DNA of 64,000 nt, taken from positions 1,364,001-1,428,000 of the forward strand of contig OZ020488.1 of the NCBI GenBank assembly GCA_963971405.1. The letters are read 5' to 3'. Both the position numbers and the translations under genes were made by a program. Below, piece after piece: positions 1-64,000 of the stretch. This DNA is from Psococerastis gibbosa. Taxonomy: Eukaryota > Arthropoda > Insecta > Psocodea > Psocidae. Every line of letters starts with the position of its first letter. The stretch's first letter is position 1. Below the pieces are notes generated by a model. That model searched no databases, was not told the DNA's origin, and saw only the letters and a list, made by a program, of their open reading frames with translations.

Positions 1-2945
1 TAATAACGACTTAGGCCTCATATTTGGGCCCATAGAGCGACCCCGACTTGACTGTCCTACGCCAGCCCATAGGACAGTGGACCTCCTGATCATAGTGGAT
101 TACAAACCACTCGGGAAACATAGTGAAGTCACACGATTAGTTCGGAGGTGACCAGGACAAGTCCTACCATGTTTCCCTACCGGCACTGTGCACACGACCA
201 AGTTATCTGCAGCTTTGAACCTGCTCTGGTTCGCTGGATTCAACTTGGTATGGCGGCCGGCTTAGGTTAGGTTAAGTTTTGGCTAAAGGTTTTGAATGCG
301 TGGGAAGAATGCAATGCTAGGCTCGGACCAGACCTTCAAACTTATGCTCAAATGTTGTTAGTGAATGCGAAATGATGTACAGGAACATTTTTCAACTACT
401 TTGGGTGGATGACATCTTATGTATGGCTTTAGAGGACATTTGAATTGGTACACCCGTAAGGTGTTTCCCCTCCAGTTGTCTCTTAAGATGCTCCCAGATT
501 TTTTTTAGCTGATTTCAATAGTAAAATATGGAATAATAAATAATGTCTCGGGGTTGAGATGTGACATGGTGGTAGAATTGCCTTGGGAGGCCGGAGGGAG
601 TCTCCACCAATGACAGAGACCGGTCTATCTGATATGTCTTCGTCGGGAGGATGCAGGAATAGAACTCCGACTGGCTGCCAACAAAAGCCTTGGCACTGAC
701 TGTCACTAAATTACATTAAAAAAGTAATAATAAATGAAATGTAGTAAATAGAAGTACTGTCTATTCCAAAGTATGAATATAGTCTACACGTCTACGTCGT
801 TCATGAGATAAAACACATTTTTTCATTCCTTTAATTGCTGGTCAGATAGTAAAACATGTCAACAAGTTGAATTACCAGGTTTCAAAATAGAAATGGGACA
901 GTGAATTTGAGCACGTACTGTATCTATAACGGAACGACCACGAGCCAGGTCGTAAATAAGGCTCGGATTCGCAGAGGTTCATTAAATGGCCATAGCTGAT
1001 ACCTGTACCTGCACCTGGTGCAAACCTAAACCTAATTTGTCCCACAGCACAATATTTATCACAGCCGATACCTGGCTTGCCACAATTAATTTCCCCCTGT
1101 CCCGGCCGATGTTTATTCGTATTTCGTCCGATACCAATGAGATTTTTCGTTTACACCTCAAATGGAATTTTTAGTTATTTCCCATGCCTGTACGGACTAC
1201 ACAGCTATCTCGTCACTATTTATGGTCAAGCTAAAATTCAATTATTTAGATGAAGATATTCAAGTGACGGGTTCGCGATACGCCCGATAATTTCAATTTA
1301 AGGTCAAACCGGAGACTTTTGACCTTGAACGTTGGGCGTTGAATACATAGAAATATAATAGAACTGGAGCGGCGGGAGCCATAATATGCCTTACGAGGCA
1401 CCCTTTAACCATAAGCCAACTATCAGAAAGTACCAACGCAAAAAATATCGAAGTCTTACACACTGCAGCATAGCAAAGCGGATACCTGGACCCGGTCAAA
1501 AACTCTGTAGTTTAGTAGTTAGCTTGTGCAGGCTATTTCCCCGCCGAATTGCGTACTTATCTTGTGCAGGCTGCGCGTAGCAGCCATATTGATAACGGTC
1601 TCTAGCCACGGGATGGTTGAATATCCATTTTATAAACAAAGCCCCGCGTCGCGTACCTGTTCTGTATTTCACATTTTATTATTTCAAATAATTGCAGTTT
1701 TACCTATTGTTTCTCTTTACTGTCAAATTAAGTGTTTATATTTCAAGCCACATGCATTTAATTACAAAAGTTGGAGGTTTTTCTTCCCTGTGGGGCACGT
1801 AAAAATGTTGTAAGAGGTATGTTTTTAAATGCTTCATGCACAAATTTGAGACCTATAGTAATAGTAATTTTAGTTTGGTTTGATAGGGTAAGCATGTCTA
1901 CGCGTATACTTGTCCCTCCTATCGATTATTACTATGCCCCTGCGGTTTAAAACGTGTATTAGGAACCCCCTGCAATGTCATTTCCAGGCCAGTCACGTGA
2001 CCCCTCCGGTTAAGAACAAAGTAACAAGTACCCACTACGCTTATTTTTTTACAAAATCGATTTTAACTGGAGATATTGAACTGCCGTTAAAAATATCCAT
2101 TGAAGTATGACGAATTCTCCTCTAAATTTTGCTGTACATGACATATGGCCTTCACTAACACCAATATTGGGCACAGTTCTTAAACCCTTCCTCGGGTCTT
2201 CGGTCTACCACACCGATCGTTTTTTGTACAAATGAAATTCAAAATTGAGGACAATCTGTGTTAGGAACAGTTATAATACAATATTGTACGATTCATATTT
2301 CATGAGATATTTGATTTTAAACTTGTTCAGCTTCTCCCTTGTCTCCGTCACGTGATACTTGCTATCAACAAAATGTACCGAATTTTACCTTAAAATTGAT
2401 CGATTCAAGTGAAAATTGGTTTAATTTGTTGATTTTAATTGTTTTATTTCGGAAGTACAGAAGAAATACTATACCTTTACTTGTATTGGCAGATTTCCCC
2501 AGCTACCGGCCAGATCGTTGAAGTAAAATTATTCTTCCATCTTATCTTCCATTAATAATACAGCCACCTTCCACCGAAGATTCTTCTCATCAATAGAAGT
2601 ATAATAATAGGTTTTAGCTTTGATTAGCCTAGTTACGGCCCTGGTGAGATGCAATAGATGTGGCCACTCAAGTGTTCCGTCAATGAAGATTCAGCTCCAA
2701 ATGGTACTTGAGCACGCCGAGACTAGCAAGATCAACATCGCCAGGGTGGCCACACATACACCCACCAGCTCAATGTTGCAAGTTACCCAGAAAAAGGACA
2801 GCAGATGGTCGTATTGACTGCTGGGCCTAGTTACACAGCAGCAGTGGCGTAGCTAGCAGGTCAGGAGGCAGCAGGGTAGTCAATACCCGTTTACTCAGCC
2901 TAGAACTTGTCACAACCACTGCCGCACTACAAGGAGGTTCCGCAC
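1..2945. other. Non-coding stretch, no gene recognised
   Basis: No open frame here has a recognisable domain, and all are short. A 12-bp direct repeat (CTTGTGCAGGCT) lies near 1524 and 1561, and a GATACCTG-containing phrase recurs near 1000 and 1067. Near 2843 the phrase GTGGCGTAGCTAG resembles the GGCGTAGCCAG module seen elsewhere in the window. Otherwise nothing supportable is seen. Confidence 0.5.
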
Positions 2946-2949
2946 CGCA

Positions 2950-3335
2950 ACATTAAAATTTAATTGCTTTCATATATGGATATACGTTTACGTAGAGAAA
3001 AACCTTTGTGATGGTCGAAGTATTTCGAGATTCGAGATTTCAACTGATTTATACATTTTGAGGTAGCAGGAAACAAAAAAGTGTTTTTTACGAAATGTCT
3101 TCGTTTTCGTGGGCAAATTACTCACAAAATATTTTATTTTTCATTTTGGGCTAACTCCATTTTCGTGGGTTTTACCATCCAAAAACTCCTAAAAACGGCT
3201 ACAAATTTGTTTTTCTCAAAAACGGCTCCAACGATCTTCTTTGAATTCACATATAATACAGTCGTTACTAAGGCTTACAAACGCAATAGGTGGCTTTCCA
3301 CTTAACAGTTTGGTTTTGGGGGGGGGGGGAATAAA
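2950..3335 (-). repeat. Interspersed repeat family 1, copy A (partial, minus)
   Basis: Read on the minus strand, this stretch matches the copies at 49571-50250 and 54961-55625. Shared phrases include CGTTGGAGCCGTTTTTGAGAAA, a run coding for 'acatttcgtaaaaa', and 'gttgaaatctcg', followed by a phrase about an allowed pause before 'acgta'. The order of these phrases is the same in all copies, so they derive from one parental sequence. The copy ends at a poly(G) tract near 3321. It is more diverged than the other two long copies. The class of element is unknown and no coding capacity is seen. Confidence 0.75.
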
Positions 3336-5440
3336 AATGGCTAACAAATAATTTTTCTACTGAACCTTCCTACGCATCGATGCTTTCCAACTTGACGTAG
3401 CCTATGTTATAGACTATTCACTGTGTAATAAAGTAACAAAACCAAACACGTTGCTTTCTCATGGAAAGTTTTGGTTTGGCATAAAAATTTTTTTTTTAAA
3501 TAAATGATAGATAATTCATGTCCCAATACTTTGCTTACACCTGCCATTATTACTGTGTTGTATTATATTGGTCTGCCCGTTCGTGACTATGCAATCGTCT
3601 CATCGATCAATTCAGTGCTTTTGGATAGAGATAGTCGAGGCAATAGAAATGTAACCCTATGACAATTATTTACTATAAAACTGCTCATATTATCAATCAC
3701 GGTACCTATATACTCGTAATTTATAAATATTACAGCATGTACGGGTTCAGTCGTACCGGTTCTTTTAGCACAACGTCAATACGTTTCCTCGGCACTAAGC
3801 CCGGGCAACTGAGCTATGTGATCGTCCTCAGGGACTTGTCGCTACCGCTGCCGCACATGTTGACGAAGCCGCTGATAATTGTATTATCGTATTCAGTAGG
3901 CCACGTAATGGTACGCACCGTGACGCTGTGAGATGCAATCGTAAATCGTATGGTGTTTAGCACGACGCGACGCCTGCAGGCCAATGTGCATTGTTTGGCT
4001 GAGAGCCGTCATCCGCGCTATGACAGTCCCCGTATTGGCCCATTGTGCGGGCAACAGGGCAGGGGTCACGCGGGGTTCTGAGAAATCGCTTCCGGGGCCT
4101 ATACAGGATCGTAATCAGGTTTAAGGTACTATCCACCAAAGTCATGTCTAAATTCGTACCCATAGGTACAATCTGCATATATCCCACCTACATAGATTAT
4201 TTCATATATTTTTCACTGTCTATATGAAAGTACCGTAGATGGAATTGTAAAGCAAGCTTGGAAATTAAAATCCTCAAATCTGTGATAGTTTCAGATCTTA
4301 AGTTTCCTACGGTGCCTTTACAATGCAATTTCACGACAAAAAGTAAGAGGACCTTATCCATCGGACATGTAGCTTGTGGAAACACAGTACTTTGTTGAAG
4401 TGCTTATGTAGCAGTACAGCAGTATGGCAAGGGGTGGGCCTACCCCGTATCCAATTCAAATGGGATTAGATTAGATTACATTAGATAATTCTATATAGCA
4501 CCGATTTTCAATACAATAGCGTAAATAATAAATAAATTATAAATGTTAATACAATGCACAATGCAGTCAGCCAATAACTTAACAGAATTCAAAAAAAAAG
4601 TTGAAAGTGCTTCCTTATTCAAAAAACTCTTGGATGTTGTACAATGTCTTTTGAATAAGGAAACACTTCAAACTCTTTCTAACCTGTGCCAAGATTGTCA
4701 AGAACTGAGTATGCTCAAGAGCTCAACTGCGGTCTGAGGCAGTAATGGAGTCCTTTGGTACCGAAGTCCACAGAGAAAGTACCACAATTTGACGAATGCC
4801 ATTGTTTTGACTGCGGGAGGAGGCCCGTGGTCTGATTATTTGGGCGCAAGCATTATCCTATGCGAAAGAGGCTCATTTATTGCATGATATGGTACAATAG
4901 GGCAATAGACTACATCGTACTTTACAGTATAATAGTACTAGTATATACTATTGATACTATTGTACATGCACTCTTGTAGTAAGTGAGAAACTATCAGTTC
5001 CAGAAATTCGGTCACCGGTCTGAGGTTCGTCTTTATCCAAATTTCAAGTTTTTATGAGTTCAAAGTTCAAAGGTCATAAACAAGGCACCAAAAGCTATAA
5101 TTTAAAGAGAACTAATATGGCCATAAAAATGAGACATTTATGACGAAATAATGGGCCATCCAGAATAGAAGACCTGGCTGAGTAAACATATCATACTAGA
5201 CTTCTCAATACTGGACTTGTTAATTTTCGAGTCTTGTGCACACACTGAGTCATTGCACTTCCCATTCATTCTACTACCCCTGGACTCTACACAGGGGCGG
5301 ATCAAGGCTACCATACAGCACCTGTACAATTGTCTAAGTAATAAGTAAGTAATATATATTTATCCCAATTTTACAGATTTTTACAGCACCTGTACAGTCT
5401 GTCAAATACGTGGCGACGAGCGAAGCACCGAGCTTCCCAT
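3336..5440. other. Non-coding stretch with a GC-richer island near 3780-4110
   Basis: No gene is recognised. Bases about 3780-4110 are clearly richer in G+C and CpG than the surroundings, and could be a regulatory island or an unrecognised exon; I see no domain in any frame. A short GATTAGATTAGATT run lies near 4463. The remaining sequence is AT-rich and featureless. Confidence 0.4.
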
Positions 5441-5640
5441 GGGCAATGTCTTGTGCAATGATTCATTAGAGTAGTGGTACGGTCACCTATGAGAGGTCAT
5501 TGGTTCGAGTCCCCCACTTGTTCCATTTTCTTCGGAGGGTATGTAAAGCATACGCTGCCGGGTCTTCTTAGTTGAGTGTTAGATTAATTTTAAGAAATGT
5601 ACTGCCTCGGCAAGTTTGAAACCACATTTTTTAACATGAC
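5440..5640 (+). repeat. tRNA-derived SINE-like element
   Basis: An A-box-like phrase (TAGAGTAGTGGTACGG, about 5467) is followed by a B box (GGTTCGAGTCC, about 5502), the spacing of an internal RNA polymerase III promoter. The 3' body (TTCGGAGGGTATGTAAAG) resembles the hairpin-type central body found behind many invertebrate tRNA-type SINE heads. The acceptor arm does not close as in a working tRNA, so this is read as a SINE rather than a tRNA gene. Borders are approximate. Confidence 0.55.
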
Positions 5641-6147
5641 TCGTATCTGTACTTGGTTAAATCGTACTTTCACCTGTTACATTGCGTCAATTGTAAGCTT
5701 GTCCATTATCGCTTGTAGCCGGTGTAGGCATTCAGAACGTAAACCAGTTTGCCAATGGACAAAAATTCCTGCGGTAATAATATAAATAATAATGTCCAAA
5801 ATCCTTGGGGTCTTTTGGCATTGGACAAAGGACCAATAAGTTGGCATAGGTTTATAAAAAGTCCCTCAGAACATAAAAAAAACTGGGAACATACGCACAT
5901 ATCCGCTATATCGTACGTTTGTAAGAAGACACTAATTTACAAGCTTTCAATTTTGGACAGCATTTCCAGTACCAGGATGGGTGCCGACAGTCTCCGGTGT
6001 AAAGAACTGCACTGTTAATATGAACATCTTAGGTTCAGATTCAAGCGTTTGGCACTCAACTTGTTCGTTATCTACCTCGGCTGCCGGCAACGTTGCTAAC
6101 CATACAACCCCAAATTTAATATCCCCCTTATATAACCTTACACTCAA
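5641..6147. other. Non-coding stretch
   Basis: Only short open frames with no recognisable domain are present. No repeat or gene could be assigned. Confidence 0.4.
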
Positions 6148-6620
6148 AAAATTTTATTGTAAATATAACCCGACAGGGCTTACTGCAACACGAAATTTCG
6201 TGTAACTTTTGGACGGCACGAATAGGGTGTAAATCCTACTAAATGAGTTGTGTTAAATACGTAGAGTAATTGTTACAATAATTGGGATAGATATTACCCA
6301 TACAAGTTTGGTAAAAATTACACTAGTTGTGTAAATGTGATTGAGTAATGCTTACTAAATTATCTGTGTTTATTTTACACAACTCTTATGTAGAATGAAA
6401 CATACGACATGTGTATCTTCTACCCAACTATTTGAGTACTATCTAGTTTAGGCTACCTGTTTGGGTTCATGCTACTCAACTACTTGGGTAAAATCTAGCC
6501 GACCTTATTGTGTGGTTGTAACACAGCAATATATATGCATTGGGTTGGATTTGAACACACGTTGTGTAGAATTTACAGAAGGCGTTGGGTGTTACTTGTA
6601 CCCTCGGTTAGGGTTGCACC
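6148..6620. repeat. Degenerate short-period repeat tract (GTGTAA / TTACACA / TTGGGTAA type)
   Basis: From the phrase TACACTCAAAAAATTTT at 6148 onward, blocks such as GTGTAAAT, TTACACAA, TACCCAACTA and TTGGGTAA recur every 25-40 bases on both strands. This gives a diffuse, highly degenerate repeat. A sister tract lies at 9655-10230, which ends in the mirror phrase TTTTTTCAGTGTA. The two tracts may be parts of one dispersed family with TACACT ends. No coding capacity is seen. Confidence 0.5.
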
Positions 6621-6635
6621 TAGCTTACTCAAGAG

Positions 6636-6817
6636 ATGTACCGTAGGGCCGTTACCATGGTGACGTTCAGTTGTTAGCTTTTTATAAATTATTCAGCATT
6701 TGTAATTAACGTTAGAGCCTCAAATAAATTTAGCGGGTCTAACATTAATTACATATTCTGAATAATTTATAAAAAGCTAACAACTGAACGCCACCAAGGC
6801 AAAGGTCCTACGGTCCA
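6636..6817. repeat. Palindromic MITE-like element
   Basis: The left arm (from ATGTACCGTAGGGCC through GTTCAGTTGTTAGC and TTTATAAATTATTCAG) is repeated inverted in the right arm, which ends in GGTCCTACGGTCCAT. The arms are about 75-80 bp and flank a short AT-rich spacer. A near-perfect palindrome of this size without coding sequence is typical of a non-autonomous DNA transposon. No clear target-site duplication was established. Confidence 0.7.
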
Positions 6818-7410
6818 TCTTCTCATTAAAAAACTGATTATTCGCGATTTTTTTTCAAAGTTATTTCCATTTCATTTGGCAGTCACGAATAGGGAGTTTT
6901 TTTTTAAGTAAGGCAAGTAACACCCAAACCGCAGGTTTCTTTCACTATCCCACTCAGTTTCATCGGTAAATTCTTCACACTGTGAACAAACACAACAAAA
7001 TACATACATAACAACAACAACAGCCTAATTTAGTGACATTCGCATGTCTCGAACATATCATGTAGGTAAAAGTTCTACACTCACAAACATTAGCTGCACG
7101 TCCGGAAAATACGAAAGTGACGTCAACCATTCGATGTATCAGGAATAATATTCGACAGTTGATACAAAACAAAAGAAGGATTGAGACAAACCAAATAAGA
7201 ATAAAAGTTTATATATTGGCATATAACATATAATGAACAAAACTAAGCATTACATTTTACCGTAATGATCAAAAGGAATTTCTTGTTGTCGTTCAACTCT
7301 TAGCATTACTTCTGTCATGTCTTCGCCATCAGAGAACAATGCTGACACGAAATTTGGAGAGCTAAATATATCCATTTTGAACTTTAAACTTAACAAACTT
7401 TCACTTTACA
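6818..7410. other. Non-coding stretch
   Basis: No gene or clear repeat is recognised. A simple AACAACAACAA run lies near 7010. Confidence 0.4.
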
Positions 7411-8150
7411 TTAAATTTGAAGAGGCCACACTAAAAACACTTCTCCTTCTTCTCCCCCCCCCCCTAGTGCCACATGTGCAGCGTGGGGGGGGGGGTCGCC
7501 CCGAACCCATTTCCTGAATTCGCCCCTGTCGAACGTTAACGCCTTGAGCTCGGCAGTTGTTTTCCATCTTGCTCCGGCGAGTTGTTCAATCCTTTCCTCG
7601 AGAGTTGTCCTCGGTCTGCCGATGGTTCTTCTTCCTTGTGGCCTTGCTTCCGTCAATCTCCAGGTGGCCCTTTTCTCGTTCATCCTTTAAACGTGGCCGA
7701 ACCATTGCAACTGCTTGTTCTCCATTCTTCTCTCTATGGAATCCACTTGCAGGTCTTGCCTGATGCGGTCATTTCGGATTCGTTCCCATCTTGTTCGATC
7801 AGCAATCCGTCTTAGACACTTCATCTGAGTCCCGTTTATTTTACTTAGGTCACTTGTTGTAGGTGTCCAGCTTTCGCTCCCAAAGAGGAGAATCGGCTCC
7901 AAGATGGCTTGTTGGACTCTGGTCTTTGTCTTCCGTTCGAGTTCTCCTTGCTGTTGTCTTTTGGACTCTCATCTTCACTCTTCATCCATAAAAATCAGGA
8001 ATAATAGTGGGCTTAAACTGTCCCCTTGTTTTACCCCTCTTTTCATGGCAAACGGACCTGACTTCTCGCCATCTAATCGCACTACTCCCTCCATTTTTTC
8101 GAACATTGACTGAATTGCGCTGAAACTAAAAACACCTAAAGGAAAATAAA
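7411..8150 (-). mobile_element. Non-LTR retrotransposon (LINE) fragment, internally deleted
   Basis: On the minus strand, bases 8150-7975 encode a reverse-transcriptase palm segment with the motif GVKQGDSLSPLLF. Bases 7902-7687 then encode a LINE C-terminal segment (LLFGSESW, ..QLQWFGHV). A frame change near 7685 leads into 7683-7411, with GRRTIGRPRTTLEERIEQL. The part between GVKQGD and the C-terminal segment, where the YADD active site should be, is missing, so the copy cannot encode a working enzyme. It runs toward a CTTCTCCTTCTTC/poly(C) tail region near 7440, which matches the tail at 44037. The style is that of RTE-like or related endonuclease-type LINEs. Confidence 0.85.
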
Positions 8151-9654
8151 GTCCAAAAGTTTGACAACCGGCTACCGCACTTGCTAATAGACATTCAATG
8201 ACTGAACGACCGCTCGTCTGAGAGGGATAGGGAAGCATCACCATCAGGCATCGCGGGTATAACGGTATTTCAGGTTTGCAGGTGTCACCCCGCTGTACAT
8301 TTTACACGACCCTCGCGTGGACTCTATCCAAGTTGTGTTAGCATTACACAACTTGTATTCACATTTCAACGGTTTTTTGCCAAATAACTGTAGTTTGTTG
8401 CGTTTCATCGTGCTATTATTAAATGTTATCATATACAATAATATGTATATTAATGTCCCTGATATTATGGGGGTAGTTGGGGGGGGGGGGGGGGTTCCTC
8501 AGTGATACGCCACATATTATTATAATTACATGGCAAAGCTACAAGACTGCATTACTAGGGGAATGAGTGGAGGGGGTCTATAAAATATAAGATTGAAATA
8601 GGAGTAGGCCGTTGACATGGCCGCGTTTGGAAGTTTTAGATATGTAAAATTTGAAAATTCTACATACAGTAGGCCTATTACGAGCGAGACCGTCGTTCGA
8701 CTTCATGGAAAATTTATGCATTTATGCACTAAATATTCATAAAATTTAGTCTCAATTGTACACTGAGAAGTAGTGTATATTTAAACAAATGTGTGTAACT
8801 TCCAATCAATTTTATGTATTGTATACATTTTACACAACTCCGTGTAGAGCGTTCCCGCCAGAATTCAAATTTGTTAAGTAAACATTAAGGATTAACGTAT
8901 AAATACAAATTAAATTGTTATCAGTTGATAGTAGACATACCAATGAAAGCAATAGAAGTCATAGACAATGTTAAAAGAAAATTTCAATCACGATTTAGTA
9001 AGAAGTTCAATATTGAGAGGTGATTGTAACATATTGCATGCTTCATAGCCTAGGTCCTATGTCTTTCAAAAGAAAATCAAAGGACTAGTCTGTTGACTTT
9101 CAAAATGAGCTCCTATAACTCTAGAAATGGTAAATTTACTGTTCATTATTAGCTACTTTGGCCACAGCGGTCAAGTGGCATGGGTATTAGGCTACTGATG
9201 AGGTTTAATACGGGACCGGCCATGAGTCTAAATTCCTACGTTTACACCTTTGCCTATCTCAGTTTTTGACAACACTTTAAAATACGTAATTATGAACCGA
9301 TTTTGATAAACTTGGCAAGTAGAGACTTCTCCTCAATACCTAGACTATGATCATTGGCATGATACTTACTAATATAATATGGTATTAGGCATATGGCAAT
9401 AATGAAGGAAAGTGTGGGACTTGAACTGACAATTCTTTGATTGGCAGTGAACAAATATCTATCGCTGCATAAATAGTACGGACGCAAGGCCGTGCCCAGG
9501 TTTTGATTTCAGGAGGGGTCCAAAATTTTTTTAACGTAATTTCTTAATGAATTAGTGGATAAATTTTTCAAACCATACAGGTTTACATACAAGAATTTAT
9601 TTCGGGGGGGGGGGTCCGGACCCCATGGACCACCCCTCTGGGGTCGGCCATGTA
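8151..9654. other. Non-coding stretch with a short TTACACA-type repeat patch
   Basis: No gene is recognised. A small patch at about 8756-8850 (TACACTGAGAAG ... TTTTACACAACTC) belongs to the same degenerate repeat type as 6148-6620. A poly(G) run near 8480 and another near 9605 are present; the latter sits in a phrase beginning GCCCAGGTTTTGATTTC that recurs in other forms elsewhere. Confidence 0.45.
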
Positions 9655-10230
9655 CAGATATACTGTATATCACAGGTTCGTGTAGATTTCACCTAAGGGT
9701 TGTGTAGACTAAAAAAAAAATATGCATTCGCGTGTATGGAACACAAGTGGTGCGGCTATGACAACACAAGTAGTCATTGCAACTTTAACACAAACTGTAG
9801 ACTAACATTTACACCATTCTCTAGTGCTCATATTAACCAAATAGTTTAGATTTTACCCAACTTCAGCCACCAACACAATTTGTGTAAAAGGTACATAGCA
9901 GCGTTGTATTTTCGGCCCATTTTATTCGTTTGAAATTTACTCAATACCCACGGCTAGAAGGTACATTGAACACCGAGTAATACTGACCCAATTTTTGGCC
10001 TGCGTTAACAATAGTTTCGTGTAAATAGTCACCCTACACAAAATAGGTTGGTAGAACCCTATCATTGTGTAATGCTTACACTAATGACTTTACACATATC
10101 ATTTTGTTGATGGAAACCAATTGCTACTCTTAGTTTAAAACAAATTTGGGTAATCTTTACTTTATTGGGTAATATCCAAACAAGTCCCGGCTTACACAGC
10201 GTGTGTAAGAAATATTTTTTTCAGTGTACA
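9655..10230. repeat. Degenerate short-period repeat tract, second copy
   Basis: Repeated blocks such as GTGTAGA, TTTACACAA, TACCCAA and TTGGGTAA occur on both strands every 25-40 bases, as in 6148-6620. The tract ends with CTTACACAGCGTGTGTAAG and TTTTTTCAGTGTA; the latter is close to the inverse of the 6148 start. No reading frame is maintained. Confidence 0.5.
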
Positions 10231-13200
10231 TTTTGCTTCCTACGTAGTCTTTACCAACACACCATCACCATTCATAGTAGTTTCCCTCCCACTTCATAAT
10301 AAGGGATTTAAAAAACGAGTCCCATAATCCTTCCATATAGCTGATAAGCAACTGCCCTGCTGCACGAGTAGCAGCAAAAGAGGTGTTGGTATTATAATGA
10401 TTTAGCCATGTCAAATTTGCTTAATAACTATAATCCCCCAACAAATACAATTCATTCATACGGTGGCTGGGTATTATGGTAATCTAAACAAGATCGGAGA
10501 AAGAACATGCTCGAGTCAATATTAGCACAGGCTCACACCGTGACGGAGCAAAATCTCAAATGTCATGTCCAAATGTTAATACTTTTGTGGTTTTTGATCG
10601 TCGAGTGCCACAGACAATTGTTATGAAAGCCGGGCGAATTGTAGTGGAAGCCAATACAAAGAAATTGGCTCAAATGTTTGCGAGGATAGTAAAGTAGCCC
10701 CCCGTGAACGCAACAGGGCAAGATCCAGGATTTTCTCGTCAGTGGGGGCGGAAACTAGTGCAGTGCTCACGACGAAGGGGTCTGAGGTCTCCGACTCGGA
10801 GGAAAATGTTGAAAACAAAGGGAAAATCAGGCGTCTATGAATTTCACGTGGTTTTATTTATCTCCTCTTCTGGATCTGGCACTAGTACGATTGAAATGGG
10901 ATACTCTTTAATAAAATTGATGAAATAAATAGATCAATCCAACCTTATTTGGCCTTTTCGAATCTGAACAACTATTCTAGAACTAGAACTTTTCGCTCTA
11001 TGTTCTTACTACAGTGTCTCGGACTGTCTCCTCGAATAGAGTCTACTGCGGGCAGTTGCTTCCCCTTGAGCCCCGCAAAGACTGGTTTTTGCGGTACCCA
11101 ACGTGTATAAAAGTGCTTCAATAACTGAGTGGGAAACGTCTCATAAAATATATAAGTGCTGGTCGATCTTCGGTGAAGTTTTTACAAATTGTTCCACAAA
11201 GAGGATTTAAAAATGTTGGTGTGGAAGGTTCCCGATGTAGTCCTGTTGGTAAAGATCGGTGGACTATGCCAGTCATTAAGTCGAGAAAGGAAAAGAATGG
11301 GCCAGCCTTAGCAGGCATGTTTTGCTTTAACTCAATGCAATGTCGTGCCACAGCATTTTTTTATTATTATAATCTTGTAACGCAAAAATATTCATAAATT
11401 GTGCGAAACAAGAATAACTAAACAACAGTCTTATCAGGTACCCATCACGCAGGATCTTGTGATGACTGCGGAAGGACACACACAATGAAATATTCATAAT
11501 GCCGCGTTTTGCTATTTCGAGAATTCTGTAATTACTTTGGTATTCACATTTTGCGATTCGCATCGACACGACTTCTTGTACCTGAATGACACCTCGCCAT
11601 GACCCCCCGGACCCCATTGGCGCAGGCAGTCCAGGTATATGGCAGTAACGTGCAAGATTTTGTTTCAGAGGGGGCGAAGAGGGGGGAGCAGCTGACCAAA
11701 AAAATGGGTTTTTAGCAGTAAATATAGTACATTAGTAGTTAGTTTAGTGCATAGCGCCTTCGCCGTTGACAAAAAATTGAATTTCTTAGTTAAAAGCTTA
11801 GCCGCTCCTTCTGTTATGGCCCTGATGTGTGGCCCCTTACCTCACCATGACCCCCCATACCCCATAGGCGAAGTGATGTGTGGCTCCCATAAAAATAAAA
11901 ATAAAAATCATTGGTGACAGCTCATTTTTTGTCGATAATGTGAACGCCTGTATTGTGAAATATTGACAAATTGCTAGGATGAGTGATGAGAGGTTGACAG
12001 GGCACTGCTGAAACTGCCAATGTAGGCCATGGAACACTTCAAGTACGCTGCCATATACGACTTCTGTAGAAGACACTGCTGGGGGAAAAGTGATGTGTTA
12101 TGGCACTGAAAAATCTGGGCTAACGGGTCGTGGTCGAAAGGACAAGCAGTGACTACTGAGCACTGAGCCTCTAAAATATAATATTTTAAAATTCGCCCCA
12201 GCGCAGGCACTGAGTTTGCCGACACTGCGTGTTACTTCAACTCGGCTCCCTATTCAGAAGATGGGGGCAACAGCCTGTGCTGGTGGATTACTTTGTATAA
12301 GGACATGCGTTCTGAGCATATCTGACAGATAGTTGGGAATGTCTGGCAAATATGGATACTTGCACTTGTGCTGTACTTATACTTTATAGTGTAATAAGAT
12401 TACACCATTAATTTCAGTCAGTTGATTGGAAATATTACAATAGGTCTTCATATTGTGGTTATGTTATATATAAATATGCTAAAAAAAAAAATGAAACCCA
12501 CTCCGCTACGAACAATAAACTATAGTATTATTATTAACATATAAGCTAAACTAATTAACTACAATAAAACTAGGCTCAGTTGACCCGTGCGTCATTAGTT
12601 GTTGGCGTAACACTTGCACAGTCATATACAGTACATGTCACTTGCCAAGGAAAATTTGGTAAATTTTACTTGAATCAAGTATTGTATGTATTGTATATCA
12701 AGCACTAGTGAGACCGGGTTGCCAGGTAACCCCAACTTCTTACCACGTACTGTATACGTTATTATATTTATTAGAAATAAATAAATAAATAATATGTATT
12801 TCTGTTAAATTTTACAATCAAGTAATCAACAAATAATCAGTAAGAAAGTATAAAGAAAATCAAAAATATTATCAGGTGTACCGCTGAGAGCCACCACCCT
12901 AACAAAGGCATCGGTAAGGACTGTTGTACGGCACTGCTATTCATTACCGTGATGAAACACTCAACAACTAAAACTAACACTCAAACTAACTAAAATTAAT
13001 TTCGACTGAACCTCCCCCCCCCCCTTGGGGCTTAGAACCAAACAAATGGAACATGTAAGTTTTGACGTGATACACCACCATTCAATGTATTCTTGCAAAA
13101 TGGAAGTGCCGTCCTGAATTCATTACCGAGACATTTCCAAAGGATGGGCAATGCCCTAAAAGTCGGTAGATGTACCTAGGTACTGTATATACTACAGACA

Positions 13201-13789
13201 TACTGTTGGCAACAAGAAAATCCTCAAGTGAGGCTCTATAGGGTTGAGGCCTGGCTGTTTTTTAGCAGTACACAATATTTGGGACGTGGTAAGGAACATG
13301 ACCGGCAGTCGCGTTTTCCCCTACCGGTTGGTACCAGGCTCTGCTCAATTTATTTTCCCGTGTCGGACCTCGTCCATTTGTTCCATAGTCCATGCCCCAC
13401 TAACCGGACTATTGCGGAGCCAGACAAACACAAAGCTAAAGACTAAAATTATAGCACGAGAACTCCCAGGTGAATGCGGACTTTTCGGCGTTGCGGCCAC
13501 GGCAATATTGGAATTAACAGCGAACATCAGTATAATTTTACGACTAAACAATCGGAGGCGCAACCCGTAAAGGGTCGTAAATCAAAAGCCAGTGTATTAG
13601 ATGTGCACAAGGGCCCATTGTCGCACACAAAATGGCCGCCATTAAGTGGTGGGGGTTCTTGACATTATTGTTGGCCTATTATGATGGTTATAAACTGTCC
13701 GGACCACCTAGGGTCACGAGCTACTGGGCTTTTTTGGGTTCATTGATTTAAATATTGTCCGGTATATCCATGAGATTAGAGGTGAATAA
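10231..13789. other. Non-coding stretch, no gene recognised
   Basis: Several short open frames occur but none shows a domain, a signal peptide with a plausible body, or codon structure I can support. A phrase CATGACCCCCC..ACCCCAT recurs near 11598 and 11845. A poly(C) run lies near 13014. AATAAATAAAT simple sequence lies near 12776. Confidence 0.45.
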
Positions 13790-14171
13790 GGCGCCCATTC
13801 CATTGACCGGCTAGGGCTATTTCCAAAAACAGTGACGTGGTAGCAGACATTCAAGACTTAGGTTGCGTTTCCACCGATCTCACATTGTAGAATGCAAATG
13901 ACATTGACGGAAATTAGAATTTTTCTTTTTATAGAAATTTATTAAAATGTTTGTACTTAACATATCCCATGACGCCATTTTTTAATTTTAGTTTGTTTGT
14001 TTGTGATTTTACTGTATGACCATTGATCAATTTTAACTATGGCATAGAGGAAAATAAACATTTCCGTCAATTCTGCAATGAGGTCGGTGGAAACGCCACC
14101 TAAGTCTTGAATGTCTGCTACCACGTCACCGTTTTTGGAAATAGCCCTAGCCGGTCAATGGAATGGGCACC
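13790..14171. mobile_element. PIF/Harbinger-like MITE, copy 1
   Basis: The element is 382 bp, bounded by terminal inverted repeats that begin GGCGCCCATTCCA and end TGGAATGGGCACC. It is flanked on both sides by the trinucleotide TAA (13787-13789 and 14172-14174). A 3-bp TAA/TTA duplication is the hallmark of PIF/Harbinger elements. The arms extend inward for about 90 bp (CGGCTAGGGCTATTT, GACGTGGTAGCAGACATTC). There is no transposase frame, so it is non-autonomous. A sister copy lies 131 bp downstream with its interior in the opposite orientation. Confidence 0.85.
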
Positions 14172-14302
14172 TAACGAGAAAGTCGTCGTCATATTCTTGC
14201 CAAGCAGTGTATTTGTATTAGAATATTTAGATATACTGTATGTCTCATATATAATAATTTCACGCATGTTGGATAAGCTACATGTGGGTCAATCTTTGCT
14301 AA

Positions 14303-14657
14303 GGCGCCCATTCCACCGACCGGCTAGGGCTATTTACAAAAACGGTGACGTGGTAGCAGACATTCAAGACTTAGGCGGGGTTTCCACCGACCTCGCATTG
14401 CAGAATTGACGGAAATGTTTATTTTCCTCTATGCCATAGTTAAAATTGATCAATGATCATACAGTAAAATCACAAACAAACAAACTAAAATTAAAAAATG
14501 GCGTCATGGGATATGTAAAAAGAAAAATTCTAATTTCCGTCAATGTCATTTGCATTCTGCAATGCGAGGTCGGTGGAAACGCCACCTAAGTATTGAATGT
14601 CTGCTACCACGTTACCGTTTTTGTAAATAGCCCTAGCCGGTTGGCGGAATGGGCGCC
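14303..14657. mobile_element. PIF/Harbinger-like MITE, copy 2 (inverted interior)
   Basis: The element is 355 bp with the same ends as the 13790 copy (GGCGCCCATTCCACC at the left, GGCGGAATGGGCGCC at the right) and is flanked by TAA at 14300-14302 and 14658-14660. Its unique interior (GACGGAAATGTTTATTTTCC ... GGCGTCATGGGATATG) reads in the reverse direction to copy 1 and lacks a short AT-rich stretch present there. This indicates two independent insertions of one family, not a tandem duplication. Confidence 0.85.
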
Positions 14658-14660
14658 TAA

Positions 14661-16132
14661 CAGGAGTCTCTTGACTGTCTTTTTGGCGTGTCTTGTAGTG
14701 GAGGCCGAGGCTCCTAGGGATAAAAGTACAGCAGACAAGAAAATGTTGAGGAGCCTGACACCTGCGAATGAATTGCGTGGTCTAGTAAGCTGGCTAGATT
14801 CGGGGAGAAATGGCTGTGCGTGGTAAGCTGAGGGACTATAGTTAAGATACAAAATCTGCAGCAGCCTCATCGGCTGGGTTGAGTGCAAAAAAATATTTAA
14901 TAATTGTATTCACGGCGTTTGAGCACTTTATAGCTAAAATATGTGCATTTATTTTATTTTACCAATTTGATAGGCACCACGCGAATTGAGCCATGTAGCC
15001 TAGTGAATTGGAGCTAGATTTGTTCGCGGCTCTTTCTCGTGGTACTTTTTACGTTTTATTTGTTTCTTCTAGAATTTTCATATTTTGGTTAGTCTACATA
15101 TTTTTAAATGCAAAACATACGCTTCTTTAATCTAATGTGCGGTGCGGTGGCGCCTTATTTGCTTCCAATAGCGGGTCGCCACCTCCCGCTGCCCCATAAC
15201 TTGCTAAATTTCGAGGAATTCTTGTGTTATATCTCCGGTTCGCAACAGTGAGAATTTGTATTGATGTATTTTATATAATTTTTCACTATTTTGACTAAAT
15301 TTCAACCTGTTCCTTACTTATACTGCTCATTATTATTATTTTGACGAAATTAAATGAGGTTCACACTTGTTATTATTCTTAATTTTCAATTTTTAAGTAA
15401 ATGCATAAACATTAATTGTTTCAGGGCTTAAGTTTCCGGTAATTATTATAGCGAAGTCTCGAGTCTGCCTAGATTAGTTAAGTTACCATACAGACACACA
15501 GTTTACTATTATTTTTAACCCCGCTGTAGAGATCTCCTATTGCATACAAAATTGTTAAACTCTCTAAAAAACTCTAAATTATATAATCCTACATATATAG
15601 AAATAGAACATTGAAAGTAGGCACCTTTCACCATTGCCTTCACTTATTTGAATTGTGTATTTCAAAAGATGAGTTAAACCCTCTGGTATAAGATAGCGAA
15701 TACCACTTCTGCAGTCCTACTAAATCGTTTACTGATTAACACCGGAAATATGATTAAATCACTCTCAGTAAGCCCCAATCGATTCTTTTGTTTTCAACAA
15801 AAAAGTGCAAAATTGAATTTAATAGATTGATCCTCGGCTATATTGTTCTCTCTTACATTTGGACAAGTTATTTTCAATTCGTAATATAATCCAAAATTGA
15901 AACTATAAATTTCAATGTATTTCATTCAATTATTAATTCTTGAATTCCAATAATTTATTAATTTGAATTTCCCGCACATTTTGCACTGTTTGGTTTAAAA
16001 TAAATAAATAAATCAATTGCTGTTTATTCTGTATAATTTAATCCTACTCGCAGTGATTAGTTAATTAAATTAAAGCGGCATAGTATAGGTAGTCAAGACT
16101 ACTCGTACGAAGTTACAATTTTAGAGACTTAC
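14661..16132. other. Probable KLF intron / non-coding
   Basis: This lies downstream (minus-strand sense) of the 60-bp KLF exon, so it is probably part of that gene's last intron. AT-rich; no further exon encoding the remaining zinc fingers was found here. Confidence 0.45.
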
Positions 16133-16192
16133 CCGTATGTATTCGTTGGTGTGCTTTTAGGTGTGAACTTTTGGTGTAAACTTTGGTACAAC
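16133..16192 (-). CDS. KLF5-like (dar1): KLF5/dar1-like transcription factor, 60-bp zinc-finger exon
   Basis: On the minus strand, TTTGCAG at the acceptor precedes a 60-base exon followed by the donor GTAAGT. With the G left by the upstream exon it encodes [20 protein letters not shown] plus one base of the following glycine codon. This is most of the first C2H2 finger and the H/C linker of Krüppel-like factors, including the DNA-contact residues K-S-H of the recognition helix. The splice phase (1/1) and exact 60-bp size match the 23494-24091 exon and, from knowledge of the family, the small finger-splitting exon of vertebrate KLF genes. Fingers 2 and 3 should lie on a later exon at lower coordinates; I did not find it, and it may lie before base 1. 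Confidence 0.93.
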
Positions 16193-16512
16193 CTGCAAAC
16201 AAAATATCACATATTATAGTCCCCTCGGCAGTGGCTCCATAAAACATAGTTTCCTCAGATTACGTGATACAGCGTACCTTGCGGAATGCTAAACGGGGCT
16301 GAAAGTGTAAGCAGTAAAACAATAACCTGTTAGTTCCACCATTGGGATTACAATATACGACGGACTGGATGTTTTATTATTTTGGTAACGAAGTACCTGA
16401 CCATAATAGTATGAGATTTACTGTTTCAACCACTTACATATGCGTTCGTCAACTTGGTCCATATATATGAAATTGTCTCCCTTGTAACTTTGGTAATATT
16501 TCCAACACATTA

Positions 16513-16640
16513 GAATAAAAGTAACTGAATAAGAAATTACGAAAAAAATATATAAAATTGTCAATGACGACTGGTCGAAACCGGTAGTGGCAGAATTTTA
16601 TGTGTTTTTTCGAAAAAAAATTATTTAGTTACTTTTATTA
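16513..16640. repeat. Small foldback/MITE-like repeat
   Basis: AATAAAAGTAACT at 16513 is mirrored by AGTTACTTTTATT at 16627, and the inner flanks (ATATATAAAATT / GAATTTTATGTG) also pair. The loop contains ACTGGTCGAAACCGGTAGTGG-like sequence. No coding sequence is present. No target-site duplication was established. Confidence 0.55.
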
Positions 16641-16798
16641 TAATTTGTCCATATATTAATGAAACCAAATAAATAAATACTCTTTAGCGGACATTAATAT
16701 AATAACTTCTTCCATACTAAAGCAACCTAGCTGTGTTACGACTATTCTCCTATACACAACCAGGAAGGCCCCAAGACCGCCTGCTTTTCATGCTCTAC

Positions 16799-16862
16799 AG
16801 CAAGTGAGAATCGAACCAACAACCGTTCAGATAAAAGTCCATTTCACCATACTAGAGAAAGA
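16799..16862 (-). repeat. tRNA-like SINE head (minus)
   Basis: Read on the minus strand, an A-box-like phrase (TAGTATGGTGAAATGG) and a B box (GGTTCGATTCTC) are correctly ordered and spaced. The arms do not form a convincing cloverleaf, so this is read as a SINE remnant. Borders are uncertain. Confidence 0.4.
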
Positions 16863-17289
16863 CTGTCTGTGATACTACTTTCTTGCTAATTTTCAGGTAA
16901 CCAACCGGACGTTGGTCGTATCGGCCCATAATAACCGTGGCACACATTGTTGTACGCCCCCACGCCATATCTTTAATCTAATCAACAAAATTGGTTTCGA
17001 CCCAATTGGTTCGATTAAAACACCAAACTCCTAAATTCCCTAAAATTGGCAGTTTGTGTTGGAGGTCGGTCTGAGACGTAAACGTATGGTACCGAGTGCC
17101 GACATTGGGCACAACCTAGTCACGACTGGGTAACTACAATACCTGTGCCTAACCACAGCCATTCAATAGCTAGACCACTTTCCTCCCGTGGCGCTTTTCG
17201 CGATGAAGTTACAAACTAGACTATACCTGAATACCTATACGGGCTATACGTATACATTTTTATACTAGCCCTAACCTCAGCATTTCAAT

Positions 17290-18480
17290 GAAGGAATGAA
17301 TAATTATATATTGAAACACACAGTTCAATGCAATACAATTATAACTAAACTAAAAACACTTAAAATCTAACATTTAACTTAAATAACTAACAACAATAAA
17401 AAATAAAAATAAAAATTTACAAAACGAAATAAAATTAGTCCATTGTAAGAAACAATCGGCCAAAATTATTTTACGCATTCCCCAGAAACTCATCAGACTA
17501 ATAAAACACACCCTCCACCAGGTAGGTGTGTAATATTCGCCTGAACTCCCTAGCCTCCGAACGCAATCTCTTAATGTGGTCCGGTAACTGGTTGAACAGC
17601 AATCTTCCCTTTATTAGAATAAAAATGTCGGTGGCGTGTCTTCGGGTTCGGCAAATGTGCAAGTCGATATCGGCCCGCCGGGTTTCACGGCCCGATATTT
17701 CTCCCACTCTTGTAAAGTTGGCTTGTGCGAGACAGTGCATTATGGCCGCTAGTATATACATGGAGGGAGCAGTAAGAATTTCGAGGCCTTTAAAGGCTTG
17801 CCTACATGACTCCCTCCATTTAAGTCCGGCTATAATTCTAACAGCACGTTTCTGCATGACCAATATTTTATCCATATTTGATTTGGCCGTACCTCCCCAG
17901 GCAACTAGATCATAGGATATTATTGGTCGAATAGTACCGTGGTAGACCATCATGAGAACTTGCCTGTCATTGGAGATTTGTGTAAACTGCCTTAATGCGA
18001 AGATATTCGTGCTAAGTTTGTGACAGGCGGCCATGAGGAGCCCATGTGACCTCAGCATCAACTTTGATGCCCAGAAAGTTGGTTTCACCAGCAAGAGGTA
18101 TGTTAGATTCACCCATCACAACGTTTGGGATGACATCCGCTTTTCCTCGTAACTTAAAAACTACTCCCACCGACTTGAGGGGATTACAGACATTTTCAGA
18201 CAGCCATTGCTGCACTTGGCACAAATCTATATAAGCATCTATTTCAATAGTTTTTATGTCTTGGCCGCTGAAACCCATAGTAGTTTCATCCGCATAGAGG
18301 GTAGTTACCCCTTTTGATGGAACTTTATGTATGTTGTTAATGTAGGCCACAAAAAGTATAGGGCCTAAAACGCTGCCATGGGGTACCCCTTTTGACATCG
18401 GTTTTATTTGGGGGTGGCAGTCTGAGACTGAAATATAATGGATAGCTAACCCCGTTTCCTCCCATTATATTACGTGTCTA
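17290..18480 (-). mobile_element. Jockey/CR1-type LINE fragment with frameshift
   Basis: On the minus strand, about 18480-18012 encodes the reverse-transcriptase palm with GVPHGSVLGPILFVAYINN and the active site as YADETTM (YADD with the second D changed to E). A frameshift near 18020-18045 leads into the frame at 18112-17498, with the thumb/C-terminal motifs IRPIISYDLVAWGG and MQKRAVRIIAGL, ending at a stop at 17498. The segment 17497-17290 is an A/T-rich 3' UTR. The loss of the second active-site aspartate, the frameshift and an in-frame stop upstream near 18463 show that the copy is dead. The gene order and motifs fit the jockey/CR1 group common in arthropods. Confidence 0.88.
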
Positions 18481-19440
18481 GTTTGTCTCAGTCCTCAGAC
18501 GACAAGCATATGACGATGACCTCTCACGGACGTGAGCCTGGTGGAGTGGTCCATTAAACCTTGTTCTCTAATTTGTACCGAAAGTCCCAGTTTTCGGACA
18601 TTATTGGCATTTTTTCCACTGTCTATATTTTTTAAAAAGGTTAATTACTAACAGACACCTTAATGAATGGATCTAATTGACCTCTTCAGCTGCCTCTATA
18701 CTCTGCAGGTAAGCAGTTGTAGTACCCGTGTTGAGTTACAAGTTACAACATGTCTTCGATCGCACGGTGTATAGCGGTATAGGGACTCATGCCACATATC
18801 AGACTTAACCAAGTTTTGTACGGTTTAAATAAAAATATTGTCAAGAATCTGTCATCAAACGCTCATGCGCACTTGCCGCTGTTTCTGTTCACTAATGCCC
18901 GGACGATCTTTCGCAAAATTTAACAGCACCAGTGTGCACAGAGAATAAGTTTTAAGAACAATGTAATTAAATATGAAGCCTACAAATAGGACATGAGTAT
19001 GTTTGGGGGCACATATTTCTGGGGCACTAGGGAAAGTATAGATACCACACATGTACAGTTTGATGCACACAGGACACTGCTTTCCTGAAGAAAAAAAAAA
19101 CCCCGCCTAGTGCCCCTAGCGGAATAATAGGTGGGATGCACTTGTTAAGAGAATAAGAATGGAAAACCGCGCTCTAGGTGTTGTAGTTCTGTGGTGCTAG
19201 GTCCAGTTGTGGTGCCCACGGGCACAGTTCAAGATTGGGTCAAGTAGACATTCGGGCTTATAATTTCACTTCATTGGCTTATCTCCTTCAGTTCTTATTT
19301 CATGGAAAAGTGTTTTCTTGCGTTCTCAATAATTGTTAATTCGTAATCTATCATGGGCAATGTTTCTAATGTACTGTATTAATTTGATTAAAATACAATT
19401 AGTAGGCCTAGTATGTAATTAACATTAACATTAACATGTA

Positions 19441-19995
19441 ATAACAGCAGCCAATAGAGCATATTTTGCCAACCTAAAATTGCTCAAGTCAAGACTTATC
19501 TCTAGAGCCACAAAACTACGAATATACAAAACCCTTATAAGACCAGTTGCAACATACGTATCGGAAACCTGGAATCTCACTGTAAACGATGCCAACAAAC
19601 TACGTGTACTCGAAAGAAAGATAATAAGGAGGATATATGGACCCCTTTACGAGTACGGAGAATGGCGTATAAGAAACAACGCTGAAATCGACGCCGCTCT
19701 CAACGGAGAAGACATAGTAAGGTTCATTAAAGCACAACGATTAAGGTGGCTGGGACACGTTGTAAGGATGTCTGAAGAACGCATGCCACGAAAAATGTAC
19801 AAAGCAAGCATGACGGGAAGACGACTGCCAGGACGGCCAAGAAACCACTGGAAGGACGAGTTAGAGAACGACCTTCGCGAGTTGGGAGTCTCCAGATGGT
19901 GGAGCGTTGTGCAAAACCGAGAAGAATGGAGGAGTGTTGTCGAGCAGGCCAAAGCCCACCAAGGGCTGTAGAGCCGGAAGAAGAAGAAGAAGTAT
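19441..19995 (+). mobile_element. LINE 3' end, C-terminal ORF fragment with (GAA)n tail
   Basis: An open frame running from about 19441 to the stop at 19971 encodes the segment behind the reverse transcriptase: SRATKLRIYKTLIRPVATY, LRVLERKIIRRIYGP, RLRWLGHVVRM and GRPRNHWKDEL. These are the usual C-terminal motifs of endonuclease-type LINEs widespread in arthropods. It ends in a GAAGAAGAAGAAG tail at 19976-19991, the typical simple-repeat tail left by target-primed insertion. It is 5'-truncated, with no start and no palm. It lies inside the KLF intron, antisense to that gene. Confidence 0.88.
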
Positions 19996-20014
19996 GTAAT
20001 TGAGTTTAAGTTTT

Positions 20015-20323
20015 TTACAATAGTACACAACTACTATACTGCTTTACAATTTTACGCGGATGCATAATCAGCAATACAAAAATAGAAACCCTCAATGTCA
20101 GCAAATGTTTTAACTTCGTTGCCCAGTGTGCTGTTTTGATAGCAGTTTGCCAATCCACACCCATACACTTCTTCAATATTCTTTTGCGGGGAGCCTTCAG
20201 TCCTTTAATCTTCCCTTGGATTATTACATGCAGAAGATGATTCTTTCCGTTCCTCATCACGTAACTAAAGTATCTTAGTATCCGTTTCTTCACCGTCACC
20301 AGCAACTGGGTTTCTGTATACAT
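20015..20323 (-). mobile_element. LINE C-terminal fragment (minus)
   Basis: The minus-strand frame encodes KKRILRYFSYVMRNGKNHLL followed by IIQGKIKGLKAPRKRILKK, the degenerate form of the 'RxLRYFGHVxR...IIxGKIxGxRxRGRPR' block that closes many LINE proteins. It is of a different lineage from the fragment directly upstream on the plus strand and faces it tail to tail. Only this short block survives. Confidence 0.75.
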
Positions 20324-22388
20324 TCGCCTCAGTACCTCAGCATTGGGGACAGTGGCGTAGCCAGAAATTTTTTTTTTTGGGGGGGGGTCCAGTTTTTATG
20401 CAACATCAATACATAAAGTTTGCCCGTTTACGATAGGACTTCGAATGGGGTGGTGTTTCACTTGCCCCCCCCCCTACTGTATTTTCGTAAAATAGTAGAA
20501 AAATAGGAAAGCCGTCCTCATGGGCGTACGCATCTTCTAATTAGGGGCATGATCTTAATTTCCAAGCACAAAAATAATTTTAAATTTTTATTATGACGGG
20601 AAATTTAAAAATGAGAGGTCTTTTTCAAAATTAAAGCTATTGCTAAATAGGCCAAGAACTTCGATGCTCCAAAGGAGATTGAATATTTTGGCTCTCCTCA
20701 GCTTAGAAAGAGATATTTTGAAAGATCTGAGCGTTGAATCTATAATTAATACATTTATTATATTATTATATTTATATAAATATAGACACAAGTCTATTTA
20801 AAATGAAATGTAAGGACAAGTAATATGCTCTTATTTTTTTTTGTTCCCTCTTTCCTAATCTCCTACTATACTCTAGGTCTACATCTGCAGTGCAACAGTG
20901 AGGGAAAGCCAATGTAGCTGCTTCCTTTGGTAGAGCCCCCACAGAGAACTGTGCCTTGGGGCTTCCGAAGCCTAAATCCGGCCCTGACTAGCAGTAGGCT
21001 ATTACATATATGAAAAATCCACCCCATCTACAGCCTTCAATGGCTTGTGAGGCGGGGTGGGGTCCAAACAATACTTTACATTAATAGTATGATTTAGGTT
21101 AGGTGATAAAATTAATCATTATTATGTAGTCTAAACTGGAGGATAAGAATAAATAGGTTAAAAATAGGTACCGGTAAGATAACCGATGTTACTGTGTGAT
21201 AATGGGGGACATAGACAGTTACTTGGGGAATAGCTTACTAAGGAATTGATTGCATACAATAGTATGCCATACAACAAAATGAAGATGTCACAGCATATAA
21301 ACTCTGGCAAATAAATATGAACACAATCGACATCATACTATCATAGAATCAACAACATAGAAATTAAATGTTGTAGGCATAATAAACAAGGTGTCTGTAT
21401 TACATCTACGCATGCGCCTCCGCCCAGATGACTATCCGTGTCCACCCAGCACGCATTTCAACGACTTTATGTACAGCAAGCTAGGTATAATATGGTAAAC
21501 TACGAATGACGAATGGAGAAAAATTGTTAATGAGCTGTAGCTGTGGCTGTGTTGGGTATAGGTACAGCCGGCAAAGGTACTAACTAGGCTAGATCAGTTT
21601 AATTGCCTAAGTCCGCCAAGAACACACAGCATAACTTACAATAGGAACAAGGTTCACGTGGTTGGGATATGTTTGGAGAGTACGATTGATTTAAACGTGT
21701 TCCAAAAAGTCTTGGATGCCAAAATAAAACGATGGATGGCTTGACATTCATATCTTGGAAGATGTTATTATATGAAGCACATTGCCAACTGCAAAAGGAA
21801 GTAGAATTAGTTGAGGGATGTTGCTCCACAGGGACTGGATGGCAGATTATGATGATAATGACTTGATGAATATATTTAGGCTAAGCCGGGGAAAGGCAAG
21901 TTCGGGTGATGATGAAGGAAAATGATGAAAACTCAATATTTATATACAAACCATCACCTGCCATTTTTGCCTATCTAAAGTGACACACGCCCCCTCAAAT
22001 GCAAAGGAAATCAATGGGTTTACTATAGAGGAGATTATGAATGGGAGAGCGGCGGCCATTTTTACTACGGAGGTCCATTCATGGAGCATCCATTGACCAG
22101 CCTGCAAATTTACACCTCACACGTCTGTGTCAAGAATAATTTAACTCTCTACTCAGTCCAAATTCGAGATACAAGTATACCGTGTAAATTGTAATAGATG
22201 TTAGGTATGCAAGTAAAGAATTTAACACATTCAGCAGGTATTGTACCTTAAAATGCCTTGTGGCACCTATACAACTGCATATGTATGTACTGCGTATGTA
22301 CTGTATCTATGGTATGCCAGAAGAGAACTTCTAGAAAATCGACCATAACTTATATTGCCTAAAACGGTTACATAGCCTACAGGTACGT

Positions 22389-22485
22389 GGTACTTGTGGT
22401 CCAGCGGTTAAGACGATGCCCCGGTTAGGCGTAGATCGTGGGTTCGAATCCCACCACCCAGTTTTTCTATTTCTTCTAATTTTCG
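22389..22485 (+). repeat. tRNA-derived SINE, copy 1
   Basis: The A box TGGTCCAGCGG and B box GGTTCGAATCC are separated as in a tRNA, and the anticodon- and T-arm-like segments can be drawn (GTGGG/CCCAC). The acceptor ends do not pair. The same head plus tail (TTTTTCTATTTCTTCTAATTTT) recurs on the minus strand at 57914-58018, so homology extends past the tRNA part and this is a SINE family rather than a tRNA gene. Confidence 0.75.
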
Positions 22486-23493
22486 GTTATCATTGCTAAG
22501 TCGGAAAAAATATCACAATCCATAATTTTTCTTTTGAAAGCTTTGGAAAAATACTCTTCAAATATTTGAAAGCTTCGGACTCATGATTAAAAGGCTTTAC
22601 AAATTGTTTAATAAGACCCAATTTTATATGCAATAGCGGCATTAATTTAGTCTTAGGATCGACAATTATTGCCTTCCACTTAACATTGCATTTTCCCACT
22701 TCATATGTACATGTTACAGGCCACGTTTTTGACGGTAGGTAGTGAGAGAAATTTTACCCCTTAATAATTTTTATGAAAAAACTACAGTACAAAAATAAAA
22801 ACTCCCTATTATATGGTGCATGAAGTAGTCTTCTACATTTCAACTTAAATGAGCCAAATCTTCAGCATTAAATTGCGAGCTGCCAATATCCTATGGGAAG
22901 TAGGTCCTACACTCTTAAAAAGCATATTTTTTCGATTTGTAACTGCAATTTTTTATATACTGTATACTTTCATAACCAAATTTTATAATGTAAACCCCAG
23001 GCGCAATTAATTTTTTGTTGTTGTTGACCGGTGTAATCAGCTCCAGACTCATGTCACACGGGTGTGATGTACGAGCCTTCCCCACTCCTTTCTAACTTAC
23101 TCCATCTGACCAGTCAGCATTTCCTGCGGTTCCCGTCCGACCCTCCTGAGAACCGTATGTGTTTGGTTCCTGGACCTCCTTCTTGGTCTCCTTAGAGAGA
23201 AATATAGGAGAGATAAGACTTTTGTCTAGCCAAAAAATTTGTTTTTTAATTTTTGGTGGTACCTGCCATATCTTTTACATTGACCGGTCGAAGACGAGAC
23301 ATTTCCATTTGTGGAACTCTAGGTCTCCCTTTTCGCCCTTCGTATACCCTATGGCCTATACCTTCAAGCTACATATTATGCATGTTCAAGCACCTGCTAT
23401 CATCAACTAATCGGTTATCAACTTAATTCGAACGTGGTCTGAAAGTTTGAACACATTGTGTACGAACGAATAAAATAAATTCTAAAGACTTAC

Positions 23494-24091
23494 CGGGAAA
23501 ATCACAGTGATGAACCCTCCTCTTTTCCAACTCTGGATTATTCCGCCTATTAAACTTGAGAATCATAGGCATACTTGAGGTTTTGGTACACTGGGAGGGG
23601 TCGGGGGCAGGGTAGGGGGGTGGAGGAGTTCTTCGCGGGGGGCCTTGTAAGGACGCCCCTGGGGACCCGGGCTCGGACGTGGGCGGCGTCGGGGGGTGCA
23701 CGTACATCAGTCTCGCGGGGGGAAGGTACCCTTGGTAGGCTGCGCACACCTCCACTTTGGGCACGAGGCAGGGCCCGGGGGCCGCCAGGTAGTCTTCGGG
23801 GGGGCCCGTGTCCGGCACTTCCGCTTTAATCGGTCCGAGCATGTTAGCGTTGTCGGGGTCGAGCTTCTGTATGCTGGACTCGAGGTCGTCCCACAACGGC
23901 TTGTACTGCTCGTCCTCGACCACATTGTTGAACCGCATGCCCGGTACATAACTGTTGTAATTCCGTTGTTGCTCGAAGATGTCGTCGATGTGCGGGACAG
24001 AGGGTTTCTCAAGAACTGGAGAATCATCTGCGTAGCGGGGTTGATATTTATCCGGCTCTTGCCGGCAGAATATGGTTTCCAAGTCCAAGTC
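23494..24091 (-). CDS. KLF5-like (dar1): KLF5/dar1-like transcription factor, large internal exon
   Basis: A 598-bp exon lies between a T-rich acceptor (TTTCGTTGCAG) at 24092 and the donor GTAAGT at 23493 on the minus strand. It encodes about 199 residues. An acidic N-terminal half is followed by a proline/serine-rich stretch with PTPPTSEPGSPG and PPPPYP (a PPxY, WW-binding motif), then KFNRRNNPELEKRRVHHCDFPG, which leads directly into the first zinc finger. The RRxNPxLEKRR..HxCD block and the proline motifs are those of KLF5-type factors (dar1 in flies), which bind GC/CACCC promoter boxes in the nucleus. It splices in phase 1 to the 60-bp exon at 16133-16192. The 5' exon was not found. The exon is strikingly GC-rich compared with the flanking introns. 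Confidence 0.92.
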
Positions 24092-25180
24092 CTGCAACGA
24101 AAAAAAAATCAAAAATCAGCAGTATACAGAAAACGACATCCAGCTGACAGGATTTGCCTTGGCAACTGGTTATCATTGAATTTGTGAACGTCTGGTCCTG
24201 TGGCAAACTGTGGTGACAGCGCAGGAGCAATGGACAACTTTCCTATGCAAATCCAAAATGACAGGCCTCACTCTCATTGGTTTGGCTCAAGCGTTTCTCC
24301 TATACAAAAGTTGTCCATATACCCAGGAAGTCTACTAGCAAACCCACAAGTTAAAAGCTTATACGTATGTATAGCCTTCATCATAAGGTGGATAGGTAAA
24401 CCAACTTTTACGACAGCCCTGGTGTGTACAGCAGGTATCCTAATATACAGTGTACGGACCTTATCTGTAAAGTATTAAAATCAAACAAATGCCAACGATA
24501 AAGTGTACGGACCATTTCATTGGCTGATATTTCATATTTGAATTATTTAACAGCTTTGGCTAGGCATTGCATCGGACAACGGAGAAAAGCTTAAGCATCT
24601 CACGAATTGATTTCCAATAGAAAGTTTTGTGACTAGAGCCGGAGAGCATGCGTAGCCTATAGACACAAGAAAGATCTCATTTTTTCGTCTATATTCACCA
24701 CATATCCTCATAATAATATAACATGGAACTCAGCGACAATTAAGTAGCTGCAAAGTGGCCACACAAAAGGCAATAAACGATTAGGAGCGGGTCCCTAAAA
24801 GGTAGGCCTACATCTCCACCAGGTGCAGGCGCGGCTAATTGCTTTTCATTTAGAGATGAGTTCTAATGAAAAAACACTCTGCCAGATTTTCACACCGACT
24901 GTCATAAGTTCTCACCGCTGAAAACGTATACGAGGTGGTCTATGAAACGTTTTTAATGTTTCGTGATTCGGAAAGCACGTTCCCTCGTGTCCACGATCTA
25001 TAAATGTCGGCCGAGTGATATCTGTTGGCGGCGGGAAAACCAAGTTCCGACAACGTGTCTGCACAATCCGGATATACCAGGCTACAGAGCTCTTCATTAG
25101 TGCCCTGTGTGCCTAGGTATACTGTGCACAGCTTTCGGAATGCATGTCACGCATGTGGAAGCACAGTGATTCAGCGGGTC

Positions 25181-25482
25181 TACTGTGCCGTTTAGTATTA
25201 ACTTATTCCTGGGGTTAAAAATACACACAAAACAATTTTGAGTAACACTTTCCACTGTAACATTACCTTGTTTAAATTTTTAATCCTATTGTAAACTCTC
25301 GATTTGCATTTTGCAGTAACAACAGAGAGATTTACACAGTGCGTAAATTTTTCAACTCCAGTAGGCCTACTATGCCGTTTAGTATTAGGCCTAACTTATT
25401 CTTGGGGTTAAAAATGTAAACAAATTTATTTTGAATAGAACTTTCCGCTCTAAAATTATCTTGTTTACATTTTTAATCCCAG
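25181..25482 (+). repeat. Two-unit direct repeat, each unit a foldback
   Basis: Unit 1 (about 25181-25290) and unit 2 (about 25368-25482) both begin TACTRTGCCGTTTAGTATTA and contain TGGGGTTAAAAAT facing ATTTTTAATCC. Each unit is therefore itself an imperfect inverted repeat. Spacing between units is about 187 bp. No coding sequence. Confidence 0.7.
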
Positions 25483-25660
25483 GTTAAGATTAAATATAAT
25501 TATTGCCATAATGCCATCGCAGGCCCGCTGGTCGCACTATACAACTATACCATCCAATGTTAATTCAATAAAGGATTCAAATTATGCGAAGAGCGAAGAG
25601 ATAAAATCATAGCAGTTGCAAATAAGACGACACAAATCTAGTGGATTTCCAAATTATTGT

Positions 25661-25662
<2 letters not shown>

Positions 25663-25700
<38 letters not shown>
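25663..25700. repeat. (AT)19 microsatellite
   Basis: Nineteen uninterrupted AT dinucleotides. Confidence 0.97.
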
Positions 25701-25703
<3 letters not shown>

Positions 25704-28540
25704 ATATGCTTATACGGATTAAGACAAAATAGACCAATGAACAAATGACCAATAAATCCCTGACAAAGAGCTGTAGCAGCTGTACACAGTCTTTCATCGT
25801 ATTATGCACCGACCACAACCCATCATACGAGTGATAATGTCTGATGAAAACAGTTTTAAATTAACATTCAAACATTCGAGAGTATTCAAAAATTTGGTTT
25901 TGCTTATCTTATTAAAGGCCTTTAAAGTTTTAAAAACAGACTTCAACATTTTAGATCCATAATCCTGCCATGCAAAAGTCAAAGAACAGTAAACTCCCAT
26001 ACGAAACGCAACCCATTAGCATTCCAATCCACAAAATATTCCGCTGCCATTATAATGCCTTGCAACAACCTGTATGCGAAATATGCAGTACATTCCCAAT
26101 GATACATAATATAGGAGATCGTGGAACTAATAACAGCTCTCGCGCCTCCTAATGACATCTTGCGGATAATAATACCAACTACTAGTAACACAATATGCCC
26201 TTATCTAGCCCTTGACCTTTCTGCAACCTTCACAGCTCTGTGTAGGACGTCGGTGAAATAGATCACCTTGGAGAGACATAAGCATCATTTGGGTGATGAT
26301 CGGTCCAAGAATAATGACGACGTTGACGTCAAGACTTTTCCACGTCAGAGACTTGTCTCCGACGTCCCCACTCGAAACCTAGTCGAACTAGTTGAAGCCG
26401 CAACAAGAAGAGAGATTAGGAATTAGAACATCTTCCTCGCTTCGTTTGTGCAGTTCAAATTTTACCGCAACATAGACATTGGAGAAACATTGCCAATAAA
26501 ATGATAAAAACTTCTCACTTCTCCACTGGCCACTTCATTCCTATTCAGACCTAAGAATAATAACGATGTCGACGTCAAATGCTTTTTGAGAGTCCGGGAA
26601 TAGTCCCACCAAAGAAAATGATGTGGCAGTCGGTCAATTATACAGTCCGTGTAAATTATACGGTGCCAAACTGCGGTGCGCTCACTCAAGTGGGCAGTAA
26701 CGCAAATGTCTCGCGCGTGCTGTTTAATGGTCACCTACACCAGTTTTCACGGTTGGCGTGCGATGGCGCTGCTTGTCAAGTTAATTGCGGATTAGCTACG
26801 CAGTCGCAATATCGGCTGAGATTTTCGTTTAGCGGGTGGTTACTCGATTAAATTAATAGCCTGACAAGTAGTCTGTAATGTAGGTCAAATTTGTTATGAG
26901 GACATGCATTTTGTAGAGATATTCCTGGCTGACTGACATTAGCATAACGCGGATAATAAACATTTTACATAATTTACAAATTCTCTAAGAAAATGAAAAG
27001 TTGTTATACATGTTGTATATTTGTACTGGTAGATTCCCATTTCCCTACACCTCTTCCAGCTGAGTTTTTCTAAAGTCCTGGTCCCTATCCAGAGCAACTA
27101 AGCTTAAAATATACAAGGCACTAATTAGACCGAAGCCGAAGCTTGACTGATAACTGCCGCTGATGCCACGAGACTATGAGTAAATTCCATTGTAAGGCGC
27201 ACATACGGAACCAATAAAGAGACTCTTTGGTGGAATGCGACCTGCGGAAGATGTCAGGGCGGCTTGGCAGACCAAAGACCGGCATGTCTACTCATTGTCT
27301 AGAGAAAAGCCAACAATCCAATCAAAAGTGTAATACGAGAAACCGCAGAGCATCTAATTTCCCAAGACAACGAGGAAAAATAATTGCCCCTCAGCTACCG
27401 CAGCATTAGGCATTAGCAGACAACATAGATAAAGATATAAAGTTAAACGTTTATGGAACAAAGAGTATTGGTTGTGCAGGTTGTTTCCAGCGAGTGCACA
27501 CGTCGGAACAAGTCTCGACAGGGGATTATTACGTGTCAAAGCGCTTGACTTTTTAATTACAGAGACCAACCCATAGCCACAAGACCATTGATCACACTTA
27601 CGCTCTCTGTCAATCATACACGTCTTTATCCATGCCGTTTGAATGGCGAGTCCCCCTCCCGACTAGTTAGGATATGCCCGTCTGTTTTGATTAGGTGAAT
27701 GAATAATTTGCGGTGTTGTTATCGCCGTGTACAAAACGCCCGGAACAGATAGACATATGTGTTTTAGTGTCGAATATAAAGATGATTTTGGCAATGTTTC
27801 GAAAGTTCTCAATGAAAACTCATCGAGAATGTAAGCTTTTAATCATTGCGACAAATTTTTGACATTGTGGTATTTCAATGCAGGACATAAAAACAAAAAC
27901 CCTGAAGTATGAGTATTAATTACCGAAGGGGATATGTTAGAGACACCAATCTAAATTTTGGAGTTTACTCCTTAAGAATCGATGCTCATGTTTAGAGGCC
28001 CGGTACAAGAATTATATGAGGGGTGATCGCAGATCGCGTTACGTTTTCATGTAACGTTTCGTGCGCAACCTATTGTGCGCAGCTTCAAACAAATGCCACC
28101 TCGGCAGGGGGCCCAACAACATCTGGCCCTACAGGTACCTATTGTGTATTTCTGTTCAATACACGTTTTGATTGATTCATTGATTGATTGACGTATACAT
28201 GAGCATGTGCGATTTGTATTTATTGGATATTGAATTATTTATGTAGTTTATATAAATATATATAAACTACATATATAATCAGATATATGTATTTAATCTA
28301 ATATGAATTATAAAGCGCATTCCACGATAAATAGACAACTTTTTAACCTAACCAAAAATTATTATTTTTTCGATATCTATAATTTCCTCATGGTTATTAC
28401 AATTATTGTTTATTTATTTTATGAATAATTTCAATAATAATAATAATAAGCAATTAGACAATATTATCTGATTAATCAATGATATTTTTTCTATATCATA
28501 ATGTTTTTATAAAATTTTCTTTCAAAAAGTTTTATTTTTT

Positions 28541-28546
28541 AGCATT
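28541..28546. repeat. Left target-site duplication of the Polinton (AGCATT)
   Basis: The hexamer AGCATT directly precedes the 5'-AG of the element and is repeated immediately after its terminal CT at 43873-43878. A 6-bp duplication is the known Maverick/Polinton integration footprint. Confidence 0.93.
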
Positions 28547-28562
28547 AGTAGTATAGAAAGGG

Positions 28563-28925
28563 CGGTTCTGGCACAAAATCCCAGCTATCCCATCTATCCC
28601 ACCCCGTCGTGCTATCCCCCGCGGGTGGTCTATCTATTTTTGTGTGTTATCCCTCGTGGGTGGTCTGAGGTTCTGGCACAAATCCCACCCCCCGTCGAGC
28701 TATCCCATCTATCCCACCCCGTCGTGCTATCCCCCGCGGGTGGTCTATCTATTTTTGCGTGTTGTCCCTCGTGGGTGGTCTGAGGTTCTGGCGCTTACCC
28801 CACCCCCTGTCGAGCTACCCATCTACCCCCCCCCCCCGTCATGCTACCCCTCGCGGATGGTCTGAGGTTCTGGCGCTTATCCCCCCCCCCCCATCGAGAC
28901 CCGTGGGTGGTCTTTCTATGGCCCT
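28563..28925 (+). repeat. Subterminal minisatellite in left TIR
   Basis: Four imperfect units start with GGTTCTGGC and carry CCCGCGGGTGGTC or CCTCGCGGATGGTC-like blocks separated by poly(C). Unit length is about 108-115 bp in the first two and shorter later. The mirror image lies at 43494-43856. The block CCTCGCGGACAGTC in the downstream cassettes is related. Such subterminal arrays may be binding sites for the element's replication or integration proteins; that is inference. Confidence 0.85.
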
Positions 28926-29292
28926 ATGATTGTTTTTTTTTTTGTATAATTACTAATTTGTGAGACACAGAGTTATATTTTTTTTTTTTTTTTATTTTTA
29001 TTTTTTTTTTTTAATGGTGTTAATTGAATTAAAACATTTCTTTCTTCTTCTTTCTTCTTCGTGGGTGGTCTTTGTACCCCGCCGTGCTTATCCCGTTGTC
29101 TATCTATCTCTGTACCAGGTGGGTGGTCTATGACGCACCCCCCCCCCCTCCCCGTACAGCGTACATCTAGAATGTTCCAAATGTGTCGTTACAAAAGGCA
29201 TCGCCTTGGGTTGAGGAGCTTAGTTGAAGCCAAACCTTCATTCAAGACTCAAGTAATACCACTTTATAAGTAAAATTGTATAATCTTACAAC

Positions 29293-29598
29293 ATGACATC
29301 TCTATTCAATAAAGTTAATGCCATCAACCAAGTAGCCGGGCCTACCATACCAATGCGAAAACTAGTGATTGGAGTTAAATACCTAATATTGAAAATAGTG
29401 CAAATCGAAAAAACAGAATATGGACCAGCTGTAAAAGTCATACTGCGAGGATTGGAAAAAGAAGTCGTGGAATGTTTTGTGCCTCAACAATATCTGCCAG
29501 CCTTTCAACAAAGTGAAGTTACTCCAGGAGCTGAGATGTATCTTATCGTTTCAAGCCATCGGGGAAAAAATAGTGTCAACCTACAGATCATAGAATGA
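29293..29598 (+). CDS. 101-aa TIR protein, possible OB-fold ssDNA-binding protein (left copy)
   Basis: An intact 101-residue frame lies entirely inside the left TIR, so an identical copy exists at 43124-42819 on the other strand. It has the pattern GVKYLILKIVQIEKTEYGPA followed by a short VKVILRG strand and FVPQQYLPAF. This resembles small proteins common in arthropod Polintons and related repeats, whose 'TKYG...VFLP' pattern is suggestive of an OB-like, nucleic-acid-binding barrel. I infer a DNA-binding role in replication, but there is no catalytic motif to confirm it. The start follows a conserved leader, also found upstream of the polymerase gene. There is no signal peptide or membrane segment. 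Confidence 0.7.
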   Translation: MTSLFNKVNAINQVAGPTIPMRKLVIGVKYLILKIVQIEKTEYGPAVKVILRGLEKEVVECFVPQQYLPAFQQSEVTPGAEMYLIVSSHRGKNSVNLQIIE

Positions 29599-29873
29599 AT
29601 ATTTCATGATGTATTATTATTGTAAACTACAGAAATAATGTAAATATATGAATAATTTCTATATATATTTTTGTTCTTGTTTTATTAATTTCATAACTAG
29701 TTTTAAGCTTACAGTTAGATGATGATGAGTATTAAAAACTAATGTTTGAAAGAAACAAGCTATTGCTTCAGTCATAATCGAGTACTTGAACGGTGAAGGG
29801 TTATCATAATCATAGACTATGAAATGATGTAAATCAAATAATTAAACGAGTACATTAGCTAATTTTAATAAAT

Positions 29874-30250
29874 CTATCCGAAGCATAGGTTTATGGGAAG
29901 TATTGATTTGGTAAATAGTTAACCGTGTGCAGGTTCAAACCTGTTGTGAATCACCAGGTGCATATAACTCTGTACAGCCGTCTAATGGTTCAGACAAACA
30001 ACACATTAATAAATCTACCCCTCGCGGACAGTCCATTGTAAGCTAATGTGATTTTTGTTTTCGTAAATCTATCCAACACTTATATTGAAGGGAAGTATTG
30101 ATTTGGTAAACAGAGTGCAGGTTCAAACCTGTTGTGAATCACCAGGTGCATATAACTCTGTACAGCCGTCTAATGGTTCAAACAAACAAGCCATTAATAA
30201 ATCTACCCCTCGCTGACAGTCCATTGTAAGCTAAAGTGATTTTTGTTTTT
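29874..30250 (+). promoter_or_regulatory. Two tandem ~188-bp leader cassettes (left TIR)
   Basis: Two units of about 188 bp share the order GGAAGTATTGATTTGGTAAA, GTGCAGGTTCAAACCTG, TCACCAGGTGCATATAACTC, TACAGCCGTCTAATGGTTCA, CTACCCCTCGC-GACAGTCC and GATTTTTGTTTT. They end about 30 bp before the ATG of the 233-aa gene. The same cassettes occur inverted in the right TIR and again, diverged, upstream of the polymerase at 41503-41765. Their position before every early-type gene suggests promoter modules; CATATAAC could serve as a TATA-like box. Function is inferred. Confidence 0.6.
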
Positions 30251-30277
30251 GCATCAGTTGCAATCGGTCGTTAGAAA

Positions 30278-30979
30278 ATGAAGGGTGTCTTTACCACATA
30301 TTATCCGCTTCGTGATGGACAAAGTGTTATTGTTGGATTACAATTAAAAACATCAGAATTCGAAGTATACGTCGTAGTTGTTGATAAAGATCAGGAAATT
30401 GTATTCAATATGATTGAATGGGAGTTCTGGTGTGCAACATTACCATTATTTCGATTATATCTCCGTAAGAAAACAGTGTGCTACAACGGAAATATACTAT
30501 GGACACCTAATTTCATCAAATCAAACCTGACGATGATGTTAACGAATGATAATGAATTGGAAGTGAAGTCTCCATCATCACACATTAAGCTATCTAGAGT
30601 AAATATTGAGAACATACAAGCATTGAAAGCTATTCTTCATATTGTATGCTGTGAGTTGGAGGAGAAGAAGATGCAGGCTAACTTCCACTTAAAAAATATC
30701 TTGAAAGACGTATACATGGACTTGGAAACAGATGACGTTTCAATGGAAGCTTTTTTACAGTTTGTGCAATCACCAACTCCAATAGTAGCAACTATCGAGG
30801 ATGTTCGTTGTAAACTAGTGTCGAAGAAGTATCGAAATCAATCAAATCGTATATATTTAGAAATTATAACCATCTATGAAAATGAATTGTGCTCTGTGAT
30901 ACTTAAGCACTGGTTGGAGCGACCTCAAGTCAGTATGAACCAGACTGTTGAACATGATGAAACCGCTGGGAATAGTTGA
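30278..30979 (+). CDS. 233-aa unknown Polinton protein spanning the TIR boundary
   Basis: The intact frame starts at an ATG directly after the leader cassettes. Residues 1-79 lie in the left TIR and residues 80-233 in unique sequence, so the gene straddles the repeat boundary. I do not recognise the family. The N-terminal part is beta-rich in appearance (VGLQLKTSEFEVYVVVVDKD, FNMIEWEFW); the C-terminal part is charged and helical. A truncated chimeric copy occurs in the right TIR (42139-41822) and a 5' remnant before the polymerase (41469-41341). The stop overlaps the next gene's start by about 23-26 bp. It is probably accessory and co-expressed with the 30954 gene. Confidence 0.75.
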   Translation: MKGVFTTYYPLRDGQSVIVGLQLKTSEFEVYVVVVDKDQEIVFNMIEWEFWCATLPLFRLYLRKKTVCYNGNILWTPNFIKSNLTMMLTNDNELEVKSPSSHIKLSRVNIENIQALKAILHIVCCELEEKKMQANFHLKNILKDVYMDLETDDVSMEAFLQFVQSPTPIVATIEDVRCKLVSKKYRNQSNRIYLEIITIYENELCSVILKHWLERPQVSMNQTVEHDETAGNS

Positions 30980-31451
30980 GTTTCAAGGTTTCAAAGATAA
31001 TGAAAACAATTTCATCATCAAAGAATTGGCTATGGGCTCTGCATACGATGACCAGTATGAGCATTGGTTTTTCCGTCCACCCTTTCCATTCGCCAATCTT
31101 ACAGCTCAAGTAAAAAGCAGCAACACATGGAGCACAAATAATCTCCATAAACTTCGTTGGGAAGAGGGGAACGTGAACTACATTTGGCTAAAGAACATTT
31201 TACTTGAGTTTGCTAATCAGTATACTAGAATTGCTACTAAAGGAGGAGAGAAGCAAGTATGGCTTGCAGGAATACTAGAACGTGTTGTATATGACTTGGA
31301 CTCTGTGGTTCTGGCAAGTTTTCAGAAGTTACCACCTGTAGAAGCTAAACAATGCATTCACACGGGAAACTGCGCGTTGATAAATTTGAAGAAACTACAG
31401 AAATGGTTTCAAGATGTCTATTGTTTCATTGATCATGATGAGGTTGATTAA
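30954..31451 (+). CDS. Uncharacterised Polinton protein, possible inactive exonuclease-like fold
   Basis: About 165 residues starting at the ATG at 30954 or 30957 (the frame is open slightly upstream from a TTG). Motifs read as VEFQGFKDNENNFIIKELA, HWFFRPPFPFANL, KGGEKQVWLAGIL, VYDLDS and CIHTGNCALINLKKL.KWF. From memory of the pattern this matches a family of uncharacterised proteins abundant in arthropod genomes. The 'V.D.QGF...KE' opening followed by a wide-spaced C-terminal block is reminiscent of RNase H-fold exonucleases lacking catalytic acids, which is a guess. It overlaps the preceding gene by a few tens of bases and is convergent with the integrase; an AATAAA at about 31453 directly follows the stop. 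Confidence 0.7.
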   Translation: MMKPLGIVEFQGFKDNENNFIIKELAMGSAYDDQYEHWFFRPPFPFANLTAQVKSSNTWSTNNLHKLRWEEGNVNYIWLKNILLEFANQYTRIATKGGEKQVWLAGILERVVYDLDSVVLASFQKLPPVEAKQCIHTGNCALINLKKLQKWFQDVYCFIDHDEVD

Positions 31452-31464
31452 AATAAAGTTATAT

Positions 31465-32379
31465 TTATAAAATATCAGTTTTATTAATCCATGTAGGTTT
31501 CGGGAAACCAAGCCATTTCACATATAATTTATCCTTAGATTTTTTCAAAACTTTCTCCACCAAATATACATCTGGATGCTTGGTTTTCTGCAACTCTTCC
31601 ATATACCATGAGCCCAAGATGGGTTCGCCATCCATAGCCTCAAGGAGATAGGTGGTAGGTCGAGTAGGTTGTACTAGACGCACGCGAAATACTTCTGTAG
31701 ACCAGTTCGGTTGGTAACCCTTCTCAAATAAGGCTTTTTGCTTGCTGATTCTGACAGGATCACCCTCTTGAAATTTCTGTTTGATAGTACCTTTCACATC
31801 AACAGCATTATACATGGATAATAATTTTGCTTCATGTTCTTCTCGCACATCAGCAGGACACATGTTAATCGTCCTATGCTTGGTAGTGTTATATTGTTGC
31901 ACTAGACGAGGTAGTAAATGCAACCACTTATAATTTCCCTGCAAGCTGAATTCCTTCCACATTCGATTTTTCAGAGTGCGATTCCAGCGTTCAATAATTG
32001 AAGCTTTCAGTGTAGAATACGTAGCATAATGATTAATGCTATATTGTTTTAGAAGACTTTTCATTCGCATGTTGAAAAATTCTAGTCCCATATCTGACTG
32101 GAGGTGAGCAGGAGCTTGTGGAGCTCTATTGAGAATTTTTATGAAAGCTTCAGTAACATTCTTCATAGATTTAGTTTTTACTGCTTCTGCATAACCGAAT
32201 TTTGTGAATGCATTTATCACTGTTAGAATATATTTATATCCTTTATTAATCCTTGAATATGGAATCATTTCCACTAGATCTGCTTGCCATAAATCATGCA
32301 TTCCTTTAAGAGTCACATGACGTCGAGGATAATTCCGTCGAGCAGGCCGATGAATTTCATCAACCAAAGCTTGCTTCAT
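31465..32379 (-). CDS. int: Retroviral-type DDE integrase with C-terminal chromodomain
   Basis: The 304-residue protein inserts the element's ends into host DNA. The catalytic core holds D34 (LWQADLVEM), D96 (LQSDMGLEF) and E130 (SIIERWNRTL), the D,D,E triad of the rve superfamily. A C-terminal chromodomain-like segment (about residues 269-304, DVYLVEKVLKKSKDKLYVKW, LGFPKPTW) probably directs target choice by chromatin binding; this arrangement is known in Polinton integrases. The N-terminal zinc-binding HHCC domain is short or absent. Its ATG overlaps the TGA of the upstream gene (ATGA, 32376-32379), so the two are co-expressed. The frame is intact, and an AATAAA is embedded near the stop. 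Confidence 0.95.
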   Translation of the reverse strand: MKQALVDEIHRPARRNYPRRHVTLKGMHDLWQADLVEMIPYSRINKGYKYILTVINAFTKFGYAEAVKTKSMKNVTEAFIKILNRAPQAPAHLQSDMGLEFFNMRMKSLLKQYSINHYATYSTLKASIIERWNRTLKNRMWKEFSLQGNYKWLHLLPRLVQQYNTTKHRTINMCPADVREEHEAKLLSMYNAVDVKGTIKQKFQEGDPVRISKQKALFEKGYQPNWSTEVFRVRLVQPTRPTTYLLEAMDGEPILGSWYMEELQKTKHPDVYLVEKVLKKSKDKLYVKWLGFPKPTWINKTDIL

Positions 32380-33074
32380 TGAATAATATTTGCTTCTCGC
32401 AATTCGCTTATAATATCAATGATTTCGTTTTGATGACTTGTATGTCCTGCAGCATGTGATGCATTAAGTAAGTGTAATCGTTCTACCAGTTCATTTGGAT
32501 CGTTCCAATACCGGTATTCACCACCAGATTTTATCCCAAATAGCTGTTTAATAATCTTTTGATATTTATAACGTTGACTGCCCCTCAGACGACCACTAGT
32601 GGTTAAATGAGCTCCAGTTCTTTCCAGCATATCTTTATAAGCTTGTAAATCTTCCGGAGTATAGTTTTCAGGCTTGTTCAAGGTTAATAATTCATATAAG
32701 CCCAATGTACCTTGCCATGTTTTATCTTCGATTGTGATTGAATCATCTTCATCATTGAAATGTACAGGGTATGAACCCAGCCTAAATATACCTTCATTAC
32801 TTCGTGTTAGTCCATAGTATGTATCAATGGTTTTCCTATTATAATGATCAGGTATAAATAAGTCTAAATATTTGCTAACTCCGGGTTTATTTATTGTTTT
32901 TTCTGGTGCTGTCTGTTTGTTCAACTCAATTAATTCTTGTAGTGGTTTCGAGACAGGTTTTAACTTTCGCTCTTGCTGAGCAGCCTCATTGTGTAGATCA
33001 CGTTTAAGATTAAGGTACTTTTGCTGCAGAGCTTTGCGTATGTTGACAATATTCTTGATAACTTTAGTATCCAT
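32376..33074 (-). CDS. Conserved Maverick/adintovirus protein of unknown function
   Basis: The 232-residue protein lies between the ATPase and integrase genes and overlaps the latter by ATGA. It has a charged, coiled-coil-prone N-terminus (about residues 10-50, KALQQKYLNLKRDL). The central block contains GTLGLYELLTLNKPENYTPE and LERTGAHL. The C-terminal block reads YRYWNDPNELVERLHLL followed by SHAAGHTSHQNEI and LREANII. This combination recurs in many animal Polintons and adintoviruses as an uncharacterised conserved protein. The GT.GL..LL segment suggests a virion or replication accessory, but no catalytic residues are apparent. Confidence 0.8.
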   Translation of the reverse strand: MDTKVIKNIVNIRKALQQKYLNLKRDLHNEAAQQERKLKPVSKPLQELIELNKQTAPEKTINKPGVSKYLDLFIPDHYNRKTIDTYYGLTRSNEGIFRLGSYPVHFNDEDDSITIEDKTWQGTLGLYELLTLNKPENYTPEDLQAYKDMLERTGAHLTTSGRLRGSQRYKYQKIIKQLFGIKSGGEYRYWNDPNELVERLHLLNASHAAGHTSHQNEIIDIISELREANIIQ

Positions 33075-33121
33075 ATCTACCTCACCGAGTCACAGTTGAA
33101 TGAATAATGATGAGTTGAGTG

Positions 33122-33817
33122 TTAAGCAGAGTTATTTATATCTTTGAAGTAGTGATCGAATCCCTGCCGATATCGTCCATCGTTTAATCCAAAATCTTTT
33201 GCAATAACTAGGAATGCATGTGACTCTTTCCATGCTTCGGCGCAGAGTTTCATGAATGTCGCTAAATCCATATCCCCCGCAACATGGTCTCTATACACAT
33301 TCTTTATATTAAGTAAATCCTGTTTGAATAGCACGATAAAATTCAAATTGTCTCGCAACAAATGTTTTGGAATAGAGGTATAGGTCTGAGTGAGATAGAA
33401 GCAATCAATCCCTTTATGACGACCCATACAGTAGACATTTCGAATTTCCGTTTGTGATTCACATGAAACATCGTCGAATATTAGCACAGAGTTAGGTTTG
33501 ATGTCAGAGAGTGGTGTAACCGAATCGCTTGACCCCGTAAAAGTCATCCCACGAATAGAATTTACATTTTTCTCAAGCTGCTGGTATTTATGTTGAAACA
33601 ATGTTTTGCAGAATAAGTATACATTTTCAAATCGTAGCCCAAACGGATGATATACCATACTGCATAGTAGGCTTGTTTTACCACAACCTGATGGCCCGCA
33701 GATTGCACCACGAATCGATCCGGGGAGTAAAGGTCCATGCTTTCTATTACTCCGTACATCTTCATCTTCTTGACTTAGAATCACACTGAACTTGTGTCTC
33801 TGTGGTACGAGCTTCAT
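33122..33817 (-). CDS. A32/FtsK-HerA-type DNA-packaging ATPase
   Basis: About 231 residues from the preferred ATG at 33817 (MKLVPQRHKF); the frame stays open to an ATG at 33871, but that would overlap the divergent PLA2 gene. Walker A is GAICGPSGCGKTSLLCSM and Walker B is SVLIFDDVS. An arginine-rich segment and the GRHKGIDCFYLTQTY block follow, matching the sensor region of viral genome-packaging ATPases. It pumps DNA into a preformed capsid. It is the first gene of a minus-strand trio (ATPase, 232-aa protein, integrase) diverging from the virion-protein cluster. The frame is intact and of usual length for Polinton ATPases. Confidence 0.93.
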   Translation of the reverse strand: MKLVPQRHKFSVILSQEDEDVRSNRKHGPLLPGSIRGAICGPSGCGKTSLLCSMVYHPFGLRFENVYLFCKTLFQHKYQQLEKNVNSIRGMTFTGSSDSVTPLSDIKPNSVLIFDDVSCESQTEIRNVYCMGRHKGIDCFYLTQTYTSIPKHLLRDNLNFIVLFKQDLLNIKNVYRDHVAGDMDLATFMKLCAEAWKESHAFLVIAKDFGLNDGRYRQGFDHYFKDINNSA

Positions 33818-33883
33818 TATATGACTGATAAAAAAGTTATAAATACCACTGTATATATGTATTTTACTCATTCACATTTGAGA

Positions 33884-34609
33884 ATGTCTATGGTGAACAG
33901 CATAATTAATAAGTTACCATTTGAAGCACATATCCCCGGCTATCAATTCTGCGGACCAGGCACCAAGTTAGAAAAACGATTAATTCGAGGAGATCGAGGG
34001 AGAAACAAACTTGATCAAGCTTGCCGTGAACACGATATAGCTTATTCGCAGTCATCAGATATAACTAATCGACACGTAGCGGATATAAAATTAGCAGATC
34101 AAGCGTGGCAACGTGTTAAGGCAAAAGATTCATCTATAGGGGAAAAAATTGTCGCTTTAGGTGTGACAGCTGCAATGAAAGTTAAACGAAAGCTGGGATT
34201 TGGGCTGAAGCGGAAAGTATCCTTCAGATCACTATTGACTTCAGCGAAGAAAGCGATAAAGCTTGCAAAACCACCCACTGTGGCGGATACAATCAAGATT
34301 GCTTATAAATCTGTGAAGAAATCAAAGGGAAATAAGGTGAAACTTCCCCGAATCATACCTATTGCCAAGACAGGTGGTATATTACCACTTATCCCGATAT
34401 TTGCGGGGCTTTCTGCACTAGGCGCTCTCTCTGGTGGTGCTGCAGGAATTACATCAGCTGTTAATAAAGTCCATAGTGCACAGAAAAAGTATGAAGAAAT
34501 GAAACGTCATAATCAAACTATGGAATCTATAGCTATTGGGAAAGGCTTGTATTTAGCGCCACATAAGAAGGGGAGTGGACTCTACTTGCATCCTTATTCA
34601 AAAAACTAA
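33884..34609 (+). CDS. Phospholipase A2-domain minor virion protein
   Basis: The protein has about 241 residues from the preferred ATG at 33884 (MSMVNSIINK; a second ATG is at 33890); the frame is open to 33794 but would overlap the ATPase. Near the N-terminus are the calcium-loop motif YQFCGPGT and the catalytic pair in DQACREHDIAY, the signature of parvovirus-type PLA2. A basic middle region (KVKRKLGFGLKRK) is followed by a hydrophobic, glycine/alanine-rich segment (ILPLIPIFAGLSALGALSGG) of the adenovirus minor-capsid type. Such a protein would help particles cross membranes; that role is inferred from parvoviruses. It ends 5 bp before the protease gene in the virion cluster. Confidence 0.9.
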   Translation: MSMVNSIINKLPFEAHIPGYQFCGPGTKLEKRLIRGDRGRNKLDQACREHDIAYSQSSDITNRHVADIKLADQAWQRVKAKDSSIGEKIVALGVTAAMKVKRKLGFGLKRKVSFRSLLTSAKKAIKLAKPPTVADTIKIAYKSVKKSKGNKVKLPRIIPIAKTGGILPLIPIFAGLSALGALSGGAAGITSAVNKVHSAQKKYEEMKRHNQTMESIAIGKGLYLAPHKKGSGLYLHPYSKN

Positions 34610-34614
34610 GTTGC

Positions 34615-34995
34615 ATGCCTCGGAACCGTCCAATGACTAATGTGGAACTTATAAAATTCACCGCTAACGTTCCTCATTTTCGCGGTGTGTTCATGCGAAA
34701 TGCATTGCCTCGCATACCATGGAAACATAATGAAGCTGGAATAATTAATTTAGATGATGCTATAGGACCTGGTACACATTGGGTTGCTTACCGAAAGATT
34801 AGAAACCGAGTTATATACTTCGATAGCTTCGGGGACTTACAACCACCATTGGAATTGAAACAATATTTCCACAACTGTACAATATACTACAACCATCAAT
34901 CGTATCAAACCTATTCAACATCAAATTGTGGGCAGTTATGTTTAAAATTTCTCTACATGAAAGATCCATTTTCCATACTATTAAAAGTTATATAA
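34615..34995 (+). CDS. Adenain-like cysteine protease (virion maturation)
   Basis: The 126-residue protein carries the adenovirus/Ulp1-type catalytic set: H55 in GTHWVAY, D70 in IYFDSFG, a glutamine near 95 in NHQSYQ and C105 in SNCGQLCLKFL. These enzymes cleave capsid and core proteins during assembly. It is short compared with adenovirus protease, but close to the usual size in Polintons. It follows the PLA2 gene by 5 bp and precedes the penton-like gene by 28 bp, consistent with a co-transcribed late cluster. The frame is intact. Confidence 0.94.
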   Translation: MPRNRPMTNVELIKFTANVPHFRGVFMRNALPRIPWKHNEAGIINLDDAIGPGTHWVAYRKIRNRVIYFDSFGDLQPPLELKQYFHNCTIYYNHQSYQTYSTSNCGQLCLKFLYMKDPFSILLKVI

Positions 34996-35023
34996 GTTAT
35001 GAATATGTTTGATTTATTGCATT

Positions 35024-35719
35024 ATGTCGCTAGCATTGACATTGAGCGGTAACGACTCATTGCTAAGTAGCAACTACTTCCCACCGATTGTACTTGAGGG
35101 TGCATGGGAAATCGGTTTGCTTGACCTCGAAACATACAATTCAATTCCTAATCTCTCAAATGGTGTCGTTAAAATTGTAAACAATTCAATTCCTCCGAAG
35201 ACTAGAATAATTGAAATACCAACTGGATCCTACGAATTGTTAGATGTAGTCAAGTATATTAATCAAGTGTGGGGTTCTGAAATCATACGGATACGCGCAA
35301 ATCGGAACACCCTACATTCGGAAGTTATGATAATACATGAAGACTTTGAAATTGAAGTAAATGAAGAACTAGGATACCTGCTAGGCTTTGGTTATGATGT
35401 GATGACATTTTTCCCTGGAGAAAGATATGAATCACCACATAGCATTAAAATATCCAAAGTCAATGCAATTCGAATTAATTGTAATATTACAAGTGGATCA
35501 TATTTGAATGGTAGACCATCACATGCCGTTCATGAATTTTATCCTAATGTACCACCTGGCTATCGGATTGTTGAAGCACCAAATACAATCATCTACCATG
35601 CTATAAATACGAATGTACTTACAAGTCTAACGTTAGACATTGTCGATCAAGACAACGAGACGGTTAATTTCCGAGGAGAAACTATTACTTTACGTCTTCA
35701 TTTACGTAAACGACAATGA
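35024..35719 (+). CDS. Penton-like minor capsid protein (single jelly roll)
   Basis: The protein has about 231 residues from the ATG at 35024 (MSLALTLSGN); the frame is open to a TTG at 35009. The C-terminal half has the strongly conserved block of Polinton/adintovirus minor capsid proteins: INCNITSGSYLNGRPSHAVH, then FYPNVPPGYRIVEAPNTIIY and VDQDNETVNFRGETIT. A beta-strand-rich pattern throughout fits a single jelly roll placed at the five-fold vertices. Its TGA overlaps the ATG of the next small frame (ATGA at 35716-35719). Confidence 0.9.
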   Translation: MSLALTLSGNDSLLSSNYFPPIVLEGAWEIGLLDLETYNSIPNLSNGVVKIVNNSIPPKTRIIEIPTGSYELLDVVKYINQVWGSEIIRIRANRNTLHSEVMIIHEDFEIEVNEELGYLLGFGYDVMTFFPGERYESPHSIKISKVNAIRINCNITSGSYLNGRPSHAVHEFYPNVPPGYRIVEAPNTIIYHAINTNVLTSLTLDIVDQDNETVNFRGETITLRLHLRKRQ

Positions 35720-35889
35720 GAGTATATATTGCACAGCGGTATGCACCATACATCATTCCACATCGGACTTCCACGCAAGCACGTTATATTCGGCTCACTA
35801 ACGAGAACAAGCAATATTTACAATCAATAGGTTTTAAAATCCACGATGACATCAATACTAAACGTGAAGGAGTCCATTCTCGTGGATGA
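35716..35889 (+). CDS. Small 57-aa ORF between the capsid genes
   Basis: The frame begins at an ATG that overlaps the penton-like gene's stop (ATGA) and ends at 35889, overlapping the start of the major capsid gene by 44 bp in another frame. It encodes a basic peptide with LTNENKQYLQSIGFKI. A short frame with an NK..L.S.GF motif at exactly this position is, to my memory, common in adintovirus/Polinton capsid clusters. The tight overlap on both sides supports translation by reinitiation or leaky scanning. Function unknown; it may be a minor virion peptide. Confidence 0.7.
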   Translation: MRVYIAQRYAPYIIPHRTSTQARYIRLTNENKQYLQSIGFKIHDDINTKREGVHSRG

Positions 35890-37060
35890 GAGTTTAACGC
35901 GTTATGAATACCATAAGATTGCACCCTATTCATCAAGTAGTCTAAATAATAATGATGAAATTCGCATACCAATCCATCAACAAGATATACTTACTCTACC
36001 ATGTGAAAGCCGACTGTATATTGAAGGGGTGCTAGAAAAAGGTGTGACAACAATTGCTTATGAAGATGAAGACGGGCTTAGCGCTAATGCTATGGCACAC
36101 TTATTCTCTGAAATACGCTATGAACTCAATGGGATAACTGTTGATCATGTGCGAAACCCTGGTATTGCTACTCAGCTTAAAGGGTTAGTATCATTCACCG
36201 CTCAAGATGCACAACGTCTTACAAACAGCTCATTTTATACCAATGCCAATAAAACAGAGAGGAACTTTAATTTTTGCGTGCCATTGAAAATGCTGTTTGG
36301 ATTTTGCGAGGATTTTCGACGAGTTCTACTCAACGTTAAACAAGAACTTGTGTTAGTGCGATCACGCAGCAATCTGAATGCCATGCGGGATCTTTCAAAC
36401 ACTAAAGACTTAACATTGAAACTAACTACTGTGCTGTGGGAAATACCTTTCGTAAGTGTGAGTGATAGCCAACGTCTTGAATTGCTGAGTGTACTAAGGG
36501 AAAACGTGCGGTTGCCTATTGGCTTTCGAACATGGCAACTGTATGAATATCCAAACATTCCCTCATCAACATCATCAATTAATTGGCCTGTGCGCATGAT
36601 TTCTTCAAGTGAAAAACCACGGTTTGCTATTATTGGCTTCCAAGCTGCCCGAGCGGATGATATTACGAAAGACGCTAGTGCCTTCGATCAATGTGCTATA
36701 CAACAAATGCAACTATTCCTCGGCTCAGAATGCTATCCATACCATCCGCTACAGGCGAACTTCAACAAAAAGGCTGTCGCTGTGTTGTATGAAAATTTTC
36801 TCAATTTCCGGAAACACTACTACATGCAGGATGAAGCAGCCCCAAACGTTTCCCGTAGTGAATTTCTAAATTCATACCCGATTTGGATTATTGACTGCTC
36901 GCGACAGAATGAGCTCATTAAAACAGGTGGTGTCGATATACGTTTGGAAATTCATGGCCAAACTAATTTCCCTAATAAAATGAATGCCTACTGTCTACTC
37001 ATCAGCGACTGCTTATATGAATATGTACCTTTAACTGGTATTGTACATCAACTATTGTAA
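35846..37060 (+). CDS. MCP: Major capsid protein (double jelly roll, hexon-like)
   Basis: The 404-residue protein has the Polinton MCP opening: VDESLTRYEYHKIAPYSSSS, then DEIRIPIHQQDILTLPCESR and LYIEG. The remainder alternates beta strands and loops, ending in YCLLISDCLYEYVPLTG. This protein forms the trimeric capsomers of an icosahedral particle; the double jelly-roll fold is known for Polinton MCPs. It closes the plus-strand cluster PLA2, protease, penton, small frame, MCP, and converges on the polymerase gene. Length and integrity are normal. Confidence 0.94.
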   Translation: MTSILNVKESILVDESLTRYEYHKIAPYSSSSLNNNDEIRIPIHQQDILTLPCESRLYIEGVLEKGVTTIAYEDEDGLSANAMAHLFSEIRYELNGITVDHVRNPGIATQLKGLVSFTAQDAQRLTNSSFYTNANKTERNFNFCVPLKMLFGFCEDFRRVLLNVKQELVLVRSRSNLNAMRDLSNTKDLTLKLTTVLWEIPFVSVSDSQRLELLSVLRENVRLPIGFRTWQLYEYPNIPSSTSSINWPVRMISSSEKPRFAIIGFQAARADDITKDASAFDQCAIQQMQLFLGSECYPYHPLQANFNKKAVAVLYENFLNFRKHYYMQDEAAPNVSRSEFLNSYPIWIIDCSRQNELIKTGGVDIRLEIHGQTNFPNKMNAYCLLISDCLYEYVPLTGIVHQLL

Positions 37061-37340
37061 ATGAATGTAAACCATTTTATGATATAATAATTTTATAATA
37101 CATATATTTTAAAAGAAATCAATGTCTTTTCATATAATCACTTAAAACAAGCTTTTAAGCCTAAGACTTATCTATAATACAATAATGACCATGAGCTAAA
37201 CGAATGTAAACCATTTTATGATATACAAATTTTATAATACACATATTTTAAAAGAAATCAATGTCTTTACATACAATCACTTAAAACAAACTTTTAAACC
37301 TAAGACATATCTATAATGCGATAATGACCATGAGCTAAAC
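37061..37340. repeat. Tandem ~140-bp duplication at the MCP/polymerase junction
   Basis: Two consecutive units (about 37061-37200 and 37201-37340) share GAATGTAAACCATTTTATGA, AAAAGAAATCAATGTCTTT, CTATAATRC and AATGACCATGAGCTAAAC. The distal part of unit 2 codes for the last residues of the polymerase (LAHGHYRIIDMS), so unit 1 contains an untranslated duplicate of the gene's 3' end. It lies in the convergent intergenic region and may carry 3'-end signals for both genes. The units differ at several positions, so the duplication is older than the TIR homogenisation or has drifted. Confidence 0.9.
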
Positions 37341-40300
37341 TATCAATTCCATTACGACACACATACCGTTTATCATCATAAGGACTAAGAGTGACTTTTT
37401 GCTGTTTAATTGTAAAAAGCTTATGATCTCTACTTTGAATACGGAACATTGGTTTACGTGAGTCTTTTGCTATGCAAGGCTTAAATAAGGTATTGTAATA
37501 GTCTTGATGGTTAATATGATGTTTAAGGGTTGAACGAACTATACCTTTGCCCACTTTCTTCTCCTTTCCCTCCTCTAAAAGGGAATACAATTTTGGGCGT
37601 AAAGCAACACATTGTAAAATGTGAGATTGAGCATTTTCATCTTTGAACGTTCCCACTTTCTTTTTATTTTCAATATTGTATAAGAGATGGTTCGGAGGAT
37701 ATACTGAGTTATCAAATAAATGGGGATATGGTTTTAAATCAGTGTACAAATCATCACTCTCAACCTCATAAACGAGCGAATCTGTATCTGTTAAAATCAG
37801 TGCAGCTTTATCACCATACATTTGTTTTACAAAGTTATAATGAAATTCGTACATAACTACCTTGGATAGTTCGAGAACGGTTAGGCCAATAAATATTGGC
37901 TTGTTTAGCAAAATATTAGTTTTTTTTGACCGGACTGCTATTAAATCGTTTGAAAAAATCTTAAAATCTTTAAATGCAGGGGATGAGATAAGTTTACGAG
38001 CTCGTTTGGCAGTGTTAACTAACTCTAATTTTGCGTGATTTCTAACATTCTCCATTGTCTTCCCATACATACTATTAATTTTCAATTTATAAAAATCCTT
38101 CTCGAAATCATTACAAGCTAATTTCCGTTTTTCTGTGTTAAAATCGATAAAGGGTCGCATCCAAGCGCTTTGCTTAAAAGCTAAAATTTTATGTATACAT
38201 TTTAATTTTAATCCCAATTCTAAACATTGCTTCAAATTTCGATAATGTATTATATAGTTGTGTTTATCGTTTAAGTTGGGAATAAGCTTTGAGATGTTGG
38301 ATGTTAAAGATATATCATTTTCAGCGAGAAATTCCTTACAATAGGGGGAAATCATGTCTGATGTTACAACACAATGTTCAGCTGCTAGTGGGTATTCATT
38401 ATGTAAATCATGTAATTTTTGTGGATATTCCATGTCCACCTGTAATATGAACCCATCATCGCCCTCATCAGGTGCGAGCATTACATTAAAGTTTTTGATT
38501 TCTTCCTCCTCCATCCAGCGAAACCCACTAATAGGTAAAAATTGACGCATCGCATGTCCGTATAAGTTAGTGCAATCCCAATATACTATAAATTTGGATG
38601 GCTTATTTGAGTCAAATTTTTTTAAGTATTTATTGTTGCTTTCCGCAAATCTTTTAGAAATCATACTTATACCCCCGCGAATCCCAGCCTCACAAAACAA
38701 ATACATATCAGGTTCGCTCAATAGCTCAAGTTCTACTCCTGTCATTTTCAGACAGCTCTGAAGAGCTAGCCCTGGTGCTGTGTACATGTGACAAATTTCG
38801 AGGTTATCGTTTTCAAAACATAAGGCTCTAAAGGCTTCAAAAACATCGCAAAGGAGAAGGGTGTCTGTTAATACATACAAGTCTTGGTATTCTCCTAAAT
38901 TCTTTATACTAAAAGCATTCCACACCTTTTGAGCATGTTCATATTTTTCTTGTGAAATCCCCTCTTGAGTTAATTGACTAAAAAATGCATCGATTGGAGG
39001 TAAGTGTTCCTCATTAAATTTTGACTCGTGCGTTATATATTCATAGGGGAAGACACCCTTCCTCAACATCAAGTCTAATTTTTCACCCTCAAAACATGTT
39101 TTCATAATTTTAAATTTGTTTTTATTCGCATCAACAAGATTTTTAACTAATGAATCTAATGAGGAGGCCATAAATTGATAAGTGTCTAAAAAGCGTAACT
39201 CTCCAATACTAAAGGCTATATATTCCTCCATAGTTTTAGCTATACAAGTAATATTCATATTTTTTAGTTTCCCAACCCCTTCCATGATAAGATGGCCATC
39301 ATAATGTTTTAAGTTATGCATAAAAACGGGGATATGTTTTGGAGTTCGAAAATTGCTCATATTACAGACATTATGTAATGCTTGTCTATATTTCCCCGTT
39401 ATATGGCAGTGGTCTATTACACGATCAGTTCCTAGTGGTTTTTGACAAACATTACAAATGACAGAGTTTTTAAAATTTTCTCTATCCTCGTCAGTCATAA
39501 TTACTGCTTTAATATTTTTATAAATTTTTAAAATTTCATCCTTAACATTTAATAACGATTTCAAAAACACATCAACAGCATTGGCTCCCCTGTAAACTAC
39601 CGGTTCTTTAAACTTATTCCCATTGATATCTACAACAACATAACAAAACCCTGATGGTATATGTGCAGATAATTTTTCAGTGTTACAAATAGTCCCTTCA
39701 ACGGGACTGAGAATGCTCTCGAAATCGGCATATATTCTATATGCTACAGGGATCATATATTGTGGCTTATCAAATTTCATAGTGCTTTTCTCCTTAATTG
39801 GAAATGTGGTTTTTTGAGGATCATGTCTTGAGCAGAGTGGCTTATGTTCATGTAAGCGTTCAGCACTACTAAAGGCGTGTATGCACCAACGACAATAAAA
39901 CTTTTTTTGCTCATGTTTAGTGATTGAGAAATTAAGTTTGTTGAAATTTTTAATAAGACAATAATGTGAATTTTCGTCTTCCGTTATGTAAAGCAGATCC
40001 ACCTGCTTATTATAATGGTGACTTTGTGATAAATATAATGGGTACAGTCTGTGATCATAACCAAACACATTTACTCCAATATTATTATTTTTTTCAAATT
40101 TTGAAATGACTTGCAAAGATACTGGGTAAGTTATACCACTCATATCTAACTCTTTCTCATACTTTTTATAATAATCAACACGCTGACCATTCCTACTTAC
40201 TGGATGTAAGTATGCTAAAATTGACCATATAAAACATTTGAGATCGTCATTTTTAATATTGATTACTGCTTTAGTGTTATAGATTTTTTTGGGTAAAGGG

Positions 40301-41280
40301 ATGTAACTACTACCACTGCATGGATTATATTCAGCAATAAAAATAACAAAACGTTTTAAAGATTTCAACACCCACCCGCTTCCCATTGCTTGAAATTTAT
40401 CTATTTTTACTAAAATTTGTTCAATCATTTGTTGATATTTTATTGTGGAGTCATCAGTGAGGAAAAGTTGTTCGTTTTTAGCATGAAACCATGCTTCAGT
40501 ATAGTTTTTATTATTGTCGGGTCCGCGTTCAAATTTAATGTGTAAGGCTACATACCATTTAATTGCATTAAAAAGTTTAATGTTTTCAGTTGTAATAGAA
40601 TCAACCTCACCTTCCATATTATTTAAATATACAACGGGATCATGTATGGTTATGTTTTTATAATTGTATTGTTTTACTACACCATCTAGAGCTATAGATG
40701 TTTTGCATAAAAAGTTCTCCTCGTTAGATAGTGTTCCCCCGCTCATAATTGTGCAATTATTCTTATGATTAGTAAAATCTTCCCTCATAAACAATTTCTT
40801 GCAATTCAAACAATTAATAATATGTATGCTTAATATGTGGACTTTCAAACTATACTTCCGAGCAAAAGGGACCGAACAGAATTCACAAATATATTTACAC
40901 TCAAGGGTTTTAACAGATACAGGATTCTCATACTTACACGAAAAGATAGATGAACATTCTTTACACAGAACTGTAAGTGGACTGGAGTTGTTGATTTTGC
41001 CCCCGCATGCCTTGCAGTCCTCTCCATTCCCAGCAGATGTCAGTTTTGGGCGAGTTTGTACAATTTCCATCCCGTGATTTGCTGATGTATGCCGCTGCAA
41101 TATATGATGAGATAGGTCCTCTCTGCATGTGAATGTGGCTTTACATTTTTTGCATGGTATAATACTAACTCCATGTTTGTTTATGACATGTCTTTTTAAA
41201 TTGCAATTTAGTGTGAAACTCACAGCACATATTCTACACACATATTCCCTCGCGTTCAGTTTCCTTTTCTTCGATTCCAT
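37300..41280 (-). CDS. POLB: Protein-primed family B DNA polymerase with zinc fingers and HNH-like insert
   Basis: The 1326-residue enzyme replicates the element from its TIRs. At the N-terminus are C2H2 fingers (about residues 15-36, 43-64, 132-153) and a C-x2-C pair at 89-92. A further Cys/His cluster is at 463-485. The 3'-5' exonuclease follows: Exo I D519/E521, Exo II around 655-662 and Exo III Y802-D806. Between Exo I and II, residues about 609-640 contain C-x2-C ... DHCHITGKYRQALHNVCN, an endonuclease VII/HNH-like zinc site. Polymerase motifs are A (D902-x3-LYG), B (KLKINSMYG, 1065-1073) and C (DTDS, 1165-1168). The frame is intact. Its leader duplicates that of the TIR 101-aa gene. Confidence 0.96.
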   Translation of the reverse strand: MESKKRKLNAREYVCRICAVSFTLNCNLKRHVINKHGVSIIPCKKCKATFTCREDLSHHILQRHTSANHGMEIVQTRPKLTSAGNGEDCKACGGKINNSSPLTVLCKECSSIFSCKYENPVSVKTLECKYICEFCSVPFARKYSLKVHILSIHIINCLNCKKLFMREDFTNHKNNCTIMSGGTLSNEENFLCKTSIALDGVVKQYNYKNITIHDPVVYLNNMEGEVDSITTENIKLFNAIKWYVALHIKFERGPDNNKNYTEAWFHAKNEQLFLTDDSTIKYQQMIEQILVKIDKFQAMGSGWVLKSLKRFVIFIAEYNPCSGSSYIPLPKKIYNTKAVINIKNDDLKCFIWSILAYLHPVSRNGQRVDYYKKYEKELDMSGITYPVSLQVISKFEKNNNIGVNVFGYDHRLYPLYLSQSHHYNKQVDLLYITEDENSHYCLIKNFNKLNFSITKHEQKKFYCRWCIHAFSSAERLHEHKPLCSRHDPQKTTFPIKEKSTMKFDKPQYMIPVAYRIYADFESILSPVEGTICNTEKLSAHIPSGFCYVVVDINGNKFKEPVVYRGANAVDVFLKSLLNVKDEILKIYKNIKAVIMTDEDRENFKNSVICNVCQKPLGTDRVIDHCHITGKYRQALHNVCNMSNFRTPKHIPVFMHNLKHYDGHLIMEGVGKLKNMNITCIAKTMEEYIAFSIGELRFLDTYQFMASSLDSLVKNLVDANKNKFKIMKTCFEGEKLDLMLRKGVFPYEYITHESKFNEEHLPPIDAFFSQLTQEGISQEKYEHAQKVWNAFSIKNLGEYQDLYVLTDTLLLCDVFEAFRALCFENDNLEICHMYTAPGLALQSCLKMTGVELELLSEPDMYLFCEAGIRGGISMISKRFAESNNKYLKKFDSNKPSKFIVYWDCTNLYGHAMRQFLPISGFRWMEEEEIKNFNVMLAPDEGDDGFILQVDMEYPQKLHDLHNEYPLAAEHCVVTSDMISPYCKEFLAENDISLTSNISKLIPNLNDKHNYIIHYRNLKQCLELGLKLKCIHKILAFKQSAWMRPFIDFNTEKRKLACNDFEKDFYKLKINSMYGKTMENVRNHAKLELVNTAKRARKLISSPAFKDFKIFSNDLIAVRSKKTNILLNKPIFIGLTVLELSKVVMYEFHYNFVKQMYGDKAALILTDTDSLVYEVESDDLYTDLKPYPHLFDNSVYPPNHLLYNIENKKKVGTFKDENAQSHILQCVALRPKLYSLLEEGKEKKVGKGIVRSTLKHHINHQDYYNTLFKPCIAKDSRKPMFRIQSRDHKLFTIKQQKVTLSPYDDKRYVCRNGIDSLAHGHYRIIDMS

Positions 41281-41340
41281 GCTGTACGATTACACAAATT
41301 CACTACACTGAAGTGGTATTACGCGAATGAAGGTTCGGTT

Positions 41341-41469
41341 TCAACTAAGCTCCTCAACCCAAGGCGATGCCTTTTGTAGCGACGACCACCCATGAAGGAT
41401 AGACGGTAAGGGTACAGGGATAGATTGTCCATCACGAAGCGGATAATATGTTGTTAAGACACCATTCAT
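41341..41469 (-). pseudogene. 5' remnant of the 233-aa gene fused to the polymerase leader
   Basis: A 42-codon frame begins with the start of the 233-aa gene (MNGVLTTYYPLRDGQS) and then runs into TIR-like minisatellite/leader sequence, stopping at 41341. It shows that a third, diverged TIR fragment lies next to the polymerase. The first 17 codons are recognisable and the rest is not homologous to the gene. It may simply be a fossil, or an upstream frame before the polymerase ATG at 41280. Confidence 0.75.
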
Positions 41470-41502
41470 TTTCTAACGATCGATTGCAACTAATGCAAAA
41501 AC

Positions 41503-41765
41503 AAAAATCACTTTAGCTTACAATGGACTGTCAGCGAGGGGTAGACTTATTAATGGCTTGTTTGTTTGAGCCATAAGACGGCTGTACAGAGTTATATGCA
41601 CCTGGTGATTCACAACAGGTTTGAACCTGCACTCTGTTTACCAAATCAATACTTCCCTTCAACCTAAGTGTTGGATGCACCTGGTGATTCACAACAGGTT
41701 TGAACCTGCACCCTGTTATTTGTTTACCAAATCAATACTTCCCTTCAACCTAAGTGTTGGATAGA
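41503..41765 (-). promoter_or_regulatory. Leader cassettes upstream of the polymerase
   Basis: One full and one partial copy of the 188-bp cassette are present, with CAGGTTCAAACCTG-like (inverse GGTTTGAACCTGCAC), GGTGATTCACAACAGG and ACTTCCCTTCAA phrases. They are diverged from the TIR copies. Together with the 41281-41395 leader, which matches the leader of the 101-aa gene (CCAAGGCGATGCCTTTTGTA), they suggest the polymerase acquired TIR-derived promoter modules. Confidence 0.6.
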
Positions 41766-41821
41766 TTTACGAAGCCATGGGCTTATATTTACTAAGTGGT
41801 AAGGGTGATTTTGTGTTAACA

Positions 41822-42139
41822 TTAATTAGTTTCTGTTGAATATAGAGTGGCTAAAATTGCGAATACATATGATTGGATGAAAGCTACGGCTGTTTCTAAA
41901 GTAAAATTAGGTGTCCATAGTATATTTCCGTTGTAGCACACTGTTTTCTTACGGAGATATAATCGAAATAATGGTAATGTTGCACACCAGAACTCCCATT
42001 CAATCATATTGAATACAATTTCCTGATCTTTATCAACAACTACGACGTATACTTCGAATTCTGATGTTTTTAATTGTAATCCAACAATAACACTTTGTCC
42101 ATCACGAAGCGGATAATATGTGGTAAAGACACCCTTCAT
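41822..42139 (-). pseudogene. Truncated chimeric copy of the 233-aa gene (right TIR)
   Basis: The first 79 codons are identical to the left-TIR gene at 30278; homology then ends at the TIR border (41904) and 26 unrelated codons follow before a stop at 41822. The 105-residue product lacks two-thirds of the full protein. It retains its leader cassettes, so it could be expressed as a short isoform, but is more simply a by-product of TIR duplication. Confidence 0.85.
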
Positions 42140-42167
42140 TTTCTAACGACCGATTGCAACTGATGCA

Positions 42168-42545
42168 AAAACAAAAATCACTTTAGCTTACAATGGACTG
42201 TCAGCGAGGGGTAGATTTATTAATGGCTTGTTTGTTTGAACCATTAGACGGCTGTACAGAGTTATATGCACCTGGTGATTCACAACAGGTTTGAACCTGC
42301 ACTCTGTTTACCAAATCAATACTTCCCTTCAATATAAGTGTTGGATAGATTTACGAAAACAAAAATCACATTAGCTTACAATGGACTGTCCGCGAGGGGT
42401 AGATTTATTAATGTGTTGTTTGTCTGAACCATTAGACGGCTGTACAGAGTTATATGCACCTGGTGATTCACAACAGGTTTGAACCTGCACACGGTTAACT
42501 ATTTACCAAATCAATACTTCCCATAAACCTATGCTTCGGATAGAT
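42168..42545 (-). promoter_or_regulatory. Two tandem leader cassettes (right TIR)
   Basis: Inverse of the left pair at 29874-30250, with the same motifs in the same order relative to the truncated 233-aa copy. Near-identical to the left pair. Confidence 0.6.
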
Positions 42546-42818
42546 TTATTAAAATTAGCTAATGTACTCGTTTAATTATTTGATTTACATCATTTCATAG
42601 TCTATGATTATGATAACCCTTCACCGTTCAAGTACTCGATTATGACTGAAGCAATAGCTTGTTTCTTTCAAACATTAGTTTTTAATACTCATCATCATCT
42701 AACTGTAAGCTTAAAACTAGTTATGAAATTAATAAAACAAGAACAAAAATATATATAGAAATTATTCATATATTTACATTATTTCTGTAGTTTACAATAA
42801 TAATACATCATGAAATAT

Positions 42819-43124
42819 TCATTCTATGATCTGTAGGTTGACACTATTTTTTCCCCGATGGCTTGAAACGATAAGATACATCTCAGCTCCTGGAGTAACT
42901 TCACTTTGTTGAAAGGCTGGCAGATATTGTTGAGGCACAAAACATTCCACGACTTCTTTTTCCAATCCTCGCAGTATGACTTTTACAGCTGGTCCATATT
43001 CTGTTTTTTCGATTTGCACTATTTTCAATATTAGGTATTTAACTCCAATCACTAGTTTTCGCATTGGTATGGTAGGCCCGGCTACTTGGTTGATGGCATT
43101 AACTTTATTGAATAGAGATGTCAT
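42819..43124 (-). CDS. 101-aa TIR protein, possible OB-fold ssDNA-binding protein (right copy)
   Basis: The 101-residue frame encodes the same protein as 29293-29598, residue for residue as read here. Keeping both open copies identical suggests either very recent duplication by TIR homogenisation or selection. The leader upstream (43141-43230 region) includes CCAAGGCGATGCCTTTTGTA, also found before the polymerase. See the left copy for motifs; function as a DNA-binding protein is inferred. Confidence 0.7.
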   Translation of the reverse strand: MTSLFNKVNAINQVAGPTIPMRKLVIGVKYLILKIVQIEKTEYGPAVKVILRGLEKEVVECFVPQQYLPAFQQSEVTPGAEMYLIVSSHRGKNSVNLQIIE

Positions 43125-43493
43125 GTTGTAAGATTATACAATTTTACTTATAAAGTGGTATTACTTGAGTCTTGAATGAAGGTTTGGCTTCAACTAAGCT
43201 CCTCAACCCAAGGCGATGCCTTTTGTAACGACACATTTGGAACATTCTAGATGTACGCTGTACGGGGAGGGGGGGGGGGGGGTGCGTCATAGACCACCCA
43301 CCTGGTACAGAGATAGATAGACAACGGGATAAGCACGGCGGGGTACAAAGACCACCCACGAAGAAGAAAGAAGAAGAAAGAAATGTTTTAATTCAATTAA
43401 CACCATTAAAAAAAAAAAATAAAAATAAAAAAAAAAAAAATATATAACTCTGTGTCTCACAAATTAGTAATTATACAAAAAAAAAAACAATCA

Positions 43494-43856
43494 TAGTGCC
43501 ATAGAAAGACCACCCACGGGTCTCGATGGGGGGGGGGATAAGCGCCAGAACCTCAGACCATCCGCGAGGGGTAGCATGACGGGGGGGGGGGGGTAGATGG
43601 GTAGCTCGACAGGGGGTGGGGTAAGCGCCAGAACCTCAGACCACCCACGAGGGACAACACGCAAAAATAGATAGACCACCCGCGGGGGATAGCACGACGG
43701 GGTGGGATAGATGGGATAGCTCGACGGGGGGTGGTATTTGTGCCAGAACCTCAGACCACCCACGAGGGATAACACACAAAAATAGATAGACCACCCGCGG
43801 GGGATAGCACGACGGGGTGGGATAGATGGGATAGCTGGGATTTTGTGCCAGAACCG
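43494..43856 (-). repeat. Subterminal minisatellite in right TIR
   Basis: Inverse of 28563-28925, with the same GACCACCCRCGRGG blocks and poly(G) runs; poly(G) lengths differ from the left copy. Confidence 0.85.
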
Positions 43857-43872
43857 CCCTTTCTATACTACT

Positions 43873-43878
43873 AGCATT
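43873..43878. repeat. Right target-site duplication of the Polinton (AGCATT)
   Basis: Second copy of the hexamer AGCATT, directly after the terminal CT of the element. Confidence 0.93.
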
Positions 43879-44030
43879 TTTAAATAATTTACATACCGGT
43901 ATATATAATTTGCCACTGATGCGGTGATTTCAAGATTCGTGAACCACGTATCTACCGACGATCATGTGAATTACTTTAGTTACCATAAATCACTTGTCAC
44001 AGTAATTAATAACGAAGACAATATTGATCT

Positions 44031-44160
44031 AATTAATCTTCTTCTTCTTCTTCTTCTTCCCTCTTAATGCCGCGTGCGCAGCGTGGGGGGAGGAGGTCGC
44101 CCTGTACCCATTTCCTTGGACTCTGCTCTTTGTCTTCCATTCGACTTCCCTCTTGCCGAA
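44031..44160 (-). mobile_element. LINE 3' tail fragment (minus)
   Basis: A CTTCTTCTTCTTCTTCTTC run (minus-strand GAA tail) is followed by GCGTGCGCAGCGTGGGG and GGTCGCCCTGTACCCATTTCC. The latter two match the corresponding tail of the LINE at 7411-8150, although without its upstream coding region. It is the 3' end of the same or a sister LINE family, heavily 5'-truncated, about 160 bp from the Polinton end. Confidence 0.7.
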
Positions 44161-47100
44161 AAAGGTGATGCATACAGAGAAGAAGGCTGCTGCAATCTTC
44201 TTAACCGAAATAAGAAACCGAGTCCAAAAAAAGACTACAGACTAAATAATATTGAAAATAATAATAATAATCGCATAATTTATCAACCTCCCTAATGATA
44301 TTATATTCACTTATGATATGTAAAATCTACTTTTGTAAAATGTTTGATGTAATAAAATAAAAATATATAAATTATTGAAGTTATTCCATTGATTTGCTTA
44401 ATTACGCTATGATATATTTTATCGAACTTTTTTAGTCAAGTAAGCTTTTTGTGCCTGTTTAGACAATCGAACTTGAGAAGTAAACTCCAGTCGTTGCGTC
44501 GGAGCTGACACACACAATTTTTTACAGCTCATCCAGAGCCATACAGGTATATAGGGCCAAAATATTAAGATTTTGTTGAATATCAACTTGCTTGGCTGTT
44601 TTTTGGTCGGTATCAATGAATGGACGTCCCCCATTGTTATCACACTTGGCACCCCTGCTTACAATTATTACAAAAATATTGAAGAGGAAAAGGAATCAAG
44701 ACAATTATTGAATAATAAAATAAAGAAGCTGATTATGTTGGATATTTGTCATTAGTATGTAACTGAAAATATTGTGTAAGGAGTTAAAAGCAATGCAGAA
44801 CGTGGATAACTTATTTGCTGGGAAAACTAGCATTATGCCAGCACGGAATAAAACTAAAAATCGCGTAGAGACCTCAACTATATCTCATGTTAATTAGGTA
44901 CAATCGGCGTGTTGTACACCATACAATCCAATCCATAATCATTAAACAACCAGAATACAACACGGAGATAATCAAGTACAGTAAATCTTACGAACGCGAC
45001 ATCGACTTGGATTGAAATTAGCAAAACTAGCAACCGAGTCCCATTCATACATCAAACTGCGACCTAAAAGAACTTAATTTGCGCACGTAATCAATGCTTA
45101 ATTAGTCGGGCTAATTTTTTAATTAATATTCAACAAGACGGAGCAGTTGTTTACGAGCGCAGCCCGGCCAATTTTACATGGAAATGGCGTGTGTGGGCCT
45201 ACCTAGTACCTGGTTACCATCGGCAGTGCTTCCAACATGGCCATTTTCACAATTTTCCCATAGCCGTACAATAGCTAGGCGGCTTCTAAATTTCCCGATT
45301 CATAAAATGGGCTACCCCACCTAGAATACCGCTGGGCAGTTTTATTAGGTCCTGCGTGCCCCTAACTACACACATCTTACGTTAAACTAATTCAGATTCT
45401 GATTGAGAGGTAGTAGATGCAGATTTTAGGAAATATAGTTCGTAAGGTCACATTTATAAATCGTTGTTAAAAGTTAGCTATCCTTCGTGAGAATATGCGC
45501 TGTCAATTATCTTTTCTGTTGCACTGTTATAATTGTTTTTGTTGGTTAATAAAAGCAGAGTGAAATTTGCTGCAAGTAGATGTTAATTACATAAAGGAAC
45601 AAAAATACGCAGTCTAAACACACGCATTTTGAATGTTTGTATGGGCCCACTAGTACAGTACATTCAATAAATCTTTCAACGCTAAGATAGTGGTTTGCGG
45701 GGGTAGCTTTTTAGATTTTTTCTATTTAAAAATTAATGAGTGAATCGTTTTTATTTATCGCTTTTTCTGCCAACATTGTTCACGAAAAAAACTGATATTT
45801 TGGCGGCTCGTACTATCCAACCACTTGAAAAATTAAATCAAATCTTCTGCGACCAAATTTTAATGTTAATTGTATTACAGGATTCCAAAACATATGGAGA
45901 CAGGCAAACATCAAGCAAGCTTGTTCGATTTCATTAATGAACACTTATGGAAGTATTGGATTAAACAATATAAATATAAAATTCCTAGTCCAACAGTGCA
46001 AGTTAGAACTAGAAGTAGCAGTATTAGATGATGATACGATTTTAAAAAGAAGTAAGGGAAAAGGACAGAGCCAGAAACAAAATTCTGGAAGGAGAAATGA
46101 ATAAAATTGTCTTTATTACGGTACGTACTATGAAATATGGGCGAATTTCCACTAGATATACTTGAGGAGAATATAATTAATACGGACCTTGCAATGGTTT
46201 GACAGATTAAAATGACCCAGAGCAGAGCATGGTCCGGAGACCAGAGGACTGAGAGGTATTGTATTAACTTGCAGCCTTGGCCTTTCTCTTAACGAAAGAT
46301 GAAAGCCCAGTGTGCGTAGGTTTCTACGTCACAAGGTCCCTCCACTTTTACCTTGTGCACAACTTCATTTATTACTAAGTCTGTACATTGTCTCGTTTAC
46401 GCAGTCAGTACGTCAACACCCATTTGCTTCCTGCTGACTTAGATTTATAGTCCAGTATTAAGTGGTCAGAAGTACTAAGTAGACCTTTTCAGGATTAGGA
46501 AGAAAAATCGTGATTTCTGAAGTCGCGCCTGCTCTATTAGCAGGTATAGCAGACAACAAAGTTCATAAGTTATTCGGATTCAGCTTTAAAAAAACACAGC
46601 CATTTTATTTTTAACTTCTCTTCAGGACTGTTTTGTTACGAGCCAGCAGACAGACGCTGAATAAACATCTGTCCGAAGCCGAAGCCGAAGTCACTTTTGG
46701 GCGTCAGTCAAGTAAAAACGACACAGTAGTAAATGCTCTTTTCGAAACGCGTTTTTAAATATAATAGATGTCATACTGAGGCTTTATCTACATCAACTCA
46801 AGTGGGTCATTTATTTACGTTATACGCCTGCTGGATGACATCTACATAGATACCGTATATGGCTGGAACCTAATAGGTCCATCTTATTTATATTTTCGAT
46901 TGAAAGTCATTCACTCGATTTCAAGCAATCATGGGTCCGCCCTTAGAGCAGGACAAGCCATTAAAAAATTCCAAAATACGCTTGCCTTATAAGCGGTAAT
47001 AAGTGCTGCAGTGTTGAACTGGAACCCCCGGATTGCAGTTATAGTCATTACCACTGCACTGCACTTTTTTTCATATGCCAGTTCAATTACAACTAATCAG

Positions 47101-48715
47101 ACACACACCACGTTAAAAATAAACTGTACGATCGTGTAATAAAACATCCGGACTCATTCCGTGGCGTAAGAAATATGCAGTTTAATTTTTGCGGGCCGCC
47201 ATATACGGAGGTTCTTGCATGACTTATTAATCGTAATAAATAATTATAAATCAAATGCACGGGGGTAAACAGTGCAACGGGAGCAGGTACCTGGTAATGA
47301 ACGGACCTGCTGCGATATTTATGGAATAGACTGGGCGGTATTTCATATAGTGAATCAGGGCCGGACTGCTCACTGTTCACACAACAGGCTTACTACTGCA
47401 TTTGTCAGTCAAATTTCTCTTGAAACTTGGATCGTAGATCATAAATTATATATTGATGAGCATTAGGGTTCCGTCACTAGCATAGATCGGCCGCAGTTAT
47501 GAAACATATTTGTTAAAAATAACGGTCACTCAGGTGTTGTAAGTCACGGCCACATATCAGTATCAGTATCAAAATGAAGAGGAACATTTCTTATACCTTT
47601 TAACATCCCATTTATGCCTTTGCCATTGAAATGCCATGAAAAATTCGATTTGCTCTGAACACACAATCATTCTTTCCGTACAGTGCATAGGCCTGGAGTG
47701 ACTGAAGAAGAATAGCTTAAGTTTATTCTGAAATTACCCTACATTCGCTAAATTTCCCCTAAAAGACAAACATCAAGGGTGTTAAAACTCGAATTTCACA
47801 GGGAACATCGATCGCACAGCCATATATTGTAATTATGAGCTTTCATAATGTACAACAATAAATAAGGAGCAAACTTTCAAAGCGGCACTAATCCATTTTC
47901 ATAAAATGTTCAGGAAACACGAAAAACATAATTATTTCGGCTTTATTATAACGGGAATATGAGATTTTAACCCTGCAGATGACTGGGTTAAAACTTTTTT
48001 GTTTTTGTTTTGAATAGCAATCCTGATTCAACCCATCTTCAAGGTGGAAAATCGATGATAAAATCAATTTTTAATTTTCATGCATTTCTGACGTTTTGAA
48101 AGTTTGCTCCTCAAATGTGTCTCTACATTCTCATGTAAATTACGAGGCTATAACGAATAAACGAATCCCAATCGACCACAGTTATAGAAATGCTAATGTT
48201 AATGTTTGTTGTTTGACTTGTTTCATGTTAAATGTTGGAAAAACATGACAATATTTCGGGGCATCCAAGTTGCAAAACCAATTGAAAACCAACCTATGTT
48301 TACAAGACACATATAAAACATGTATAATTATAGAGACTGTCACGGCCTGTGGCACCAGAAATTAAAAAATAAATATTTTTGACATCACATCTTGCCTATT
48401 TAGAATAGAGCTGTAGTAAGGACAATCTACCCTGTGAAGAGGTGTTGAGGTAGCAGGTGCGGACCGGAGCAGTCCGGCACTGTCCCGGCCTGGACTTGTC
48501 GGTCGCGGAGCTCCACTTTCGATAACACTCCATCATTTATTATTCACGTGTAATTTATTTTGTACGGCTGTTCAGCTTCATTCAGTGGCGTTGAAGACTT
48601 GAATGCATTGTCGGCTCTAGAATGGATAGAAAATGAATATCCTATCAATGCTATTCGTTTACTATAACATCAGGGCCGGATTGTGACGTCTAAAGCTAAA
48701 TGAAAACCGTTCATG
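44161..48715. other. Non-coding stretch, no gene recognised
   Basis: No open frame shows a domain. A weak tRNA-like phrase near 47000 was considered and not accepted. AT-rich throughout except a few short GC-richer patches near 45200 and 47270. Confidence 0.45.
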
Positions 48716-48830
48716 AGCCAAACAGTTACATTTCGTAAAAACCTCAAAACGTGCAATGCTGTTGAAATCTCAGTCGAAAATTTTTAATATAACAAATCTT
48801 TCCTTATATTAACGCATAAATATGTAAGCA
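48716..48830 (+). repeat. Interspersed repeat family 1, fragment D
   Basis: CATTTCGTAAAAACCTCAAAA, GTTGAAATCTCAGTCGAAAA and CTTTCCTTATATTA follow the order seen at the 3' ends of the 49571 and 54961 copies. Only about 110 bp of the family survives here, with an internal deletion. Confidence 0.7.
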
Positions 48831-49570
48831 ATTAAAAATTATAGTAAAAAATGTTTCTATAATTTACAACTAATAAGCTAGCTATAACCTGGAAAATTGC
48901 AAGAATCCGGGTTTAATATGCAAAGTAATTTATAAAAGGACTGGCTGTCAACAAAGCCAATATATAATTACAGTGCACATGTAATAAATTTGTAAGCCAT
49001 GAACACTTGATACTGCACTTATTGTATAATCAATTTCTGTCTAGTACAAAATAATCAATTTCAGGCTGTACCTGTACCTTTCAATTAAATCGACGAGGTC
49101 AGGTCACGTGACCAAGGTCAACCAAAAGATTTATGGCAGACAGCATACCTTGGCTCAACTATAGATCACTATAAAAACTGCCCAACTTATATAGTATTCT
49201 ATAATAATTACCTCTGTAGTAGGTCATCTAAATGTCTAACTTTGCAGTAGAGATGCTCAGAAGAGATGAACCTATATATGAGCCTGGCCAATGTACAGGC
49301 GGTCCAGGGAGTCCCAGACTCAAGAGACGATGGGTCACACAATTTGGATGACTATGGAGATTCAATTACTATTGCATATTAAAGAACGGGTCCGAGTTTA
49401 CTCGAACATGCTTTCCAATTTATCAAGTAGTAGCTAGAGAAAATGAGTAATTTCATGGTAAATAATTTTCCTATAGTTAAATTTCCGATATCTCGGGGGG
49501 GAAAGGTTGTCCACCTGCCGTCACTGGAGGTGGAGGTAAATTCTAGATAGGTCAGACCAACAAATTACCA
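48831..49570. other. Non-coding stretch
   Basis: No gene or clear repeat recognised. Confidence 0.4.
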
Positions 49571-50250
49571 CATAGAGCAATAATGGCAAGGCACGCAATG
49601 CATTTGAGCGTGAATTTGCTTTCATTTAAAAAAAAAAAAAAAAAAAATGCACAAAACCAAATAGTTTTTTGGAAACCAAACTATCCGGTTTCATTACTCA
49701 ATTTAACACCTAAAACATGCTTGAAGTTCGAAATCATCGATAGAAAGGTTTCGCAGAAAAATTATTTTTTAGTCATTTTTCATTAAAATTTAGTTATTTT
49801 TATTTTTTTACCCCCAGAAGCAAACTATCAAGGGGCAAGCGACCCCCACATTTTATTAACATTAATAAGGACTACAATATATGTGAATTTAAAAGAAATC
49901 GTTGGAGCGGTTTTTGAGAAATAATTTTTTTAGACGTTTTTTTGGAGTTTTTTGAAAATAAAACCCCCCCAAATTGAGTTAGCCCAAAATAAAACAAATT
50001 GTCCCGAGGTATGGTTTTTGTGAACCTACATGTCGAATTTCATTAAAATCGATCGAGTAGTTTGCCCGGAAATCGACGTACAGACAGACAGAGCGACAGA
50101 GCGATAGACAGACATTTCGTAAAAACCACTTTTTTTGGGTTGCTGGGACCTCAAAACGTGTTAATCCGTTGAAATCTCGGAATCGAAAATTTCGACCACC
50201 ACAAAGCTTTCCTTATACTACGTATACATTGGAAGGCAATAATAAAATTC
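49571..50250 (+). repeat. Interspersed repeat family 1, copy B (~680 bp)
   Basis: Long copy with the landmarks ATGGCAAGGCACGCAATGCA, ATCATCGATAGAAAGGTTTC, ATCAAGGGGCAAGCGAC, ATCGTTGGAGCGGTTTTTGA, ATCGAGTAGTTTGCCCGGAA, CAGACAGACAGAGCGACAGA and CATTTCGTAAAAACCA. The copy at 54961-55625 has the same order and orientation. The 'AGTAGTTTGCCCGGAAAT..ACAGACAGAC' phrase is of a type widespread in invertebrate repeats. No coding region or terminal repeat was recognised, so the class is open. Confidence 0.85.
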
Positions 50251-53200
50251 ATATTTTTGTAGTTTCAAAGTGTTAAACGTACTGTACCGTGTGTCAGTGC
50301 TTTAAGTCAGTAAACCTATACCAGAAAGTGGAACAAGACAGCTGACGTGCTTAAAAACTAGTCGTTTCATCTACAATGGCGATACACATCTTCAGTGGTG
50401 GATCTTCGACCACGCCCTGACCTTTATGCAGCTTTCACTTGGGACGTGGCACATACTGCACGTTACGTACAGGCATTAAAGTGACAATAGACAGTCTATA
50501 TAAGCTATATAATGTGGATCAATGAAGAAGTTGGTAGCCACAAAGTACAAGTGGCAATACAGGTTGAGCGCCGGGTGTAGCTGTAATCGAATTGGGTCCG
50601 GTTTTCAGGCAGATAGCCGGTAGCTGACAGCTTGTCTGTCAGATGACGACCACGAACGAATCAGCTGCGCCACCTACGTATCAGAGCCGACACCAGGGCT
50701 TATAACTACAGTCCTGTGGAAAACAACATTTTCGGTTAAACCAGTCTGCAAGCATTCGTCAGCCAACACCAGAGAATTTGTAATAAGCTACATGGTCCTA
50801 ATTCACAGGAATGCCGCAAGAATTCTCTGTTTGCGATTTCCTTAATGTATGCCAATCTATTCTCCATCAAATATCCTTTTAAATTATTTCTAGTTTTATT
50901 ATACTGAGTTTTAATATTTGATTAATAGTTTGGTAAGCAGCCGTACCTGGTGGCAACATTAATTGCTAGAAGACTCCAGATGGGTCTTTCACGATTCATA
51001 ATTTAATTTTAATCGTTTCAATATTGTGTTGCTTTTCCAAATTAACCACTTTTGTTATTGTTTAGCAAGTAGAAAGAAGTGTTTTATAAGTTTAAATTGT
51101 TCTTCCACTCAAATAGACAAATATCAAACAAGGTCTCAACTCCTACTGAGAAAACTCAAGATTTTCCAGAATGTTGGTCTGCCTACTTTATTAGTGCTCT
51201 AGGTCAACTACACTAAGTTAAATAAGAGAGTATTTGAGGGAAAACTGGTGAAAAAGTCAGTGACTAATAAAAGTAGAAAGATGGAAAAAGTTACAAGAAG
51301 TAATAAAAACACATAAAATTTGATAAAAGGGAATAAATAACAGTTTCACATTTTAGCGCGAATGTTATGAATTCTCAATTCTGATACCACGACTGATGGC
51401 TTGGTGGGAATTTTAAAAACAGGAGTACATCAGTGCTTTGCTTCTGATATGATGATTTGACTAGTTGTAGCAGCACAACTGCACCAGGTAGAGGCACAGG
51501 CACGAATTTTGGGTCCAGCCCCCCCCCCCCCCGAAATATTTGTAGCGTACACCACTAGATAGAATGGAGTTTTAAATATACAGTAGAATCCGTTTATTAT
51601 GACATCGAAGGGAATTGACAAACATGGATCTCATACAAATAGTATAGTATAGTGTACAAGTAGCGTATAGTATACAATATATATATATAATGGAAACCAA
51701 ACTTGATTGTGTAATTCGCCATAATATAGGCGATTGGTCAATATAGACGGAGTCTTAATAAACTGATTCAACTGTATTGAGGTTACACCAATCAGAGGTG
51801 TAAAGTTTAAGAATGATGGCGGGGGCAAAACTAAGTAGACCTTATGACGTCATCAGGCAGGATTTAAGGAAAAATTGAAAATCTAAGAGGAAAATAGTAG
51901 GGTTTTACGCATTTTAATAGTAGTAAAGTATAGCTGTAGATTTTACAAAGCTAAAAAAGGAATGCTTATGTATGCATATTGCTGCAAAGGGGACCATGAA
52001 GTATGAACCACGTCTTACAATGCTCGAGGCTGGGGGGAGGGGGGGCAAGTTAGACCGTCCCCCCCCAACTTTACGCCCCTGACACCAATTTTAAGAAAAC
52101 TCGCTGAAAGAGCGAGGGAAAATCATTGGCGTATGTAGGAAAATATTTGGTGGGATCATAAATATACTAAATTAGCTTCATTATAACGTTATTTTATTTA
52201 ATTGCTAATTCCTCATAAAAAATGCCATGTCACCCGAGTGGCGTCCACAAAAACACAGACAGCACACACACAAAAGAACTGCGACACCTCTCAGTTTTGG
52301 CGCCAATAAAACTGCCTTCTTTTATTAATCTTTGTTTTCTAACAGCGTAAATAGGGGGGTCCTCCCCAGGATTTCTAGGGACAAATGGAGGCTAAAGACG
52401 TAGTTTCAACAATAACGAAAGGGAAATTAATTCTTGGTGTGCTTATTTCACATGAAAGACTTAACAAAAATAAAAATAAACATATTGACCAAATACTTTC
52501 ACACGGACATTGCAAATGGGACAAAAAATTGTTGTTCCTGTTTACCTTGTTAGCTGTTAGTGTAGGGTGTGAAGGGGCTCATTACAGTTCACACGATTTT
52601 TGTTGGCATGGGTTTACCTTTGGATCTTGCAACAACAAATTCAAGATTAAAATAATTATGCATGCCTAAATAACAACAATTTCATTATAAGCCTAGAGAC
52701 ATTATCCCACTTATCCTACTGTACAGTGTAGCCTACATCCTTTGCAGCTACTGTTCATAAGTCAAGTTCTAGGTAAGGCCGTACCAATTTTTTTCTTTTG
52801 AAAGGGGGGCAAACCTCGAACTTCCCCATTCCCCACTCTCCTGGCCACGGCCTTGTAAATAGGGCTAGAAGTCGATACATTGTTTGTAGGTACCCATGAA
52901 AATGCGTGTTATCTACGCAGTGATAAATGATCATGTTCCCTGCTTTACGTAAGGACAAAAAGAGTCAGCAGCCGATGTGTGACATGCAGCATGATCCTGG
53001 CCATCCATCCATGTCTCCCCCCCCCTCCGCAAATTGTTACTATTCACTGTTCTCCAAGTCCTGACGACGTGCTGGACCGAATAGCCAACAAGAAAAGCAG
53101 GAAATTTTTTTTGTAAGCGGTATCATCACCCATTTATTTATACCGTAGTCATAATAATGGTTACCGTATATACTTTTTACATATTTTATTCACGGTAGAA

Positions 53201-54960
53201 AGCGTTTGAAAAAAAAGGTGCGTTGTCCCCCCCCCCCCCCAACCAAAGGCTGGATACGTGTTTGTGTAAGGTACTATAGATAGGCGATAGGTATTAAACT
53301 TAAGCTTGTCCAGATTTCGTAAATCCTGATAAATTCTGGTATAAACGAAACAAAGACAAGCCAATGGGCAGCTAAATTAAAATTAAAAAAAAATAGTATT
53401 AATAATATTATGCAAGCTACTATAGTACAGTAGGTTCTCCACCGCATAATTACAATATGAAATTATAATAAGGATAACTTGAGAAATATAATATTATATT
53501 AGTATAGAGTATGCAAACGTGTGGCACATTTGCGAGATCAATGGTCCTTGATTAGGCTACAACCTCCGCAGGCAGCCCATAAACATAAACATAATGTATA
53601 AACAACAACAAAACATTAGGCTCAGCGTATAATGAACTACCGTGTATAAGGTTACGAACCTTTGCCTTATTAGGACTAGCCACTAGGACAATTACCAGGT
53701 CTCCAATGAATCAGTGTCGTACTTATTAGCAGAAATATGACAGAATGAATAAGTAAAAACCCGCATGATTAACTATAATAACAGGACTATAATTTTACAA
53801 TGGGGCAGCTCAGCTAGGAATTCTGAGCATGTATGCGGTCAAGAATTTATATAAGTGTATAACCGATTAGGATGTAGGATATTATATCAAATGAATTTAT
53901 AACATGCTCATAAGTAGAAACCCCATTGAAGGCTTGATAAGATAAGATACATGCGACTAACCAAAACTGGTAGTGTTAGGGGACCTTCCCCCTCTACTTG
54001 AGATGTTGTGGTCAGCAACATGTCCGGTAGCAATGTTTTCCCCTGCCGCGGCCGCGGTCAAGATAGGGTACCCATGGCTGGGCGGAAAAGTTTCGTTCCT
54101 CGACCAACGGCAAGTCGGCAATAGGACAACATTTGTTTACGGGTGTAAAAAATAAATTTCACTGGAAATGCCAGTTTTGAGCCATCAATGAGATGTCATA
54201 AATTAGAAGAAATGTTCCTGTACTTTTTGACATGCATTATGTGGCCGTTATTAACACTGGCTGTGGGGGTTATCGATTGTTTGAAAGCTGTCCTAGACTT
54301 GATCGTTGTGGCTAGAGTAGAGGAACTTCAAGTGCGATATATACATGTGGTAGTAGTAAAAATCGGAGTAAAGCCATTACTTATTATTATTAATTTTTAT
54401 ATTTTATTTCCATAGACCGAAGAAAAAATAGCGATAGGCGTGAGATGTTTCGGAAAACCGGTGATCAAGGTGTCAAGAGGGAGGTAAGTTGGTACTCGCT
54501 GCCAGGCATTCTCCGTACGCCCACACCACTTCTTATGTGTCTGTTATATGAATGAACAGAGTGCCTGCAACTTTTTACTAAGTTATAGCTACCGTGTTGA
54601 ACCCTATCAACTTGTACTAGGTCTGCAATGTTCTCTACGTATGCTGTTCATAAGTTTTCGGAATGAATGAGTGTCGTTATAATGTGACAGTAGGCTAATA
54701 GATTAAGGAATTCCACTTTAATTGCTTATATTTCACTGTATTTCTCTCCTCCCACCGCCCTTCCCAAGGATCCGTCCCTGTATGGAGGTAATACCACAGA
54801 AAAAATACTATATAATGTTTATTCTTTATCAGTGGTAATAAACATTAATTTTTAGTTTTAGTGTTACCAACAGGATATTAAAGGGAAAAAGGACCGGTCT
54901 GACTTCACTGGAGGTAAGGTAACCTGAATATATTTAAAATTCCTTAAAACTGATCGGACA
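50251..54960. other. Non-coding stretch, no gene recognised
   Basis: Several poly(C)/poly(G) runs occur (near 51518, 52060, 53020, 53228), some beside phrases like GGCACGAATTTTGGGTCCAG. No frame has a domain. No repeat other than these homopolymer-linked phrases could be assigned. Confidence 0.45.
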
Positions 54961-55625
54961 GACTAATAATACATTACCACATATTAATAATGGCAGGGCA
55001 CGCAATGCATTAGAGCGAGAATTTTTTATACTTTTATCAAAAATAATTTTTTGCCCAAAACCAAATACTTTTTTGGGAAAGCAACCTGTCCGGTTTATTT
55101 ACTCAATTTAACACCTAAAACATGCCTGAAGGTAGAAATCATCGATAGAAAGGTTCCGCAGACAAATTATTTTTTTGTAATTTTTTATGAAAATTGAGTT
55201 GCTTTAATTTGTTTACCCCAAGCTATCAAGGGGCAACCGACTCACCACATTTTATTAACATTAATAACGACTACAATGCATGTGAATTTAAAAGAAATCG
55301 TTGGAGCCGTTTTTGAGAAATAATTTTTTTAGAGTTTTTTTTGGAATGTTTTGAGAATAAAACCCACCAAAATTGAGTAGGCCCAAAAAATAAAAAAATG
55401 GTCCCGAGGTATGATTTTTGTGAACAACCTACATGTAAAGTTTCATCGAAATCGACAGAGTAGTTTGCCCGGAAATTGAGGAACAGACAGAGCGACAGAC
55501 AGACAGACATTTCGTAAAAACCAATTTTTTTGGGTTCCTGGGACCTCAAAAATTGTAAATCCGTTCAAATTTTGACCGTCGCAAAGCTTTCCTTATACTA
55601 CGTATAAATGGGAAAGTAATAATGA
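54961..55625 (+). repeat. Interspersed repeat family 1, copy C (~665 bp)
   Basis: Colinear with 49571-50250 (for example ATGGCAGGGCACGCAATGCA, ATCATCGATAGAAAGGTTCC, AGAGTAGTTTGCCCGGAAAT, GACAGACAGACATTTCGTAA). It differs by many substitutions and small indels, so the two are old copies of one family, not a recent segmental duplication. No coding sequence. Confidence 0.85.
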
Positions 55626-57114
55626 AAAATGCGGTACGTCATTGAGAATTACATGAGGACTGGATTCTCATTGTTGACCACTGCCTTATTTGGGATATTG
55701 CGGTCAGAAACATGTCCTCCAGGCGCTTTTTTCTCAACCGATAATGCAAAGGCTGAGGCATACATTTGGGTGGACTTCACAAATCCACAATGGTACTTTG
55801 ACAGGACGGGGGAGGGGGGGGGGGTACAAAGATTCAAGGATTAATATAGTTAATAATGACGTTTGACTACGACCTATCAGCCTGTACATGGGATGAAGAT
55901 ACCAGAAAGTAATGGATAAACGATGATGATTCGGACAGTGCTGTTGGTTGCAATGCAAGATGCACAGAAGCGAATTCACGAAAATTTTAGGTGATGTTAG
56001 TTCTGGGTGACAAAAAAAAATAAAACTTTAAATATACTTTGTATAAGCTTACAAATCATGATTTTATGCTGTGTAAATTTAAAATCCTTCCCGCCGGCCT
56101 CTTCTTCCATAGATCTGCCCCTGAGCACAAGAATGAATGAAAAGTAAGAAAAATGGCAACAACACAACTGCAAAAAGTCCATTAGCCAAACGGGGCTCAC
56201 TTTATTGTTTTGCAATAAAAATACCACATCAACTATGCATGGGTACAGGTACAGCATTGCAACTTTGATGTAAACCGCGTTTTATGCAGTTGTTGACCCT
56301 GCGCTGTAGTCTAAACATGGACACCTCATAAAATAACATTTTAATATCTACCGTAGAATATTAACAGGAAGTGTTAAAGTGTCTACACCACATTTTCGTT
56401 ACAAGGTATAATGAAAACAAACGACAGTAATAACTCGATAGAATTGTATCAATTGAGAAACACTATACAATATGGCCATCATTTAAAGAAATAGCCCAGT
56501 AAGTTGTTGAACCGCGCGGGAATGTGTTATATCGTACTAACCAACTTGTCGATAGCTTTTCCACATTTATGGAACATCCGATAACTTTTTTTCTGTTTAA
56601 TACTGTGCATAGCCTACTTTACAATGATCATCAAAACTTTTCTCATTAACTGTCAGGGGTAGTAGGTAGACTACAAGGTTGTTGTGGTGAGCTATGTACG
56701 CCAATGAGGTTCTGTAGGGACAGTTTTGGTCATGCTAGGTTCGCTGACGACAAACCGATAATCATATTATTCAAAATGACCGCCGTTTGCATGTGAAAAC
56801 TAAGCACTTAGCATCTAATTAATTCTTTAAATATTTTTTATAATATTTTTACTCTGCCTGGACCTTATTTCGCTGCATATAATTTAATATATATATTCTC
56901 CATGATTTATAGAAAAATATCACTTTAAAATAATACATAAATAAAATAATTTTAAAATATATATATGAGGCTTATGGAAAAATCAACGCTTTGATATCTT
57001 AGCAACTGGTGCTGCCATCTACAAAATGACGTCCCAAATGAACCTCATTCTTAAATGTATTACGTACTGTATAACTTATTGCATAGTTATGTTACAAAAG
57101 TCCCAACAATATTG
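55626..57114. other. Non-coding stretch
   Basis: A poly(G) run lies near 55815. AT-rich simple sequence is found at 56820-56970. No gene is recognised. Confidence 0.4.
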
Positions 57115-57839
57115 TTCAAGTATAGTCTTAAACAAAAAATAACAAAAACTTAGAGTTTTAGAAAAACTTGTTATAACAACCCGAATTAGTAAAACCCAAA
57201 TAATCGTTAAGAAATTAACTTTGTCTAAGAAACCCACTTGTGTTAGTATAAAACCCTGAGCGCTTTCGGCAAGAACTGCCATCTACAGAGGGAAACCCAC
57301 TAGCACAGTTACACCTTATCTGCGATTTGAGACTTGCTCAACTCGAGGAGAAGATGCAAATGTGACTAGGGAGAGGAAACCTTGGTTTATATAGGACTGG
57401 GAGCGGGGGGAGGAGGGGGTGGGAGGGGGCGTGGCTGGTTACCTATTCCTAACCTACTAGCTAGATCTATTAGAGGGGATGATTGTGTGAATGTTATGTC
57501 GTTTGTTAATTTTTCCCTATTGTGTAAAGCTCTTTTGATTTCAACATTTTCAAAAAAATTTAAAGTGTAACTTTTCTTTATTTTGTGTAGGGCTGTCCAA
57601 TTGTGAGGATCGAATGTGTGGTTTTCCGAGTTAAGGTGTTTCGCGAATGTGCTGTTGGTGTTGGTGTCTCCTATACCTGTTATATGTTCTCTGACCCTAG
57701 TTTTAAAGCTTCTGCCTGTTTGGCCTATGTATGGGTTGTTATAACAAGTTTTTCTAAAACTCTAAGTTTTTGTTATTTTTTGTTTATTAAAATGAAATAC
57801 CACGAAGTCACGAGTAATCTAATTATTCAAGTATAGTCT
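57115..57839 (-). mobile_element. Penelope-like element, 5'-truncated, with 14-bp target duplication
   Basis: The 697-bp insert (57129-57825) is flanked by TTCAAGTATAGTCT at 57115-57128 and 57826-57839. Just inside the flanks an inverted repeat (ACAAAAAATAACAAAAACTT ... GTTATAACAACCC and its inverse) bounds the body. The minus strand encodes the 3' end of a Penelope-like protein with a GIY-YIG domain. Penelope-like elements are known for variable-length target duplications and for pseudo-LTR or inverted-repeat structures produced by truncated insertion, which this fits. Confidence 0.82.
57387..57761 (-). pseudogene. GIY-YIG endonuclease fragment of a Penelope-like element
   Basis: The minus-strand frame reads NNPYIGQTGRSFKTRVREHI, then STFAKHLNSENHTFDP, the C-terminal GIY-YIG endonuclease of Penelope-like elements: the 'YIG' strand, catalytic R in GQTGR and the following R..EH helix are present. 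Bases downstream encode HNREKLTND.. and a proline-rich tail before the stop at 57387. There is no start codon, and an in-frame stop lies just upstream at 57762-57764, so it is the 3' end of a truncated copy. The frame itself is open and well preserved. Confidence 0.88.
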
Positions 57840-57913
57840 ATTTAATACAGGATGTTGAAGAAGTTGTGCATAGATTAAAGAACGGATGCGATTGAAACCG
57901 TACATCAGGGACG

Positions 57914-58018
57914 CCGAAATTAGAAGATATAAAAAAACTGGACTTGGCGGGATTCGAACCCACGATCTACGCCTAACCGGGGCGTCATCTTAACCGCTGG
58001 ACCCTGGACTACAAGCCC
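57914..58018 (-). repeat. tRNA-derived SINE, copy 2 (minus)
   Basis: Inverse reading gives GGTCCAGCGGTTAAGATGAC, GTTAGGCGTAGATCGTGGG and GGTTCGAATCCCGCC followed by TATATCTTCTAATTTCGG. It is the same head-plus-tail family as 22389-22485, with diverged acceptor ends. It lies about 75 bp from the Penelope-like insert. Confidence 0.75.
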
Positions 58019-58860
58019 TGACAAGTGTAGTACATCTAAATCCTGTACTTATATGCTGTTATTGACATGATTGGTATTGCTAGACAGGCATAGTATCAGA
58101 AACTACTAATACCCAATTCTTAATATATATATAAGTATAATACCTAATTCAATAATAACTGTTCGTTTTGTTCAAAATAGCGTAGGCCGTAAACCATTAC
58201 GCATATAAGCCCACAGGCATAACTTGTTCCTGTTTCAGAAACATACCGTACCTTACTACTGGTCAAATTGATACCTTACTCTATATCTTATCACCCTTAC
58301 CTGAAAAAAAAAAATATATATGTACATTGCATTGAATAAACCGCCATTTTTCATTATACCATCAATTTTTATTATAATATATACGTAATACAAAGAAGAA
58401 GTGGCCGTTATGCGATGTCGTGAGATTTGAAATAAAACTTGACATTTAAAAGTAATGTGCTATCGATATCTATTATTTTATGTGTTATATTGTAAGTAAT
58501 GTCGTTTTTGGACTTTGTCTGTTGGCAACACATTATAAGCTTATTTATTTATAAATATTTTATATATATTTTATTATTTATAAATAAATAAATAAGGATG
58601 GACATGGTGAGACATGCAGAAGACATTGCCATGCTGGCCCTAAATGCCATGGATATAACATATATATGTAATAAATCAGTACGACGTTATACGATTCAAT
58701 CTATAAAAGATATATTATATTGTTACATAATCACAATTATAATACATTACAGACAAATAAAAGATAAAAGGAGAAAGATGTTTTACATACCTATAAGAGA
58801 ATTGAATAACAGTCATTTTCAACACCTCTTTAGGCATAACACCATTTTGTAAATCATAAT
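58019..58860. other. Non-coding stretch with one unexplained open frame
   Basis: AT-rich with a TATTTATAAATA-type palindromic patch near 58546-58592. An 84-codon frame at 58598-58852 (starting MDMVRHAEDIAML) has no domain I recognise and is not supported as a gene. Nothing else is seen. Confidence 0.4.
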
Positions 58861-58865
58861 ATAGT

Positions 58866-60537
58866 CCATTGAAATGTTACATGAGCTTTGCATTTCTTAG
58901 AGGCAGCAATTTTATTTTATAGATATGTGAGGGGGGTTAATAGAAGCTTAACCTCAAGTTTGAGGGGCCGCCACCCTTGTCCCCCGGCCGCCATATTGAA
59001 AAAAAGGGGTGACTACATTTTTTTCGCGATATATCGGAAACTATGCGTCTTACAAAAAATTAGTAAAAACATAATTTGTAGCAAATTGTTTTGCCTACAA
59101 ATATGTTTATATAACTTTTCGCCCTAAATTAAAAATGAAAGAAGTTATAAGCAAAAAAGTAAGAAAAGTTGTATAACAATTTTCTTTTTTGCTTTAAAAC
59201 TCTTTTTATGTACATTTTACCAAAAAATTACCTCACACCAATCTTGTAGATGATCTTTTGAGGAAAATTTTATCGCCATGACTTTTTTTATTTCATTCAT
59301 TTAAAACGCAGCTACAGCGCTCCAAAGTTGACCCGGCTCGTCAAAGCTCATGAGAATCCGGTCGAAACGAAATGTTTAACTTATTTTATTATTTATTTTT
59401 ATTGTAAATATATTCTTACAAAATGTTTGTTAAATTCGTACAACTTTACTTATTAATTCCTAACTCTTTTCCCCGCCAGCTATGGCTGAATAGCTACCCC
59501 TCGCCGACGCAAAAAAAAGGAAAAAAAATCCTCTGAGGTAGAGTCTGTAGGCGCGCTTTTTTTATGTCCCAATAGGCCTACTCCACGGACATCTTGCTTA
59601 TAACGTAATCCTCGACATCATAATATTATTAATCACTTATTAGCGAGCTACTCTAATCGACTTTTCTTCGATGGTCCAGACTGTGGCTCAGAATCTAAAT
59701 CAACGACAAATATGAAAGTTTGAGGAATGACAGGAGTTAAAATTGGAGTCATAGTTGGAATTTATTCTTCAAATTCAAAAGCCCCAATCTCCAGGATTTT
59801 GATATCTTCCTAGCCACGACTGGATCTGGTGATATACTCGGATACTTGGTTGGCTAAACTCAGCTGGGAAAATCGAAAAGTTTTCGACGAAAACGCCAAA
59901 CGCGCCTACAGACTCTACCTCATAGGTAGCGGGGATAAGAGTTAGGAATGAATAAGTAAAGTTGTACGAATTTAACAAAAATTTTGTAAGAATAAATTTA
60001 CAATAAAAAAATAGTAATAAAATAAGTTAAACATTTCGTTTCGACCGGATTCTCATGAGCTTTGACGAGCCTGGTCAACTTTGGAGCGTTGTAACAACGT
60101 TTTAAATGAATGAAATAAAAAAAGGGCTAAAATTTTCCTCAAAAGATCATCTACAAGATTGGTCTGAGTTAATTTTTTTGTAAAATGTATAAAAAAAAGT
60201 TACAGAGCAAAAAAGAAAATTGTTATAAAACTTTTCTTACTTTTTTGCTTAAAACTTCTTTCATTTTTAATTTAGGGCGAAAAGTTATATAAACATATTT
60301 GTAGGCAAAACAATTTTCAACAAATTATATTTTTCCCAATTTTTTTTGGACGCATAGTTTCCGAGATATCGCGAAAAAATGTTTTCACCCCTTTTTTCAA
60401 TATGGCGGCCGCGGGACAAGGGTGGTGACCTCAAACTTGAGGTTAAGCTTCTATTGACCTCCCTCACATATCTACAAAATAAAATTGCTGCCTCTAAGAA
60501 ATGCAATACTCGGTCCTTAAATTGTAACATTTCAATG
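58866..60537. mobile_element. Large foldback element (~1.67 kb)
   Basis: The left arm from ATTGAAATGTTAC (58868) pairs with the right arm ending GTAACATTTCAATG (60537). Over about 600-650 bp each, the arms share phrases such as GAGGCAGCAATTTTATTTT, AGAAGCTTAACCTCAAGTTT, ACCGGATTCTCATGAGCTTT-type and GAGTCTGTAGGCGCG-type sequence, with the right arm inverted. The loop (about 59575-59905) is unrelated to the arms. Short frames in the two arms are copies of each other and have no domain. Non-autonomous foldback-type transposon is the simplest reading; target duplication not resolved. Confidence 0.8.
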
Positions 60538-60629
60538 AACTAATAATAATAATGGAATAATAGAATAAACTAAGCCTAATGAATAATTATAAATATGATA
60601 ATAATTTATAATTTACATATATATAGCAT

Positions 60630-61260
60630 ATAACATGCAGATTAATGAGTCCAAAACCAAAGTGATGATAGTAAGCAACCAATAACTCAAGCATATTGAA
60701 CAACTAAACGGCACTCCTCTTAACAAGATAAAAACGTTTACCTACCTAGGAACTAGAATTACTACCGATGGTAGATGAACCTTAGAGAATGAGTACAGAT
60801 CGCACCAAGCAAGAGCAAAGAAAATATAAAATTTTTGAGTAAAACCACACAAACCTTAGACTAAGGAAAGATATGCTGAAGTGTCTGGCGTGAAGCATTC
60901 TATTATATGCGGGTGTGAGACATGGACATGGTGTATCAGCGAAAGTTGCCTCAAAAAGCTACAAGTTTTTGAGATGTTGAGCTATCGTCGCATTCTACGA
61001 ATATCATGGCAAGGTCACGTCACTAAGAAAGAACTTCTAACCCAATAAGCGAAAAGAAACCTCAGATTGCATCTATATCTGCAAGCTGGGCACACTGGAT
61101 CGGACATCTACTACGACATAAAAACTTTTTCACTTGCATCATAGAAGGGACTATAGAAGGCGAAAATCCACCGACACGTCCAAGAAATAGATATCAGCAC
61201 TGCAGCAAGTGAAGGTAGACTTCTTGAAGTGAAAACTTCTCTAGGCACCCCACACAGATT
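60630..61260 (+). mobile_element. LINE C-terminal remnant with frameshifts
   Basis: In successive frames the plus strand reads QINESKTKVMIVSNQ, FTYLGTRITTDGR, CETWTWCISESCLKKLQVFE, RRILRISWQGHVTKKELL, AHWIGHLLRHKN and IIEGTIEGENPPTRPRNRY. This is the order of the thumb and C-terminal blocks of endonuclease-type LINEs. Several stops and frame changes separate the blocks. The copy is dead and 5'-truncated. Confidence 0.85.
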
Positions 61261-61309
61261 TTAGAAGGGTAGTAAGTTGAGCTGGATCGTGACGCGTCAC
61301 GCTCGATGG

Positions 61310-62105
61310 AGTGATGGGTTTAAAACAGCTTTTTGGGCAGATGTAGAAGGCCTATCTGAATTTACATTATACCCATGCCTTCGTCTATTATTCCTCTTTC
61401 AGGCCATGCTATATTTGTTGTGTTAGGGCAGGGGGTTCGACTTTGAGGGGTGGAAACGTGAGGAGGTGCGCCCAAATTTGGCTCGAATTTGCCGATTTTC
61501 ATCGAAAATAGGCCTTTTTCGGCCGCGTTTTTGGGGGTTTTAATATCAATTTGAGAACTTGAAACTACTTTAGTTGTTTTCCACCTTTCTTACCCTTTCC
61601 AGACATATATTCAGTTTTACTATCCGTCCCCTCGTTCAGGCTCAGGTGAGTGTTTCGGCGGAAAACAGGTTCAACGGGTACCTTACAATTTACATGCATA
61701 GAGTAAAACAATTCCACATTCCACAGCCTGCAATTTTCATACGAAATTAATTTTTAATGTCTCATTAGAAGCAGTATGAATTAAGGTTTCAAACGAGTAT
61801 AAATACATAGTTTCAAATCCCTTCACCCCTTAAACACGAGTGGAACACAAAACTTGTAAAATATTTCACATTTCCAGCAATCCTATTTGAATTGCATGGG
61901 CGGGTTCAAAGCAGTTTTTTGGGCAGATATAGACAGCCTATCTTAATATAAATTATACCCATAGCTTCGTCTATTCTTCTTCTTTCATGCCATGCTATAT
62001 TTGTGGTGATCAAGCAAGGGCTTTGGCTTTGGGTGGGTGGAAACGTCAGGGGTGCTCACGATTTTAAACAAAAATAGGCCTCTTTCGGGCCGCGTTGATA
62101 GCCAT
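61310..62105 (+). repeat. Two direct copies of an unclassified ~220-bp unit
   Basis: Units begin near 61318 and 61909 (GGGTTTAAAACAGCTTTTTG / GGGTTCAAAGCAGTTTTTTG) and share TGGGCAGATRTAGA, TATACCCAT-GCTTCGTCTAT, CATGCTATATTTGT and ATAGGCCT-TTTCGG-CCGCGTT. They are about 590 bp apart. No coding capacity. Confidence 0.75.
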
Positions 62106-62114
62106 TTACAAAAT

Positions 62115-62374
62115 TCAAACCGGGTGTGTGCTTAACGCCGCACGGCAGAAGTGAAAACTTCTTTAGCATTCCCAATCAATTTATACATATAATATTATGC
62201 ATTATGTAGTATTATTAGGGATTGTGATCGTAGATTGAATGAGTAACAAGTCAGAAATTAATACTATGTAATACGTGTACATAATATTTTATTATTTACT
62301 ATTTACATATAAATTGATTGGGATTGCCTTGCCAATGAAGTTTTCACTTCTGCCGTGTGGTCTTAAGCACACAC
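62115..62374. repeat. Foldback repeat ending in CACTTCTGCCGTG
   Basis: GTGTGTGCTTAACGCCGCAC with CGGCAGAAGTGAAAACTTC at the left is mirrored by GAAGTTTTCACTTCTGCCGTG and CTTAAGCACACAC at the right; ATTCCCAATCAATTTATA is mirrored by TATAAATTGATTGGGATT. GAAGTGAAAACTTCT also occurs at about 61227, so a related fragment sits beside the LINE remnant. A poly(T) run follows. Confidence 0.75.
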
Positions 62375-64000
62375 TAGTTTTTTTTTTTTTTTTTTTTTAC
62401 AATGGAACAAAACAATAAAAAAACAATTTATATTATTTGGTTTGCAGTCAATATAAAACTGAGAATATATGGGCTGTGATATGTACACCTTGTTGGGCAC
62501 TATCTGGCCGCCATCTATTACAGCTGTGAAGGAAATAGTAATTAATGTCCTCGCGCATGCGCGGCCGCGAGGTCCAGATCACATGTGATTGGACCAAACA
62601 AATGTTATTTAAATGAGTGCGTGGGACGTACCTGTAATTACAACACCTACACATCATCTTCAATGAACTCTTAACTACAACTGTTTCTGTATCGCTTACT
62701 TGACCAGTACATTTTGCCTTCCTAATTTCTTCAGCACTTCTTCATAACCTAATGGCTGATTCCAGGTTATACATGAATGGATATAGTATATTAGACAGAA
62801 AAAAATACAGAAATCATATTGACTACCTCTAAATCATCTGCAGATTAATTGATAAATAACCATTTGATTTATAAGCTGAAAATCTTAGCACCCGAGCTTT
62901 ATGGTTGGTCTCCTGCCACTATACCTTTCAGTAACTTGTAGTTTGTAAGAAATATAATGATCATTATATAGCGTCAAGTTAGTACAGTACGTACAGTATG
63001 TACACCTGCGTTACAAAGTTTACAATTGCATTTCAGCAAAATATTGATTGTAGAGGTTCAGTTTATAGAAGGAATGTTCCTGTAAATATGCACAGAAAAC
63101 GGATAGATGCTGTCAAATGCAAAATAACAGTAGGTATATTTTTGAGTTTTGACTGTTGCGGTCTCTTTTGTACCTTCTGCCACCATCTTCCAGAACTAAC
63201 TGGCTGCTCTCCCCAATTTGGATGTTGCCTCCCCGCAAGCCATAAAGAATCTTTGTGGCTACAATAAAGTGGGGAAATTGGTTAAGTCGGGACAGTTGAT
63301 AACCATCTGGTGTACGTTAATACTTTTCCTTCACTTATAAGGCACTTGTTGATGGGTTATTAGTGTGTAGGCCATATGGTGTGGGTTTCGTACGATATGT
63401 GGCTTTCTTAAGCCCCAACCTATTGACCTGAGCCGAAATTTGGTCGTTTTTATGATGTCTCGAATTGCTTAATTTGCTAATGGCTGTAAACAACATCGGT
63501 ATAGCATACTTTATACATTGTTACGTAAAACGTACAACGGTTGACTGATTACCATTCCAACAGCGAGTTGGTCTCCGAAAGCCACCAGCTATACTATCAA
63601 GTCAACATTTTAAAGTCGACATGTTTGGGAACAGTACATTAACTGTAGCATTTCCGACGTTCAACAAATCTGGTCAATCTACAATACTACTATTAGTATG
63701 AATTAAATTCGGCTCAAGTCTGAAACTTTCTAAAATTTCCAAAGGGGCATACAGAACGGGCAGAGTTGGCGCCAAAATGATATTTCACATATAAAATGTA
63801 TAGGATAGGAAATTGCAGAGCCATCAATAAGATGAAGTAAATTTTTTTATGAGAATTGTACCATTTGTACCTGTCACAGTCACAGTTAGGCCACACGTGT
63901 GGAGGGGATACATGTTCAGTGTTCTCGGATTTTCTATAACTTTGGCCAAACGGCGTATATGTGAAAACCAGCAGATCCGTGATTCGATAAACAACAAAAT
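62375..64000. other. Non-coding stretch to window end
   Basis: A poly(T) run, then mixed sequence without a recognised gene or repeat. Possible host exons could be hidden but no domain is visible. Confidence 0.4.

What the first reader, a model, noticed from the sequence alone, without database searches (positions are those of the whole stretch)
28547..43872. Apparently intact Polinton/adintovirus with full TIRs and target duplication
Seen: AGCATT on both sides, AG...CT ends, TIRs of about 1.97 kb that are almost identical, and no stop or frameshift in polymerase, integrase, ATPase, protease, both capsid genes and the PLA2 gene. Polintons are often decayed; a copy this complete is likely recent and could be mobile or virion-forming.
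Basis: partly seen in the sequence, partly recalled or inferred. Interest (0 to 1): 0.88.

Follow-up and report, generated by a model that had tools for sequence, protein, structure and literature searches.

The report
Recently multiplied Polinton with mirror copies
The stretch is a complete, apparently undamaged virus-like transposon (a Polinton/Maverick) that exists in many nearly identical copies in its probably insect host, alongside odd mirror-image versions that look like by-products of copying as free linear DNA.

Summary
In detail: an element at 28547-43872 with an exact 6-bp target duplication (AGCATT), AGTAGT...ACTACT ends, and TIRs of 1967 and 1969 nt differing by 3 substitutions and 3 C-run indels. 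Ten large ORFs are open. The gene set is that of published insect Mavericks, PLA2 included, so alone it is a new member of a known kind. The host genome (409 Mb, TTAGG telomeres) adds more. MCP gave 103 scored matches, 83 at 99-100% and 20 at 92%; one has a stop (lower bound). Four other copies are identical over 4212 nt. The window's 26-nt terminus occurs 82 times in 28 end pairs; 27 of 28 have exact, all different target duplications. Unexpected are mirror elements with the Pol arm on both ends (RR) or the integrase arm on both ends (LL): 9 of 12 testable ones have exact target duplications, and one RR form with a single junction recurs at 6 loci. Best reading: a recent burst through free linear genomes that also yields DI-like mirrors needing proteins in trans. 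Virions and present activity are unproven.

The parts
28541..28546 (.). Target site duplication AGCATT, left copy
43873..43878 (.). Target site duplication AGCATT, right copy
28547..30513 (+). Left terminal inverted repeat (1967 nt), AGTAGT end
41904..43872 (-). Right terminal inverted repeat (1969 nt)
28583..28863 (+). 115-bp subterminal tandem repeat (2.4 copies) with GGTTCTGGC, a motif also found near the terminus; mirrored at 43585-43836
29185..29292 (+). Upstream module of ORF101, shared with Pol; contains the dyad AAGGCATCGCCTT
29293..29598 (+). ORF101, an ORF inside the TIR (second copy 42819-43124, minus strand); no relatives found
30278..30979 (+). ORF233, starts inside the TIR; no relatives found. 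The right TIR holds a truncated copy, 41822-42139
30954..31451 (+). ORF165, unknown
31465..32379 (-). Integrase (rve), D34, D96, E130 in place; C-terminal tail resembles a chromodomain by eye only (no Pfam match)
32376..33074 (-). P232, unknown; position matches ORF2 of Sf Mavericks
33122..33871 (-). A32-like packaging ATPase, Walker A and B intact (start at 33871 or 33817)
33821..34609 (+). PLA2 capsid-associated protein (CAP of Sf Mavericks); Ca loop and HD motif intact
34615..34995 (+). Adenain-like cysteine protease (below Pfam cut-off; GTHW and FDS by regex, NCG seen in the translation, missed by my regex)
35024..35719 (+). Penton-like minor capsid candidate, by position only
35846..37060 (+). 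Double jelly-roll major capsid protein, 404 aa
37058..37340 (-). 139-bp tandem duplication over the 3' end of Pol and its 3' flank, between the convergent stops of MCP and Pol
37300..41280 (-). Family B DNA polymerase, 1326 aa; N-terminal C2H2 fingers, EndoVII-like insert, six exo/pol motifs intact
41273..41773 (-). Relics of TIR segments just inside the right TIR, including the Pol upstream module

Best explanation
The element is an intact copy of a recently amplified Maverick/Polinton family in an arthropod (probably insect) genome. Its own Pol copies it as free linear double-stranded DNA starting at the TIRs, and its integrase inserts the copies with a 6-bp target duplication. Free replication also makes mirror genomes in which one arm has replaced the other. 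These keep a replication origin at each end and re-enter the chromosome using whatever protein they lack, supplied by full copies, much as defective interfering genomes do. Shown: intact genes, burst, independent insertions, mirror elements with target duplications, and one mirror form at six loci with the same junction. Inferred: protein priming, the free linear stage, supply in trans, and any virion.
For: Gene set and motifs. MCP: 103 matches scored of 875 candidates, 102 without a stop. Pol: 35 scored of 1327 candidates, 35 open. INT: 130 scored of 843 candidates, 126 open; 66 of 84 in the near-identical group score the same as the window's. INT lies at the standard offset and strand from MCP in 73 of 83 A and 18 of 20 B copies. 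Four other copies are identical over 4212 nt. End pairs: 28, of which 27 have exact TSDs, all different. Mirrors with exact TSD: RR C3:45.86M, C1:5.88M, C1:46.09M, C13:10.14M, C20:16.12M, C3:40.45M; LL C2:38.10M, C19:6.48M, C1:43.55M. The same 36-nt junction sits at all 11 arm/core borders checked, over 6 loci.
Against: Three of 12 testable mirrors lack a TSD (C1:25.65M, C2:39.3M, C1:3.44M). Their middle pieces hold no N, the centre of C2:39.3M is a perfect palindrome, and C1:3.44M has two different termini, so misassembly or rearrangement is possible there. Four of the nine with TSDs have 200 N inside (C1:5.88M, C1:46.09M, C3:40.45M, C1:43.55M). One normal end pair of 28 lacks a TSD. Pol has no Pfam polymerase match. 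No terminal protein was identified. No reads, RNA or particles were available. A one-off mirror could also arise inside an inserted copy.
Confidence: 0.74

Rival explanations
1. The mirrors form in the chromosome: break repair or gene conversion copies one arm over the other through the shared TIR, keeping the original flanks and target duplication.
For: It would keep the TSD, and the 1.97-kb TIRs supply homology. TIR edges, relics and truncated gene copies in the window suggest repeated copying from one end to the other.
Against: The Pol-only RR form has the same junction and related core at 6 loci, and the flanks seen differ, so that form moved after it arose. One-off mirrors such as C3:45.86M and C2:38.10M are not excluded from this rival.
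Confidence: 0.3
2. The mirror loci are assembly artefacts: arms of two different insertions joined at near-identical sequence.
For: Copies are nearly identical; four of nine TSD-bearing mirrors have 200-N gaps inside; three mirrors lack a TSD.
Against: Exact 6-bp TSDs in 9 of 12 testable mirrors. The pieces fetched for C3:45.86M, C2:38.10M, C19:6.48M, C13:10.14M and C20:16.12M hold no N.
Confidence: 0.1
3. An ordinary young transposon burst with no viral stage: capsid genes are carried along and movement is purely inside the germ line.
For: Copies lie within one genome; no virion evidence; particles have not been seen for Mavericks (abstract of PMC8097293).
Against: Capsid genes are about as intact as Pol and INT, but the burst is too young for intactness to show selection. 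The two readings are not separable here.
Confidence: 0.4
4. An adintovirus in the strict sense.
For: DJR capsid, integrase and Pol together; integrase tail resembles a chromodomain by eye.
Against: No OTU-like domain found in Pol by profile search; the N terminus holds C2H2 zinc fingers. The published definition asks for OTU (PMC11071296, passages).
Confidence: 0.2

Closest known systems
Sf Maverick 1 and 2, Spodoptera frugiperda (PMC5803895; section 11 read in full, other passages)
   Same: ATP-ORF2-INT and CAP(PLA2)-PRO-ORF6-ORF7 blocks in the same order; the 404-aa size of ORF7 equals the MCP here; PLA2 domain; EndoVII-like stretch in Pol; called apparently intact
   Different: Here the ATPase-P232-INT block runs opposite to the capsid block; Pol is longer (1326 vs 1162 aa); there are extra ORFs in and next to the TIR. 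No copy-number burst or mirror forms were described in the section read.
Intact vertebrate Mavericks (PMC8097293, abstract and passages)
   Same: (AGT)2//(ACT)2 ends, 6-bp TSD, TIRs, intronless intact genes
   Different: Vertebrate TIRs 46-1447 bp, here 1967-1969; most intact copies in one vertebrate genome was 38, while here 102 MCP copies lack a stop (one gene, so not the same measure)
Insect group II Mavericks (PMC10328495, passages: 12 intact insect elements)
   Same: Insect-type gene set
Defective and symmetrical genomes of protein-primed linear viruses such as adenoviruses (recalled; the ten titles listed did not show a paper on them)
   Same: Both ends derived from one end, replication origins kept
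   Different: Here they are integrated in a host genome with target duplications

Membership tests
Polinton/Maverick | 6-bp target site duplication | tested here: met
   AGCATT; 27 of 28 end pairs in the genome
Polinton/Maverick | TIRs with AGT-type ends | tested here: met
   motif as in PMC8097293
Polinton/Maverick | rve integrase | tested here: met
   Pfam 1.4e-10; solved integrases 1e-4; DDE in place
Polinton/Maverick | protein-primed family B polymerase | tested here: inconclusive
   Six exo/pol motifs in order, but no Pfam or PDB polymerase match; priming not testable
Polinton/Maverick | FtsK/A32-like packaging ATPase | tested here: met
   Pox_A32 4.5e-9, above cut-off
Polinton/Maverick | adenain-like protease | tested here: inconclusive
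   Peptidase_C5 E 0.0047, below cut-off
Polinton/Maverick | double jelly-roll major capsid protein | tested here: met
   PF21738 1.5e-90; 1264 relatives
Polinton/Maverick | single jelly-roll penton | tested here: inconclusive
Insect PLA2 Mavericks | PLA2 protein next to the protease | tested here: met
   precedent
Adintovirus | Pol with N-terminal OTU-like domain | tested here: inconclusive
   No OTU match in Pol pieces in a Pfam scan listing E up to 10 (HMMER's filters drop most weak matches); zinc fingers instead. A diverged OTU is not excluded
Adintovirus | Hexon recognisable by BLASTp with reference adintoviruses | not tested
   Reference sequences not available here

The most novel reading that the evidence does not exclude
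This family behaves in the germ line like a DNA virus with its own defective interfering genomes. Mirror LL and RR genomes arise during free linear replication, are copied and integrated with proteins supplied by full copies, and at least one (a Pol-only RR form) has become a spreading satellite lineage, perhaps with deleted descendants.
Probability: 0.5. Interest if true: 0.82.

Novelty: new variant of a known kind. Interest (0 to 1): 0.64.

Why it matters
Whether Polintons replicate as free linear DNA and act as viruses is a long-standing question, and particles have not been seen. Mirror elements with target duplications are a possible genomic footprint of how the DNA was copied before insertion. 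A genome with this many young, nearly identical copies is a good place to look for free element DNA, transcripts and particles. If mirrors occur elsewhere, they offer a simple sequence test for free linear replication.

Tried and rejected
A tRNA-like or Pol III feature in the TIR repeats: Rfam gave nothing there. Relatives in IMG/VR, GTDB genomes and phage records: none found. Relatives of ORF101 and ORF233: none found. An apparent loss of polymerase motifs was my regex; the motifs are present. Structure predictions were never accepted, so folds of ORF101 and the penton candidate are untested. The genome-wide count of the RR junction was not obtained, nor the search with ORF233. The host species was not identified. 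For absence of mirror Polintons from print I rely on two listings only, in an open-access library.
Full report
1. The observation. The element at 28547-43872 is flanked by AGCATT on both sides and ends in AGTAGT...ACTACT. The TIRs are 1967 and 1969 nt; they differ by three substitutions and three indels in C runs. Substitution divergence is 0.15% (95% interval 0.03-0.45%). With an insect rate near 3e-9 per site per generation (recalled) this gives an age of the order of 10^5 generations. That assumes the arms were identical at insertion and not corrected since.

2. Genes. On the left: ORF101 (inside the TIR), ORF233 (starts inside the TIR) and ORF165. Then, on the minus strand, ATPase-P232-integrase; on the plus strand, PLA2-protease-penton candidate-MCP; and on the minus strand, Pol. 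Pfam supports integrase, ATPase, PLA2 and MCP; the protease is below cut-off. Pol is recognised by six ordered exonuclease and polymerase motifs and an EndoVII-like stretch. Those regexes were written after seeing the protein, motif names are recalled, and no polymerase profile matched. The MCP has 1264 relatives; among the 120 listed, the named ones are from insects at 40-42% and the best is an unnamed contig at 66%.

3. What is known already. Sf Mavericks of Spodoptera carry the same kinds of genes, including the PLA2 protein, in the same order within each block, though there all eight small ORFs lie on one strand (PMC5803895). A PLA2 domain is also noted for Polinton-like genome fragments of Tribolium and the pea aphid (PMC3671162, passages). 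Krupovic et al. showed MCP and penton in Polintons (PMC4028283, passages). Intact Mavericks are published for vertebrates (134 in 17 species, PMC8097293) and insects (12, PMC10328495). So the single element is a new member of a known kind.

4. TIR anatomy. The upstream region of ORF101 and that of Pol are copies of one another. The similarity ends just inside the two start codons (29150-29300 versus 41419-41273; E 1e-24). They share a dyad whose only other match in the window is in the other TIR (3 matches with up to one mismatch, 0.09 expected). Pieces of the ORF233 upstream region and its first codons also lie just inside the right TIR at 96%, and the present TIR stops inside ORF233. I infer repeated copying of end segments from one side to the other. 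A shared early promoter is a guess.

5. The host genome. The window is C13:1364001-1428000 of a 409-Mb assembly in 68 contigs. A TTAGG 30-mer occurs 21,159 times (overlapping matches), with an array at the end of C1, so the host is probably an insect (telomere motif recalled). MCP gave 103 scored matches of 875 candidates: 83 at 99-100% (82 open, one TAG) and 20 at 92% (all open). INT gave 130 of 843: 84 at 98-100% (four with a stop) and 46 at 93-94% (none). Pol gave 35 of 1327, all open. These are best-scoring matches only, so totals are lower bounds and open fractions are biased upward. INT sits at the standard place beside MCP in 73 of 83 A and 18 of 20 B copies; 11 A and 28 B integrases lack a listed MCP there. 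In the first eight MCP loci, four are identical over 4212 nt (one of them is the RR element of paragraph 7); the window copy differs from them at 4 sites, another copy at 4, another at 17, and one (C13:28.03M) lies beside unrelated or N sequence. In an 856-nt TIR block of 11 elements, left-right differences total 26 in 9247 and between-copy differences have a median of 0.47%.

6. Insertions. The window's 26-nt terminus occurs 82 times and its reversed control 0 times. It forms 28 end pairs 11.2-19.6 kb apart; 25 contain an MCP, with a median length of 15,162. Exact TSDs: 27 of 28. That is 21 of 22 (the miss is C14:35.12M), plus the window and five. All 27 six-mers differ. Of the ten copies first sampled by position, one search found both ends in five (C14:41.49M, C2:15.64M, C13:9.78M, C14:15.06M, C2:7.62M), all five with exact TSDs; a sixth, C3:45.86M, was completed. 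In the other four (C3:11.34M, C12:3.81M, C12:17.46M, C13:39.20M) one or both ends were not found by the 14-nt search, so they were not tested.

7. Mirror elements. At C3:45.86M the Pol arm is on both ends and the capsid block in the middle. The junction joins 37257 to 33385 inside the ATPase gene; the layout leaves no integrase, P232 or ORF233; TSD AACCGG. At C2:38.10M (B group) the integrase arm is on both ends with capsid genes in the middle and, in the pieces fetched, almost no Pol; TSD TTAATT. Two more LL elements are C19:6.48M (GACTTC) and C1:43.55M (TATACG, complex middle with 200 N). A Pol-only RR form was found at C1:3.44M, 5.88M, 25.65M, 41.0M, 46.09M and C2:39.3M. All 11 arm/core borders checked share one 36-nt junction; the twelfth lies at an N gap. 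The cores are AT-rich, without ORFs of 80 aa, and largely palindromic: perfectly so over 600 nt per arm at 41.0M and 39.3M, 0.87 at 3.44M, 0.75 at 25.65M by an ungapped measure, while 5.88M and 46.09M have N there. TSDs match at 5.88M (CTCGTC) and 46.09M (CTCTAT); they do not at 25.65M, 39.3M and 3.44M (the last has two different termini); 41.0M cannot be tested because of N. Three more elements with the window's termini (C13:10.14M, C20:16.12M, C3:40.45M) have arms mirrored over at least 3.3 kb at 99.8-99.9% against 1.97 kb in the window control; the pieces fetched hold only remnants of Pol, and TSDs are exact. In sum 9 of 12 testable mirrors have an exact TSD; five of those nine hold no N in the pieces fetched and four have 200 N inside. 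Mirrors were found from inverted Pol pairs, inverted INT pairs and odd end pairs, so this is no census.

8. Mechanism. A linear genome with an origin in each TIR can replicate even if both ends come from one arm; such forms are known from adenovirus-type replication (recalled). RR forms lack integrase and LL forms lack Pol, so their insertion implies proteins from full copies. In-place conversion could make a one-off mirror and keep its TSD, but cannot readily put one junction and core at six loci. That part is the strongest evidence that a mirror form itself moved. Free linear DNA, protein priming and virions remain inferred.

9. Verdict. The adintovirus label is not shown. The mirror class is what a specialist would find new. 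I saw no such report in the listings of two searches, which cover open-access papers only.

Noticed in passing
window 37058-37340: A 139-bp tandem duplication repeats the last codons of Pol and its 3' flank between the two convergent stops.
   Followed up: partly
window 41273-41773: TIR relics inside the right TIR, including copies of the ORF101 and ORF233 upstream regions; the end of the element seems to grow by repeated copying.
   Followed up: partly
L030 and L053: The RR junction (37257|33385, group A) and the LL junction (37126|33561, group B) use nearly the same two places of the element; only a 10-nt inverted match lies between the zones. Chance or hotspot is unknown.
   Followed up: partly
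G000 C14:35115934-35130671: The only one of 28 end pairs without a matching 6-mer; perhaps a recombinant of two insertions.
   Followed up: no
G000 C13:1350428: A 93% (group B) integrase lies about 13.6 kb before the window's start.
   Followed up: no
window 18015-18464: Weak reverse transcriptase fragment (RVT_1, E 3.5e-6, below cut-off).
   Followed up: no
window 22395-22456 and 57939-58018: Two Rfam tRNA matches that ARAGORN did not report; possibly intron-bearing, decayed or SINE-like.
   Followed up: no
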